A stretch of 64,000 nt of DNA, from positions 62,001 through 126,000 of the forward strand of contig NZ_WMJZ01000005.1 in NCBI RefSeq assembly GCF_009711095.1, read 5' to 3'. Made by a program: the position numbers and the translations under genes. The notes below the pieces were generated by a model. The model had not been told where the DNA came from and ran no database searches. It was given only the letters and a program-made list of their open reading frames with translations. This document shows positions 1-64,000 of the stretch, one piece after another; positions within the stretch are counted from its first letter, which is position 1; every line of letters starts with the position of its first letter. Source of the stretch: Intestinirhabdus alba. GTDB lineage: Bacteria > Pseudomonadota > Gammaproteobacteria > Enterobacterales > Enterobacteriaceae.

Positions 1-538
1 CGTAGTCGGCATCGATCGGGATACCGTGCTTGAAGCCGAAGGATTCGAAGACCATCGTCAGCTCGCGCTCGCGTTTGCCCAGCAGCCGGGTACGCAGCAT
101 CTCCGCCAGCTCGTGTACGGACATTTCTGAGGTATCGACAATCAGGTCGGCGCGGGAGCGCAGCGGTTCCAGCAGATCGCTCTCCTGATCGATGGCGCTC
201 TCCAGGGAGAGGTTCTTGCTCGACAGCGGATGCAGGCGTCGGGTGTCGCTGTAGCGGCGGATCAGGGTGTTGCGATCGGCGTCAAGAAACAGCAGCTGCG
301 GAGAAAACGCATCGGGCAGATTGGTCATAGCCTGCTCAAAGATTTCAGGCGACTCCGGCATATTGCGCACGTCAATGCTGACCGCTGCGGATATCTGGCG
401 ATCGGCCAGCGTGCGGGCCAGATCGGGCAGCAGCACTACGGGAAGGTTATCCACGCAGTAAAATCCCATATCTTCCAGCGCGCGCAGGGCGACGGACTTG
501 CCGGAGCCTGACCGACCGCTGACGATCATCAGCACCAT
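1..538 (-). CDS. rapZ: RapZ, RNase adapter and GlmZ decay factor (partial, C-terminus outside window)
   Basis: About 179 N-terminal residues are present; the gene runs off the left edge. The protein starts [15 protein letters not shown], with the Walker A motif near residues 8-15 that is typical of RapZ. In E. coli, RapZ binds the small RNA GlmZ and presents it to RNase E, which controls glmS and so amino-sugar supply to the envelope. The ATG lies at 536-538 on the minus strand, 45 nt downstream of the ptsN stop, as the last visible gene of the rpoN-hpf-ptsN-rapZ unit. The identification rests on near-identity to the E. coli protein as I remember it. Confidence 0.97.
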
Positions 539-583
539 GTACTGTTTCTCCTCACCACGTCAAAAGGGGGTTGCCGGACGCCG

Positions 584-1075
584 TTATGCTTCATCCCGAT
601 CGCCCTCGCTGCCGGTGATGATTTGATACAACTCCTCATCGCTCTGGGCGGCGCGCAGGCGGCGGCAGATGGTTTTATCCGCCAGGCGTTTGGCGACCAG
701 CGACAGCGTGTGCAGATGCGTCCTGGTCTGATCGGCGGGCACCAGCAGCGCGAAGAGGAGATCCACCGGCTGATTGTCGACGGCGTCGAAAGCGATAGGT
801 GTTTCAAGCTGTACGAACACGCCGACGGCGCGCAGGGTGTCTTCTTCCAGCTTGCCGTGCGGAATGGCCAGCCCGTTGCCGATGCCGGTGCTGCCCATTT
901 TTTCACGGGTCAGGATCGCTTCAAAAACCACCTGTGGCGGCAGGCTAAGCTGTTTTGCCGCCAGCTCGCTGACGATCTCCAGCGCGCGCTTTTTGCTCTG
1001 ACAGTGAACGCCGCTGCGCGTACATTCCTGGTTAAGCACACTGCTCAGTTGTAGAGTTGTATCGTTAATAGTCAT
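584..1075 (-). CDS. ptsN: PtsN, nitrogen-related PTS protein EIIA-Ntr
   Basis: The protein has 163 residues, the usual length, and is a single PTS EIIA type-2 domain. The phosphorylated histidine is His73 within IPHGKLEE. EIIA-Ntr receives phosphate from NPr and regulates potassium transport and sensing (TrkA, KdpD) and, indirectly, envelope stress. It lies between hpf and rapZ in the conserved rpoN operon. The gap to hpf is about 115 nt, so it may have some independent expression. There is nothing unusual in the sequence. Confidence 0.98.
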   Translation of the reverse strand: MTINDTTLQLSSVLNQECTRSGVHCQSKKRALEIVSELAAKQLSLPPQVVFEAILTREKMGSTGIGNGLAIPHGKLEEDTLRAVGVFVQLETPIAFDAVDNQPVDLLFALLVPADQTRTHLHTLSLVAKRLADKTICRRLRAAQSDEELYQIITGSEGDRDEA

Positions 1076-1190
1076 AATTTCACCTGAGAACCCGCGCCGC
1101 AGGAAGGGAGCGGGTTCGGAGCGCTAACCGTACAAATGGTCCGCTGTGCTGCACAACGGCCCGTCCTGCACCCGTTAACTGCCCGGACAC

Positions 1191-1478
1191 TTAATGTTGT
1201 TTCAGTTTATCTTTATGTTTGGTTAACTGTCTTGCCAGCTTATCAATCAGCACGTCAATGGCGGCATACATGTCCTGACCTTCCGCACCGGCGTGGATCT
1301 CGCCCCCGTTGACGTGCAGCGTCGCCTCCGCGATATGCGACAATTTCTCCACCTTCAGTACCACGTAGACCTGGTTGATCCTGTCGAAATAGTGTTCGAG
1401 CCTGGCGAACTTGATGTTGAGAAAGTCACGCAGGGCTGCGGTAATTTCAACGTTGTTACCGGTGATGTTGAGCTGCAT
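1191..1478 (-). CDS. hpf: Hpf, ribosome hibernation promoting factor
   Basis: Starting at MQLNITGNNVEIT the protein has 95 residues, as in E. coli. A longer in-frame reading to 1562 exists, but the ATG at 1476-1478 has a GGAAG-type ribosome binding site and gives the family N-terminus. Hpf is the short form of the family and stabilises 100S hibernating ribosomes in stationary phase together with RMF. It follows rpoN by about 20 nt, consistent with cotranscription. Confidence 0.97.
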   Translation of the reverse strand: MQLNITGNNVEITAALRDFLNIKFARLEHYFDRINQVYVVLKVEKLSHIAEATLHVNGGEIHAGAEGQDMYAAIDVLIDKLARQLTKHKDKLKQH

Positions 1479-1500
1479 AGCGTCTTCCTTATCGGTTGGG

Positions 1501-2934
1501 TCAAACCAGCTGCTTGCGCTGGTTTGACGGCGGAATGGATAAAGATTCTCGGTACTTGGCAACGGTGCGGCGTGCCACCATGATGCCCTGCGCCGACAGC
1601 ATAGAGGTTAATTTGCTGTCGCTCAGCGGCTTCGCCGGGTTTTCCGCCGCAATCAGCTTCTTCACCAGCGCGCGGATCGCCGTGGAAGAGGCTTCGCCTC
1701 CGCCTTCGGTGCTGACGTGGCTGGAGAAGAAATACTTCAGTTCAAAAATGCCGCGCGGGCTGTGCAGATACTTCTGCGTGGTCACGCGGGAGATGGTCGA
1801 CTCGTGCATCTCGACGGCCTGGGCGATATCCGCCAGCACCATCGGCTTCATAAACTCTTCGCCCTGCTCAAAGAAGGCCTGCTGCTGCTCCACGATGCAG
1901 CGACTGACGCGCAGCAGCGTGTCGTTGCGGCTCTCCAGGCTCTTGATGAGCCACTTCGCATCCTGCAGGTTGCTGCGAATGTACTGGCTGTCGGCGTCGT
2001 TGCGCCCGCCGCTGCACATGGCGGCATAGTGCTGATTAATCTGCAGGCGGGGTATGCTGTCGCTGTTCAGCTCAACAGTCCAGCGGCCGTTGTGCTTGCG
2101 CACCAGCACGTCCGGGATCACATACTCCGGCTCGCCGGTCTGGATCGACTGGCCGGGGCGGGGATCGAGGGACTGAATTAAATTGACCGCCTCTTTCAGC
2201 ACCTCTTCCTTCAGGCGCGTGACGCGCATCAGGGTGCGGAAATCGTGGTTCGCCAGCAGATCGAGATGGTCGCTGACGATCAGCCGGGCCTCTCCCAGCC
2301 AGGGCGTGGATTTATCGAACTGCGACAGCTGGATCAGCAGGCAGTCGCGGAGATCTTTCGCCGCCACGCCGACCGGATCGAAGCGTTGAATGCGCTTGAG
2401 CACCGCTTCGATTTCATCAAGACCCAGCTCCTCGTTGCCGGTGCTTTCGAGAATGTCCTCCAGTGAGACGGTAAGATAGCCGGTATCGTCAACCGCATCG
2501 ACGATCGATGTGGCGATGGCGCGATCGATGTCGGAGAAGGGGGTCAGCTCCACCTGCCACATCAGGTAATCCTGCAGGGTCTGGGTGGTTTCGCCCTGGT
2601 AGACCGGCAGTTCGTCGTCGATATAGTCGCCGCTGGTGCCGGACGGGGTGCCGGCGGTGTAGATTTCGTCCCAGCTGGCGTCGAGGGGCAGCTCCTCGGG
2701 CATCTCTTTTTGCTCGAGCGCGTCAGCGGTATCCAGCGATTCGCTGTCCGGCGTTTCGCGGGCGTCGATTTCGTCGTGAAGATCGGTCTGCTCAAGCAGC
2801 GGATTGCTCTCCAGCGCCTGCTGAAGTTCCTGCTGTAGTTCCAGCGTAGACAGCTGCAACAGGCGAATGGCCTGCTGCAGCTGGGGCGTCATCGCCAGCT
2901 GTTGGCTTAACCTGAGTTGCAAACCTTGCTTCAT
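1501..2934 (-). CDS. rpoN: RpoN, RNA polymerase sigma-54 factor
   Basis: The protein has 477 residues, identical in length to E. coli RpoN. The glutamine-rich region I is at the N-terminus ([20 protein letters not shown]), an acidic region II follows at about residues 55-110, and the C-terminal RpoN box [10 protein letters not shown] is at residues 454-463. It directs polymerase to -24/-12 promoters that need AAA+ activators. It lies immediately downstream of lptB on the same strand, with about 47 nt between them. Confidence 0.98.
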
Positions 2935-2981
2935 GTTCAGAATCGTTTTCTCCTGCCGTAACGTGACAACCTTCTACCCTA

Positions 2982-3707
2982 TCAGAGTCTGAAGTCTTCC
3001 CCAAGGTATACGCGCTTAACGTGCTCATCCTGCAGGATCCCGGCAGGCGTGCCGTGGGCGATCAGGTGGCCCTGGCTCACGATATAGGCGCGTTCGCATA
3101 CCGCCAGCGTTTCGCGTACGTTATGGTCGGTGATAAGTACGCCCAGGCCGCTGTCGCGCAGATGTTCAATGATGCGTTTGATATCAATAACCGAGATCGG
3201 GTCAACGCCGGCGAAGGGTTCATCCAGCAGGATAAACTTCGGGTTTGCCGCCAGCGCACGGGCAATCTCCACGCGACGGCGTTCGCCGCCGGAGAGCGCC
3301 TGGCCCATGCTGTCGCGCAGATGTTCAATATGGAACTCTTCCATCAGCTCGTTGGCGCGGTCTTCCCGCTGCTCGCTGCTCAGATCGTCGCGGATCTGCA
3401 GCACCGCCATCAGGTTGTCGTAAACGCTCAGGCGGCGAAAAATCGAGGCTTCCTGCGGCAGATAGCCGATCCCGCGGCGCGCGCGCGCGTGCAGCGGCAG
3501 CAGGCTGATGTCTTCATCGTCGATGATAATATTGCCCGCGTCGCGTGAAACGATGCCGACCACCATGTAAAAGGTGGTGGTTTTCCCGGCACCGTTCGGG
3601 CCGAGCAGGCCGACAATTTCACCTGAGTTAACGGTCAGGCTGACGTCTTCCACCACGCGGCGGCCCTTGTAGGCCTTAGCAAGGTTTTTTGCAGTTAAGG
3701 TTGCCAT
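2982..3707 (-). CDS. lptB: LptB, LPS export ABC transporter ATPase
   Basis: The protein has 241 residues. It carries Walker [10 protein letters not shown] at residues 36-44, signature LSGGERRR near 139, Walker [12 protein letters not shown] near 160 and the switch histidine in ITDHNVRE. LptB powers LptFG to extract LPS from the inner membrane and push it along the LptC-LptA-LptDE bridge. It starts 6 nt after the lptA stop, so the pair is translationally close. Confidence 0.98.
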
Positions 3708-3713
3708 AACGGA

Positions 3714-4268
3714 TTAGTTACCCTTTTTTTGAGCCGGGGCCTGGTCTTTGTTTTTGTCCTGCAGCTGCGATGGCACCAGCACGGTGGTCACCCGCTTGCC
3801 TTTTTCGCTGAAGGCCTGCATTTTCTGCTCTTTCACCAGGTAGGTGATTTTGTCGCCGGTGATGTTGCTGTCGAGCTGTTCAAGATAGGCTTTGCCGGTC
3901 AGGATCACGAAGTCCTTCGCCAGCTCATAGTGCATTTTCGAGGCGTGACCCTTCACCGGCTTGCCGTTATCCTGCATCTGATAAAAGGTTGCCGGGTTGC
4001 CGAAGCCGTCAATCACCTCTTTGCCCTGCTCGCCGCCCGGACGGGTGACCACCACCTTATCGGCGTTGATTTTGATGGTGCCCTGGGTGACCACCACGTT
4101 GCCGGTGAAGGTTACCACGTTGCCCTGCATATCCAGAGACTGCTGGTCCGATTCAATGTGGATCGGCTGCTCGGTATCTCCGGTCAGGGCTAAGGCCGGA
4201 ATACTGGAGGCCAGAAGCGCGCCGGCAAGCATAAGGTTAAGGCTGAGGTTGTTTGCTTTGAATTTCAT
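3714..4268 (-). CDS. lptA: LptA, periplasmic LPS bridge protein
   Basis: The protein has 184 residues with a Sec signal peptide ending near residue 27 (...SIPALA|LTGDTEQ) and an OstA/LptA beta-jellyroll domain over the rest. It polymerises between LptC and LptD to carry LPS across the periplasm. Its start overlaps the end of lptC by 32 nt. The lysine-rich tail (QKKGN) is typical. Confidence 0.97.
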   Translation of the reverse strand: MKFKANNLSLNLMLAGALLASSIPALALTGDTEQPIHIESDQQSLDMQGNVVTFTGNVVVTQGTIKINADKVVVTRPGGEQGKEVIDGFGNPATFYQMQDNGKPVKGHASKMHYELAKDFVILTGKAYLEQLDSNITGDKITYLVKEQKMQAFSEKGKRVTTVLVPSQLQDKNKDQAPAQKKGN

Positions 4269-4812
4269 AGGAGGTTCTCACCTTTTCAATCAGCTCTGCG
4301 TTTTTGCTGCGTAAGTTGCCGCGCATTTTCAGGCCGCTGGAGTTAAACGTTGTGCCGTATAGCGTGACCAGATCCTCAGAGGTAACGTCCTGGGTCACCA
4401 GGTTGATCTGCGCATTATCGGTGGTGATTTTGCGAAGCTGGGCGTCGGGCACCAGCGCGTTGACCTCAACGTGACCGTACAGATAGAGCATCCGATCCTC
4501 GGTCAGTTTGGCCCGGTCGGCCTTAATGGACCAGGTTTCGATCTTATTTTTATCAAAGGTGGTCAGCACCGGCTGGGTAAACCACGAAACGGCCCGATCG
4601 GAATAATATTCAACGTGTTGAGCAATCAGGCGGTAGCTCAGTGCGCCTTCCGGGCTATACACTACGGTGTCCGTGTGCTCGCTTTTGTAGGTGGGATCGC
4701 TGGTGTTGAAGACCGCCTGCGCGGGATCGCCTTTATCTGCCAGATTAATACCAATCAGCACCAGCGCGGCCAGCGACAGAACAATGATAACCCAGCGTCT
4801 GGTTTTACTCAT
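4237..4812 (-). CDS. lptC: LptC, LPS transport bitopic inner-membrane protein
   Basis: The protein has 191 residues, with one N-terminal transmembrane helix at about residues 7-25 followed by a periplasmic jellyroll domain. It accepts LPS from LptB2FG and docks LptA. The start overlaps the kdsC stop by ATGA (4809-4812), and the end overlaps lptA, so three genes are translationally coupled. Confidence 0.97.
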   Translation of the reverse strand: MSKTRRWVIIVLSLAALVLIGINLADKGDPAQAVFNTSDPTYKSEHTDTVVYSPEGALSYRLIAQHVEYYSDRAVSWFTQPVLTTFDKNKIETWSIKADRAKLTEDRMLYLYGHVEVNALVPDAQLRKITTDNAQINLVTQDVTSEDLVTLYGTTFNSSGLKMRGNLRSKNAELIEKVRTSYEIQSKQPQP

Positions 4813-5375
4813 ATGGATAGCCCTTTGGCCTCATCAAGTTTGCCCTGCGCCAGCAGCAGCAGATCGCAGACCTCCCGCACCGCGCCGCGGCCGCCGGCGA
4901 TCGTCGTCACATAGTCGGCCCGCGGGATTAGCAGCGGATGCGCGTCGGCGACGGCGACGCTCAGCCCGACCTTTTCCATCACCGGCCAGTCGATGAGATC
5001 GTCCCCGACGTAGGCGGCGTTCTCCGGGGGAATGCCCAGCTTTTCCAGCAGGTCGGCAAAGGCGAGCAGTTTGTCCGACTGCCCCTGATAAAGATGTGTG
5101 ATGCCCAGGGTGGCGCAGCGATCTTCAACCAGTTTAGCTTTTCGCCCGGTAATAATCGCGACCTCAATGCCTGAAGTCAGCGCGCAGCGAATGCCGTAGC
5201 CATCGCGCACGTTGAACGCCTTCAGCTCTTCGCCGCCGTTGCCCATGTAGATCAGGCCGTCAGACAGAACGCCGTCCACATCGAGGATCAGCAGGCGAAT
5301 CTGCTGCGCCTTCTTGATGACGCGGTGGCTGACGGGGCCATAACAGGTCGCAAGCGACGCACCTGCGTTACTCAT
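4809..5375 (-). CDS. kdsC: KdsC, Kdo-8-phosphate phosphatase
   Basis: The protein has 188 residues and is a C0-type HAD phosphatase with the nucleophile motif LDVDGVLSDG near residue 31 and GDDLIDWPVM near 124. It hydrolyses Kdo-8-phosphate to Kdo for the LPS inner core. It sits between kdsD and lptC, which links Kdo synthesis to LPS export in one transcription unit. Confidence 0.97.
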   Translation of the reverse strand: MSNAGASLATCYGPVSHRVIKKAQQIRLLILDVDGVLSDGLIYMGNGGEELKAFNVRDGYGIRCALTSGIEVAIITGRKAKLVEDRCATLGITHLYQGQSDKLLAFADLLEKLGIPPENAAYVGDDLIDWPVMEKVGLSVAVADAHPLLIPRADYVTTIAGGRGAVREVCDLLLLAQGKLDEAKGLSI

Positions 5376-5394
5376 TTCGTTTATCCTTGCGTTG

Positions 5395-6381
5395 CTACAC
5401 TACGCCTGCGCGCAGTAGATCATGCATATGTAACACACCGAGTAGCTGGTCGCCATCGGCAACCATCACCGAGGTGATATGACGGGACTGCATTAAATTC
5501 AGCGCATCGACGGCCAGAATGCCGGGGCGTACGCGGATGCCGCCCGGCGTCATCACGTCGGCGATGCCCAACTGGCGCACGTCGACGCCCATATCAAAAA
5601 CGCGCCGTAGATCGCCGTCGGTGAAGATGCCGTCGATCTTCATCGTCTCGTCGCAGATCACCGTCATGCCGAGATTTTTGCGCGTGATCTCCAGCAGCGC
5701 GTCGCGCAGGCTGGCGTGCTTGTTCACATGCGGGATCTCATCGCCCGTATGCATAATGTCGTTTACGCGCAGCAGCAGCTTGCGCCCCAGCGCGCCGCCC
5801 GGATGCGAGAGCGCAAAGTCTTCGGCGGTGAAGCCGCGGGCCTTCAACAACGCGACGGCGAGCGCATCGCCCATGACCAGCGTGGCGGTGGTGCTGCTGG
5901 TCGGGGCCAGCCCCAGCGGGCAGGCTTCCCTGGGTACTTTAACACACAGATGGACATCTGCCGCACGCCCCATGGTGCTTTCGGGACGCCCGGTAACGCA
6001 GATCAGCGGCACCTGCAGACGTTTGAGCACCGGGATCAGCGCGGCAATCTCGCCCGATTCTCCGGAATTGGAGATGGCGATAACCACGTCCTGCGGTGTT
6101 ACCATGCCGAGATCGCCATGGGCCGCTTCACCGGGGTGGACAAAAAATGACGACGTGCCGGTGCTGGCGAAGGTGGCGGCCATTTTGCGTCCGATGTGGC
6201 CTGATTTCCCCATCCCCATCACTACAACTTTGCCGGTGCAGCGGAATAGCACTTCGCAAGCGCGGGTAAAATCCTGATTAATGTAGCGATCCAGTTCCGC
6301 CAGCCCTTCACGCTCAATCGTCAGCACCTCTTTACCTGCATGCTGAAAGTCAAAATCTGCTTGTAATTCTAAATGTGACAT
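5395..6381 (-). CDS. kdsD: KdsD, D-arabinose 5-phosphate isomerase
   Basis: Starting at MSHLELQADFDF the protein has 328 residues, as in E. coli. An in-frame extension of 7 residues is possible but less likely. An N-terminal SIS sugar-isomerase domain (about 35-170, with GMGKSGHIG) is followed by two CBS domains (about 205-328). It converts ribulose-5-phosphate to arabinose-5-phosphate, the first step to Kdo. It begins 13 nt after the yrbG stop. Confidence 0.97.
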   Translation of the reverse strand: MSHLELQADFDFQHAGKEVLTIEREGLAELDRYINQDFTRACEVLFRCTGKVVVMGMGKSGHIGRKMAATFASTGTSSFFVHPGEAAHGDLGMVTPQDVVIAISNSGESGEIAALIPVLKRLQVPLICVTGRPESTMGRAADVHLCVKVPREACPLGLAPTSSTTATLVMGDALAVALLKARGFTAEDFALSHPGGALGRKLLLRVNDIMHTGDEIPHVNKHASLRDALLEITRKNLGMTVICDETMKIDGIFTDGDLRRVFDMGVDVRQLGIADVMTPGGIRVRPGILAVDALNLMQSRHITSVMVADGDQLLGVLHMHDLLRAGVV

Positions 6382-6394
6382 AATGCGTTTCCAG

Positions 6395-7372
6395 TTATCC
6401 AACGAGAAGCGGCGACAGCCAGTACAACATCGCCAGCCATACGATAAATGCGCCGGTCAGCAGCGCACCCGCGCCGCGTCCGATCTGACGCGCACGCCGC
6501 CAGCAGAGCAGGGCGAAGACTATGCTCACCAGCAGCATTACGCTAGAGTCCCGAACGAAGGCCAGCGGATTGACCTCGCCGGGGATAATCAGCGCCGGCA
6601 GGCCAAGAACGATCGCCACGTTAAAAATATTGGCACCGATAATATTGCCGACGGCGATGTCATTTTTCCCTTTGCGCACGCCTGCAATTGCCGTTGCCAG
6701 CTCGGGCAGGCTGGTGCCGATGGCGATAACCGTCAGGCCGATGGTCAGCTCGCTCATGCCGAAGTAGTTCGCCAGCACGGTGGCGTTGTCGACCACCATC
6801 CGGGTGGCCATTGGCATAATGATCAGCGCCACGCCCAGCCATAAAAACGCCACCGGCAGCCCGCCCTCCCGCGGCAGCTCTGCGACCTGCTCCAGGGTCA
6901 GGCTGTCGTTACCCTGCCGTTCGGCCAGGCGGGCGATTTTAACAATGAACAGCAGCCAGAGCACGGCCAGCAGCAGGAGAAAAATGCCATCTGCCCGGCT
7001 CAGCTGGTTATCGTAAAGTACGGATCCGGCCACTATGCTAACAAATAACACTAACGGCAGTTCGCGGCGTAGAATATCGGAATGGACGGTAAAAGGGTGG
7101 ATCAGCGCCGCCACGCCGAGAATAAGCAGAATATTGGTGATATTTGAGCCAATCGCCGTACCGACGGCCAGATCCATCTGCCCGTGCAGCGAGGCGGCCA
7201 GCGAAACGATGATTTCAGGCAGCGAGGTGCCGAGGCTGACCACCGTCATGCCGATAATGAGCGGCGGAATACCGAAGGCCCGGCACAGAATAGAGGCGGC
7301 AAATACCAGACGGTCGGCACCATAGACAACTAAAAGTAAACCAATTATCAGTAGCGCCGTTGCTAAAAGCAT
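6395..7372 (-). CDS. yrbG: YrbG, inner-membrane Na+/Ca2+ exchanger family protein
   Basis: The protein has 325 residues and about ten predicted transmembrane helices in two halves. Each half carries an alpha-repeat, GTSLPEIIVS near residue 48 and GTSLPELATA near 214, the signature of the CaCA exchanger family. The physiological substrate in enterics is not established. It heads the minus-strand LPS operon and is divergent from mla, sharing a 209-nt promoter region. Confidence 0.96.
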   Translation of the reverse strand: MLLATALLIIGLLLVVYGADRLVFAASILCRAFGIPPLIIGMTVVSLGTSLPEIIVSLAASLHGQMDLAVGTAIGSNITNILLILGVAALIHPFTVHSDILRRELPLVLFVSIVAGSVLYDNQLSRADGIFLLLLAVLWLLFIVKIARLAERQGNDSLTLEQVAELPREGGLPVAFLWLGVALIIMPMATRMVVDNATVLANYFGMSELTIGLTVIAIGTSLPELATAIAGVRKGKNDIAVGNIIGANIFNVAIVLGLPALIIPGEVNPLAFVRDSSVMLLVSIVFALLCWRRARQIGRGAGALLTGAFIVWLAMLYWLSPLLVG

Positions 7373-7581
7373 CTAAGGTCCTTTCTTCAGGTATACTCGC
7401 CGTTTGGCGGAGGAGCCTCCGGCTGCCGTGACGAAGGCTTAATTCTGACTTTATGCGGCTAAAAAGTAAAACAAATGCCAGCTTTCGCTAATCGGGGCAG
7501 GTAATATTCTGTAAAGATGTTGGGCTGATAATGAAATGCAGCTCCATGCTGAGTCTACGAGGCAATACGAAGGATGAACCA

Positions 7582-9184
<1,603 letters not shown>

Positions 9185-9188
9185 GTTC

Positions 9189-9737
9189 ATGCAAACGAAA
9201 AAAAATGAAATTTGGGTCGGGCTGTTTTTACTGGTCGCGCTGCTGGCGGCGCTGTTCGTCTGCCTGAAGGCGGCCAACGTCACCTCCATCCGCACCGAGC
9301 CAACCTACACGATTTACGCCACCTTCGATAACATCGGCGGGCTTAAAGTGCGTTCGCCGGTGCGCATCGGCGGGGTGGTCATCGGGCGCGTGGCGGATAT
9401 TTCGCTGGATCCGAAGACGTATCTGCCGCGCGTTACGCTGGATATCGAGGAGCGCTATAACCATATTCCGGACACCAGCTCGCTGAGCATTCGTACCTCC
9501 GGGCTGCTGGGGGAGCAATATCTGGCGCTTAACGTCGGTTTTGAGGATCCCGAGCTGGGAACGTCTATCCTGAAGGATGGCGGCACCATTCAGGACACCA
9601 AGTCCGCGATGGTTCTGGAAGATATGATTGGGCAGTTCCTTTACAACAGTAAAGGCGACGACAAGCAATCCGGCGAGGCGTCAACGCCGTCTGAAGACGA
9701 TAATCAGACCGCAGACCCTGCGGGCGCAAAACACTAA
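9189..9737 (+). CDS. mlaD: MlaD, MCE-domain phospholipid transport protein
   Basis: Starting at MQTKKNEIWVG the protein has 182 residues. A frame-compatible start 15 nt upstream lies inside mlaE and is unlikely. One N-terminal transmembrane helix (about 8-28) precedes an MCE domain (about 38-116) that forms a hexameric ring with MlaE. The C-terminal tail is acidic and low in complexity and differs from E. coli, as is usual for this tail. It is 4 nt from mlaE. Confidence 0.96.
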   Translation: MQTKKNEIWVGLFLLVALLAALFVCLKAANVTSIRTEPTYTIYATFDNIGGLKVRSPVRIGGVVIGRVADISLDPKTYLPRVTLDIEERYNHIPDTSSLSIRTSGLLGEQYLALNVGFEDPELGTSILKDGGTIQDTKSAMVLEDMIGQFLYNSKGDDKQSGEASTPSEDDNQTADPAGAKH

Positions 9738-9751
9738 TTCGGGAGAATTGA

Positions 9752-10389
<638 letters not shown>

Positions 10390-10390
<1 letters not shown>

Positions 10391-10683
10391 TGACCCAGTC
10401 ACTCAGCTGGACGCGGGAAGGCGACAGGCTGGCGCTGGCGGGAGAGCTGGATCAGGACGTGCTGAAGCCGCTATGGGATGCGCGCCGTGAGGCGATGCAG
10501 GGGGTCACCACTATTGACCTCAGTCGGATCGTCCGGGTGGACACCGGCGGGCTGGCGCTGTTGCTGCACCTTGTTGAACAGGGAAAAAAGCAGGGTAACA
10601 GCGTGTCCCTTGCGGGCGTCGATGATAAGGTCTGGACGCTGGCGAAGCTGTACAATTTGCCCGCTGACGTTCTGCCTCGTTAA
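10390..10683 (+). CDS. mlaB: MlaB, STAS-domain Mla subunit
   Basis: The protein has 97 residues and is a single STAS domain with the TIDLSRIVRVDTGGLALL core. It binds MlaF and is needed for assembly and activity of the transporter. The ATG overlaps the last base of mlaC (TAATG), which implies translational coupling. Confidence 0.96.
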
Positions 10684-10754
10684 TTTTCACCGGCCGGATT
10701 GAGCGCCTGCGCCGCGTCCGGTCAAATCCTCTTCGGGGACGCAGCCTGACCTGA

Positions 10755-10785
10755 GCCTTGCCTGTTTTATCAGCAGGGCTTTTTG
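10755..10785 (+). terminator. weak intrinsic terminator after mlaB
   Basis: A 7-bp stem (GCCTTGC with GCAGGGC, one wobble) is followed by TTTTT. It lies in the 173-nt gap between mlaB and ibaG and would separate mla from ibaG-murA. Confidence 0.5.
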
Positions 10786-10856
10786 CTTATTTAAGACAGC
10801 GCCACTTTGCTCTAAGATGATGGGCTGTTTTCACTATCTGACGAATAAAAGAGCCC

Positions 10857-11111
10857 ATGGAAAATCATGAAATTCAGAGCGTGCTGATGGACGCGCTCTC
10901 CCTCCAGGAAGTCCACGTCTCCGGCGATGGCAGCCACTTTCAGGTTATCGCCGTGGGTGAGATATTTGACGGCATGAGCCGGGTAAAGCAGCAGCAGACG
11001 ATCTACGCTCCGCTAATGGAATACATTGCGGATAACCGCATTCACGCCGTGTCGATCAAAGCGTATACCCCGACGGAGTGGGCGCGCGACCGCAAGCTGA
11101 ACGGTTTTTGA
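10857..11111 (+). CDS. ibaG: IbaG, BolA-family protein
   Basis: The protein has 84 residues and is a BolA-like domain with the histidine and the VSIKAYTP region that help co-ordinate Fe-S clusters with monothiol glutaredoxin. It is linked to acid stress in E. coli. It lies 51 nt upstream of murA on the same strand. Confidence 0.96.
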
Positions 11112-11153
11112 GCTGCAGGCGACCGCCGGCAGCGAATATGAATTCTTAATTGA

Positions 11154-12422
<1,269 letters not shown>

Positions 12423-12439
12423 CTCCTTTTCAACCTCTG

Positions 12440-12468
12440 CTGCCCCCCGGTCGACGACCGGGGGGCAG
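12440..12468. terminator. perfect hairpin between convergent murA and sfsB
   Basis: A perfect 13-bp stem (CTGCCCCCCGGTC with its complement) has a 3-nt GAC loop. There is no T-tract on either side, so it may act as a 3' stabilising hairpin rather than a classical terminator. It lies just after murA and just after sfsB, which read towards each other. Confidence 0.65.
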
Positions 12469-12474
12469 ATCTCC

Positions 12475-12762
12475 TCATTCAGCATCCTGTTTTCGCTTAC
12501 GGCCTGCGCGTATCAGGCGCGTTCTGTCGATAAACTCGTGGGTTCTGGGATCGTGATAGCGCGATGGCCAGATCACCCAGGGGTCGATACCCAGTGCTTT
12601 AGCAATAATCAGCTCTCCTTTCGGCCAGGGTCGCGTCAGGGTGTTGGCCAGCGTTGACGAGCTTAACCCGTTTTTGCGTGATTCAGCGGCCATTGAAGTG
12701 CCTTTCTTGCGCAATGCGGCGATGATATCGGCCGGATGCCAGTCGATCAGTTTTTTATCCAT
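12475..12762 (-). CDS. sfsB: SfsB (Nlp/Ner family) DNA-binding regulator
   Basis: The protein has 95 residues and resembles Mu Ner and E. coli SfsB, with a helix-turn-helix at about residues 22-50 (GTSMAAESRKNGLSSSTLAN). The C-terminal stretch WVIWPSRYHD is characteristic. E. coli SfsB is implicated in maltose-gene activation, but its role is poorly defined. It lies opposite to murA at the conserved site. Confidence 0.94.
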   Translation of the reverse strand: MDKKLIDWHPADIIAALRKKGTSMAAESRKNGLSSSTLANTLTRPWPKGELIIAKALGIDPWVIWPSRYHDPRTHEFIDRTRLIRAGRKRKQDAE

Positions 12763-12993
12763 CTTTCCCCTCGCTTCTTAACGCTCTTTACAGACGTTCT
12801 GTGCAAAGTGCCTGAAGGGCTACTATACGCCGAGAGATGAAATGTTCTAAAAAGTTCTCTTAATGAGCGAGTATATTCGGAATATGCCAGGGGAACTTTC
12901 TTTATTTTCAGTAATTATAAAACGGTTTTGGGGTTTTTCTGGAGCTTATTTGAACCTCTCTCCCGGATAAGATACGGGAGAGAGAGGGAAGGG

Positions 12994-13965
12994 TTAACGG
13001 TCGCGCTGTACGGCGATGTGTGCCAGGCCAATTAGCGCATCGCGCCAGGGGGTATCCGGCAGAGGACGCAGAGCCTCGATGGCCTTATCCGCCTCCTCTT
13101 CCGCGCGTTGGCGGGTCCAGTCCAGCGAGCCGCATTGGCGCATTGTTTCCAGTACCGGTTCCAGAAGGTGCCGGCCGTTTCCCTGCTCGATGGCCGAGCG
13201 AATCATCTGCGCCTGCTCAGGGGTGCCGTGATGCATCGCATGTAGCAGCGGTAACGTTGGCTTGCCTTCGTTGAGATCGTCGCCGACGTTTTTACCAAGC
13301 TGCTCGCCGTCGGCGCTGTAATCCAGCAGATCGTCAATCAGCTGAAAGGCGGTGCCGAGGTAGCGGCCATAGTCCTGCAGCCCTTGCTCCTGCTCCGGCG
13401 TGCAGCCGGCCAGAATGCCGGAGCACTGGGCCGCAGCCTCAAACAGACGCGCCGTTTTGCTGTAGATAACGCGCAGGTAGTTTTCTTCAGTGATGTTCGG
13501 ATCGTTAACGTTCATCAACTGCAGAACTTCACCTTCGGCGATAACGTTGACCGCTTCGGACATAATCTCCAGCACCTTCAGCGAGCCAAGGCTGGTCATC
13601 ATCTGGAAGGCGCGGGTGTAGATAAAATCGCCTACCAGCACGCTGGCGGCGTTGCCAAAGGCGGCGTTGGCGGTGGCTTTCCCACGGCGCATATCTGATT
13701 CATCCACCACGTCGTCATGAAGCAGCGTGGCGGTGTGGATAAATTCGATTAGCGCGGCAATGGTGACGTGCGCATTGCCCTGATAGCCGACGGCGCGCGC
13801 GGCGAGTACGGCGATCATCGGACGAATGCGTTTGCCGCCGCCGCTGACGATGTAATACCCTAACTGATTGATCAGTTGGACGTCGGAAGTAAGCTGGTTA
13901 AGAATTGCCGTATTGACACCCGCCATATCTTGCGCGGTTAACTCGTTGATTTTTTCTAAATTCAT
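12994..13965 (-). CDS. ispB: IspB, octaprenyl diphosphate synthase
   Basis: The protein has 323 residues with the two aspartate-rich motifs of trans-prenyl synthases: LLHDDVVDESD near residue 81 and QLIDDLLDYSAD near 208. It makes the C40 side chain of ubiquinone and menaquinone. It is divergent from rplU, with a 258-nt shared promoter region. Confidence 0.97.
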   Translation of the reverse strand: MNLEKINELTAQDMAGVNTAILNQLTSDVQLINQLGYYIVSGGGKRIRPMIAVLAARAVGYQGNAHVTIAALIEFIHTATLLHDDVVDESDMRRGKATANAAFGNAASVLVGDFIYTRAFQMMTSLGSLKVLEIMSEAVNVIAEGEVLQLMNVNDPNITEENYLRVIYSKTARLFEAAAQCSGILAGCTPEQEQGLQDYGRYLGTAFQLIDDLLDYSADGEQLGKNVGDDLNEGKPTLPLLHAMHHGTPEQAQMIRSAIEQGNGRHLLEPVLETMRQCGSLDWTRQRAEEEADKAIEALRPLPDTPWRDALIGLAHIAVQRDR

Positions 13966-14187
13966 CGCAAAAGCCGGGCTTATTGCCCCATTTATCCCAT
14001 TTCTGAATGAGGTAACGTAGGGTTAAGGGTTTGGAATATCCACTGATTGTACTGAAAAAACGCCGCAGATAAACGTTACCTTACACGTTGTGTTTTTTTT
14101 CTTCATGTATCGCTGGTAGCTCTTGTCAAAGGCTCGCGTTTTGCGTAATATTCGCGCCCTATTGTGAATATTTATAGCGCACTCTGA

Positions 14188-14535
<348 letters not shown>

Positions 14536-14554
14536 GACCTGAGGAGAGATTTAA

Positions 14555-14812
<258 letters not shown>

Positions 14813-14839
14813 GTTTTTCGTGGTCCGGTAACGGATTGA

Positions 14840-14866
14840 AGCCCCGCACCTGTTGCGGGGCTTTTT
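14840..14866 (+). terminator. intrinsic terminator after rpmA
   Basis: The stem AGCCCCGCA/TGCGGGGCT with a CCTGT-type loop is followed by TTTTT. It probably attenuates read-through into yhbE and obgE so that ribosomal proteins are made in excess. Confidence 0.9.
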
Positions 14867-14927
14867 ACATTCGACGGCCGGCAGACGGGGCATGACCCAG
14901 GCATATCCGGACCGCAGGGAATACGTC

Positions 14928-15893
14928 ATGAAGCAGCAGGCGGGCATTGGAATTCTTTTGGCGCTGACCACCGCGATGTGCTGGGGAGCCTTGCCAATTG
15001 CAATGAAGCAGGTGCTGGAGGTAATGGCTCCTCCCGACATCGTCTTTTATCGGTTTTTGATCGCCAGTATCGGCCTTGGGGTGATTCTGACGGTTAAACG
15101 AAAGCTGCCGCCGCTGCATATTTTCCGCAGACCGCGCTGGCTGGCGCTGCTGGCCATCGCCACCGGCGGGCTTTTTGGTAATTTCGTGCTGTTCAGCTCT
15201 TCGCTGCAATACTTAAGCCCCACCGCTTCGCAGGTGATTGGCCAGCTGTCGCCGGTCGGAATGATGGCCGCCAGCGTGGTGATACTGAAAGAGAAAATGC
15301 GCGGGACGCAGGTGGTCGGCGCGCTGATGCTCCTCTGCGGCCTGGTGCTGTTTTTTAATACCAGCCTGATTGAGATTTTTACCCGCCTGACCGATTACAC
15401 CTGGGGGGTGATTTTCGGGGTCGCGGCGGCGTCGGTTTGGGTGAGCTACGGCGTCGCGCAAAAGGTGTTATTGCGGCGTCTGGCGTCACAGCAGATCCTG
15501 TTTTTACTGTACACTTTATGTACGATAGCGCTGTTGCCGTTGGCGGAGCCGGGGCTGATAGCGCAGTTGAGCGACTGGCAGCTTGCGTGTCTGTTTTTCT
15601 GCGGCCTTAACACCCTGGTTGGATATGGTGCGCTGGCGGAGGCGATGGCGCGCTGGCAGGCGGCGCAGGTGAGCGCGATTGTTACGCTTACGCCGCTGTT
15701 TACGCTGTTATTTTCAGATCTATTATCTGTGGCCTGGCCCGATTTCTTCACCAGACCGATGCTAAACCTGTTGGGTTATCTCGGTGCATTTGTCGTGGTT
15801 GCGGGCGCAATGTATTCCGCCATTGGTCATCGTATTTGGGGCGGTTTACGCAAGCATGAAACGGTGGTCTCGCAGCCCCGCTCAGGCGAATGA
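14928..15893 (+). CDS. yhbE: YhbE, EamA/DMT-family inner-membrane transporter
   Basis: Starting at MKQQAGIGILLALTT the protein has 321 residues. A longer in-frame reading to 14853 overlaps the rpmA terminator and is rejected. It has ten predicted transmembrane helices in two EamA repeats, as in drug/metabolite transporters. The substrate is unknown. It lies 15 nt before obgE. Confidence 0.95.
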   Translation: MKQQAGIGILLALTTAMCWGALPIAMKQVLEVMAPPDIVFYRFLIASIGLGVILTVKRKLPPLHIFRRPRWLALLAIATGGLFGNFVLFSSSLQYLSPTASQVIGQLSPVGMMAASVVILKEKMRGTQVVGALMLLCGLVLFFNTSLIEIFTRLTDYTWGVIFGVAAASVWVSYGVAQKVLLRRLASQQILFLLYTLCTIALLPLAEPGLIAQLSDWQLACLFFCGLNTLVGYGALAEAMARWQAAQVSAIVTLTPLFTLLFSDLLSVAWPDFFTRPMLNLLGYLGAFVVVAGAMYSAIGHRIWGGLRKHETVVSQPRSGE

Positions 15894-17081
<1,188 letters not shown>

Positions 17082-17090
17082 GCCCAATCC

Positions 17091-17120
17091 AACCCCGGCT
17101 ATCATGCCGGGGTTGGTGTT
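17091..17120 (+). terminator. hairpin terminator after obgE
   Basis: The 9-bp stem AACCCCGGC/GCCGGGGTT has a TATCAT loop and is followed by GGTGTTT, an imperfect T-tract. It ends the rplU-obgE operon, which converges on dacB. Confidence 0.65.
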
Positions 17121-17195
17121 TCTGGCGTCAGCGTGCCGGTTGACCTGGTTATTCTGGCCGATATCCTTATCTGACCGGCTCAAAGCGCACCGGAT

Positions 17196-18629
17196 CTAAT
17201 TGTTTTGGTAGATATCCCTGTACAGTCGGCTTTCAAAGCGCACCAGCGGAATGCGCCGGTTGCGCTGGTCGGCCGGCGGCACGGCGTAACCGGAGAGATA
17301 CTGTACGAAAGCCATTCGCTGCCCGCTGGCGGTGGTAATGAATCCCGCCAGGTTGTAGACCCCCTGCAGCGACCCCGTCTTGGCCGATACCTTGCCGTCC
17401 ACGCCCGCCTGATGCAGGCCCGCCCGGTACTGCAGCGAGCCGTCATAGCCCGCCAGCGGCAGCATCGAGATAAAGTTCAGCTCGTTATCGTGCTGGGCGA
17501 TATATTGCAGCACCTGCAGCATGGTTGCCGGGGCGATCAGATTATGGCGAGAAAGCCCGGAGCCGTCGGCGATAATGGTATTGCCAATATCGATCCCGGC
17601 CTGCTGGCGCAGGATCTGGCGGACGGCGTTGGATCCGGCTCGCCAGGTTCCCGGCACGTTAAACCGCGCGTGGCCGATCATACGGAAAACGGTGTCGGCA
17701 ATCATATTGTCCGACTTTTTCAGCATAATCTTAAGCAGGTCGTGAAGGGGGGCCGATTGCCGGCTGGCGATCGTCGTGCCCGGCTCGTTGACCTGGGTCT
17801 GGCGAAGCAGCGTGCCGCTCCAGGTGATACCGGCCTGCTTTAACTCATCCTTCAGGATGGCTCCGGCGTAGCCAGCACCGTCCTGGATGGCGAAGGCCAG
17901 CGGCAGCGGCTCGGCCCGCTGGGGCAGACAGCCGGTCAGGGTATAGCGGTTGAGATCGCCGGGCACCACGTCCAGCTCGCAATACTGCGCCTCCGCCGAG
18001 CCGCGGGCCAGCGTGCGGACCTGGCTGAACAGGGTTACCGGGTAGTAAGACGCCACGCGGATAAACGCTAAATCGTTCGGTTTTTGCGCGCTATAGAGCG
18101 AGATCGAAAAGCAGTTGCGATCAACAATAGCTGCGGCAGGCGGCGCGCTAAAGCACTGGGTCATATCGTTCCAGGGCCAGCCTGGCGCTTTATCGTGGCT
18201 GGCGAAAATGGAGGTATCGATAAGCACATTGCCGGCGATTTGCGTCACGCCCGATTTTTTCAGCGTCGCCACCATATTGCGCAGATCCTGTCGTTTTAAC
18301 GTCGGATCGGCACCAAATCGCGCTATAAGGTCGCCTTTCAATACGCCGTTCTCCACGCGGCCCTTCGTCTCCAGGGCGGTGGTGAAGCGAAAGTCCGGGC
18401 CGAGCTGAATGAGCGCCGCCAGGGCCGTGATCACCTTTTGCGTGCTGGCGGGCAGCGCCATCTGCTGGCTGTGATACTCAATCGCCGGGGCGGGGGCACC
18501 AATTTTTTGTACCACGAAAGTGAGGTTGGCTCCCGCAGGAAGCTGGTTGATGTACTCGTCAACGTTCGCGGCCTGAGCGCCGAACGCTATACTGGTCGTC
18601 AATCCGATGATAAATCTGGAAAATCGCAT
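17196..18629 (-). CDS. dacB: DacB (PBP4), D-Ala-D-Ala carboxypeptidase/endopeptidase
   Basis: The protein has 477 residues with a signal peptide ending near residue 20. The penicillin-binding motifs are in order: SxxK at Ser62 (ASTQK), SxN in KKSDNMIAD near 306 and KTG in SAKTGSLQG near 417. It belongs to peptidase family S13, acts in the periplasm, and cleaves peptide cross-links. It is divergent from greA. Confidence 0.97.
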   Translation of the reverse strand: MRFSRFIIGLTTSIAFGAQAANVDEYINQLPAGANLTFVVQKIGAPAPAIEYHSQQMALPASTQKVITALAALIQLGPDFRFTTALETKGRVENGVLKGDLIARFGADPTLKRQDLRNMVATLKKSGVTQIAGNVLIDTSIFASHDKAPGWPWNDMTQCFSAPPAAAIVDRNCFSISLYSAQKPNDLAFIRVASYYPVTLFSQVRTLARGSAEAQYCELDVVPGDLNRYTLTGCLPQRAEPLPLAFAIQDGAGYAGAILKDELKQAGITWSGTLLRQTQVNEPGTTIASRQSAPLHDLLKIMLKKSDNMIADTVFRMIGHARFNVPGTWRAGSNAVRQILRQQAGIDIGNTIIADGSGLSRHNLIAPATMLQVLQYIAQHDNELNFISMLPLAGYDGSLQYRAGLHQAGVDGKVSAKTGSLQGVYNLAGFITTASGQRMAFVQYLSGYAVPPADQRNRRIPLVRFESRLYRDIYQNN

Positions 18630-18705
18630 AATCTCGCGCTAACAGCCTGGAAACAGGCGCTCATACTAAGGCGCAATGCACCAAAAAGTAAACGATGACC
18701 CCCAG

Positions 18706-18733
18706 GGAACTCCAGGGTAAAATGGGGATCAAA
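18706..18733 (+). promoter_or_regulatory. sigma-E type promoter of greA
   Basis: GGAACTC (18706-18712) and TCAAA (18729-18733) are separated by 16 nt, matching the sigma-E consensus GGAACTT-N16-TCAAA. A sigma-70 -10 like TAAAAT (18718-18723) is interleaved. E. coli greA is known to have both sigma-70 and sigma-E promoters, so position and motif agree. Confidence 0.75.
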
Positions 18734-18739
18734 ATGTGA

Positions 18740-18784
18740 ATTGTAGCTGGCCCGGGACTTTGTGCCCGGGTCGGTATTTTTTTG
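18740..18784 (+). ncRNA. GraL-like leader RNA ending in greA attenuator
   Basis: From the predicted start near 18740 the leader reaches a strong hairpin (CCCGGG 18751-18756 with CCCGGG 18765-18770, extended by a G-U and a G-C pair), followed by ATTTTTTT. E. coli makes the short RNA GraL from the same place by terminating most greA transcripts. The ends are inferred, not measured. Confidence 0.6.
18749..18784 (+). terminator. attenuator in the greA leader
   Basis: A GC-rich hairpin followed by seven T residues lies about 93 nt upstream of the greA start, on the greA strand. It would stop a large part of transcription before the gene. Confidence 0.75.
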
Positions 18785-18876
18785 CTTCTGGTCCTGGCCT
18801 GACCACCTACCGGGGCAGGCTTAGCAGCCGGGGCAAGGCTATTGCCCCCTACAGGAAAGTTAAAGAGGTATACCCA

Positions 18877-19353
18877 ATGCAAGCGATTCCGATGACCTTA
18901 CAAGGTGCAGAAAAACTGCGCGAAGAGCTGGATTACTTAAAATCCGTGCGCCGTCCTGAAATTATTGCCGCCATTGCGGAAGCGCGTGAGCATGGCGATC
19001 TGAAAGAGAACGCGGAGTATCACGCGGCGCGCGAGCAGCAGGGATTCTGCGAAGGACGCATTAAAGATATTGAGGCGAAGCTGTCTAATGCCCAGGTAAT
19101 CGACGTCACTAAAATGCCGGATAACGGGCGGGTGATTTTTGGCGCAACCGTCACCGTGCTGAACCTTGATAGCGATGAAGAACAGACCTGGCGCATCGTC
19201 GGCGATGATGAGGCGGACTTCAAACAGAACCTCATTTCCGTCAACTCGCCTATCGCCCGCGGCCTGATTGGTAAAGAGGTGGACGACGTGGTGGTCATTA
19301 AAACACCGGGCGGCGAAGTAGAGTATGAGGTGCTGAAGGTGGAATACCTGTAA
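18877..19353 (+). CDS. greA: GreA, transcript cleavage factor
   Basis: Starting at [14 protein letters not shown] the protein has 158 residues. The longer open frame from 18736 crosses the leader hairpin and is rejected. The N-terminal coiled coil carries the acidic tip [12 protein letters not shown] (Asp41 and Glu44), which reaches the polymerase secondary channel. The C-terminal domain is FKBP-like. It rescues backtracked RNA polymerase. Confidence 0.98.
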
Positions 19354-19397
19354 GCCAAATCGAGCTGTCCAACGCGCTGAGTCAGTGTAAAGAAAGG

Positions 19398-19422
19398 AAA
19401 AAGGCCGCATAGCGGCCTTTTA
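19398..19422. terminator. bidirectional terminator between greA and yhbY
   Basis: The 9-bp stem AAAGGCCGC/GCGGCCTTT has a 3-nt loop, with A residues before it and T residues after it. It serves greA and could also serve the convergent yhbY. Confidence 0.85.
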
Positions 19423-19510
19423 TCAACGGAGAGAGCGTGGCATTTTGCTCTCCTGCCTGCGGAAAACCGCGCGTTTTGCACAGAGTCTGTGTGCGACTCC
19501 AGGATATCCT

Positions 19511-19804
19511 TTAGCGCGGCAGCGAGATTTTACGTTCTTTTGTCGGACGATAAAGCACCAGCGTTTTTCCGATGACCTGTACGTTACAGGCACCGGTTTC
19601 GCGTACGATAGCCTCCACGATCAGGGTTTTGGTTTCTCTGTCCTCTGAGGCGATTTTCACCTTGATAAGCTCATGGTGTTCTAACGCTTGTTCGATCTCG
19701 GCTAGTACCCCTTCGGTCAAACCATTACTGCCAAGCAGAACGACCGGCTTGAGCGGATGTGCCAGACCTTTCAGGTGCTGTTTTTGTTTAGTACTCAGAT
19801 TCAT
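19511..19804 (-). CDS. yhbY: YhbY, CRM-domain ribosome-assembly protein
   Basis: The protein has 97 residues and is a single CRM RNA-binding domain with the GSNGLTEG loop (the GxxG motif). It associates with 50S precursors in E. coli. It is divergent from rlmE with a 124-nt gap. Confidence 0.96.
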   Translation of the reverse strand: MNLSTKQKQHLKGLAHPLKPVVLLGSNGLTEGVLAEIEQALEHHELIKVKIASEDRETKTLIVEAIVRETGACNVQVIGKTLVLYRPTKERKISLPR

Positions 19805-19928
19805 CGTATATTTTGCTTACGTTGGGATTGAAAACGGGTCATTCTACCGCCATCTCCCATCTATCACCAAACGGGCGCGTAAAAATTTACGCCCGGGCTA
19901 CGATGAACCATCCCGATGGGAAAGTTAA

Positions 19929-20558
19929 ATGACAGGTAAAAAGCGTTCTTCCAGCTCAAGCCGCTGGCTTCAGGAACACTTTAGCGATAAATATGTTCAA
20001 CAGGCACAGAAAAAAGGGTTGCGTTCCCGCGCCTGGTTTAAACTTGATGAAATACAGCAAAGTGACAAAATTTTTAAGCCGGGGATGACGGTTGTCGACC
20101 TTGGTGCCGCGCCAGGCGGCTGGTCGCAGTATGTGGTAACGCAGATCGGCGGCAAAGGCCGTATTATCGCTTGCGATCTTCTACCTATGGATCCTATCGT
20201 TGGTGTGGACTTTCTTCAGGGCGATTTTCGTGATGAACTAGTCATGAAGGCGCTGCTGGAACGTGTGGGCGACAGCAAGGTTCAGGTTGTTATGTCCGAT
20301 ATGGCACCAAACATGAGCGGAACGCCGGCGGTGGATATCCCCCGCGCCATGTATCTGGTGGAGCTGGCGTTAGAAATGTGTCGTGATGTGCTGGCACCGG
20401 GCGGCAGTTTTGTAGTGAAGGTGTTCCAGGGCGAAGGTTTCGATGAGTATCTAAGGGAAATTCGCTCCCTGTTTACGAAAGTAAAAGTTCGTAAGCCGGA
20501 CTCTTCGCGTGCGCGTTCACGCGAAGTGTATATTGTAGCGACCGGGCGAAAATCATAG
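19929..20558 (+). CDS. rlmE: RlmE (FtsJ/RrmJ), 23S rRNA 2'-O-methyltransferase U2552
   Basis: The protein has 209 residues. The SAM-binding motif is [13 protein letters not shown] near residue 57, and the catalytic K-D-K-E set is present (Lys38, Asp124, Lys164 and Glu199 regions). It methylates U2552 in the A loop and belongs to the heat-shock rlmE-ftsH operon. Confidence 0.97.
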
Positions 20559-20580
20559 CTGGCAGATTTCAGACGAAGGT

Positions 20581-20608
20581 TTGAAAGAAACTGGATATAG
20601 AGTATCCT
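20581..20608 (+). promoter_or_regulatory. candidate promoter upstream of ftsH
   Basis: TTGAAA (20581-20586) and TATCCT (20603-20608) are 16 nt apart, in the 90-nt gap between rlmE and ftsH. The match is only fair. ftsH is also expected to be read from the heat-shock promoter ahead of rlmE. Confidence 0.3.
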
Positions 20609-20648
20609 GACGCTGTTTTTAACACAGTTGTAATAAGAGGTTAATCCC

Positions 20649-22592
20649 TTGAGTGACATGGCGAAAAACCTAATACTCTGGCTGGTCATAGCCGTTGTGC
20701 TGATGTCAGTATTCCAGAGCTTTGGGCCCAGCGAGTCTAACGGTCGTAAGGTTGATTATTCAACCTTCCTGCAAGAGGTCAATCAGGACCAGGTTCGTGA
20801 GGCGCGTATCAATGGACGTGAGATCAACGTTACCAAGAAAGATAGTAACCGTTACACGACCTACATCCCGGTTAACGATCCCAAACTGCTTGATAACCTG
20901 CTGACGAAAAACGTGAAGGTTGTCGGTGAGCCGCCTGAAGAGCAGAGTATGTTGGCTTCAATCTTCATCTCCTGGTTCCCGATGCTGCTGCTGATTGGCG
21001 TGTGGATCTTCTTTATGCGTCAGATGCAGGGCGGCGGCGGCAAAGGTGCTATGTCGTTCGGTAAGAGCAAGGCGCGTATGCTGACGGAAGATCAGATCAA
21101 GACCACCTTTGCCGACGTCGCAGGCTGTGACGAAGCAAAAGAAGAGGTTGCTGAGCTGGTTGAATACCTGCGCGAGCCGAGCCGCTTCCAGAAGCTGGGC
21201 GGTAAAATTCCGAAAGGCGTGCTGATGGTCGGCCCGCCGGGGACCGGTAAAACCCTGCTGGCGAAAGCGATCGCTGGCGAAGCGAAGGTGCCGTTCTTTA
21301 CCATTTCCGGCTCTGACTTCGTGGAAATGTTCGTCGGCGTGGGCGCATCCCGCGTGCGCGACATGTTCGAACAGGCCAAAAAAGCGGCACCGTGCATCAT
21401 TTTTATCGATGAAATCGACGCCGTGGGCCGCCAGCGTGGCGCAGGCCTGGGCGGCGGTCATGATGAACGTGAGCAGACGCTGAACCAGATGCTGGTTGAA
21501 ATGGACGGCTTTGAAGGCAACGAAGGCATCATCGTCATTGCGGCGACGAACCGCCCGGACGTGCTTGACCCGGCGTTGCTGCGTCCTGGCCGCTTTGACC
21601 GCCAGGTGGTGGTTGGTCTGCCGGACGTTCGCGGTCGTGAGCAAATTCTGAAGGTCCATATGCGTCGCGTACCGCTGGCACCGGATATTGACGCGGCGAT
21701 TATTGCACGCGGCACGCCGGGCTTCTCCGGTGCCGATCTGGCGAACCTGGTCAACGAAGCGGCGCTATTTGCCGCCCGCGGCAACAAGCGCGTCGTGTCG
21801 ATGGTGGAGTTCGAGAAAGCGAAAGACAAAATCATGATGGGCGCGGAACGTCGCTCCATGGTGATGACGGAAGCGCAGAAAGAGTCTACGGCCTATCACG
21901 AAGCGGGCCATGCGATTATCGGTCGCCTGGTGCCGGAACACGATCCGGTGCACAAGGTTACGATTATTCCGCGCGGCCGGGCGCTGGGCGTCACCTTCTT
22001 CCTGCCTGAAGGCGACGCGATCAGCGCCAGCCGTCAGAAGCTGGAAAGCCAGATCTCCACGCTGTACGGCGGTCGTCTGGCGGAAGAGATCATCTACGGT
22101 CCGGAGCATGTCTCTACCGGCGCGTCCAATGACATCAAGGTTGCCACCAACCTGGCGCGTAACATGGTGACCCAGTGGGGCTTCTCGGACAAACTCGGCC
22201 CGCTCCTGTACGCGGAAGAAGAGGGCGAAGTGTTCCTCGGCCGTTCCGTGGCGAAGGCGAAGCATATGTCCGACGAGACCGCGCGCATTATCGATCAGGA
22301 AGTGAAATCTCTGATTGAGCGTAACTATAATCGCGCCCGTCAGCTGCTGAACGACAATATGGACATTCTGCACGCGATGAAAGATGCGCTTATGAAGTAT
22401 GAAACCATTGATGCGCCGCAGATCGACGACCTGATGGCTCGTCGCGACGTTCGCCCGCCCGCCGGCTGGGAAGAACCAGGCGCGTCCAACAACTCTGACA
22501 ACAACGGTACGCCTCGCGCGCCGCGCCCGGTTGATGAACCGCGCACGCCGAACCCGGGTAATACCATGTCAGAGCAGTTAGGCGACAAATAA
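20649..22592 (+). CDS. ftsH: FtsH, ATP-dependent membrane zinc metalloprotease
   Basis: The protein has 647 residues from TTG (MSDMAKN), which has AGAGG 8 nt upstream. The ATG at 20658 would give the 644-residue form often annotated. Two transmembrane helices (about 8-26 and 102-121) flank a periplasmic domain. The AAA+ domain has Walker A GPPGTGKT and Walker B FIDEID, followed by the HEAGH zinc site. FtsH degrades LpxC, sigma-32 and unassembled membrane proteins. Unlike in E. coli, the next gene is not folP but a rhomboid. Confidence 0.98.
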
Positions 22593-22640
22593 GAAGACAT
22601 TGCTCCTGTCGGCACGTGTGCCAGTCGGGAAACATCCATG

Positions 22641-22678
22641 AGGCCGTAACGGTATATGTTGCGGCCTTTTTTTTGCTC
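22641..22678 (+). terminator. intrinsic terminator after ftsH
   Basis: The stem GGCCGTAAC/GTTGCGGCC with a GGTATAT loop is followed by eight T residues. It lies 50 nt after ftsH and implies that the inserted rhomboid gene and folP need a promoter of their own or read-through. Confidence 0.9.
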
Positions 22679-22791
22679 TTTCTTCAATCCCCGGTGTCAT
22701 TCCAGTACTCTCTGTCCCGGTATTTTGGACTGCAACGTTGTTCATTCATGGTATCGTATTGAGTCAATTTTTATGTTTAATAAGGATGAAA

Positions 22792-24108
22792 ATGAAACTA
22801 CAGGGATGTCTGGTCGCGGCCTTGCTGCAAGCCAGGGTGACGCTAATACTGATCGTGATGAACATCATCGCTTTTAGCGTTCCGGGTTTTTATGACATAC
22901 GATTTTTGGATACCCTGGCCCAGGGTTCATACCTGATTAACTGGGGTGGTAACATTTCCGCTCTGACGTTTTCCGGAGAATACTGGCGTCTGCTCAGCAG
23001 CCAGTTTGTACATGCGGGAATAGTACACCTGACAATGAATATGCTGGCGCTTTGGTCGATTGGTAGTGTACTCGAGAGGTATATCCCCAGAGCCACGTAT
23101 CTTGCTATTTATCTGCTTTCTGGCGTTTCAGGCGGATTGCTTAGTGCGGTGTATTACTCTACTACTCAGATTGTCAGTTGCGGCGCATCTGCTGCTATTA
23201 TTGGACTTGCGGGGGCTTTTCTTGCTTATGCCGCTGTCACGCGAAATATTCAAAACCTCCCGGTTAAAAATTTACTGATGAGTCTGCTACTGACCTTCGG
23301 GGCTGGCATGTTTCTGCCTCTGGATAATATGGCACACCTTGGCGGGCTGGTGTTTGGCTTTGTCTCTGGAGGTGCCGTTGTTCTTGTCTCACGCGTCTGG
23401 CAAGCTAATCGTATGTTAACCGCAGCCATGTCTGGTGGCATATTCGCCTTATCGATAGCTGGGTTATGGGGAGTTTATAACCATTTTTCTGTTCCCGGTG
23501 GGGCAGGCCAGGTAAAAGCGGTAAAAGTGATTAACATTTTGAGAATGGCAGGACTGGGTGATAGTGCATCGGTCATGGGGGGATTGAATGATCTGGATAC
23601 ATGCATCCAAACGCAACTTGCTACCGCAACGCTAAATCTCAAATCATGCAATCGCCGTGATTTGTCTGATAACTTTGATATTCGCTGGATTGAGAAGCGT
23701 CTGCTTAACGATTTTGCGCAATGCCGCTTGCTGGTCGCGGATTTAGAGCAGATCTATCCTGACAAAGAAGAACAACGCAGATTAGGCATTGTAAAAGATT
23801 TTTGTGAAGCCCGTGAGCAGCTATACAAAGCGGTATTCACTCAGGAAATCATCTCTGTCGATGCGGCGAAATTACACGAAGCGGACAGAAGAATGCGTAA
23901 TCTGGCCGATCGTATTCGGCTATTGAGTAAAGACAGGCCTGTCGTTATACGCTCCATCTTTGATTATTTTTATACTTCCCAAAATGACAGTGAAGTAGAG
24001 GATGCTGAAGACATTCAGAGTCAGGGAGTGTTTAATGATGTCAGAAACAGGGTCTACAAAGCAGTACAAGAATCACGGTGCCCCTATTACAGTTGTACAA
24101 AACAATAG
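22792..24108 (+). CDS. Rhomboid-family intramembrane serine protease with long C-terminal domain
   Basis: Starting at ATG 22792 (TAAGGA 5 nt upstream) the protein has 438 residues. In-frame ATGs at 22738 and 22786 are alternatives. The rhomboid core spans about residues 15-200. It has the EYWR loop motif near 63, HLTMN (His79, Asn83), catalytic Ser133 in CGASA, and His182 in MAHLGG, so the catalytic dyad is intact. Residues about 240-438 form a hydrophilic domain I do not recognise. Cleavage of membrane proteins is inferred from the family; the substrate is unknown. The gene is visibly more AT-rich than ftsH and folP and interrupts a pair that is adjacent in E. coli, which suggests acquisition. 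Confidence 0.88.
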   Translation: MKLQGCLVAALLQARVTLILIVMNIIAFSVPGFYDIRFLDTLAQGSYLINWGGNISALTFSGEYWRLLSSQFVHAGIVHLTMNMLALWSIGSVLERYIPRATYLAIYLLSGVSGGLLSAVYYSTTQIVSCGASAAIIGLAGAFLAYAAVTRNIQNLPVKNLLMSLLLTFGAGMFLPLDNMAHLGGLVFGFVSGGAVVLVSRVWQANRMLTAAMSGGIFALSIAGLWGVYNHFSVPGGAGQVKAVKVINILRMAGLGDSASVMGGLNDLDTCIQTQLATATLNLKSCNRRDLSDNFDIRWIEKRLLNDFAQCRLLVADLEQIYPDKEEQRRLGIVKDFCEAREQLYKAVFTQEIISVDAAKLHEADRRMRNLADRIRLLSKDRPVVIRSIFDYFYTSQNDSEVEDAEDIQSQGVFNDVRNRVYKAVQESRCPYYSCTKQ

Positions 24109-24122
24109 CGGATAGAAACCAT

Positions 24123-24971
24123 ATGCAATTACACGCTCAGGGAGCAATTCTTGACCTCTCTCACCCACACGTCATGGGGATCCTCAATGTCACCCCAGAC
24201 TCTTTCTCCGACGGTGGCGCGCATCATTCGCTGACGGATGCCGTGACCCATGCCAACCTGATGATTAACGCCGGGGCGACCATTATCGACGTCGGCGGGG
24301 AATCGACGCGACCCGGCGCAGCGGAAGTAAGCGTGGAAGAGGAGCTGCAGCGGGTGATCCCGGTGGTGGAAGCTATCGCCCGACGTTTTGAAATCTGGAT
24401 CTCCGTTGATACCTCAAAGCCAGAGGTTATCCGCGAATCAGCAAGGGTGGGCGCTCACATCATTAACGATATTCGCTCACTCTCTGAACCCGGCGCGCTG
24501 GAGGCGGCAGCGGAAACGGGACTGCCAGTATGCCTGATGCATATGCAGGGCCAGCCGAAGACCATGCAGGAGGCACCAGCGTATGACGACGTGTTCGCTG
24601 AGGTTAATCGCTACTTTAGTGAACAGATTGCGCGATGTGAAAGAGCCGGTATCGCAAAAGAGAAATTGTTGCTCGACCCGGGATTTGGTTTCGGTAAAAA
24701 TCTCTCCCACAACTATACATTACTGGCGCGTTTATCTGAGTTTCATCATTTTAATCTGCCGCTGCTGGCAGGAATGTCGCGCAAGTCGATGATCGGGCAG
24801 CTCCTGAATGTGGGGCCGTCCGCGCGCCTGAGCGGTAGCCTTGCCTGTGCGGTGATTGCCGCCATGCAGGGGGCGCAGATTATTCGCGTCCACGATGTCA
24901 AAGAAACCGTAGAAGTGATGCGCGTGGTGGAAGCCACGCTGTCGGCAAAGGAAAATAAACGCTATGAGTAA
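24123..24971 (+). CDS. folP: FolP, dihydropteroate synthase
   Basis: Starting at [15 protein letters not shown] the protein has 282 residues, as in E. coli. It has the [11 protein letters not shown] and GGESTRPGA loops that bind p-aminobenzoate and pterin diphosphate. It makes dihydropteroate and is the sulfonamide target. It begins 14 nt after the rhomboid stop and overlaps glmM by 8 nt. Confidence 0.98.
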
Positions 24972-26301
24972 CCGTAAATATTTTGGCACCGACGGGATCC
25001 GCGGTCGCGTAGGCGAAGCGCCGATTACCCCTGATTTTGTGCTTAAGCTGGGCTGGGCGGCAGGAAAAGTGCTGGCGCGTCATGGTTCGCGCAAAATTAT
25101 TATTGGCAAGGACACGCGCATCTCCGGCTATATGCTGGAGTCCGCGCTGGAGGCGGGGCTGGCGGCGGCGGGGCTGTCCGCCTCATTCACCGGTCCGATG
25201 CCGACGCCGGCGGTAGCCTATCTGACCCGCACCTTCCGGGCGGAGGCGGGAATTGTCATCTCCGCTTCTCATAATCCGTTTTATGACAACGGCATAAAAT
25301 TTTTCTCCATCGATGGCACCAAACTGCCGGACGCGGTGGAAGAGGCCATTGAGGCCGAAATGGAAAAAGAGCTGACCTGCGTGGACTCCGCCGAGCTGGG
25401 TAAGGCCAGCCGCATTGTCGATGCCGCGGGTCGCTATATTGAATTTTGCAAGGCGACCTTCCCCAATGAGCTGAGTCTGAGCGAGCTGAAGATCGTGGTG
25501 GACTGCGCCAACGGCGCGACCTATCACATTGCGCCGAACGTGCTGCGCGAGCTGGGGGCAAAGGTGATAGCCATCGGCTGCGAGCCAAACGGCGTCAACA
25601 TCAATGAGGAGGTCGGGGCGACCGATGTCCGGGCGCTACAGGCGCGCGTGGTGGCGGAAAAAGCCGATCTGGGCATCGCCTTCGATGGCGACGGCGACCG
25701 CGTCATTATGGTTGATCATGAGGGTAACCGGGTCGACGGCGATCAAATCATGTATATCATTGCCCGCGAAGGGCTGCGTCAGGGGCAACTGCGCGGCGGG
25801 GCGGTGGGGACGCTGATGAGCAATATGGGGCTGGAGCTGGCGCTGAAGCAGCTGGGCATCCCTTTTGCCCGCGCAAAGGTTGGCGACCGCTACGTGCTGG
25901 AAAAACTGCAGGAAAAAGGCTGGCGCATTGGCGCGGAAAACTCAGGTCATGTGATCCTGCTGGATAAAACCACCACCGGCGACGGCATTGTGGCGGGCCT
26001 GCAGGTACTGGCGGCGATGGTGCGCAACCATATGAGCCTGCACGATCTGTGCAGCGGCATGAAAATGTTCCCGCAGATTCTGGTTAACGTCCGCTTTACG
26101 GCGGGCAACGGCGATCCGCTGGAGAGTGAAACCGTGAAAGCGGTGACGGCCGAAGTGGAGGAAGCGCTCGGCGCGCGCGGCCGCGTACTGCTGCGCAAAT
26201 CCGGCACTGAGCCGCTTATTCGGGTGATGGTGGAAGGTGAAGACGAAGCGCAGGTGACGGCGTTCGCCCATCGTATTGCGGACGCGGTAAAAGCGGCGTA
26301 G
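24964..26301 (+). CDS. glmM: GlmM, phosphoglucosamine mutase
   Basis: The protein has 445 residues. The phosphoserine loop has Ser102 in VISASHNPF, the metal loop is DGDGDR near 241, and the C-terminal phosphate-binding loop is [12 protein letters not shown]. It makes glucosamine-1-phosphate for peptidoglycan and LPS. Its ATG lies inside the end of folP. Confidence 0.98.
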
Positions 26302-26319
26302 CCCCTTTTCTCGCGCGGT

Positions 26320-26354
26320 AAAGGCCGGAGTCAGCGCGACCCCGGCCTTTTTTA
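26320..26354. terminator. bidirectional terminator between glmM and the dcuC-like gene
   Basis: The stem AAGGCCGG/CCGGCCTT is followed by TTTTTT on the plus strand. The last codon of the convergent transporter gene lies in its T-tract. Confidence 0.85.
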
Positions 26355-27818
26355 TGAGGCTGAGAGCGTCTGCCTGCGTCTGCAGCGCCAGATGTATCCG
26401 CTAACCAGCAGCAGCAGGAAGATAGCCAGCCACGGCAATACCGCCAGCAGATGCCCGGAGCGGGCGAACGTCAGGGCGATCATCAGCAGCCAGCCGCCCA
26501 GCATCGGAATGGCGGTACGCTTAACGATGTCGACCGGCGAAATGCCCGCGATCCCGGCGATAGCAATAATGACCCCGGCGATGGGCGACAGCGTCCGGCC
26601 AATGCCGGCCGACAGCTGGATCGGCAGCATCATCACCGCAACGTCGCTGCCGATGTGGCGGCTGATATCCGGTACCATCGGCGCGAAGGAGAAGAAGGCC
26701 GCGTTGCCGGACCCCATCAGCGCAGAGATAGCGAAGGTAATCAGGGTCATCAGCAGCACGATGGAGGCTGCGCTAAGACCAAATTCGCCGGACAGAGAGA
26801 GCAGCGCATCCACTGCGCCTATCGCTTTTAGCCCGGCGGAAAAAACTTCACCTGCAACGATCAGCGTGACGACGGTGGCGAACACGCTGCCCATGCTGTC
26901 GAAGACCTTCTGAATGCCAGCCATCACTTTGCGCGCGTTCCGGTGGCGCAAATATTCGCAGATCAGCGTCACGGCGAGGCTTATCAGTACCGCCGTGTCG
27001 AGGGTGATTTTCAGCGAACTGAACAGCAGCTTGCTGCATAACAGCATCAGTACCAGCGGCAGCATCGGCAGGAACAGCCAGGCGATGGGGGCCTGCTGAT
27101 TGTCGTCCGGCGTCAGCTGCAGGGCCTGCGGCGACGGTGCCTCCTCTTTTTCACGGCTATCGAAGAAACGCTGAACAACGATGTGCAACAGGGCAATAAA
27201 CAGGATCGTCGGGATGACGATCGGCAGCTGATCCTGCACAAAGTAGTTTACCACCTCCATGCCCGCCGTTTTGGCAGCCAGCACGGAGTTGCCCGAGCCC
27301 GGGCCAAACTCCACCGCGCAGGTGCTGGCGATCACCGCCGCCACGGCCGCGCGGCTGCAGCCAAGGCGGGTGAGCAGCGGGTAGAGGGTGGCCATCAGCA
27401 GTAGCCCCAGCCCCGTTGCGCTGCTGATAAACAGCGACAGGAACTGCCCCAGCAGCAGCGCCAGCCCCAGCAGAAGATAAGGCGAGTTCAGGCGCTGTAG
27501 CGGGCGCGAGGTTACCCGCACCAGCACCTGGCTTGCGCCAATGGCCGACATCCAGGTGGCAAAACCGCCGATCAGCATGATTTGCAGCCCAAGCCCGCCG
27601 AGGCGGATGCTCAGCGTATCGCGAATAAACTCAAAGACGTCAAAGGGGCCGAAGCCGGTACTCTTTTTCACCATGCCGCTGAGGGTCGTCCAGCCGCTGA
27701 AGTGGGCGATAAGCAGCAGAATGATGCCGGTCAGCAGCAGCACCGACTGGGGGTGATATTTTTGCAGGATCAGGCGTCCGGCAAACAGAATGGCGATCAG
27801 CGCCAGTAGCAATGACAT
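26352..27818 (-). CDS. DcuC-family C4-dicarboxylate-type transporter
   Basis: The protein has 488 residues with about 12 predicted transmembrane helices and the DcuC/YfcC-like pattern (SSATGLGLLLMATLYP, EFGPGSGNSVLAAK, MGSGNAAFFSFAPM). E. coli DcuC effluxes succinate under anaerobiosis. This one lies 10 nt downstream of iadA, so its likely cargo is aspartate, another C4 acid or an isoaspartyl dipeptide; that is inference from context. It is absent from this place in E. coli, where glmM is followed directly by secG. Confidence 0.85.
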   Translation of the reverse strand: MSLLLALIAILFAGRLILQKYHPQSVLLLTGIILLLIAHFSGWTTLSGMVKKSTGFGPFDVFEFIRDTLSIRLGGLGLQIMLIGGFATWMSAIGASQVLVRVTSRPLQRLNSPYLLLGLALLLGQFLSLFISSATGLGLLLMATLYPLLTRLGCSRAAVAAVIASTCAVEFGPGSGNSVLAAKTAGMEVVNYFVQDQLPIVIPTILFIALLHIVVQRFFDSREKEEAPSPQALQLTPDDNQQAPIAWLFLPMLPLVLMLLCSKLLFSSLKITLDTAVLISLAVTLICEYLRHRNARKVMAGIQKVFDSMGSVFATVVTLIVAGEVFSAGLKAIGAVDALLSLSGEFGLSAASIVLLMTLITFAISALMGSGNAAFFSFAPMVPDISRHIGSDVAVMMLPIQLSAGIGRTLSPIAGVIIAIAGIAGISPVDIVKRTAIPMLGGWLLMIALTFARSGHLLAVLPWLAIFLLLLVSGYIWRCRRRQTLSAS

Positions 27819-27828
27819 TATCGCCCCC

Positions 27829-28962
27829 TTAACCGAAGTTGCCGTTGATCAGGCATTCGCCGTCGCGTAGCACCTGCTTGCCGGCGGCGAACAGATGGGC
27901 CAGGGAGAGATCGTCATTAAGCACGCAGATGTCGGCACGTTCACCCGCGGCCAGCACCCCGCCGGAGATACCCAGCGACTGTGCGACGTTGGCGGTCATC
28001 ATCGCCACCGCCTGGGGAACGGCGATCCCGGCGTCGATCAGCCGCGGCAGAAGCTGAAGGTTACCCGATACCGGCGCTGCGCTTAACCCTTCCACTATGC
28101 CCTGAGCGTTGAAACGCGGTACGCTGCCGTTGCCGTCGGAGCTAATGGTAATACGATCGGCGGGAACCTGCGCTTCCAGCGCGTTGCGGATAGCCTCCTC
28201 CTGCGGCATAAAGCGGCTGCCGCCGGAGGTTACGTCAATATGGCCGCCCCGGCGGGCGAAATCGATGGCCTGCGCAAATAGCGCCTCGGTTCTCGCCACG
28301 TGGGTCGGTGAAATATGGTGGATCGGAATTCCGGCGTCGCACAGCGCGTTGAGCTGGGACATGCCTTCCGGCAGATTGCCGAGATGAACGTGCAGCAGCC
28401 CTTTTTTTCCGGCCAGCAGCGAGGCGACCCGGATATCGCTGATCAGCCGCAGCAGCTCCTGCAAAGTAGGGTACGATCCGCGATGATCGGCCAGCGCGAT
28501 TTTGACGCCCAGTATGGCGGGAATGAAGGTTATATCGTCGCGCACCGAGCGGGTAATGGTCGGGCTGGGAACGGCGTAAGCGCCGGTGTGCATAAAGGCG
28601 CGCAGCCCTTCCAGATTCAGCGACTGCATTTTAGCGTAGAGATCTTTGGGCGAACGCGAAATCGCATCGGTGCCCAGCACCCCGACGACGGTAGTAATTC
28701 CGGCTTCGATCAGGTCGCGCAGCTTAACGGCGGGGGTCCGGCTGGCAAAACCGGCCTCGCCGCCGCCGCCGGTGAGGTGCACATGCTGATCGATAAGCCC
28801 GGGGATAACCCATTTTCCCCGGCAATCGATGGTTTCGGTGACGTCATTAAAAAGTGAGATCTCTTTTTCCACCGCCACAATGCGATCGGCATAAAGAAGT
28901 AGGGAGCAGAGCCCGGCGTCCTCAGGAGAAAAGACGCGAGCGTTGGTCAATAATGTAAACAT
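27829..28962 (-). CDS. iadA: Isoaspartyl dipeptidase (beta-aspartyl peptidase, M38)
   Basis: Starting at MFTLLTNARVF with an AGGA site 5 nt upstream, the protein has 377 residues. An in-frame TTG at 28983 is less likely. It is an amidohydrolase with HVH metal ligands in LIDQHVHLTGGGGE, a lysine-containing GVKIALADHRG strand and the SSDGNGS aspartate. It hydrolyses beta-aspartyl dipeptides from damaged proteins, releasing aspartate. It is clearly related to E. coli IadA but divergent, so it may be a paralogue group of its own. It is the first gene of a two-gene operon with the transporter. Confidence 0.88.
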   Translation of the reverse strand: MFTLLTNARVFSPEDAGLCSLLLYADRIVAVEKEISLFNDVTETIDCRGKWVIPGLIDQHVHLTGGGGEAGFASRTPAVKLRDLIEAGITTVVGVLGTDAISRSPKDLYAKMQSLNLEGLRAFMHTGAYAVPSPTITRSVRDDITFIPAILGVKIALADHRGSYPTLQELLRLISDIRVASLLAGKKGLLHVHLGNLPEGMSQLNALCDAGIPIHHISPTHVARTEALFAQAIDFARRGGHIDVTSGGSRFMPQEEAIRNALEAQVPADRITISSDGNGSVPRFNAQGIVEGLSAAPVSGNLQLLPRLIDAGIAVPQAVAMMTANVAQSLGISGGVLAAGERADICVLNDDLSLAHLFAAGKQVLRDGECLINGNFG

Positions 28963-29112
28963 AACGGTCCTGTCAAACGTCAAGGGTGGGAAGATCGGCA
29001 GGTGAAACGCAATCTTGTTGTTATGCTGTCCACCCTAAAGCCATTACCATGACTGAGGCTATTTCCGATTTGTCATCAACGGATGCGATTAACGTATGGC
29101 GGGGAACACAAC

Positions 29113-30006
29113 GTGGACAGTAAGTGGTTAGAGGATTTTTTGGCCCTGAGCCAGCATGGCAACTACTCGCTGGCGGCGGCGGAGCGGCATATCACCCAGC
29201 CGGCGCTCAGCCGGCGGATCAAGGCGCTGGAGACGCTGCTGGGCGTACCTTTATTCGATCGTACCACTACGCCGGTTACGCTGACCCGCTATGGCGAGCG
29301 CTTTGAGCCTTATGCGCGTCATGTCCTGGGCACCCTGACCGAGGCGCGCCATGAGCTTTCCGCCATGGCTCCGGCAACGGATAACACGCTGGTGATGGTC
29401 AGCCTGCATACGCTGTCGGTGAACGTTCTGCCGGATATGATTAGCTATCTGCACCAGAGCGAGCCGCAGTTGAACTTTACCGTTAATGCCAGCATTCAGG
29501 GGATTGATAACCATTTTAATGCGCTGATCGACAGGCAGATCGACCTGCTGGTCACCTATGATCTGCCCTCTTCGCAGCCCGGGCTTGAGATTGCCGGAAA
29601 GCTTAAGCGCTCTTTGTGGCGCTATGAGCGGTTTATTCCGGTTATTTCATCACGCCTGGCGGGGCTTGTGGACGACCCCGAGGCGCTTATCCCGTGGCTT
29701 TGCTATAGCGACTACACCTTTGTGCGACGTATTATCGAACCGGCCGAACAGCGGGTGCGCGGGCGGCTGAAAAAAGTTTTTGATACTGGTCTGAGCGAGA
29801 CGATCCGCGAAATGGTTTTGCGCCACACGGGGCTGGCGTGGCTGCCGGAGTCGATGATTGCTGAAGAGCTGGTAAACCATCAGATTATCCACTGTTGGCC
29901 GCAAAATTCTGCTTTAATCTGTGAAATCCCCGTGGTTGTCTGGGCCAATCTTGACGATCAACGCGCCGTTATGCGGCGATGCTGGGATAAATTGCTGCGT
30001 TTTTAA
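29113..30006 (+). CDS. LysR-family regulator, probably of the iadA-transporter operon
   Basis: Starting at GTG 29113 (MDSKWLEDFLALSQ, GGGGA about 7 nt upstream) the protein has 297 residues. An ATG at 29083 would add 10 residues. The N-terminal winged helix (NYSLAAAERHITQPALSRRIKALE, about residues 14-38) precedes a substrate-binding domain. The sequence is closest in style to E. coli YjiE/HypT, whose gene is near iadA there too. It is divergent from iadA with a 150-nt gap, the classic LysR layout. Confidence 0.85.
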   Translation: MDSKWLEDFLALSQHGNYSLAAAERHITQPALSRRIKALETLLGVPLFDRTTTPVTLTRYGERFEPYARHVLGTLTEARHELSAMAPATDNTLVMVSLHTLSVNVLPDMISYLHQSEPQLNFTVNASIQGIDNHFNALIDRQIDLLVTYDLPSSQPGLEIAGKLKRSLWRYERFIPVISSRLAGLVDDPEALIPWLCYSDYTFVRRIIEPAEQRVRGRLKKVFDTGLSETIREMVLRHTGLAWLPESMIAEELVNHQIIHCWPQNSALICEIPVVVWANLDDQRAVMRRCWDKLLRF

Positions 30007-30174
30007 TGGATGTGGCGATTTTTTCCTCACTTGATACAATGGGCTTAAATTGCCCTTGCGAAGGCCATTCGCTTTGGTTAGTATTCACACCCGCTTCAGT
30101 GGGAAACGTTAAGTTATCCCGCTTTATTGGTCGAAGCACAAGTACGCGGTGATTCCGCAAGGAACAGGTTGATT

Positions 30175-30507
30175 ATGTACGAAGCTCTTTTGGTAGTTTT
30201 CCTTATTGTGGCAATTGGCCTTGTGGGTCTGGTTATGCTGCAGCAAGGTAAAGGCGCTGATATGGGGGCCTCCTTCGGCGCAGGCGCTTCCGCCACGCTG
30301 TTTGGTTCAGGGGGTTCCGGCAACTTCATGACCCGAATGACGGCCGTACTGGCGACGCTGTTTTTTATCATCAGCCTGGTGCTGGGTAACATTAACAGCA
30401 ACAAGACCAATAAAGGAAGCGAATGGGATAACCTGAGCGCGCCGGCGAAGACCGAGCAGACTCAGCCCGCAGCGCCGGCTCAGCCGACCAGCGATATCCC
30501 GCGCTAA
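30175..30507 (+). CDS. secG: SecG, preprotein translocase subunit
   Basis: Starting at MYEALLVVFLIVA the protein has 110 residues. It has two transmembrane helices (about 2-22 and 52-72) with the glycine-rich GADMGASFGAGAS stretch between them. It assists SecYE-SecA translocation. It lies directly upstream of leuU as in E. coli. Confidence 0.97.
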   Translation: MYEALLVVFLIVAIGLVGLVMLQQGKGADMGASFGAGASATLFGSGGSGNFMTRMTAVLATLFFIISLVLGNINSNKTNKGSEWDNLSAPAKTEQTQPAAPAQPTSDIPR

Positions 30508-30520
30508 GTAATATTTCTGT

Positions 30521-30607
30521 GCCGAGGTGGTGGAATTGGTAGACACGCTACCTTGAGGTGGTAGTGCCCAATAGGGCTTACGGGTTCAAGTCCCGTCCTC
30601 GGTACCA
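30521..30607 (+). tRNA. leuU: tRNA-Leu (anticodon GAG)
   Basis: The gene has 87 nt and a class II tRNA with long variable arm, encoded CCA and anticodon GAG in CTTGAGGT. The acceptor GCCGAGG pairs with CCTCGGT. Its 3' end is duplicated at 53002-53020. Confidence 0.98.
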
Positions 30608-30618
30608 ATATTTAAAGA

Positions 30619-30646
30619 ATGGACGTCAACCGACGTCCATTTTTGT
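30619..30646 (+). terminator. intrinsic terminator after leuU
   Basis: The 9-bp stem ATGGACGTC/GACGTCCAT with loop AACC is followed by TTTTTG. It closes the secG-leuU unit. Confidence 0.9.
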
Positions 30647-31115
30647 ATCTGAATCCCGCGTAATTCCTGGCTTTCTCCTCGCTTTATCCCCTTTCGTCGT
30701 GAACGCAGCCCATTTTAGCCTCGCTGGAAAATCGGTGCGTGTATTGCTATGGCGATGCCGTACCAGCCGCCTGGTTTGCCAATAATCCGTCTCAGAACAG
30801 GGGGGACGCCATCCTTACGAACAATATCGCGGTATTCTGCATTGCTGCCGGCGCTATCAGCCGGACCTGCTTTCTATTGACGCTGGCCTGCCGCTGATGT
30901 TGTGGTGACAAAGCGGGCGACTCCGCTTCCGGAGGGTAATTTCCCGTGCGGCGTGGGGTTCCGGCAGGAGGACGAAAACAGATCGGGGGAGATGGAAGCG
31001 TCATGATGTTATTCATGAGTAAATGTGTGTGATGAAATTGTTATTGCTTGTGGGGTCATATACTCTAAGTCAGAGTTAAGCATGGCACAGAGCGTGCGTC
31101 TACCCAGGAGAGAAT
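30647..31115. other. intergenic stretch at the left edge of the accessory block
   Basis: About 470 nt lie between the leuU terminator and the DUF4822 gene. I see no convincing gene, tRNA or insertion sequence; open frames here are short and have no ribosome binding sites. The last 100 nt are AT-rich, with TATACT near 31052, a possible -10 for the next gene. Confidence 0.5.
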
Positions 31116-31595
31116 ATGAAAAAGAGATTGATCCCCGCGCTGTTGGCGCTTTCATTCGCCACGGCTTTTACGGTCCATGCCGCATCCGTTCAGCCTGAAA
31201 GCAAGCCTGAAGCCGTACAAAGGACGCTAAATACCTATGAGCAAAACATGGTGGATAAAGTATGGATTACAGCGGAAGCGTTGGATCAGGATAAGAAAAG
31301 CGTAAGCCCGGAAGACAAACGGGTAGCGAACTTTTTTGGCGTAGCGGAGTACTATCCGGATGGCACGTTTAAAATGACCACCCTCGACGGTAAGCCTAAA
31401 ATGCAGGGTGCCTGGTCATTCAGCGACGATGGGAAAAGTCGTTCCCTGACGGCAAAAAATGACGCGGGCGACGTTTTATTTACCCGCGTTGTTGAAAACG
31501 TCAGGGTCACCCCGGAGGAGTATACTTACCGGGTCTATCCGGAGCAGGGTAATAAAACCCGCTACTTCGACATTGTCCATAAAGTAAAAAAATGA
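31116..31595 (+). CDS. DUF4822-type secreted protein
   Basis: The protein has 159 residues. A signal peptide covers residues 1-22 (cleavage about FTVHA|ASVQP), and the mature part resembles DUF4822 (KVWITAEALDQDKKS, YYPDGTFKMTTLDG). It is predicted periplasmic or secreted, with no known function. The ribosome binding site AGGAGAG is strong. It is transcribed towards the end of the fimbrial operon. Confidence 0.75.
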   Translation: MKKRLIPALLALSFATAFTVHAASVQPESKPEAVQRTLNTYEQNMVDKVWITAEALDQDKKSVSPEDKRVANFFGVAEYYPDGTFKMTTLDGKPKMQGAWSFSDDGKSRSLTAKNDAGDVLFTRVVENVRVTPEEYTYRVYPEQGNKTRYFDIVHKVKK

Positions 31596-31642
31596 CGGCT
31601 CTTTTACGCAGCCGTACCGACGTTTAACGGTTGGCTGTAAGG

Positions 31643-31667
31643 TAATCGCCCGCTCAGACGGGCGATT
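31643..31667. terminator. hairpin between DUF4822 gene and fimbrial operon end
   Basis: The stem AATCGCCCG/CGGGCGATT has a short loop and lies 48 nt after the DUF4822 stop and 55 nt beyond the last gene of the convergent operon. It lacks a T-tract, so a terminator role is inferred from position. Confidence 0.45.
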
Positions 31668-31721
31668 ATGATGGGGGCCGGGCGATAGACCTGTTTCCGT
31701 GAGCCGGCGCGGCACCCGGTT

Positions 31722-32147
31722 TTAGTGCGGTCTGAAGCCCTTAAACAGCTTGTCTACCTCGCCGCTCCCCTGATCCAGGGTTGAGCGGTCATTAAACATC
31801 GAAGTGAACAGCATGATATTACCCGGCGACCTCTCGGCCAGCACAATATATTGCCAGTAGGTCACGCCTTCCGCAGGTTTAAACGAAAAAGTTAATTTGG
31901 CAATTTTAGAAAAAACGGCCGTAGGGTCAGGATGCTGTAGTGAAATTTGCTTATAGTTGCCGCATTTTGACTGCAGAATTTTCAGCTGGCCCTGCAGATA
32001 TTGTTCAAACGTTTCTCCATCCGCGGGTCGATCCCGGCTGATATTGACTGCCTGGCCTGAAGCAAGGCTCACAATATTTATGGTCTGGCACAGGGCATTA
32101 TCAGGGAAATGAATCGTGCCCTCATTGCAAATACAGGTCTGCGTCAT
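31722..32147 (-). CDS. DUF1795/DcrB-type protein, EagR-like chaperone, orphan
   Basis: From ATG 32147 the protein has 141 residues, with an AAGG site that lies just past the adhesin stop. A start at 32177 inside the adhesin gene is possible. The pattern IHFPDNALCQTINI, VNISRDRPADGETFEQYLQGQL and YWQYIVLAER resembles the EagR/DUF1795 family, which chaperones the transmembrane parts of type VI Rhs effectors. It has no signal peptide, so it is probably cytoplasmic. No Rhs, VgrG or type VI gene is in the window. It is the last gene of the fimbrial operon by spacing (16 nt). Confidence 0.65.
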   Translation of the reverse strand: MTQTCICNEGTIHFPDNALCQTINIVSLASGQAVNISRDRPADGETFEQYLQGQLKILQSKCGNYKQISLQHPDPTAVFSKIAKLTFSFKPAEGVTYWQYIVLAERSPGNIMLFTSMFNDRSTLDQGSGEVDKLFKGFRPH

Positions 32148-32163
32148 TAAATTTACCTTAAAA

Positions 32164-33210
32164 TTACTCGTAATCAATGTTGTAAAAAAGTACCGACTGA
32201 ACCTCGCCGGCCGATATAGTTGTTCCGGTTGCGTAGTATCGGGCGCGAAGAGGAATAGTCACGGTTGAAAGCCTGTTCTCAAAATTCCCTACAACAAATT
32301 TTTCACCCGGTACAACAGGAACATAGCTCGAACCATCTGCGCCCTGAAGCAGCTGCAGCGCGATATTTTCGGCGTTTAATCCGGTCTCTAAATCCTTCCA
32401 GTGGAACAGCCCCTGGTCAGCCATTCCCGCCACGTTATTACCGGTAATCTTCATGACGATGCTCTGCGTACTCCATAAATCAGAGTTACAGATGATGCTG
32501 ACATTAAAATCCCGGCTGGGGCTTTCAATAGGCCCGACAGAATGAATGCTGCTGGTGTTCAGCGTATCAATTGTGGCTGTGAAATTACCGCTACCGTTTA
32601 TATCACAGGTTTGGATAGTGAAATCTAAGTTACTTCTGCCGTTCTTTAAATAATATGTCAGATCGGTATCAGTACCAAGGCTGCTCTGCACCGAAAAAAG
32701 CTTCATGGTATTACTTTTTACATTAAGCTTCTTGTTTTCTCCGGTTTTAACCAGCTCGATAGTCACGTTGACAACCGCCCGTGGCAGGTAACTGTTATCT
32801 ATACTATTACTCACCCAGGGAATATTTGTTTCAACGCCGGTGCGGAAAATTTTTGCGCTTGTCCCCCGATCGCCGTTGATGGTGATATAAATGGCCAGGC
32901 CGCTATCGCTGCCCAGCATATTGGCCAGGTTTTCGCGCCGGATAACGATCTCTTCCGGCGTGGTATCCCATGAGCTTGTTTTGCTTAGATCTTTACCACA
33001 CCATAGGCTGAGTTCCATCTCCTTGCGGTAAAGGACGGTTCCGACCGGCGCACTGCTGTTGATCTGCCTGGGAACATCCTTTGCAAAATCAATCCCCGAA
33101 TTATTAAGAGACTGTGAGTCTGTTCCACATTTTAAATCAGCCTGTGCCGGAAGCGCGACGGACAGCAGCGCCGTAATAAAGATCAACAGGCCGACGTTGA
33201 GCTTACACAT
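32164..33210 (-). CDS. Fimbrial tip adhesin / minor pilin
   Basis: From ATG 33210 (AAGGA 8 nt upstream) the protein has 348 residues. An alternative ATG at 33234 overlaps the usher stop as ATGA and adds 8 residues. A signal peptide ends near PAQA|DLKCG. A receptor-like N-terminal part (about 25-195) precedes a pilin domain with paired Cys and the C-terminal pattern LSTVTIPLRARYYATG...FYNIDYE. The two-domain layout is that of tip adhesins; the ligand is unknown. Confidence 0.8.
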   Translation of the reverse strand: MCKLNVGLLIFITALLSVALPAQADLKCGTDSQSLNNSGIDFAKDVPRQINSSAPVGTVLYRKEMELSLWCGKDLSKTSSWDTTPEEIVIRRENLANMLGSDSGLAIYITINGDRGTSAKIFRTGVETNIPWVSNSIDNSYLPRAVVNVTIELVKTGENKKLNVKSNTMKLFSVQSSLGTDTDLTYYLKNGRSNLDFTIQTCDINGSGNFTATIDTLNTSSIHSVGPIESPSRDFNVSIICNSDLWSTQSIVMKITGNNVAGMADQGLFHWKDLETGLNAENIALQLLQGADGSSYVPVVPGEKFVVGNFENRLSTVTIPLRARYYATGTTISAGEVQSVLFYNIDYE

Positions 33211-33230
33211 AAATTTATTCCTTTTCGCAT

Positions 33231-35828
33231 TCATCGAATCTGTCCCTGGTCGTTCTTCGAAGAATCACTCTGCGTAAAAGCCAGGCTCTGCTGGATGCCG
33301 GGATCGTCACCATCACAAACGGTGTTCAGACGTTCAATGTTCTTTTCAGGTGCAGATTCCTTCAGGTCAATATCAAAGGTGCAGGTGTACTGCTGCCTGT
33401 TACCCCAGTTGATATTGAGGCGTTCTTTTCCAACGTTCAGTCGGGCATAGATTTGGCCACCCTGAGCCACGACGCCAATATGCTCACCCTGGCTATCCTT
33501 TACCGACGCGCCGAACGGCAGCGCATCGCCCTCCTGGGTGGTGGCCCGAATCAGCACCATCCGGCCTTTGCTGGTGGCATAATTAAGCTTCACAATTGCG
33601 CCCTGCGTCGGGGCGATCTGCTGGCTGGTCGTATCCAGCTCGACGTCGAGCGGCAGGCCTTTGGGGTTGATAGCCACGTTATTAATACGGTAAGGCGTCA
33701 GGTAAGGCACAATCGCATAGCCCCGGTGATTTAGCGTAATGCCGGAGTATCCTTCCACGCTGGCACCAGCGGCATCTTCTGCCGAGACGATCGCTATGGT
33801 ATTCAGGCTGTCATAAGGGCTGGTGACGATCCCTCCGGAGAAGGCTACAACACTTCCGCTCAGACCGGCGGTATAGCTGTGATATCCCTTACCTTTGGAG
33901 AAGCTGCCGCTGAGCGTAGCGTCCTGGAGCTTATAGGTGCCGCTCAGGTTGCCGGTGTAGTTATTATCGCTATCGCGCCCGGCCGATACGTTGTAGTTCA
34001 GCCGATCCTGTTTGCCGGCGACGCCGCTGACCTCAAGCTGTGAGGTGGTGCCGTGCTTATCGATGGTGGTATAGCTGTGCAGGGTTGGCGTGTGGTATCC
34101 CCTACCTAACGGAATGGAGAAATTGAGCAAATACTGCGTCTCTTTTTCCCGGTTGCGGTTTTCCGTGCGGCTGACCGCCAGGCCGTACCCCAGCCATTTG
34201 TAGGTGTTGTTGTATCCCACCTGGTACTGCGTGTTGCTGCCGACGTTATTCCAGTAATTCTCGCGATAGCCTGAGACGTAAAGCTGGCCGAGATCGTCGC
34301 CAAAATCCTGGCTCAGGGTCATGGATACCCGGTTACGCGGACGATTGATGGTGCTGAAGCTGGTGCTGTAATCGTCATGCTTTATGCTGTCTGCCAGATA
34401 AACGGCGTTATGCAGATCGAGGTAGCCTGAGGATGAAAAACGGTAGGCCGCCAGGGAGATGCTGCTGTTCGTCGCGGCGATATATTTGCTGTAGCTGGTA
34501 CGCACGCTGACGCCATTTTCCGTATGCGCGTTTTTATCAAAGCGCGCGCCGGTAATGTCAAAAGCAAACGCCCCGACGGGGGTGCCCAGCGCGGTGCCCA
34601 GAATGCCGGAGTAGTAGAAATCCGTGGCCGTTACGCCGGTATAGGCGGTAAGAACGTTATTGACTCCGTGCTTCCAGGTTCCCTGAAACACATAGGGATC
34701 GTCAGAGACGTTGAAGTTGCGCAGGCGTCCCATCATCAGGCTGTAGCTTATGCGCCCCGGACGCAGGAGTTCAGCGACTGAGGAGAAGGGAACAGAGAAA
34801 GTGTTTCGGGAACCATCGGCTTCGGTGACCGTAACCTCCAAATCGCCGCTATAGCCCGTGGGGTAAAGATCTTCAATCGCGAATTCGCCCGGCGGAACGG
34901 AGGTTTCATAGATGACCCGATCGCGCTGTTTGATTGACACTTTCGCATTTGTCCGGGCGATGCCGCGCACAACCGGCGCATAGCCGCGCAGTGAGTCGGG
35001 TAACATTTGCTCTGCGGTGGCAAGCCGTATACCGCGAAATGAGAAAGAGTCAAAAAGTTCGCCTGAAGTACTGGCATCGCCGAGCAAAATGCGCGATTTC
35101 CATGTCGGGATATCACGCTGTAGATTCGTCGAAAAATTGTTATAGCTGTCTCCGGAACTGTCGTTCCAGCGGTAAGCCCCCGAGTGTTGGAGCATCCAGG
35201 CACCCATATTTAGCCTTCCTCTGATGTCGCCATAGAAGGATTCATAGGTATTACCCTGATTATGCTGCTCAAAATAGGTAGAGTTGTAGCTGAGATAAAG
35301 CGCCTTCTCGCCATAGGACCATACGGCGGGGGGGACGTAGCCGCGGGCTGCCTGGTTGATATAAGCCTGAGGCATGCTGACGTCAAGACGCATGTCTGAC
35401 AGGTTCAGGCGCGCCTGCGCCTCCGGAATAAGCGACTCCAGGTTTGGGCATTCAGACTTGCCGTTCAGCGCCGCCATACTCTCTTTAGACAGACGGGTCA
35501 TGTTCAGATTAAGACGGGCGAATAATGTCTTATCAAAACAGAGCCGGGAGATATTGTTGTCGCCCTGTACGGTAATGGCTGCACGATCAATAAGACGTCC
35601 GTTAAGATAAATATCAGGCGTATAATTCCCCGGCAGGATACGATATTCGCCGTTAAAGCGGCTGATATCCACCGTCTGGCCGACGGTATCTCTTAAAAAA
35701 TCTGGATTGAAATAAACGTCCGCTAAAGCGTTAGCGGTGGGTAAACCTGCCACAACGGCAATAATACTGGTCGAGACCAGAGAAAGAGTGAATCCATTCA
35801 TTTTTGAATAATACATAATCGCGTCCAT
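33231..35828 (-). CDS. Fimbrial outer-membrane usher
   Basis: The protein has 865 residues. A signal peptide runs to about residue 36 (NALA|DVYFNPDFL). It has an N-terminal periplasmic domain with GNYTPDIYLNG, a 24-strand beta-barrel with plug domain (GYAPVVRGIARTNAKV, YPTGYSGDLEVTV), and C-terminal domains ending at CTFDIDL. About 40 polar residues follow that point and look like an extension of the usual usher end. The start is the least certain part because no clear ribosome binding site is seen. Confidence 0.9.
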   Translation of the reverse strand: MDAIMYYSKMNGFTLSLVSTSIIAVVAGLPTANALADVYFNPDFLRDTVGQTVDISRFNGEYRILPGNYTPDIYLNGRLIDRAAITVQGDNNISRLCFDKTLFARLNLNMTRLSKESMAALNGKSECPNLESLIPEAQARLNLSDMRLDVSMPQAYINQAARGYVPPAVWSYGEKALYLSYNSTYFEQHNQGNTYESFYGDIRGRLNMGAWMLQHSGAYRWNDSSGDSYNNFSTNLQRDIPTWKSRILLGDASTSGELFDSFSFRGIRLATAEQMLPDSLRGYAPVVRGIARTNAKVSIKQRDRVIYETSVPPGEFAIEDLYPTGYSGDLEVTVTEADGSRNTFSVPFSSVAELLRPGRISYSLMMGRLRNFNVSDDPYVFQGTWKHGVNNVLTAYTGVTATDFYYSGILGTALGTPVGAFAFDITGARFDKNAHTENGVSVRTSYSKYIAATNSSISLAAYRFSSSGYLDLHNAVYLADSIKHDDYSTSFSTINRPRNRVSMTLSQDFGDDLGQLYVSGYRENYWNNVGSNTQYQVGYNNTYKWLGYGLAVSRTENRNREKETQYLLNFSIPLGRGYHTPTLHSYTTIDKHGTTSQLEVSGVAGKQDRLNYNVSAGRDSDNNYTGNLSGTYKLQDATLSGSFSKGKGYHSYTAGLSGSVVAFSGGIVTSPYDSLNTIAIVSAEDAAGASVEGYSGITLNHRGYAIVPYLTPYRINNVAINPKGLPLDVELDTTSQQIAPTQGAIVKLNYATSKGRMVLIRATTQEGDALPFGASVKDSQGEHIGVVAQGGQIYARLNVGKERLNINWGNRQQYTCTFDIDLKESAPEKNIERLNTVCDGDDPGIQQSLAFTQSDSSKNDQGQIR

Positions 35829-35847
35829 GCATGGCAGTGCTGATTGG

Positions 35848-36567
35848 TTATTCGTGTTTTATCTGGAGCTTAACGGGTGAACCAAAGTCGTTAATATATT
35901 CAATAAATAGTGGGTTGCTGCCCGGCATTGTTTTAGAGGGGTAAGACTCCGAGCCAAACGGCGGTATCATGCTTCCTGACAGAGAGGTAATTACTTTATC
36001 CCCGGACATTATTTTTATATTTGACAGGGTAACAAACAGCGGTGTGGGGTTTTTAATAACGATACACTGTTTTTTGTCGCACGGTGCCGTTGACCAGCTC
36101 AGCTTTTCAACCTGTTCGCCAACGGATCCGATGTTCAGGCCGCTGGGGCGATAAAAAAACTTTATACGCGAACGAAAGGCCATCTCAATGCGGTTAGATG
36201 TCGCATTTTCTTGCCTTGCCGGAATATCCAGAACGTTAAGCCAGAATACCGACTCGCGATCCTGTGGAAGGTTATCACCGGTATAGGTAATACGCAGCGT
36301 CTGCCCCTGTGCGGGTTCAATTCGGGCGACCGGGGGAAGAATAACAAAGGGTAGCTCAAGCTGGCTGACCTTAGCTGAACTATCGCCCTTATCCATCCAG
36401 ACCTGTACTAACGATGGCTTGTTCCCGTTATTTTCCAGTCGGACCGTGATCTCTTTCTCATCAGAAGGATAAATAACTCGTGTGCCATAAATGATGACGC
36501 TGGAGAGCGCCTGAAAGGATGAAAGCGTGAGGCTAAAGATTAAAAAGAGACGTAAAGCGGAATTCAT
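35848..36567 (-). CDS. Periplasmic fimbrial chaperone (short F1-G1 loop type)
   Basis: Starting at MNSALRLFLIFSL with GGAG 6 nt upstream, the protein has 239 residues. A signal peptide of about 22 residues precedes a PapD-like two-domain fold. Conserved parts are the YPSDEKEITVRLENN strand, the Arg in LRITYTG and the short loop before SVFWLNVLDIP. A disulfide is likely in CDKKQC. It donates strands to pilins before usher delivery. Confidence 0.92.
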   Translation of the reverse strand: MNSALRLFLIFSLTLSSFQALSSVIIYGTRVIYPSDEKEITVRLENNGNKPSLVQVWMDKGDSSAKVSQLELPFVILPPVARIEPAQGQTLRITYTGDNLPQDRESVFWLNVLDIPARQENATSNRIEMAFRSRIKFFYRPSGLNIGSVGEQVEKLSWSTAPCDKKQCIVIKNPTPLFVTLSNIKIMSGDKVITSLSGSMIPPFGSESYPSKTMPGSNPLFIEYINDFGSPVKLQIKHE

Positions 36568-36625
36568 TTCGTTCTCCGGCAATAGCAGGGAACCGAAGCT
36601 CCCTGTTTTTAAGATAAGCGCGGTA

Positions 36626-37156
36626 TTACAGGTAGTCGATAGAGTAAGTAACAGAAGTCTCTATGGCACCCGCGCCAGCTGCGCCAGTTGCGAAGTAGCG
36701 GGCTGAGTAGCTCAGGTTAGCGGCACCGCTAGTCAGCGGGGTTGCAGCATTGCTACGCTGGCTGGTATCGCCTGCTTTCAGCTCGTGACCGGCTTCGTCC
36801 ATCAGCTGGATCTTAACGTTAGTGGCATTACCGGTAGTTAATGTGTTCTTCAGAAGACCGGTGCTGGCCTCAACGTTCGGACCTGCTTCAAAGAACGCAC
36901 GCACGTTGGTGGCATTCGTGCAGCCGGTCAGATTCATCGTGAAGTTGGTAGCCCCCGCAGTGGCGTTCGCGGCGGCCAGCATGCTTGTAGGCAGCGTCGG
37001 CAGCGTTACGGTAGCATCGCTTGTGCCACCGTTAACTTTGACAGTACAGGTTGCCGAGGTCAGCTTGCCCTTGATGGTGATAGTGCCGTTAGACGCCATA
37101 GCCGAGGTGGAACCCAGAGCCAGGGCAATCAGCGAGGAAAGAATTACTTTTTTCAT
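36626..37156 (-). CDS. Major fimbrial subunit, FimA-like pilin
   Basis: The protein has 176 residues with a signal peptide ending SAMA|SNGTI near residue 21. Cys37 and Cys79 form the standard disulfide, and the C-terminal beta-strand has the YSARYFATG...TYSIDYL pattern with the penultimate Tyr region of type 1 pilins. It is the first gene of the pilin-chaperone-usher-adhesin operon. Confidence 0.93.
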   Translation of the reverse strand: MKKVILSSLIALALGSTSAMASNGTITIKGKLTSATCTVKVNGGTSDATVTLPTLPTSMLAAANATAGATNFTMNLTGCTNATNVRAFFEAGPNVEASTGLLKNTLTTGNATNVKIQLMDEAGHELKAGDTSQRSNAATPLTSGAANLSYSARYFATGAAGAGAIETSVTYSIDYL

Positions 37157-37251
37157 AAAAAATCCTTATTTCATTAAATGCTTTCAATCACTAAAAGCAT
37201 GTGGTTAGCGATATCAAATAGTATGTGCGCAATGTACAAAACTATGTGTTT

Positions 37252-37506
37252 TTAGCGAAAGAGGCCTCTTAAAGCCCCACCCACTAAATTGGCAGAAAAC
37301 AGCGCGATAACGGCCAGCCCGGTTACGATGGCGGCACCGTATTGATCGCCCTTTCCTAATGCCGGAGAGGGTGTAGTCGAACTTGACTGCCAGTCCTGTT
37401 TACCTGAATCGCCGCCGGAATTCAGATTACGGAAGTAGTCAAGAATAGCGGAGGTTAAGCTTCCGCCAGAAATCTGATTTATTTCTTCGTTATTAAGGTT
37501 GCGCAT
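37252..37506 (-). CDS. Double-glycine leader peptide 1 (microcin-like)
   Basis: From ATG 37506 (AGGTGG just upstream) the precursor has 84 residues. The leader MRNLNNEEINQISGG (15 residues) ends in Gly-Gly, with the hydrophobic spacing of class II microcin leaders. The predicted mature peptide has 69 residues: a polar, Ser- and Gly-rich first half and a hydrophobic C-terminal helix (AAIVTGLAVIALFSANLVGG) ending in LRGLFR. I do not recognise the mature part. It lies 19 nt after peptide 2 on the same strand, so the two are probably cotranscribed. Confidence 0.78.
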   Translation of the reverse strand: MRNLNNEEINQISGGSLTSAILDYFRNLNSGGDSGKQDWQSSSTTPSPALGKGDQYGAAIVTGLAVIALFSANLVGGALRGLFR

Positions 37507-37525
37507 TTTAACCACCTTTATCCTG

Positions 37526-37840
37526 TTATTTAGGAACGTTCATGGTGAAGTCAAAGAACTGCTCTGTATAGTTATTAAATACTTCCAGGGTCTTATCCCA
37601 GTCGTTGGCTAAACCATACAGAACGCCCTGCACGCCATAGACAATGCCGCCCACGCACATGCCGACCAGGGCCGCAATGATGCCAGCGCCAAGAATGCCG
37701 CCGGTGTTGCCGCCGCCGACGCCGCCTTTGAACAGACCGCTGGTGATGCCCATTACGCCGCCCAGAACGCCAGCGCCAATAGCGCTAAGCAGGCCCGCGC
37801 CGGAAACTTCGTTGATCTCCAGTACATGTAACTCACGCAT
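37526..37840 (-). CDS. Double-glycine leader peptide 2 (colicin V-like, glycine-rich)
   Basis: The precursor has 104 residues. The leader MRELHVLEINEVSGA is very close to microcin V and E492 leaders, with cleavage after Gly14-Ala15. The mature 89 residues begin GLLSAIGAGVLGG, contain repeated GxxxG spacing through a long hydrophobic region, one Cys (GMCVGG), and end in an aromatic, acidic tail. This resembles pore-forming class II microcins in style, not in detailed sequence. The AAGGA site is well placed. Confidence 0.8.
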   Translation of the reverse strand: MRELHVLEINEVSGAGLLSAIGAGVLGGVMGITSGLFKGGVGGGNTGGILGAGIIAALVGMCVGGIVYGVQGVLYGLANDWDKTLEVFNNYTEQFFDFTMNVPK

Positions 37841-37923
37841 ACAAAATCCTTTTTCAGATAACTTATTTAAATAAATGATGTTGTTGCTATTAACTATCGT
37901 AAATCATTAAACATGGCAGCAGC

Positions 37924-37962
37924 GTTAAGACGCTTGTTTCTGAAGGAAACAAACGTTTTAAC
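37924..37962. promoter_or_regulatory. 39-nt dyad upstream of the peptide genes
   Basis: Two 17-nt arms (GTTAAGACGCTTGTTTC and GAAACAAACGTTTTAAC) are separated by TGAAG, with 15 of 17 positions complementary. It lies 84 nt upstream of peptide 2 and 120 nt past the exporter gene. On the transcript it has no U-tract, so an operator or mRNA structure is more likely than a terminator. Confidence 0.55.
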
Positions 37963-38081
37963 TAAAACTTTATGTTGCTGTTTTATGACTTTACTAAGTA
38001 ATATGCAGAAGAAAAAATCTCTGCTGTAATAATGTTAATGAATGTGAATTTCCAACGCAATAGAATAAAATCCAAATCCGG

Positions 38082-40211
38082 TTACTCTTTTGATAATACG
38101 CTGTGTGGTATTTCCGTAATGCTGCCCTGGTTAAGTAAGATTATTCTATCCGCACTGCGAATGGTCTCAGGTCGGTGGGCAATAATAATTCTTGTGATAT
38201 CCATTTTTTTAATCGCGTCGTTAATTCCCTTCTCTCTTGCAATATCAAGATGGCTGGTCGCCTCATCCAGCAGCAGGATTCTGGGCTGACGATACAGCGC
38301 GCGGGCTAACAGAACGCGCTGCATCTGCCCACCGGATAATGACGAACCCATATCGCCGACCAGGCTGTTGTAGCCCATTGGCATTGCCATGATATCTTCA
38401 TGGATCTGGGCCAGCTTCGCGGCCTGTTCGACCCGTTCTGGCGTGAAAAGGGGATCGAAGAAGCTGATATTGTCAATAATTGACCCGGCAAACAGGATAT
38501 CGTCCTGCATCACGCTGCCCACGTGCTCCCGATACCAGCTCATGCCGAGCTTGCGAATATCCTGACCGTTAATTTCAATACAGCCGTCTTCAGGCTTAAG
38601 CAGGCCCAGCATTAGCTTCGCTAAGGTCGTTTTCCCCTGTCCGGATGGCCCGACGATAGCAACGGATTCCCCTGCCTGAACGCTGAGCGAGCAGCTCTGG
38701 AAAATCCACGGTTCCGTTGCGGCATAGCGAAACTTAAGGTTTTTTACCTCAATAGGGAGCGCGGTATCGCTGGAGGGCAGGGCGATGCTGTTATCCATAT
38801 CTCCCTCTTTTTCCGTCAGCACGATGTCGGCCAGACGCTCGCCGTGGAGGCGCAGCATCCAGAACTCGATCATGGCGTCGATAAGCCCGGTGGCACGACC
38901 GGTAAACTGATCGGCAAAGCTGGTGAAGGCGATCAGCATCCCCGCTGAGAAATTTCCTTCCAGCACCTGCAGCGCCGCCATCCAGACCAGCACAATGCGC
39001 CCGACGCCTGAAATCAGCCCCTGCAGGGTATTGAAACCGATCGACAGACGCTGGATATGGATCCCTTTATTTGTCGCTTCAACCAGCTCGTTCGCATAGG
39101 TTGAAACGCGCATCTCCTGCTTATTGTTCAGCTTAACGGCCTGTACGCCCCTGATGGATTCAAGAAGCTGCGACTGGGCGCGCGCCGAGGCGATAAGCTG
39201 TTCTTCATTTGCCTGGCGAAACGGGCGAAAGGAAACCCAGCGGATCAGGATATAGATCAATAATAGCCCCAGCACCACAAACGTCAGCCGGGCGTTATAG
39301 GTAAACAGGACGACCAGCGTCACGATGGCCATGACGCCGTCCAGAATTGAAGAGATAAAGCGGCTGGTTAGCGTATTCTGAATCGTGGTGATCGAGCCGT
39401 AACGTGAAACAATATCCCCTACGTGGCGCTCCTCGAACCAGGACATCGGCAGCCCCAGCAGGTGGGAACAGACGTTAGCAGACCATTGCACGCTCAACAT
39501 GCTTGAAAACCACGTCGTCACCCAGGCGCGTATCGCCGAGAGAATATTTTGCAGCACCACCACGGTAATGAACGCGCAGCCCAGCAGTGTAAGAAGATCG
39601 TAGTCAGCTGAAACCAACACCTGGTCCATAACCCACTGGCTGTAAAAGGGCGTCAGCAGACCAAAAACCTCCAGCCCGATAGAGAGGATCATCACCTGAA
39701 AAAACGCTGAACCAATGCCGCTGACGTTGCCGATAAGCTTCAGCATCGAGAGCGACTCTTTCTCCTCTTTTTTTACAAAATCGGCGTTGGGGATCAGCTC
39801 GAGAGCGACGCCGGTAAAGGATTTGGAGACCTCACTCAGCGCGACCTCACGTCGGCCCCGGCTGGGATCGTGAATAATAATTTTCTTTTTCGTGACCTCT
39901 TTGAGTACCACAAAATGGTTCATATCCCAGTGTAAAACGCAGGGCATACTGAGCTTATGCAGTTCGTCAATCTCCAGACGTAGGGCGCGGGTCGACATAC
40001 CCAACTGCTGGGAAACTTGCATAATATCGGCCAGCGTCGCGCCCTTCAGTGAGGTAGAGAAGCGCCGACGTAGCGTGATCATATCTATTTTATAGCCGTA
40101 ATAATTGGCAATCATTCCGACACAGGTCAGGCCGCATTCCGCCGCCTGCGTTTGCTGTATGACGGGCAGCCGCTTGCGCCAGGAAAAGTTTAGTTTTTCA
40201 AGTAAATTCAT
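38082..40211 (-). CDS. Peptidase-containing ABC exporter (PCAT, CvaB-like)
   Basis: The protein has 709 residues. The N-terminal C39 peptidase has Cys26 in QAAECGLTC, His99 in DMNHFVVL and Asp115 in IHDPSRG, so the catalytic triad is complete. Six transmembrane helices (about 160-430) are followed by the ATPase domain, with Walker A GPSGQGKTT, signature LSGGQMQR and Walker B ILLLDEATSHLD. By family, it removes the double-glycine leader and exports the peptide. It lies 24 nt after the HlyD-type gene and ahead of the two peptide genes. Confidence 0.94.
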   Translation of the reverse strand: MNLLEKLNFSWRKRLPVIQQTQAAECGLTCVGMIANYYGYKIDMITLRRRFSTSLKGATLADIMQVSQQLGMSTRALRLEIDELHKLSMPCVLHWDMNHFVVLKEVTKKKIIIHDPSRGRREVALSEVSKSFTGVALELIPNADFVKKEEKESLSMLKLIGNVSGIGSAFFQVMILSIGLEVFGLLTPFYSQWVMDQVLVSADYDLLTLLGCAFITVVVLQNILSAIRAWVTTWFSSMLSVQWSANVCSHLLGLPMSWFEERHVGDIVSRYGSITTIQNTLTSRFISSILDGVMAIVTLVVLFTYNARLTFVVLGLLLIYILIRWVSFRPFRQANEEQLIASARAQSQLLESIRGVQAVKLNNKQEMRVSTYANELVEATNKGIHIQRLSIGFNTLQGLISGVGRIVLVWMAALQVLEGNFSAGMLIAFTSFADQFTGRATGLIDAMIEFWMLRLHGERLADIVLTEKEGDMDNSIALPSSDTALPIEVKNLKFRYAATEPWIFQSCSLSVQAGESVAIVGPSGQGKTTLAKLMLGLLKPEDGCIEINGQDIRKLGMSWYREHVGSVMQDDILFAGSIIDNISFFDPLFTPERVEQAAKLAQIHEDIMAMPMGYNSLVGDMGSSLSGGQMQRVLLARALYRQPRILLLDEATSHLDIAREKGINDAIKKMDITRIIIAHRPETIRSADRIILLNQGSITEIPHSVLSKE

Positions 40212-40234
40212 TATATAACCCTGTTTTTATTCTT

Positions 40235-41494
40235 TTAAATTGTGCTGCTGCGGCGCAGAGCGTAAAGCGGCTCCAGTACCCATTCGTACAGCCGGCGCTT
40301 GTCGATCAGGAAATCGGCCTCCAGAGCGCTTCCCGGCTGAAGTTTGACCTGCTGCCCGTAGGCATGAATAAACTGCTTATCCAGTTTGACTTTCACCAGG
40401 TAATGCTGCTCGGTTACCTGAGAATTACCGGTGATAACGGAGACTTCCTGGGGAGAGAGTGAAACGCGGGACACATCAGAAACCACGCCATACTGCTGGC
40501 CAAATTTTTGCCATGGGTAAGCCTGATAGCGCAGAGTGACCCGCTGGCCGGGAACGATAAAGCCAATTGCCCGGCTGCTGACCATAATCCGGGCCTGCAG
40601 GGCCGCATTTTCCGGCAGCAGCGACGCCACGGTCTGTCCGGCATTAACCATCTGCCCGCGCTTAACGAGCACAGAGGCAACCATTGCGTTGAGCGGCGCA
40701 TTCAGCACGATGGAACGCCGGGATTCATTCTCCATCATCGCCTGCTTAAGCTCGGAGAGTTTCCTGTTTATATCGTTGATCTGGTTTAGTTTATTAATTG
40801 GCTGTTCACGAATTTGCTGCAGCGTACGGGTAAGCTGCTGTTGAAGATCAATCTGCTGACGCGCCACGTCCTGCGCCCTGGTCTGTGCTTCCAGTCGGGA
40901 AATTTCCTGCTCTTCGACCTGACGGTTTGAGGCGTATCCTTCATCACGCATGAGTTTCAGTTTTTTCAACTGCTCATCGGCAAGTCGGACCTGCCGGAGA
41001 CGACTGGCATAGATGCCATCTAATTTTTTCAGCTGCTGCTCTAAAAGTAATTTCTGATTTTCATAACCTCTGAGCGTTTCGTCTGAGAGCACATCGAGAT
41101 TTTTCCGCTCCTGTTCTAATGCTTCATTCTGCAGCGCAAGCTGCTGAGCGATGCTTTCTCGTGTCTGACCATATTTGGTGGCGATTTCTGAAGAGAGGGT
41201 GGCGATCGTACTGCCTTTCTTTACGCTTTGTCCTTCCTGAATGGGAAGCTCCACGATGGTGCCGGCGCTAACGGCGACAATATCCATCACCCCGTCCACG
41301 GGCACCAGCGCGCCGGTCATGGTTTCCCGCTTGGTATAGCTGCCGAAAAAAACCAGCAGCAGCGTAGCGACCGTCACCAAACCTGCCAGGGAGATGATAA
41401 CCCAGCGCCAGGGTGGACAATACAATGCCACGCTGCCAATAGATTTTGCTTTATTCGCCTCCAGGGCTTCCTTGCGAAATAATGAATTGGGCAT
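40235..41494 (-). CDS. HlyD/CvaA-family membrane fusion protein
   Basis: From ATG 41494 the protein has 419 residues; an in-frame TTG at 41506 is possible. One N-terminal transmembrane helix (about 30-50, WVIISLAGLVTVATLLLVFF) is followed by a lipoyl/barrel-sandwich segment, a long coiled coil (about 110-255) and a beta-barrel domain. It bridges the ABC exporter and the outer-membrane channel. It resembles CvaA. Confidence 0.92.
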   Translation of the reverse strand: MPNSLFRKEALEANKAKSIGSVALYCPPWRWVIISLAGLVTVATLLLVFFGSYTKRETMTGALVPVDGVMDIVAVSAGTIVELPIQEGQSVKKGSTIATLSSEIATKYGQTRESIAQQLALQNEALEQERKNLDVLSDETLRGYENQKLLLEQQLKKLDGIYASRLRQVRLADEQLKKLKLMRDEGYASNRQVEEQEISRLEAQTRAQDVARQQIDLQQQLTRTLQQIREQPINKLNQINDINRKLSELKQAMMENESRRSIVLNAPLNAMVASVLVKRGQMVNAGQTVASLLPENAALQARIMVSSRAIGFIVPGQRVTLRYQAYPWQKFGQQYGVVSDVSRVSLSPQEVSVITGNSQVTEQHYLVKVKLDKQFIHAYGQQVKLQPGSALEADFLIDKRRLYEWVLEPLYALRRSSTI

Positions 41495-41509
41495 AACCTT
41501 TTCCAAAAA

Positions 41510-42841
41510 CTAATTGTATGATGAACAGCTAAATTTATTCAGATATGCATAGTCGAGCTCACCGGTTGCTTTGGCGAGTTGAATATTGGCTGTTATATAG
41601 TCGTATCGGGCCTTAGCGATCTCTTTTAATGACTTGTAGTAGTCACTTTCAGCGTTCAGCATATCCAGAACGGTTCTTTGCCCCATCTCTTTTCCATATC
41701 GGGTGGATTCGAGACGTTTTTTTGCTGAAGAGATCGATTTTTGATAGGCGCGTATTTTCGCATCGCCGGCCATGATGCTGTACCAGGCCCTTTCCGCTTC
41801 CTCCAGCGCCTTACGCTGGGCATCCAGCAGCAGCTGGCGGGACTGCTCTTGACGGTGAGCGGCTTCGATGCTTTGCGCGATATGGCCTCCTCCCGCAAAT
41901 ATTGGCACGGAGACATTAATGCCAATATTGGTATTTCGTGTCTTTGAGGTTGTACCGAACAGGGTGTCGAAGTCATTTTCGTTTTGTCCCCGGCTCCAGT
42001 TATTGCCATAGGAGGCCTGCAGGGTAATGACCGGTAAATGATTACCCGTACTGGCGATAACGTCGGCCCTGCTTTGATTAAGCGTAAAGGAGGCTAACTG
42101 TACATTAAGATTATGCCTGTTGCTTTGCGCCTTCACTTTTTTGAGGTCGGGAAGAGGCGGCGGTACGAAGCATTCCATAATATTAAGCGGTACAAGATCT
42201 CCCGACAGGCCCGTTAATTTTGTGAAACGGATCCTGGCGTTATTCAGATCGCTTTCGGCGATAATAACCTCAACCGTGGCGTTGTCGTAGTTTGCCTGGG
42301 CTTCATCAACTTCCAGCCGCGTTTGCTCGCCAAGTTCCAGCCCCCGCTGCGCCTGGCGTAACTGCTGACGAAAGGCGCTGCTGGTGCGTTGCGCATTTTT
42401 TAATGCCAGCGCGGCATAGGCCACGGAAAACCACGATTCGCTGACGTCGCTAATAAGCTGTTGTTGTGCCAACATATAGTTGATTTGACCCTGGTCGGCC
42501 ATCGCCTCCGCGCGCTTCCAGGTGGCATATTTTGCGACATCAAAGATCGGCTGGCTTAAATTGAGGCTGTAATTATGCCGGGTTACCCCCGCAGCATAGG
42601 TCGCTTTAGGCTGATCCTGCTTAGAGAAACCGCCATTAAGGCTTATCTGAGGTAATAAGCCTGAGAAACCCTGTAGACGTTTTTGCTGTTCAGCATCGTT
42701 AAGCTCACGCGCCGCGCGAATACCTGTGTCATAACTATCTGCGGCCAATATGGCCTGCTGAAGCGTCAGGGATGCAGCGTTATGGCTGAAGAAGCAAAGT
42801 GACAGCGCCAGCATGGAATGGCGTAATTTTTTATATTGCAT
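41510..42841 (-). CDS. TolC-family outer-membrane channel
   Basis: The protein has 443 residues with a signal peptide ending near SHNAAS|LTLQQ. Two OEP repeats are present (about 30-210 and 240-435) with typical helical segments (LLDAQRKALEEAERAWYSI, LDMLNAESDYYKSLKEIAKARYDYI). Most microcin systems borrow the housekeeping TolC, so a dedicated copy is notable. It starts 4 nt after the LuxR-type regulator stop, suggesting coupling. Confidence 0.9.
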   Translation of the reverse strand: MQYKKLRHSMLALSLCFFSHNAASLTLQQAILAADSYDTGIRAARELNDAEQQKRLQGFSGLLPQISLNGGFSKQDQPKATYAAGVTRHNYSLNLSQPIFDVAKYATWKRAEAMADQGQINYMLAQQQLISDVSESWFSVAYAALALKNAQRTSSAFRQQLRQAQRGLELGEQTRLEVDEAQANYDNATVEVIIAESDLNNARIRFTKLTGLSGDLVPLNIMECFVPPPLPDLKKVKAQSNRHNLNVQLASFTLNQSRADVIASTGNHLPVITLQASYGNNWSRGQNENDFDTLFGTTSKTRNTNIGINVSVPIFAGGGHIAQSIEAAHRQEQSRQLLLDAQRKALEEAERAWYSIMAGDAKIRAYQKSISSAKKRLESTRYGKEMGQRTVLDMLNAESDYYKSLKEIAKARYDYITANIQLAKATGELDYAYLNKFSCSSYN

Positions 42842-42845
42842 CGCG

Positions 42846-43508
42846 TTATTCCATCATTCCGGTAACGTACATATATTTAATTAATTCACTGTTACTGGAC
42901 AGGTTGAGCTTCTTCATCGCATTCTGTTTTTGCGTCGCTACGGTGCTGTTTGACCTGTTTTTACGGTCAGCTATATCCGAAATCGAACACCCCTGAGCGA
43001 CCAGGTACAGCACCTCCCACTCTTTTGGCGTAAGGGGGTATTGCTGGTTATCCGTTTCGGCCATAATCTGCATTAATGATTTTGAAATAAAAGGAATATT
43101 TTCTTCATGCTGGATAAGCTCGATAATTTTAAGAAATCCGGCGATGCCCTCATCGACGCTAATGGTGGCTTCAAATTTCATATCAATAATGTGACGTAAC
43201 AGATAAGGATGCTGATTGGCGACAAGAACCGCTCTTTTGACATGACGATCGAGGCACAACCGATTGAATTTTTTACTGTTGGCAAGCCATGTTTTATTGT
43301 TTGATAAAAAGGCGAACTCAGTAAACAGAAGATCAACCTGGTTGTCCTCTATCGCGGCGAGCAGGGTGGGCATGGTGTGATAAAAGGCAACTTCTGTGCC
43401 GCTGGTTTGTATTTCTTTCTTAAGATAATGGTCGATTACTCCCTGAAATAGTGAAAAATCATAGAATACCGCAACATTAAGTTTATTGGATTTATTGTTC
43501 ATATTCAT
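42846..43508 (-). CDS. RcsB-like LuxR-type regulator with modified receiver domain
   Basis: The protein has 220 residues. The C-terminal GerE helix-turn-helix (about 158-217) contains LTPKEWEVLYLVAQGCSISD and STVATQKQNAMKKL. The N-terminal domain aligns in outline with response-regulator receivers, but the phospho-acceptor position reads LFTEFAF, with Glu64 in place of Asp, which could mimic phosphorylation. This resembles unphosphorylated RcsB partners such as BglJ. It heads the exporter operon (4-nt gap to the TolC-type gene). Confidence 0.82.
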   Translation of the reverse strand: MNMNNKSNKLNVAVFYDFSLFQGVIDHYLKKEIQTSGTEVAFYHTMPTLLAAIEDNQVDLLFTEFAFLSNNKTWLANSKKFNRLCLDRHVKRAVLVANQHPYLLRHIIDMKFEATISVDEGIAGFLKIIELIQHEENIPFISKSLMQIMAETDNQQYPLTPKEWEVLYLVAQGCSISDIADRKNRSNSTVATQKQNAMKKLNLSSNSELIKYMYVTGMME

Positions 43509-43694
43509 TTCATTTACTTATGTTATATACGGGCAGGCTTTTTATACCCCACGGATCGCGTGGGAATTAATTTATTGCTATCAAATGTGGTGTCATCCCT
43601 CCAGGTCGGAAATACCGACAGCAGTGAAACGATAAATCTTATCAATAGATGATTTCCGTTAACTATCGCGATGAGATTGAGAACTGAACCAGGG

Positions 43695-44258
43695 CTATGC
43701 GGATAAGGTATATTGATGCATTCCGGTAATGTCGCGGCAGACCATAACGGCGGTGCAGTGACATTTAGACAGGCCATAGCTTGCCATAACTCTGCGCTTC
43801 AGAGCGTAAAGCGATTTTTCTGATAGTCCCATTCTGGCCGCCAGCTCTTTATGAGATTCGCCGCTGTTAAGATACTGGAAGTACCATTTCTCCTGCTGAC
43901 GAATATCTTTGTAAACGATGGGGGTTTTGGCCGCCAGATGTAAACATGAAATAAGGTTTTCAACTTTGGCGTTATCAGGGTATAGCCAGGGGAACTCTCT
44001 GCCAAGAGAACATTTTATGATAATGCTGATATTCAGTAGAATAATCACGCGACAGGCGGACATCACCGGCAGATGAAGAAATTTTTGCCTCAGCGCAATA
44101 TCGGCCACGTTTATGACAACAACGTCACCTGCGTTGGGAAGGGGCATTTTCGCAAAGTCATTGGTATGAATAAACAGAACCTGACCATAGAGTTTGAGAG
44201 GTATCTTCTGGAGTCCTTCAAGAAACCAGCGATCGTCCGATATAAAATAGAAATTCAT
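43695..44258 (-). CDS. LuxR-type HTH regulator
   Basis: The protein has 187 residues with GGGAAG upstream of the ATG. The C-terminal helix-turn-helix (about 120-180) has YLNSGESHKELAARMGLSEKSLYALKRRVM. The N-terminal part resembles short receiver-like domains of fimbrial and capsule regulators but lacks a recognisable phospho-acceptor. It is 186 nt upstream of the RcsB-like gene. It may control the fimbrial or peptide operon; that is inferred from location. Confidence 0.75.
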   Translation of the reverse strand: MNFYFISDDRWFLEGLQKIPLKLYGQVLFIHTNDFAKMPLPNAGDVVVINVADIALRQKFLHLPVMSACRVIILLNISIIIKCSLGREFPWLYPDNAKVENLISCLHLAAKTPIVYKDIRQQEKWYFQYLNSGESHKELAARMGLSEKSLYALKRRVMASYGLSKCHCTAVMVCRDITGMHQYTLSA

Positions 44259-45297
44259 AATCTTCCCTTATTATGATACGACGACTGGCGATGGTAAACC
44301 TATACCAGTGGCCAGTAAAACCAATTAAAAAACTCCCTTTGTAGTGATAGTGACAGCAGTTCATAGCCTAAGCTAGTCAAATTATCTTATGTTGTCTCAG
44401 TCATGGCGTAGCGGGGTTTTTTCGAATTAGAAGAATCTTTAATTATTTTCTTTTAGGGGCAGAGAGACTTATTAAGATTAATTTTTCAGAGAGTGATCTC
44501 GCCGTAGTATGCGCTAAAAAAAGTAGGCGACTGGCCGGTGCTCGCCGGACCTTGTGACGATCGCCGGCGTCGATATGAGTTAAATTAATCTGATTTCAGG
44601 CAGGGACATTGCCTGTGGTCGACACCTGCCGCTGGCGGCGGTATAGATATCATTATTTAACCAGCAGATTCCCGTACTGCGGGATAGCATGCCGGTTTAT
44701 GGCTGCGATTACCGGTAGCGGCCTGTCTGAGAACCGGTGTTATCTCTCTTAAGTTGGTTGATCTTTTCTCACCGACACCTGCAGATTGCCGGTTTGACGC
44801 CATCTTCAACCCTGCGGCATAGTGTAATCATCCAATACGGGAGAAGGCCTGTTCTGCTATCGTCCAGGCACCAGCTGCCGCTGGTTTTCGTTCAGAACGG
44901 AGCCAGCCAGCGGATAGCCGATGGGCGAAAAGGGATGTCTTAGGTCTTAAGTTTTTTCTCACCAATTGGGTTTTAGTGAACGTTGAAATTTTTTTAAGGG
45001 CCTGGAGCGATGTCTGTATCAATATTTAAAATGGTTAAGGATTTTTCTAAAGTAAGGCGAGAAGATGGGGGAGAGCCGATGGCTATACCAGGAATGCGCC
45101 AGGCTATTTTGAGCGGTGTGGGTGCGATTAGCTTAGCCTGGCGTGATTACATTTTATTATAATATCTCACTTTAACTTATATTTTATGAGTTTTCGGGTT
45201 TTTCAGATTTTTCGCTTGCGTTGGCAGTAAGTAGTAAATATATTATCAATCTTAATCCAAGAAAGGTTTGAACTAAAGCCGTGAGGTGAAAATAATA
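44259..45297. other. 1-kb AT-rich intergenic region
   Basis: No convincing gene is visible. It holds a 10-bp inverted repeat (CGCCAGGCTA 45097-45106 and TAGCCTGGCG 45134-45143), TATAAT at 45158-45163, and a duplicated motif (TCTTAAGTT...TTTTCTCACC at 44747-44772 and 44945-44963). It separates the minus-strand LuxR gene from the plus-strand MarT-like gene, so it probably carries two divergent promoters. Confidence 0.5.
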
Positions 45298-46191
45298 ATG
45301 AATAATGATATAAAAGAAGGCTATTTTGGGAAGGAATTACTTAATCGCTATATAATAAACGAAACTGTAGAATTTCATCCGGCGGCAGGCACCTTACGTG
45401 ATGTCACTCGGCAGCATTCGGAGGTTACGCTTAACTCCCCGGCTGCGCGCTGTCTGCTGCTCTTGATCACCAAAGCCGGAGGGATAGTATCACAGCAAGA
45501 GTTTATGGATATCGTGTGGCAGAAGAATGGTATGAATGTCACGCCTAACGCATATTACCAAAACATATCAGTGTTGCGTAAGGGGCTTGAGAAAATAGGT
45601 TTAAATAAAGAGATCGTGGTTACAATACCACGTATTGGCGTTACGCTAACCAGCGATGTGAGCATTCAAAAAATTACGCCTAAGGTCGATACGGTTTTAC
45701 CAGTTGAAAATGCTGAAATTCCCATAAAGCCCGTGGGGCGATTATCCGAAAAATGTGATGTAAATAATCCAGCACATCCCCCAGGAACCGCTGAGGAGCA
45801 TATGGAAAGATCTGACGAAGAGGCATTGGTAAGTTTTAAGAAATCGACCGGTCGTTACTCTATTATTTTTTGTTTCTTAATGGCGGCCTCCTTAATATTA
45901 ATTACAGAGTTGTATTCCGCTAAAAAAAAAGCAACAGATTATTTTTCTGACTATAAACAAGTTACGTGGATCTCAGGATGTAGTGTGTTAATGTCGGATC
46001 GATTTTCTCTTTCGGTTGATGAAAAAAAACAAATTGCCAAACATTACGGTAATGAATTCAAAAAGGAATGTAAAAAATATCCCTGGCTATACATCACTAA
46101 AATTCCTAATGTACAGCGTACGTCGGTTATTCGGTGTGAGCAGCCCTTTGAGCAAACAACTTCATGCATATCAGAATATTATATTAAATAA
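45298..46191 (+). CDS. CadC/MarT-like membrane-bound winged-helix regulator
   Basis: From ATG 45298 the protein has 297 residues (GTG 45286 is an alternative; GAGGTG lies upstream). An OmpR/PhoB-type winged helix spans about 22-120 (SQQEFMDIVWQK, YYQNISVLRKGLEKIG). A linker leads to one transmembrane helix (187-207). The periplasmic domain of about 90 residues has four Cys (228, 258, 280, 290), enough for two disulfides. This is the ToxR/CadC/MarT layout, in which the outer part senses and the inner part binds DNA. Confidence 0.85.
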   Translation: MNNDIKEGYFGKELLNRYIINETVEFHPAAGTLRDVTRQHSEVTLNSPAARCLLLLITKAGGIVSQQEFMDIVWQKNGMNVTPNAYYQNISVLRKGLEKIGLNKEIVVTIPRIGVTLTSDVSIQKITPKVDTVLPVENAEIPIKPVGRLSEKCDVNNPAHPPGTAEEHMERSDEEALVSFKKSTGRYSIIFCFLMAASLILITELYSAKKKATDYFSDYKQVTWISGCSVLMSDRFSLSVDEKKQIAKHYGNEFKKECKKYPWLYITKIPNVQRTSVIRCEQPFEQTTSCISEYYIK

Positions 46192-46379
46192 TTGATTGTT
46201 TTATTGACCACCTAAGCTATCGAGCTTTTATATTAACAATCCAACATGTTTTGATTAATGATCTGGGAAGCTGTCTGTCAAAAATTTACGCCAAAGACAT
46301 GACACAACACAATCAAAACAAACTTAAACACAGACAATATTGAGTTGCGTTATAATTGTTATAACTCAGGAAAATAAAA

Positions 46380-46850
46380 ATGATAAGGTCAAGGATGACA
46401 TGCTATTTAAGCCACACAGGCTTAATTTTATTACTAATGGCAATATATTATTTTCATGCAGGTCTGTTTAAAGATGATGAATTTAGCTGTCGGGCGAACT
46501 TTGTGCAACATTACCCAGACTTAACGCTGAATATTTCACTTGATTATCATTTCTCTGGTAAAAAAGGCATGGTTAGCATGAATGGTTATATCGTTAATGA
46601 ACCAGAGAAGATATTCAATCGTAAAATTTACTTTAGCTATGAAAAAAATGGCGATATCTATTATTTGCATCCTGAAAAGAATGTTATATTTCCGGGGAAT
46701 AATGTTGAAAGTAAATGGCTGGAAAAGTATGAGCCAAAATTTTTTATTAATTCTGAGGAGGATCTTTACTTGAGGATACTGGAGCAGGGGGATGATAAGC
46801 GTATGTTTATCTTCTCAACGATACCCACCTATATATGCCATGCCTATTAA
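46380..46850 (+). CDS. FidL-like small membrane-anchored protein
   Basis: The protein has 156 residues with one N-terminal transmembrane helix (about 10-28) and a periplasmic domain containing Cys (FSCRANF near the start, TYICHAY at the end). The pattern SCRANFVQHYPDLTLNISLDYHFSGKKG is that of FidL-type proteins, found next to MarT in Salmonella SPI-3. It probably modulates the preceding regulator, in the way that ToxS does ToxR; that is inference. The gap to the regulator gene is 188 nt. Confidence 0.75.
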   Translation: MIRSRMTCYLSHTGLILLLMAIYYFHAGLFKDDEFSCRANFVQHYPDLTLNISLDYHFSGKKGMVSMNGYIVNEPEKIFNRKIYFSYEKNGDIYYLHPEKNVIFPGNNVESKWLEKYEPKFFINSEEDLYLRILEQGDDKRMFIFSTIPTYICHAY

Positions 46851-47230
46851 ATGATGTGGGCATTTTTATTGCGTCGGTATGTCCGGGATAGTCCTGACGG
46901 CAGAGATGACAGTGGTAGCACTTTCCGGCGCACTCATGAACGGCACTCCGCCAGGCTGACACAGGCTGGTAATTAAAAGCGCGGATGCTGCGCAAAAATT
47001 GTCGCAGCTGTGCAAGCTATCGATCGGATGCGCGATGGTAGTGACGTCTGGCAGAAAAAGGAGCGATTGCCGGACAAACAGGCAATCATGCCGGCCGGAG
47101 CAAAAGGCTAAAATCTGCGGCTGTAAGCTATGGAGCCAATAGTGGTGGAAAAGGTCAGGCTGGAGAAGGCTCCGGAACAGGGAAGCGACAGGATACTTTA
47201 AAGCGCAGGCCGGCTTTTCTGTGTAAAGGT

Positions 47231-47252
47231 TACGCCCTGTGGGGCGTTTTTG
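47231..47252 (+). terminator. terminator-like hairpin
   Basis: ACGCCC/GGGCGT with a 4-nt TGTG-type loop is followed by TTTTT, oriented to stop plus-strand transcription from the FidL side. Confidence 0.6.
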
Positions 47253-47266
47253 TGTTGCCGAAGAGA

Positions 47267-47296
47267 TCCCGCTACGTGAGAGGTAGCGGGTTTTTT
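47267..47296 (+). terminator. intrinsic terminator facing the ABC operon
   Basis: CCCGCTAC/GTAGCGGG with loop GTGAGAG is followed by TTTTTT. It is plus-oriented and lies at the end of the convergent metQ-like gene. Confidence 0.8.
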
Positions 47297-47301
47297 CGCC
47301 G

Positions 47302-48105
47302 TTAGTCCAGATATTCGAAAACGCCGTCAAAATTCGTTTTTATTCCCTCTCTGACCGGGGCGGACCTTAACCCCTCGGCCAGGGTTTTGGCCCATCCGGC
47401 ATCCACATTGGACTGGAGGACGACAAGACCCATTGGGAAGTCTTTGGCATCACCGTCCCGGACAATGTATGAACGAAAATCCTTATTTGCATTACGCATA
47501 TGCGTGAAGAAAACAACGGCTGCATCCACATCGGGCAAGGCCCTTACCGTCTGGATCTGATCCATATCGATAAAATGGAGATCTTTGGTATTTTCTGTGA
47601 TATCCAGCAGATTTAAGTCGCTATTTTTGTTGCCGTTTAACTTGATAAGGCCGGCGTCCTGTAGCATTCGTAAGCCCCTGTCCATATTCATGGCGTCGTT
47701 CATAATCGCAATCGTGGCTCCCTGCGGGAGATCGGCGATATTTTTATAGCGCTCAGAGTACAGGCCAATGCCGGTGGTAAAGGGATAGGGTTTTACCATG
47801 GTTAACTTTCCATTGTTTTTAGTATTAAAGTTTTCCATGAATTTAATATGTACACCCAGCCCTGCGTCAACGCTGCCATCGTTAACCGCCTGAATAACGT
47901 TAACATTATTATCAACTATAACCAGCTTAACGTTTAGTCCTTGTTCTTTGAGTAAAGGAAGCGCAGGTGACAGGATAGTTTCTGTTATTTCCGTACATGC
48001 AACGGTAAGTGCGGATTTATCTGTTTCGGCTGATTTATTATTGTCGCAGCCTGCTATTAACGCTGCAAAGAATATGCTCAGAGTCAGCAGAACTATTTTT
48101 CTCAT
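47302..48105 (-). CDS. MetQ/NlpA-family substrate-binding lipoprotein
   Basis: The protein has 267 residues. The lipobox LIAGC places the lipidated Cys at residue 20. The NlpA fold follows (VACTEITETILSPALPLLKEQG, VNDGSVDAGLGVHIKFMENFN, LPQGATIAIMNDAMNMDRGLRMLQDAGLI). It is anchored at the inner membrane and delivers ligand to the MetI-like permease. Family members bind methionine or related small ligands; the ligand here is not known. It is the last gene of the four-gene operon. Confidence 0.9.
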   Translation of the reverse strand: MRKIVLLTLSIFFAALIAGCDNNKSAETDKSALTVACTEITETILSPALPLLKEQGLNVKLVIVDNNVNVIQAVNDGSVDAGLGVHIKFMENFNTKNNGKLTMVKPYPFTTGIGLYSERYKNIADLPQGATIAIMNDAMNMDRGLRMLQDAGLIKLNGNKNSDLNLLDITENTKDLHFIDMDQIQTVRALPDVDAAVVFFTHMRNANKDFRSYIVRDGDAKDFPMGLVVLQSNVDAGWAKTLAEGLRSAPVREGIKTNFDGVFEYLD

Positions 48106-48126
48106 TGTTTAACCCCCTTGTCAGGT

Positions 48127-48969
48127 TTAATTTTTATGAATGTTGCGTTTTCGTTTGTGATATTCAATGGTGCCATAACCTCCAGTGTAATAGTTACGTC
48201 CTAACTGAAGGTCAATTTCCGCCGCCACGCCCTGACTGGCCGCTTTGCGCATGATTGTTTTTTTGCTTTTATTATTATCCATCGGGTTTGAGGTCTGACG
48301 CAGGCCGTCTACGATGTTACCGAGTTGATTAAAGGGAATGCCGATCCCCATTTCATCTTCATCCCATTTTGCTACCTGCCGCGTGCCGGAGCAGAGTAAT
48401 GAAATATTAACCTGGTTCATTTCAAAAGGATAAGAGGTACACTCCTGACATACCGCCTGATTACCGGTAACTTTAATGTTTTTTAGCTGTCCGTAATGAT
48501 ATGAATATCCCTGAATCAGCCGCATGGCATTGGCTGAGTGGGTTATTACTATGACGATGTCGGGGTTATATTCTGTATAAAGGGCCAGGTCGGCAATTTC
48601 CACACCATAAACATGATGGGCGCAATATACCATATCTTTTGCTATCTGGCGGCTGATAGTATAATCAGCATACAGCCCCATTTTATGATGGCGCTTTCCC
48701 GAGATAATATCATCGGGACTAACAATGTCATCCTGTGCTTTTAACAGGCCCAGCGCTCTGGCACCGGAAAGACAGGCGGTTTGCTGTAGCGTTAATTTAC
48801 AGGGAATACCGGTTGACGCATTTTTTACCGCCGCGCAGTAGGGGAGCGGGGCGGATAATTCAGGCGTTGAACAATTGTTATATTCATTTTTATCGTACAG
48901 AAAGCGAATGCCAACCGGCGCTCGTTTTAATTCCAGCATGATGTTAAGCCAAAAGGCATCAGTTCTCAT
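48127..48969 (-). CDS. DUF169 family protein within a Met-type ABC operon
   Basis: From ATG 48969 (GAGGTG upstream) the protein has 280 residues; an ATG at 48981 is possible. It matches the DUF169/COG2043 pattern: PVGIRFLY near the start, a cysteine-bearing GIPCKLTLQQTACLSGARALGLL segment, MVYCAHHVYGVEIADLALY, and AVCQECTSYPF. It has at least eight Cys and several His, compatible with metal or cofactor binding, but no function is established. There is no signal peptide, so it is cytoplasmic. It is placed between the permease and binding-protein genes. Confidence 0.75.
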   Translation of the reverse strand: MRTDAFWLNIMLELKRAPVGIRFLYDKNEYNNCSTPELSAPLPYCAAVKNASTGIPCKLTLQQTACLSGARALGLLKAQDDIVSPDDIISGKRHHKMGLYADYTISRQIAKDMVYCAHHVYGVEIADLALYTEYNPDIVIVITHSANAMRLIQGYSYHYGQLKNIKVTGNQAVCQECTSYPFEMNQVNISLLCSGTRQVAKWDEDEMGIGIPFNQLGNIVDGLRQTSNPMDNNKSKKTIMRKAASQGVAAEIDLQLGRNYYTGGYGTIEYHKRKRNIHKN

Positions 48970-48984
48970 AAAACACCTCATGTT

Positions 48985-49659
48985 TTATTTTAGTGAGCGA
49001 TAAAGTAGTTTGCCGGTATACTGGATGGCGAGAACGATAATCGAAAGTATAAAAACTACGGCATAGGTTATGGCATCATCAAAACGCTGGTAGCCGTAGG
49101 TTAGCGCCACGGCTCCCAGCCCGCCGGCACCTACCGCACCTGCCAGTGCGGTGTTGGCCAGCAGTTGTATCGCGGCAAACGTCATGTTGGAAACGATAGC
49201 CGGCAGGGCTTCAGTAAACATGATCTTCCAGATAATCTGCATATTGCTGGCACCAAAAGATCGGGCGGCTAAAATGACACTGTTATCCACTTCTGACAAA
49301 GCATTTTCGATTAAGCGTGCAATAGCTGGAAAGGCCACGACGGTTAATGGAATAATGGCGGCTACCCAGCCAACCGACGTTCCTGTGAGCCAGCGGGTTA
49401 CCGGCGTAAGAACAACGATCAGGATGATGGCGGGAAATGAGCGGAGGGCGTCAATCAGACCGTTTAGAAAACGATAAATGTATTTGTCAGGGGCCAGCCC
49501 TTCCGGTCGCGTTAGCGTAAGGACTATAGCTATAAACATACCAATCAATGTACTCAAAACAAGAGTAATCAACAGCATGGTAAGGGTGGCAAGACAGGCG
49601 GGCCAGATAACTTTGGGCAAGTACTCAATGACGCGCGTTTGAGAGAAATCAATGAACAT
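48985..49659 (-). CDS. MetI-like ABC transporter permease
   Basis: The protein has 224 residues with about five transmembrane helices. The coupling-helix motif is EVDNSVILAARSFGASNMQIIWKIM, the MetI-type EAA loop (A-A-R-x-x-G). It pairs with the MetN-like ATPase and lies 41 nt downstream of it. Confidence 0.9.
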   Translation of the reverse strand: MFIDFSQTRVIEYLPKVIWPACLATLTMLLITLVLSTLIGMFIAIVLTLTRPEGLAPDKYIYRFLNGLIDALRSFPAIILIVVLTPVTRWLTGTSVGWVAAIIPLTVVAFPAIARLIENALSEVDNSVILAARSFGASNMQIIWKIMFTEALPAIVSNMTFAAIQLLANTALAGAVGAGGLGAVALTYGYQRFDDAITYAVVFILSIIVLAIQYTGKLLYRSLK

Positions 49660-49700
49660 CGCTTATTCCTGTTAAGTAGCATGACATGCCAACTCAGACA

Positions 49701-50669
49701 TCAAGCAGCTAGCTTTTGAAACTGAATCTTATTTTGATTAAGGTAACGGACAACGCTTGTATAATCAGGTTGATTCACCGCAATAACGTATTGTGCCACG
49801 GTTCCCGTTTTGCAGCGATCGGAGCGGGTAAATACGACTCTGATTTTGTTTTGGGTTATCGTTGACAACGATAACAACAGGTCGGTGCTTTGCGCAATAT
49901 CGGCCAGCGTAATTGCCAGACCTATTTCTTCTTGCTGTAAATCAATGGGGAGATTTTCTGCCAGTGAAGGCAGCAGAGCGGGTTGCGACGTAAGGATGTT
50001 TTTTATGGTGTCGGTACGAATAAGCCTGCCGCGTTCGATAACAGAGATCCGGTCACAGATATATTTCACCACGTCCATTTGGTGAGTAACCATAACGATG
50101 GTGATCCCCGATTCCTGATTAATTTTCTTTAACAGATCCAGAATAGATTTCGCCGTCGCGGGATCTAACGCTGACGTCGCTTCGTCACAGAGCAGTACCT
50201 TAGGTTTTAAGGCGAGCGCTCTGGCAATAGCAACGCGCTGCTTCTGGCCGCCAGAGAGCTGTGCCGGGCGGTGGTCCGCTTTGTCTTCCATCCCGACGCT
50301 CTGCAGAAGCCCCATGGCCCGCAGCCTGAGCTCCTTCGTTTTCTTCTGCCAGCATGTCATGGGCAGCATTACATTTTCCAGGGCCGTTTTTCTTTCCAGT
50401 AGCGCAAAATCCTGGAAAATCATGCCGGTATTTTTACGGAAAGCTCTAAGCGATGCCGAAGAGAGGTTTTGCAATTCGATGTTGTCAACCCGCACTCTGC
50501 CGCTGGGGCTAAATTGTTCAAGTCCGTTAATGCAGCGCAGAAGCGTTGACTTTCCCGCGCCGCTGGCACCGAGGAGGCCGTGGATTTCACCAGGGATAAT
50601 ATCCAGATTAATATTATCCAGGATAGTTGTTCCTGAATACGATTTGCTTAAGCTGCGTATGCTAATCAA
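49701..50669 (-). CDS. MetN-like ABC transporter ATPase with NIL domain
   Basis: The protein has 322 residues from a TTG start with GGA 8 nt upstream; no in-frame ATG fits the family N-terminus. It has Walker A GASGAGKST, signature LSGGQKQR and Walker B VLLCDEATSALD. The C-terminal region (about 240-322) is a NIL domain, which binds methionine and inhibits transport in MetN. It is first in the operon metN-metI-DUF169-metQ. Confidence 0.9.
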   Translation of the reverse strand: MISIRSLSKSYSGTTILDNINLDIIPGEIHGLLGASGAGKSTLLRCINGLEQFSPSGRVRVDNIELQNLSSASLRAFRKNTGMIFQDFALLERKTALENVMLPMTCWQKKTKELRLRAMGLLQSVGMEDKADHRPAQLSGGQKQRVAIARALALKPKVLLCDEATSALDPATAKSILDLLKKINQESGITIVMVTHQMDVVKYICDRISVIERGRLIRTDTIKNILTSQPALLPSLAENLPIDLQQEEIGLAITLADIAQSTDLLLSLSTITQNKIRVVFTRSDRCKTGTVAQYVIAVNQPDYTSVVRYLNQNKIQFQKLAA

Positions 50670-51245
50670 TTCATATGTCCGGGGCGATTAAGAGCCTGGC
50701 CCATCAGGGCTATTTTGAACCTGGGCAGTGCCCGCACAAAGCGCATTGCGTTTTGAACGTCCGAAAGGACGGTTCCCTGAGGTGAGCTTCGCGAAACATT
50801 TTCGCGTACTGGGCGTACGCTCCGGTTTCTGTACGCTGTCCATATTCAGGATACCTGCGCCAATGTACGCCGGGTGGGCGAGGCTCGTCGTTAATCGTAA
50901 TGTATTAATGTTATTTTTATGTTTTTAAATATGCAGGTTAAACGTTTTTGATAGTATAAATATCGCATAAAAGATTGGCAACAGAATCGGCGCAGCCGCC
51001 CGCACCTGACGCTTTGTATCAGTAAAACTCGCTTTTTCAACGGACGCGCCTGGGGCCGGGCGCGGTTAGTCCCTTAAAAAGATTTCTGACGACCCGGAAA
51101 AATATATACCCTGAATAATTCGCGAGGCATAACAAAACGCAAAGCGTTTTGAGCAGCCGTAAGGCCATGCTGCAAGCGGGCAACACGTTTATTGGCAATA
51201 AACCCGTGCGCCGACCGGCTTAAACGGCTGCGATATAAAAGGAAG
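50670..51245. other. intergenic region at the right edge of the accessory block
   Basis: About 575 nt without a convincing gene. It contains short palindromes such as AAAACGCAAAGCGTTTT (near 51133) and GTTTATT/AATAAAC (near 51189) and a GC-rich left part. It must hold the promoter for the metN-like operon. No insertion sequence or tRNA is seen. Confidence 0.45.
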
Positions 51246-51272
51246 TAAAAAAAGCCGCTTTCGCGGCTTTTG
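51246..51272 (-). terminator. intrinsic terminator of argG
   Basis: AAAAGCCGC/GCGGCTTTT with a 4-nt loop is followed on the minus strand by a run of seven T residues, 15 nt after the argG stop. Confidence 0.9.
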
Positions 51273-51286
51273 GATAATCGTTAACG

Positions 51287-52718
<1,432 letters not shown>

Positions 52719-52956
52719 CATCTTTTGTGCGGGACGGAAAGGGTTTCGCGCGCTTTTCACTTAAATAAAGCGAGGTTATCGGCAGGGGGCATCGTCGTCT
52801 GCTTATTCAGTCACAGGTACAGCAGGTCATAAGCGCCCTGTGGGGAACGATACCTGTAACCAGACTTGCACGGTGCGCCGTTTCGTCCTTATGCGCTTTC
52901 GACTCAGCGTCGACGCCGCAGGTAATGAAAATAGACCGTCCCGGCGGATAACGTGG

Positions 52957-52986
52957 TTGACAAACCGTCAACCCGAACGTTATAAT
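52957..52986 (+). promoter_or_regulatory. strong sigma-70 promoter of the metY-nusA operon
   Basis: TTGACA (52957-52962) and TATAAT (52981-52986), both perfect, are separated by 18 nt. Transcription would start near 52993, just before the leuU remnant. Confidence 0.88.
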
Positions 52987-53001
52987 CCCGGCAGATTTTA
53001 C

Positions 53002-53020
53002 GTCCCGTCCTCGGTACCAA
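53002..53020. repeat. 19-bp copy of the leuU 3' end
   Basis: The sequence gtcccgtcctcggtaccaa is identical to 30590-30608, the T-arm/acceptor end of leuU plus CCA. No other part of a tRNA-Leu precedes it. It lies directly behind the metY promoter. It could be a tRNA gene remnant or one end of an old integration event; no integrase is nearby. Confidence 0.8.
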
Positions 53021-53033
53021 ATCCCAGCAGTAT

Positions 53034-53062
53034 TTGCATCTTTTATTCAAAACGAGTAAAAT
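53034..53062 (+). promoter_or_regulatory. second promoter ahead of metY
   Basis: TTGCAT (53034-53039) and TAAAAT (53057-53062) are separated by 17 nt, ending 15 nt before the mature tRNA. Confidence 0.6.
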
Positions 53063-53077
53063 TTGCCACGTTTCAGG

Positions 53078-53154
<77 letters not shown>

Positions 53155-53277
53155 CTTTTCCTTAGAGTTTTTTTTCAAATATACTGTGAAGACTCGGGTC
53201 TTCGTAGCTGGATTTAAAAAGAATTCTTACGGAAGGTTCTCCAGACCGCAGCAGCGGTTATAGGGTTCAGTTATCTA

Positions 53278-53304
53278 AAGCCCCGATTTATCGGGGTTTT
53301 TTGT
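53278..53304 (+). terminator. intrinsic terminator between metY and rimP
   Basis: AGCCCCGA/TCGGGGTT with loop TTTA is followed by TTTTTTG. It limits read-through from metY into the protein genes, as in the E. coli nusA operon. Confidence 0.88.
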
Positions 53305-53361
53305 TATCTGACTACAGAATAACTGGGCTTTAGGCCCTTTTTTTATGTCTTGGGGGTGGGC

Positions 53362-53814
53362 TTGTCCACATTAGAGCAAAAATTAACAGAGATGATTACT
53401 GAGCCGGTAGAAGCCCTGGGCTTTGAGCTGGTCGGCATCGAATTTATTCGCGGTCGCACATCCACACTGCGCATCTATATTGATAGTGAAGATGGCATCA
53501 ACGTTGATGATTGTGCTGATGTGAGCCACCAGGTCAGCGCGGTGCTCGATGTCGAAGATCCGATCACCGTCGCATACAATCTGGAGGTTTCCTCTCCAGG
53601 CCTTGACCGTCCCATGTTTACCGCCGAACACTACGCGCGTTTCCAGGGCGAAGAGGTTGCGCTGGTTCTGCGTATGGCGGTACAGAACCGCCGTAAATGG
53701 CAGGGCGTTATCAAAGCGGTAGAGGGTGAGATGATCACCGTCACGGTCGAAGGCAAAGATGAAGTGTTCGCGCTGAGTAATATCCAGAAGGCGAACCTGG
53801 TCCCCCACTTTTAA
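53362..53814 (+). CDS. rimP: RimP, 30S ribosome maturation factor
   Basis: From TTG 53362 ([12 protein letters not shown]) the protein has 150 residues, the E. coli length. GGGGGTGGG directly upstream serves as ribosome binding site. An in-frame TTG at 53350 is less likely. RimP helps uS12 and helix 44 region assembly in the 30S subunit. Confidence 0.95.
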
Positions 53815-53842
53815 CAGTCTGGATTGAGGTGAAAAGCCCGCG

Positions 53843-55330
53843 ATGAACAAAGAAATTTTGGCCGTTGTTGAAGCCGTCTCTAACGAAAAGGCGCTGCCAC
53901 GCGAGAAGATTTTTGAAGCGCTGGAAAGTGCGCTGGCTACGGCAACGAAGAAAAAATACGAACAAGAGATCGACGTGCGTGTAGAAATCGATCGCAGAAG
54001 CGGCGATTTTGATACCTTCCGCCGCTGGCTGATCGTTGAAGAAGTCACGCTGCCGACGAAAGAGATAACCCTGGAAGCCGCGCGTTATGAAGACGAAAGC
54101 CTGAACCTGGGCGACTATGTCGAAGATCAGATCGAATCCGTCACCTTTGACCGCATTACCACCCAGACCGCGAAGCAGGTTATCGTACAGAAAGTGCGCG
54201 AAGCTGAACGCGCGCTGGTGGTCGATCAGTTCCGTGAACACGAAGGCGAAATCATTACCGGCGTGGTGAAAAAAGTAAACCGCGACAACATTTCGCTCGA
54301 CCTGGGCAGCAATGCGGAAGCGGTGATCCTGCGCGAAGATATGCTGCCGCGTGAAAACTTCCGCCCCGGCGACCGCATCCGCGGCGTGCTCTATGCCGTT
54401 CGTCCGGAGGCGCGCGGCGCGCAGCTTTTCGTCACCCGCTCTAAGCCGGAAATGCTGATTGAGCTGTTCCGTATTGAAGTGCCGGAAATTGGTGAAGAGG
54501 TTATTGAAATTAAAGCGGCGGCCCGGGATCCCGGTTCGCGTGCGAAAATCGCGGTTAAGACCAACGATAAGCGTATCGATCCGGTCGGTGCCTGCGTAGG
54601 TATGCGCGGCGCGCGCGTCCAGGCGGTATCGACGGAACTGGGCGGCGAGCGTATTGATATCGTACTGTGGGACGACAATCCGGCGCAGTTCGTTATCAAC
54701 GCGATGGCACCGGCCGACGTCGCCTCCATCGTGGTAGATGAAGACAAACATACCATGGATATTGCCGTTGAAGCCGGTAACCTGGCGCAGGCGATTGGGC
54801 GTAACGGTCAGAACGTCCGCCTGGCTTCACAGCTGAGCGGCTGGGAACTCAACGTGATGACGGTTGACGACCTGCAGGCGAAGCATCAGGCGGAAGCGCA
54901 TGCCGCCATCGATACCTTCACTAAATATCTCGATATTGATGAAGAGTTCGCCACCGTGCTGGTTGAAGAAGGTTTCGCGACGCTGGAAGAACTGGCCTAT
55001 GTGCCAATGAAAGAGCTGCTGGAAATCGACGGCCTTGATGAGCCGACCGTAGAAGCGCTGCGCGAGCGCGCGAAAAACGCACTGACCACTCTGGCGCTGG
55101 CCCAGGAAGAGAGCCTCGGTGATAACAAACCGGCTGACGATCTGCTGAATCTTGAAGGTATGGATCGTGATATGGCGTTCAAACTGGCTGCCCGCGGTGT
55201 TTGTACGCTGGAAGATCTCGCTGAACAGGGCATTGATGATCTGGCTGATATCGAAGGGTTGTCCGACGAAAAAGCCGGTGAGCTGATTATGGCTGCCCGT
55301 AATATTTGTTGGTTTGGCGACGAAGCGTAA
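53843..55330 (+). CDS. nusA: NusA, transcription termination/antitermination factor
   Basis: The protein has 495 residues. An N-terminal polymerase-binding domain (1-130) is followed by S1 (about 135-200), two KH domains (with [15 protein letters not shown] and [17 protein letters not shown]) and two acidic AR repeats at the C-terminus. It modulates pausing, termination and antitermination. Confidence 0.98.
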
Positions 55331-55354
55331 TAAACTGTAGCAGGAAGGAACAGC

Positions 55355-58036
55355 ATGACAGATGTAACCGTAAAAGCGCTGGCCGCAGAGATACAGACCT
55401 CCGTGGATCGCCTGGTACAGCAATTCGCTGATGCCGGTATCCCGAAGTCTGCCGATGACTCTGTGTCCGCACAAGAAAAACAGACCTTACTGGCGCACCT
55501 GAACCGTGATAACAGTTCAGGCCCGGATAAGCTGACGCTGCAGCGCAAAACGCGCAGCACCCTTAACATTCCCGGTACCGGTGGGAAAAGCAAATCGGTA
55601 CAAATCGAAGTCCGCAAGAAGCGCACCTTTGTAAAACGCGATCCGCAAGAGGCCGAACGTCTTGCCGCGGAAGAGCAGGCGCGGCGTGAAGCGGAAGAGC
55701 AAGCCCGTCGTGAGGCAGAAGAAGCTGCCAGACGCGAGGCGCAACAAAAAGCTGACCGTGAGGCCGCAGAACAAGCTAAGCGTGAGGCCGCTGAAAAAGC
55801 GAAGCGCGAAGCTGCGGAAAAAGATAACGTGAGCAATCAACAGACTGACGATATGACCAAAGCCGCCCAAGCTGAAAAAGCCCGCCGTGAGAGTGAAGCC
55901 GCAGAACTGAAGCGCAAAGCGGAAGAAGAAGCGCGCCGTAAGCTTGAAGAAGAGGCGCGTCGCGTCGCGGAAGAAGCGCGCCGCATGGCGGAAGAGAATA
56001 AATGGACCGATAGCGCGGAGCCCGTTGAGGACGCCAGCGACTATCATGTTACCACTTCGCAGCACGCCCGCCAGGCGGAAGACGAAAACGATCGTGAGGT
56101 CGAAGGCGGCCGCACCCGCACCCGCAGCACGAAAGCGGCGCGTCCGGCGAAAAAAGGCAACAAACATGCCGAATCCAAAGCCGATCGTGAAGAAGCGCGC
56201 GCGGCGGTTCGCGGCGGCAAAGGCGGTAAGCGTAAAGGCTCCTCCCTGCAGCAGGGCTTCCAGAAGCCGGCGCAGGCCGTTAACCGCGACGTGGTCATTG
56301 GCGAAACCATCACCGTCGGCGAGCTGGCGAACAAGATGGCGGTTAAAGGTTCTCAGGTCATCAAAGCGATGATGAAGCTGGGCGCGATGGCGACCATCAA
56401 CCAGGTGATCGATCAGGAAACCGCGCAGCTGGTTGCCGAAGAGATGGGGCATAAGGTGATCCTGCGTCGCGAAAACGAGCTGGAAGAGGCGGTAATGAGC
56501 GACCGTGACACCGGTGCAGCGGCCGAGCCGCGCGCTCCGGTGGTGACCATTATGGGCCACGTTGACCACGGTAAAACCTCGCTGCTGGACTACATTCGCT
56601 CGACGAAAGTGGCCTCTGGCGAAGCGGGCGGCATTACCCAACACATCGGTGCATACCACGTTGAAACCGACAACGGCATGATCACCTTCCTGGATACCCC
56701 CGGCCACGCCGCGTTTACCTCCATGCGCGCCCGCGGCGCGCAGGCGACGGATATCGTCGTGCTGGTCGTTGCGGCGGACGACGGCGTGATGCCGCAGACC
56801 ATCGAAGCTATCCAGCACGCGAAAGCGGCGGGCGTGCCGGTGGTGGTGGCGGTTAACAAAATCGATAAGCCGGAAGCGGATCCGGATCGCGTTAAAAACG
56901 AGCTGTCCCAGTACGGCATCCTGCCGGAAGAGTGGGGCGGTGAAAGCCAGTTTGTCCACGTTTCTGCGAAAGCGGGCACCGGTATCGACGAGCTGCTGGA
57001 CGCGATCCTGCTGCAGGCCGAAGTGCTGGAGCTGAAAGCGGTGCGTAAAGGCATGGCCAGCGGCGCGGTGATCGAATCCTTCCTGGATAAGGGCCGTGGT
57101 CCGGTCGCAACCGTTCTGGTTCGTGAAGGCACCCTGCACAAAGGTGATATCGTCCTGTGCGGCTTTGAGTATGGCCGCGTTCGCGCCATGCGTAACGAGC
57201 TGGGTCAGGAAGTGCTGGAAGCCGGTCCGTCCATTCCGGTTGAGATCCTCGGTCTGTCCGGCGTTCCGGCCGCCGGTGATGAAGTCACCGTGGTTCGTGA
57301 CGAGAAGAAAGCGCGTGAAGTGGCGCTGTATCGTCAGGGTAAATTCCGCGAAGTGAAGCTGGCGCGCCAGCAGAAATCGAAACTCGAGAACATGTTCGCC
57401 AACATGACCGAAGGCGAAGTTCACGAGGTGAACATCGTCCTGAAGGCCGACGTTCAGGGTTCCGTGGAGGCGATCTCCGACTCTTTACTGAAGCTGTCTA
57501 CCGACGAAGTGAAGGTGAAAATTATCGGCTCCGGCGTGGGTGGCATCACCGAAACCGACGCGACGCTGGCTGCCGCTTCCAACGCGATCCTGGTGGGCTT
57601 CAACGTGCGTGCCGACGCCTCAGCGCGTAAAGTGATTGAGGCAGAGAGCCTGGATCTGCGCTACTACTCCGTCATCTATAATCTGATCGACGAAGTGAAG
57701 GCGGCGATGAGCGGTATGCTCTCTCCGGAGCTGAAGCAGCAGATCATTGGCCTGGCCGAAGTGCGCGATGTGTTTAAATCGCCGAAATTTGGTGCCATCG
57801 CGGGCTGTATGGTTACCGAAGGCGTGGTTAAACGTCATAACCCGATCCGCGTTCTGCGCGAAAACGTGGTTATCTACGAAGGCGAGCTGGAATCCCTGCG
57901 CCGCTTCAAAGATGACGTTAACGAAGTGCGTAACGGCATGGAGTGCGGCATCGGCGTGAAGAACTACAACGACGTGCGCACCGGCGATATGATCGAAGTG
58001 TTCGAGATCATCGAGATTCAGCGTACGATTGCATAA
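55355..58036 (+). CDS. infB: InfB, translation initiation factor IF-2
   Basis: The protein has 893 residues (890 in E. coli). An N-terminal IF2 domain is followed by a long charged, Ala/Glu/Arg-rich helix (about 100-225). The G domain begins at GHVDHGKTS near 402, with DTPGHAAF and NKID. C-terminal domains bind fMet-tRNA. An internal GTG at 55829-55831 ([11 protein letters not shown]) corresponds to the start of the shorter IF2-2 form. Confidence 0.98.
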
Positions 58037-58279
58037 TCTTCGTCGTCTTTTGGGCCGCCACTGCGTTGGCTACGTGCGTTCACCCCGGTCACATAGTTAA
58101 CTATGCTGCCGGGGATGGATGAGAGACATTCATGTCTCTCACCGGAGGTTAGCCTTCGGCTGTTCAAATTCGTTCCTGACGAATTTGTCACGCTCTTGCC
58201 GCCTTGTTGCAACCCAAAATATTTAGAAGATTGTTTGGCACAGACCGGGGAAGCGAAGCGCCACCCGGCAATAATTTTT
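58037..58279. repeat. cluster of hairpins between infB and rbfA
   Basis: Three clear stem-loops follow one another. CCCCGG/CCGGGG with inner CATAGT/ACTATG is at 58083-58114. GAGAGACAT/ATGTCTCTC is at 58121-58140. CAAATTCGT/ACGAATTTG is at 58165-58187. A smaller AGCC/GGCT hairpin lies between the last two. The gap is longer than the one I recall in E. coli. It looks like an intergenic palindromic repeat inserted in a conserved operon. Confidence 0.55.
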
Positions 58280-58305
58280 AAAAGGGGCTTAGGGCCCCTT
58301 TTTTG
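58280..58305 (+). terminator. terminator-like hairpin before rbfA
   Basis: AAAAGGGGC/GCCCCTTTT with a short TTAGG-type loop is followed by more T residues and ends 17 nt before the rbfA start. It may attenuate the downstream genes. Confidence 0.75.
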
Positions 58306-58320
58306 TCTGGAGAATTTATT

Positions 58321-58722
58321 ATGGCGAAAGAATTTGGTCGCCCGCAGCGCGTGGCGCAGGAGATGCAAAAAGAGATCGCAATTATCCTGCAGCGCGAAAT
58401 TAAAGATCCGCGCCTGGGGATGATGACCACCGTTTCTGGCGTTGAGATGTCCCGCGATCTGGCCTATGCCAAAGTGTATGTCACCTTCCTGAACGACAAA
58501 GATGAAGAGGCCGTTAAGGCGGGCATCAAAGCGCTGCAGGAGGCTTCCGGCTTTATCCGCTCGCTGCTGGGTAAAGCGATGCGCCTGCGCATCGTGCCGG
58601 AGCTGACCTTCTTCTATGACAACTCGCTGGTTGAAGGGATGCGCATGTCTAACCTGGTGACCAACGTGGTGAAACATGACGAAGCGCGTCGTGTGAACCC
58701 GGACGACAGCAAGGAGGAGTGA
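58321..58722 (+). CDS. rbfA: RbfA, 30S ribosome-binding factor
   Basis: The protein has 133 residues with a KH-like fold and the [20 protein letters not shown] region. It is needed for 16S 5' processing and cold adaptation. Its TGA overlaps the truB ATG by one base (58722). Confidence 0.97.
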
Positions 58723-59666
58723 TGAGTCGTCCTCGTCGTCGCGGCCGCGACATTCACGGCGTGCTGCTGCTGGATAAGCCGCAGGGCATGTCCAGCAATG
58801 ACGTGCTGCAGAAGGTAAAGCGCCTCTACAATGCCAACCGTGCCGGGCACACCGGCGCGCTGGACCCGCTGGCCACCGGCATGCTGCCCATTTGCCTCGG
58901 AGAAGCGACCAAGTTTTCCCAGTACCTGCTGGATTCCGATAAGCGCTATCGCGTGGTCGCCCGCCTTGGACAGCGCACCGATACCTCTGACGCCGACGGC
59001 CAGATTGTGCAGGAGCGGCCGGTGGCCTTTAGCCCGGAGCAGCTCGCGAGCGCGCTGGAGGCGTTTCGCGGCGATATTCAGCAGGTGCCGTCGATGTATT
59101 CGGCGCTGAAGTACCAGGGCAAAAAGCTCTACGAATATGCTCGCCAGGGGATTGAAGTTCCGCGTGAGGCGCGGCCAATTACCGTCTATGAGCTGCTGCT
59201 TATTCGCCACGAAGGCTGCGAGCTTGAGCTGGAAGTTCACTGTTCAAAGGGCACCTATATCCGCACCATTATTGACGATCTGGGCGAAACCCTGGGCTGT
59301 GGCGCGCACGTTACCTCGCTGCGTCGCCTGGCGGTCAGCCGCTATCCGGCGGAGCGGATGGTCACGCTGGCGCATCTGCAATGTCTTATGGAACAGGCGG
59401 AGCAGCAGGCTATTCCGGCGGCGCAGCTGCTGGATCCTTTGCTGATGCCGATGGACAGTCCAGCTTCGGACTACCCCGTCGTTAATCTTCCGTTAACATC
59501 TTCTGTCTACTTTAAAAATGGTAATCCGGTGCGCGCCGCCGCCGCGCCGCAGGAAGGATTAGTACGTGTAACGGAAGGCGAAGAGGGCCGCTTTATCGGC
59601 ATGGGCGAGATCGACGATGAAGGCCGCGTGGCACCTCGTCGGCTGGTGGTTGAGTATCCGGCATAA
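58722..59666 (+). CDS. truB: TruB, tRNA pseudouridine-55 synthase
   Basis: From ATG 58722 the protein has 314 residues. The catalytic aspartate is in [12 protein letters not shown] (Asp48), and the C-terminal PUA domain ends [12 protein letters not shown]. It modifies U55 in the T-loop of tRNAs. The one-base overlap with rbfA indicates coupling. Confidence 0.97.
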
Positions 59667-59744
59667 CGCCGGTGCGTCTTGCGATAACGGGGCGCGACGA
59701 GTAGAATACCGCCGCTTAACGTTACGCAAATTTTTCAACAGTAA

Positions 59745-60089
<345 letters not shown>

Positions 60090-60107
60090 TTTTTGCGAGT
60101 TTCAGAA

Positions 60108-60136
60108 AGAGGGGGCCTGTGTGGCCCCTTTTTTCA
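60108..60136 (+). terminator. intrinsic terminator after rpsO
   Basis: GGGGGCC/GGCCCC with loop TGTGT is followed by TTTTTT. It partially separates rpsO from pnp. Confidence 0.88.
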
Positions 60137-60206
60137 AACGGACGGCAGCAATTCACTGGAAACTAATGTATTGTTGCTATGAATGATCTTTTGTCGCAGA
60201 GGTTCG

Positions 60207-60260
60207 CGCGGCTAATGAGAGGCTTTACCCGTAGACGGGTCAGGGTTGTCATTAGTCGCG
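60207..60260 (+). promoter_or_regulatory. pnp leader stem-loop (RNase III site)
   Basis: A 12-bp arm (CGCGGCTAATGA with TCATTAGTCGCG, one G-U) encloses an inner 6-bp hairpin ACCCGT/ACGGGT. In E. coli the same leader hairpin is cut by RNase III and lets PNPase destabilise its own mRNA. Confidence 0.8.
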
Positions 60261-60332
60261 AGGATGCGCTGAAGATCGGGTATTAACGACGGTGCCGCGT
60301 TGCGTCGTCAAAAATTGAAAAAGGATATGACT

Positions 60333-62468
60333 TTGCTTAATCCGATCGTTCGTAAATTCCAGTATGGCCAGCATACCGTGACGCTGGAAACCGGCATGAT
60401 GGCGCGTCAGGCAACTGCCGCCGTAATGGTTAGCATGGATGACACCGCGGTATTCGTTACCGTTGTTGGCCAGAAAAAAGCGAAACCGGGCCAGGATTTC
60501 TTCCCCCTTACCGTTAACTACCAGGAGCGTACCTACGCAGCTGGTCGTATTCCGGGCAGCTTCTTCCGTCGTGAAGGCCGCCCGAGCGAAGGCGAAACGC
60601 TGATCGCGCGCCTGATTGACCGCCCGGTACGTCCGCTGTTTCCGGAAGGCTTCGTTAACGAAGTGCAGGTTATTGCCACCGTGGTGTCCGTGAATCCGCA
60701 GGTTAACCCGGATATCGTGGCGATGATTGGCGCTTCCGCCGCGCTCTCTCTCTCCGGCATCCCGTTCAACGGTCCGATCGGCTCCGCGCGGGTGGGCTAC
60801 ATCAATGACCAGTATGTGCTGAACCCGACCCAGGATGAGCTGAAAGAGAGCAAGCTGGATCTGGTGGTTGCCGGTACTGAAGCCGCCGTGCTGATGGTTG
60901 AATCCGAAGCCGAGCTGCTGAGCGAAGACCAGATGCTGGGTGCCGTGATGTTTGGCCACGAGCAGCAGCAGGTTGTTATTCATGAAATCAATGAATTGGT
61001 GAAAGAAGCCGGCAAGCCGCGCTGGGACTGGCAGCCGGAAGCGGCCAATGAAGCGCTGAACGCGCGCGTGGCCTCCCTGGCTGAATCCCGCCTGAGCGAT
61101 GCTTATCGCATCACTGACAAACAGGAGCGTTACGCTCAGGTTGACGTCATCAAATCTGAAACTATCGATACGCTGATTGCGGAAGATGAAACCCTGGACG
61201 CGAATGAACTGGGCGAAATCCTGCACGCCATCGAGAAAAACGTCGTACGCAGCCGCGTGCTGGCAGGCGAACCGCGCATCGACGGCCGTGAAAAAGACAT
61301 GATCCGTGGTCTGGACGTGCGCACCGGCGTGCTGCCTCGCACTCACGGCTCCGCGCTGTTTACCCGCGGCGAAACCCAGGCGCTGGTCACCGCAACCCTG
61401 GGCACCGCGCGCGACGCGCAGAACCTCGACGAGCTGATGGGCGAGCGTACCGACAGCTTCCTGTTCCACTACAACTTCCCTCCGTACTGCGTCGGCGAAA
61501 CCGGCATGGTCGGCTCTCCGAAGCGTCGCGAAATTGGTCATGGTCGCCTGGCGAAGCGCGGCGTGCTGGCGGTCATGCCGGATATGGACAAATTCCCGTA
61601 CACCGTTCGCGTGGTGTCTGAAATCACCGAATCCAACGGTTCGTCCTCTATGGCCTCCGTGTGCGGCGCTTCCCTGGCGCTGATGGACGCCGGCGTGCCG
61701 ATCAAAGCCGCCGTTGCGGGCATTGCGATGGGGCTGGTGAAAGAAGGCGACAACTTCGTTGTACTGTCTGACATTCTCGGTGACGAAGATCACCTGGGCG
61801 ATATGGACTTCAAGGTGGCGGGTTCCCGCGACGGTATCTCTGCGCTGCAGATGGATATTAAAATTGAAGGCATCACCAAAGAGATCATGCAGGTTGCGCT
61901 GAATCAGGCGAAAGGCGCGCGTCTGCATATTCTGGGCGTAATGGAGCAGGCGATCAACGCGCCGCGCGGCGATATTTCTCAGTTCGCTCCGCGCATCCAT
62001 ACCATCAAGATCAGCCCGGATAAAATCAAAGACGTTATCGGTAAAGGCGGCTCTGTTATCCGTGCGCTGACCGAAGAGACCGGTACGACCATTGAAATCG
62101 AAGATGACGGCACCGTGAAGATCGCGGCCACCGACGGTGAGAAAGCGAAACACGCTATCCGTCGTATCGAAGAGATCACCGCAGAGATCGAAGTGGGTCG
62201 TATCTATAATGGTAAAGTGACCCGGATCGTTGATTTCGGCGCGTTCGTGGCCATTGGCGGCGGTAAAGAAGGTCTGGTGCACATCTCTCAGATTGCCGAC
62301 AAGCGCGTTGAGAAAGTGACTGACTACCTGCAGATGGGCCAGGAAGTGCCGGTAAAAGTTCTGGAAGTCGATCGCCAGGGCCGCGTACGTCTGAGCATTA
62401 AAGAAGCAACTGAGCAAACTCAATCCGCTGCTGCGCCGGAAGCGTCAGCCAGCCAACAGGGCGAGTAA
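60333..62468 (+). CDS. pnp: Pnp, polynucleotide phosphorylase
   Basis: From TTG 60333 ([12 protein letters not shown]) the protein has 711 residues, as in E. coli. The ATG at 60327 has AAGG only 2 nt away, while the TTG has it 8 nt away. Two RNase PH domains are followed by KH (about 553-612, [17 protein letters not shown]) and S1 domains (about 622-690). It is a 3'-5' phosphorolytic exoribonuclease of the degradosome. Confidence 0.97.
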
Positions 62469-62480
62469 GGTTGTTGATTG

Positions 62481-62505
62481 CCCCTCGCCCAGCGCGAGGG
62501 GACTT
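62481..62505 (+). terminator. hairpin after pnp
   Basis: A perfect 8-bp stem CCCCTCGC/GCGAGGGG with a 5-nt loop is followed by ACTTT. The short T-tract suggests partial termination before nlpI. Confidence 0.6.
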
Positions 62506-62575
62506 TAACCTGGCAGGATGCCATGTTAGCAACCGAGGAACAGGACGTTCTTAATCGTTGTCTTCGGGAGTGGAA

Positions 62576-63460
62576 ATGAAGCCTTTTTTGCGCTGGTGTT
62601 TCGTTGCGACTGCACTCACGCTGGCGGGATGTAACCATTCTGCCTGGCGTAAGAGTGAAGTTCTCGCGGTGCCACTGCAACCGACTTTACAGCAGGAAGT
62701 GATTCTGGCACGCATGGAACAAATTCTTGCCAGTCGGGCTTTAACCGATGACGAACGCGCGCAGCTTTTATATGAGCGCGGAGTGTTGTATGATAGTCTT
62801 GGTCTGCGGGCACTGGCGCGAAATGATTTTTCACAAGCGCTGGCAATCCGACCAGATATGCCGGAAGTATTCAATTACTTAGGCATTTATTTAACGCAGG
62901 CAGGCAATTTTGATGCTGCCTATGAAGCGTTTGATTCTGTACTTGAGCTTGATCCAACTTACAACTACGCGCATCTCAACCGCGGCATCGCTCTGTACTA
63001 CGGCGGTCGCGACAGATTAGCGCAAGATGATCTGCTGGCGTTTTATCAAGACGATCCCAACGATCCTTTCCGTAGTCTGTGGCTTTATCTCGCCGGGCAG
63101 AAGCTCGATGAGAAGCAGGCTAAGGAGGCGCTGAAACAGCGCTTCGACAAATCGGATAAAGAACAATGGGGATGGAACATTGTCGAGTTCTACCTGGGCA
63201 ACATTAGCGAAGCAACGCTGATGGAGCGCCTGAAGGCGGACGCAACGGATAACACCTCGCTCGCTGAGCATCTCAGTGAAACCAACTTCTATTTAGGTAA
63301 GTATTACCTAAGTCTGGGGGATTTGGACAACGCTAAGGCATTGTTCAAACTGGCGGTGGCTAACAACGTTCATAACTTTGTTGAGCACCGATATGCATTG
63401 TTGGAATTATCGCTCCTGGGCCAGGACCAAGATGACCTGGCAGAATCGGACCAGCAATAG
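62576..63460 (+). CDS. nlpI: NlpI, TPR-repeat outer-membrane lipoprotein
   Basis: Starting at [15 protein letters not shown] the protein has 294 residues. The lipobox LAGC puts the lipidated Cys at residue 19. Tetratricopeptide repeats follow (for example [24 protein letters not shown]). It scaffolds peptidoglycan hydrolases and is an adaptor for Prc degradation of MepS. Confidence 0.97.
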
Positions 63461-63567
63461 CTGACGTACACATCAGCCCGTAATCATTTTTTGATTGCCA
63501 TCACCTTCACGGGTGAGGGCGTTGTTGTTCGTTAATACACCTACTTTGAGCCGGTTCACACTTTTCA

Positions 63568-63648
63568 ATGAAAATTGCAGATCAATTTCATGATGAGTTA
63601 TGTAGACTGGCCGCCATTAATTTTGAGGCACACGTACTACATGGCTGA
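63568..63648 (+). CDS. yrbN: YrbN, 26-residue small protein overlapping deaD
   Basis: A 26-codon frame begins [18 protein letters not shown] and ends HVLHG. It matches the E. coli small protein YrbN as I recall it. Its end overlaps the first 8 nt of deaD, suggesting translational coupling with deaD. No function is known. Confidence 0.8.
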
Positions 63649-64000
63649 ATTCGAAACCACTTTTGCAGATCTGGGGCTGAAAGCTCCTGTCCTTGAAGCC
63701 CTTACCGATCTGGGTTACGAAAAACCATCTCCAATCCAGGCAGAGTGCATTCCGCATCTGCTTGAAGGTCGCGACGTGCTGGGCATGGCCCAGACGGGCA
63801 GCGGCAAAACCGCAGCGTTCTCCTTACCGCTGCTTAACAATCTCGATCCTGAGCTGAAAGCGCCGCAAATTCTGGTGCTGGCACCGACCCGCGAACTGGC
63901 GGTGCAGGTTGCTGAAGCCATGACGGATTTCTCTAAACACATGCGCGGCGTGAACGTGGTTGCCCTGTACGGCGGCCAGCGTTATGACGTGCAGCTACGC
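63641..64000 (+). CDS. deaD: DeaD (CsdA), DEAD-box RNA helicase (partial, C-terminus outside window)
   Basis: The first 120 codons are present. The Q motif [10 protein letters not shown], motif I AQTGSGKT and motif Ia APTRELAVQ are in order. DeaD unwinds structured RNA at low temperature and helps 50S assembly. The start ATG lies inside yrbN. Confidence 0.97.

What the first reader, a model, noticed from the sequence alone, without database searches (positions are those of the whole stretch)
37252..43508. Two-peptide double-glycine export system with its own exporter trio and regulator
The sequence shows two small precursors with microcin-type leaders (MRNLNNEEINQISGG and MRELHVLEINEVSGA). 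A C39-ABC exporter with intact Cys26-His99-Asp115, a CvaA-like adaptor, a dedicated TolC-type channel and a LuxR-type regulator lie on the same strand. By family this is a class II microcin secretion system. Two points differ from known ones: a private TolC homologue, and no small membrane protein that looks like an immunity gene. The mature parts are not ones I recognise.
Basis: partly seen in the sequence, partly recalled or inferred. Interest (0 to 1): 0.78.

Follow-up and report, generated by a model that had tools for sequence, protein, structure and literature searches.

The report
Fimbria-linked peptide export system
A bacterial gene cluster links a machine that exports two small sticky peptides to the genes for a hair-like adhesive fibre and to a chaperone type known from a different secretion machine, which suggests that the peptides act at cell contact; what they do is untested here.

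Summary
The row runs on, same strand, into a chaperone-usher fimbria (pilin, chaperone, usher, tip adhesin) and ends in an Eag-family chaperone gene. Exporters of this clade (63% identity or more) have an usher nearby in 25 of 33 distinct loci; other C39 loci have one in 0 of 60, 1 of 59 and 5 of 44. The peptides are under purifying selection and PepA stands directly before a fimbrial gene in all 15 loci where I identified it. No immunity gene is conserved. The Eag-like protein matches SciW (E 1.2e-16) and EagT6 of type VI secretion. Best reading: a fimbria-coupled, Cdz-like glycine-zipper peptide system acting at cell contact; toxicity undecided. A 2017 paper mentions in passing that Cdz-like clusters often include fimbrial genes; the listings and passages I saw showed no integrated chaperone-usher operon with private TolC and Eag chaperone.

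The parts
42846..43508 (-). LuxR-type regulator (GerE domain); first gene of the row
   Evidence: PF00196 E 2.7e-12; 4 bp before the tolC-type gene
41510..42841 (-). dedicated TolC-family outer membrane channel
   Evidence: TIGR01844 270 bits, over cut-off
40235..41506 (-). HlyD-type adaptor
   Evidence: PF13437 E 9.8e-15; TIGR01843 under its cut-off
38082..40211 (-). C39 peptidase-ABC exporter, Cys26/His99/Asp115, Walker A at 521, LSGGQ at 625
   Evidence: PF03412, PF00664, PF00005; residues checked
37526..37840 (-). PepB, 104 aa, leader MRELHVLEINEVSGA, glycine-zipper mature part
   Evidence: Ka/Ks 0.08 for the mature part; 12 GxxxG against 5.0; alignment A2
37252..37506 (-). PepA, 84 aa, leader MRNLNNEEINQISGG, hydrophobic C-terminal half
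   Evidence: Ka/Ks 0.21; alignment A3; its 3 GxxxG are not significant, P 0.10
36626..37156 (-). major pilin, FimA type
   Evidence: PF16970 E 3.6e-12
35848..36582 (-). periplasmic pilus chaperone
   Evidence: PF00345 E 5.8e-43
33231..35828 (-). outer membrane usher
   Evidence: PF00577 E 1.3e-165
32164..33234 (-). two-domain tip adhesin
   Evidence: PF00419 at residues 208-355; best Foldseek match CupB6 tip adhesin, E 8.8e-9, but TM only about 0.3
31722..32147 (-). Eag-family (PF08786) chaperone-like protein, 141 aa from the ATG at 32147
   Evidence: PF08786 E 9.8e-13; profile finds SciW E 1.2e-16 and EagT6 2.9e-7; model and fold search; start read
43695..44258 (-). second LuxR-like gene; weak family match; relation to the system inferred
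   Evidence: PF00196 E 0.013, under cut-off; counterparts labelled in L073 and L255 only
45286..46191 (+). CadC-like regulator, possible regulator of the locus
   Evidence: PF00486 E 5.8e-8; homologues beside several related loci
46380..46850 (+). small protein that travels with the CadC-like gene (orf156)
   Evidence: no Pfam match; beside CadC-like genes in L045, L047, L054, L062-L064 and L066

Best explanation
This is a fimbria-coupled type I secretion system. PepB and PepA are made in the cytoplasm. PepB is very hydrophobic and glycine-zippered, and an Eag-type chaperone probably shields it until export. The C39-ABC exporter cuts the leaders at GA/GG and passes the peptides out through its own adaptor and TolC-type channel. 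The same or a neighbouring transcription unit builds a chaperone-usher fimbria with a tip adhesin. The peptides most likely stay at the producer's surface, on or beside the fimbria, and act on neighbouring cells at contact, as CdzC/CdzD do in Caulobacter. Shown: genes, order, conservation, co-inheritance, Eag family membership. Inferred: export, surface retention, Eag binding PepB, action at contact. Undecided: whether that action is toxic or only adhesive.
For: (1) Same-strand row of 11 genes; the only gap above 100 bp is 241 bp before PepB. (2) An usher lies near the exporter in 25 of 33 distinct clade loci, against 0 of 60, 1 of 59 and 5 of 44 other C39 loci (Fisher p 1.8e-13 for 16/20 against 0/60 and 5.3e-6 for 12/16 against 5/44). 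(3) The window usher is 39-46% identical to the ushers beside this exporter in three Burkholderia records and Andreprevotia (L068, L071, L317, L072) but at most 34% to the eight other ushers of its own genome. (4) The exporter keeps a fimbrial neighbour although the fimbria was exchanged: ushers of 31-33% identity in L058, L063-L066, L265 and 27-29% in L055, L057. With the last type the cargo changed too: L055-L057 carry Cys-containing peptides with a VVGG/IIGG leader downstream of that fimbria. (5) PepA is directly followed by a fimbrial gene in all 15 loci where I identified it, a pilin gene in 14 and an adhesin gene in L071; in L069 and Pantoea vagans C9-1 the order is permuted and the peptides head the fimbrial genes; in genome G085 they lie with a fimbria (L043) while the exporter is elsewhere (L266). 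(6) Eag family; in C9-1 that gene overlaps the exporter gene by 8 bp. (7) PepB glycine zipper; it fits the sequence criteria for Cdz-like proteins (PMC5380434, passages).
Against: No experiment. No immunity gene is conserved, whereas Cdz has one. 8 of 33 distinct clade loci show no usher in the stretch (L061, L062, L067, L070, L266, L267, L269, L270); of these L061 and L070 are short contigs and L062 has a pilus chaperone. PepA and PepB were not found in L055-L057. The Eag gene is intact in only 11 of 33, so it is not universal, and all 7 genomes tested that carry it have a type VI system, so a service to T6SS effectors is not excluded. Conservation of PepB between beta- and gammaproteobacteria is unusual for a toxin. 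The 241 bp gap allows a separate promoter. Fimbrial links also occur in other C39 lineages: adding five non-clade family loci fetched earlier for other reasons (L048, L049 with; L053, L173, L177 without) to the 5 of 44 gives 7 of 49.
Confidence: 0.55

Rival explanations
1. Non-toxic fimbrial accessory: the peptides are matrix or surface components that stiffen, anchor or aggregate fimbriated cells, as small GG-motif secreted proteins enable biofilm in Synechococcus elongatus (abstract seen). No immunity is needed.
For: No immunity gene conserved; mature PepB under strong purifying selection (Ka/Ks 0.08) and alignable from enterobacteria to Burkholderia and Andreprevotia; PepA next to a fimbrial gene in 15 of 15 loci.
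Against: PepB resembles Cdz-like glycine-zipper proteins; the Eag clients described in PMC7773334 are membrane-inserting regions of toxins (passages); PepA is less conserved.
Confidence: 0.28
2. Ordinary diffusible two-peptide class II microcin, with the fimbria next to it by chance and an immunity gene elsewhere or not recognised.
For: GG leaders, C39 exporter, adaptor and channel fit; weak matches to MccV (best E 0.021) and Bacteriocin_IIc (best E 0.00057) in 3 and 2 of 14 PepB proteins.
Against: Chance adjacency is unlikely; no adjacent immunity gene; no microcin model over its cut-off with the window peptides; private TolC.
Confidence: 0.12
3. The Eag-like gene belongs to type VI secretion and serves an effector encoded elsewhere; its place in this locus is incidental.
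For: All 7 genomes tested with the gene have VipB and PAAR proteins; its best solved relatives are T6SS chaperones.
Against: prePAAR motif: 3 hits in 6599 ORFs of the clade stretches; two overlap the exporter gene in another frame and one is far off in the window (60252-62423, - strand), none in what I take for a real gene. The gene was labelled only with this exporter clade (0 of 60, 0 of 59, 0 of 44 other C39 loci; model trained on clade members). It overlaps the exporter gene in P. vagans C9-1. In G449 and G566 other Eag-like genes sit within 1 kb of PAAR genes, so T6SS effectors there have their own.
Confidence: 0.15

Closest known systems
Cdz system of Caulobacter crescentus and Cdz-like systems (PMC5380434, passages seen)
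   Same: Small GG-leader glycine-zipper proteins exported by a type I system; a two-protein system. The paper mentions that many Cdz-like regions include adhesion genes such as thin aggregative fimbriae, and fimbrial adhesins, and lists Erwinia and Burkholderia, so its set may include relatives of this locus.
   Different: Here: dedicated TolC, a complete chaperone-usher operon in the same row, an Eag-type chaperone, no conserved immunity gene. The cdz cluster has CdzI and no TolC gene.
Class II microcins (MccV and relatives; PMC10233263, passages seen)
   Same: GG/GA leader, C39 exporter, adaptor, TolC-type channel.
   Different: No adjacent immunity gene, TolC-type gene in the cluster, no match of the mature parts over a cut-off, fimbrial operon.
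Eag chaperones of type VI secretion (SciW, EagT6; PMC7773334, passages seen)
   Same: Sequence family and fold; EagT6 residues I22, I24, S41 and Q58 have the same residue in the window protein (read).
   Different: No prePAAR effector in the locus; S37 and Q102 are not kept in the window protein, L66 is Cys; sits in a T1SS/fimbria row. The paper notes that PF08786 relatives also occur in T6SS-negative organisms.
GG-motif small secreted proteins of Synechococcus elongatus (names EbfG and PteB recalled; abstracts only)
   Same: GG-motif small secreted proteins with a role in biofilm.
   Different: Cyanobacterial; sequences not compared here; no chaperone-usher fimbria to my knowledge.

Membership tests
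Class II microcin system | precursor with GG/GA leader and C39 exporter plus adaptor | tested here: met
Class II microcin system | immunity protein encoded next to the precursor | tested here: not met
   no conserved candidate in 41 clade stretches, 35 of them distinct; ORFs under 35 aa not examined
Class II microcin system | match to known microcin families | tested here: not met
   no model over its cut-off with the window peptides; for 13 relatives only E-values were seen
Class II microcin system | antibacterial activity | not testable with these tools
   needs bench work
Cdz-like system | 60-151 aa protein, leader ending G[G/A/S], glycine zipper(s), short polar or charged C-terminus, T1SS within 10 kb | tested here: met
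   PepB; criteria from PMC5380434. Its two zippers are separated by a lysine
Cdz-like system | immunity protein (CdzI-like small membrane protein) | tested here: not met
   orf156 is a remote candidate but pairs with a regulator gene
Cdz-like system | contact-dependent killing, peptides kept on the cell surface | not testable with these tools
   needs bench work
Eag chaperone family (PF08786, SciW/EagT6 branch) | sequence and fold match to solved Eag proteins | tested here: met
   E 1.2e-16 to SciW over 139 positions; Foldseek best matches SciW and EagT6, TM 0.60-0.69, with PsbP-fold proteins close behind
Eag chaperone family (PF08786, SciW/EagT6 branch) | client-contact residues I22, I24, S37, S41, Q58, Q102 (EagT6 numbers) | tested here: inconclusive
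   I22, I24, S41, Q58 kept in the window protein; S37 and Q102 not (read by eye)
Eag chaperone family (PF08786, SciW/EagT6 branch) | partner T6SS effector with prePAAR motif nearby | tested here: not met
   three motif hits in 6599 ORFs, none in a plausible gene
Chaperone-usher fimbria | pilin, PapD-type chaperone, usher and tip adhesin in one operon | tested here: met

The most novel reading that the evidence does not exclude
A kind of secretion system not described as such: a C39 type I exporter built into a chaperone-usher fimbrial operon, in which an Eag chaperone, known from type VI secretion, keeps glycine-zipper peptides soluble for type I export, and the peptides are displayed with the fimbria to act on touching cells without a dedicated immunity gene. 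Fimbria and cargo are exchanged together as modules on one exporter.
Probability: 0.4. Interest if true: 0.78.

Novelty: new variant of a known kind. Interest (0 to 1): 0.6.

Why it matters
It would tie adhesion and small-peptide delivery together in one conserved unit, seen here in enterobacteria, Erwinia, Pantoea (also on plasmids), Burkholderia and Andreprevotia. It would extend Eag chaperones from type VI to type I secretion, and allow a direct test of whether glycine-zipper peptides need a cytoplasmic chaperone before C39 export. It also suggests that genome mining for microcins could mislabel fimbrial peptides as antibiotics.

Tried and rejected
Rejected: chance adjacency of exporter and fimbria. 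Rejected: an overlooked immunity gene conserved in the clade. I left the odds as they were. Tried and failed: excluding the T6SS rival by absence of T6SS; all 7 genomes tested have VipB and PAAR proteins. Not confirmed: that orf156 is FidL-like; a Pantoea neighbour is annotated so and matches PF15941, but the window protein has no Pfam match and did not pair with it. E. coli: with window 40300-43508, 1 of 5426 genomes has any match, covering 5%. PADLOC: no match for 5 proteins at E 0.01. Promoter and terminator scans were about as rich as shuffles. No adhesin ligand could be read from the model.

Data caveats: the loci of genome contigs and of the genome search overlap; six pairs have identical exporters (L054/L256, L055/L258, L056/L260, L057/L257, L065/L264, L069/L268) and were counted once: 20 plus 13 more. 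L060 and L263 are near-duplicates but counted as two. One search kept the best 80 of 485. The clade limit was set after seeing the gap in identities. The usher and Eag models were trained on clade loci and may miss distant members in controls. Weak, leader-level PepA labels in non-clade loci L113, L194, L224 and L278 have no fimbria and were not counted as PepA.
Full report
What is there. The window lies on contig C120 of a draft genome of 4.83 Mb, enterobacterial by its closest relatives. The exporter has the C39 domain (PF03412, E 4.5e-38), the membrane part and the ATPase, with Cys26, His99 and Asp115. The channel passes the TolC-family model. PepB (104 aa) and PepA (84 aa) carry GA and GG leaders. 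They are real genes: against the relative L255 Ka/Ks is 0.08 for mature PepB and 0.21 for PepA. PepB has 12 GxxxG motifs against a mean of 5.0 in 10,000 shuffles (P 0.0001); PepA has 3 against 1.25 (P 0.10). PepB relatives match DUF5862 (PF19180) in 12 of 14 cases at E 0.1 or better, best 7e-9; the window protein only at 0.079.

Directly after PepA, on the same strand, come pilin, pilus chaperone, usher and a two-domain tip adhesin, and 16 bp after the adhesin a small PF08786 gene. The row LuxR, TolC, HlyD, C39, PepB, PepA, pilin, chaperone, usher, adhesin, Eag has gaps of 4, 3, 23, 241, 19, 95, 43, 19, -4 and 16 bp.

Is the link to the fimbria more than chance? I collected C39 loci by the exporter alone and then looked for ushers. 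In the named genome collection the tool kept the best 80 of 485 relatives; 20 have 63-88% identity to the window exporter and 16 of these 20 have an usher in the stretch, 0 of the other 60 do (p 1.8e-13). In a sample of the order, 60 loci were fetched (39-64% identity, one not measured); the one clade member (L207) and 1 of the other 59 (L188) have an usher. Within the window's own family, where ushers are common (9 in the own genome; 0.035 expected per 19 kb), 12 of 16 fetched clade stretches and 5 of 44 others have one (p 5.3e-6); the 44 are part of 117 non-clade places listed. Counted once, 25 of 33 distinct clade loci have an usher: 16 of 20 plus 9 of 13 further (window, L042, L207, L255, L259, L261, L262, L263, L265 with; L266, L267, L269, L270 without). 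Against a strict one-clade view: three of the 5 positives among the 44 (L299, L304, L308) share another arrangement, fimbria then a PepB-like gene then HlyD and C39, also seen in L045, L047, L048 and L049, which had been fetched for a PepB match; one (L294) has an usher only at the edge of the stretch. Of the three other C39 loci of the window's own genome, L038 and L039 show no usher (L039 is at a contig end) and L040 has one 6 kb from a distant C39 gene.

Co-inheritance. The window usher is 39-46% identical to ushers at the same exporter in Burkholderia (L068 45%, L071 39%, plasmid pRF23 46%) and Andreprevotia (L072 44%), but no more than 34% to the eight other ushers of its own genome; a 54-residue fragment scores 39%. 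The exporter clade also occurs with two further fimbria types, with ushers of 31-33% (L058, L063-L066, L265) and 27-29% (L055, L057) identity: the fimbria was exchanged, the link kept.

The peptides go with the fimbria. PepA was identified in 15 loci (13 window and genome loci, 2 plasmids) and is followed directly by a pilin gene in 14 and by an adhesin gene in L071. In L069 and in Pantoea vagans C9-1 pPag1 the order is permuted and PepB-PepA head the fimbrial genes, with the exporter at the other end. In genome G085 PepB and PepA stand with a fimbria (L043) and the exporter is elsewhere (L266). The third fimbria type (L055-L057) has neither PepA nor PepB; instead L055, L056 and L057 carry five small ORFs of another family (63-73 aa, leader ending VVGG or IIGG, several cysteines) downstream of the fimbrial genes, and a sixth relative lies in L040, between the fimbria and the exporter of the window genome's own fourth C39 locus. 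So cargo and fimbria seem to change together.

The Eag-like protein. PF08786 holds both DcrB and the Eag chaperones. A profile of 11 locus proteins finds SciW (E 1.2e-16, 139 of 142 positions) and EagT6 (2.9e-7) in the PDB. The AlphaFold model (pLDDT 85.8) matches SciW and EagT6 best in Foldseek, with PsbP-fold proteins from rank 3 and DcrB at rank 18; TM is 0.60-0.69 for the Eag proteins named, so the fit is fair, not close. Of the EagT6 client contacts named in PMC7773334 (passages), I22, I24, S41 and Q58 have the same residue in the window protein, L66 is Cys, S37 is Ala, and Q102 is kept only in L069, L207 and L270 (read by eye). The paper describes how Eag proteins hold helices with GxxxG/A motifs, which PepB is full of. 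The gene is intact in 11 of 33 distinct clade loci (window, L054, L059, L063-L066, L069, L207, L255, L270), reduced to a 51-codon ORF in L060 and its near-duplicate L263, where PepB is also a fragment, and was not labelled in the 60, 59 and 44 other C39 loci (clade-trained model). In P. vagans C9-1 it overlaps the exporter gene by 8 bp. Against: loci with both peptides but no such gene in reach are L042, L068, L071, L072, L073, L261 and pRF23, and L262 has PepB without it; all 7 tested genomes with the gene have T6SS.

Immunity. All ORFs of 35-260 aa in 41 clade stretches (35 distinct) were clustered. No unlabelled cluster both recurs widely and lies outside larger genes: of 153 clusters in three or more distinct loci 28 are not mostly shadows, and these occur in at most 5 loci, none in the window. 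The CadC-like gene and orf156 occur beside some loci; I take them for regulators.

What it does. Relatives give two precedents. Cdz proteins of Caulobacter are glycine-zipper peptides exported by a type I system, kept on the surface, and they kill on contact (PMC5380434, passages). Small GG-motif secreted proteins of Synechococcus are needed for biofilm (PMC4997328, abstract). The lack of an immunity gene and the conservation of PepB favour the second; the glycine zipper and the Eag protein favour the first. I commit to surface-held peptides acting at contact (0.55), leaving toxicity open.

Novelty. The 2017 Cdz paper notes that many Cdz-like regions include thin aggregative fimbriae, and elsewhere fimbrial adhesins (passages). 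In the listings of ten paper searches I saw no title or abstract about a C39 exporter in a chaperone-usher operon, and none of the 15 papers listed of 75 held both an Eag, DcrB or DUF1795 term and type I secretion or microcin. The library lacks most subscription papers. The Pantoea LPP-1 paper (PMC3505739, passages) counts seven fimbriae on these plasmids and holds no HlyD or TolC. A 2026 screen of 23 Pantoea, Erwinia and Xanthomonas microcin candidates, 12 of them active (PMC13174018, passages), holds no mention of fimbriae; whether PepB relatives were among its candidates I could not check.

Noticed in passing
L045, L047, L048, L049, L299, L304, L308: A second, more distant C39 lineage (about 41-43% identity) also lies behind a chaperone-usher operon, in the order fimbria, PepB-like gene, HlyD, C39, mostly with a CadC-like gene; an apparently separate link of fimbria and peptide export.
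   Followed up: partly
L040:9038-9235 and L055, L056, L057: A second GG-leader peptide family (63-73 aa, VVGG/IIGG leader, several cysteines) stands between fimbria and exporter in the window genome's fourth C39 locus and downstream of the third fimbria type: perhaps another fimbria-coupled cargo.
   Followed up: partly
L038, L039: Two further C39 exporter loci of the window's genome; L038 carries two GG-leader peptides.
   Followed up: no
L060 and L263: In Erwinia sp. ErVv1 and a near-identical genome PepB is a leaderless fragment, no PepA was found and only a 51-codon ORF of the Eag-like gene is left, while exporter and fimbria look intact: peptides and Eag-like gene seem to decay together.
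   Followed up: partly
L058: Two different C39 exporters stand on either side of one fimbrial operon in Pantoea sp. BAV 3049.
   Followed up: no
window 30000-53200: The locus sits between a tRNA-Leu (30521) and a tRNA-Met (53078), beside genes that look like secG and argG (names recalled), with G+C down to 42-43% around 44000-48000: possibly an insertion region.
   Followed up: no
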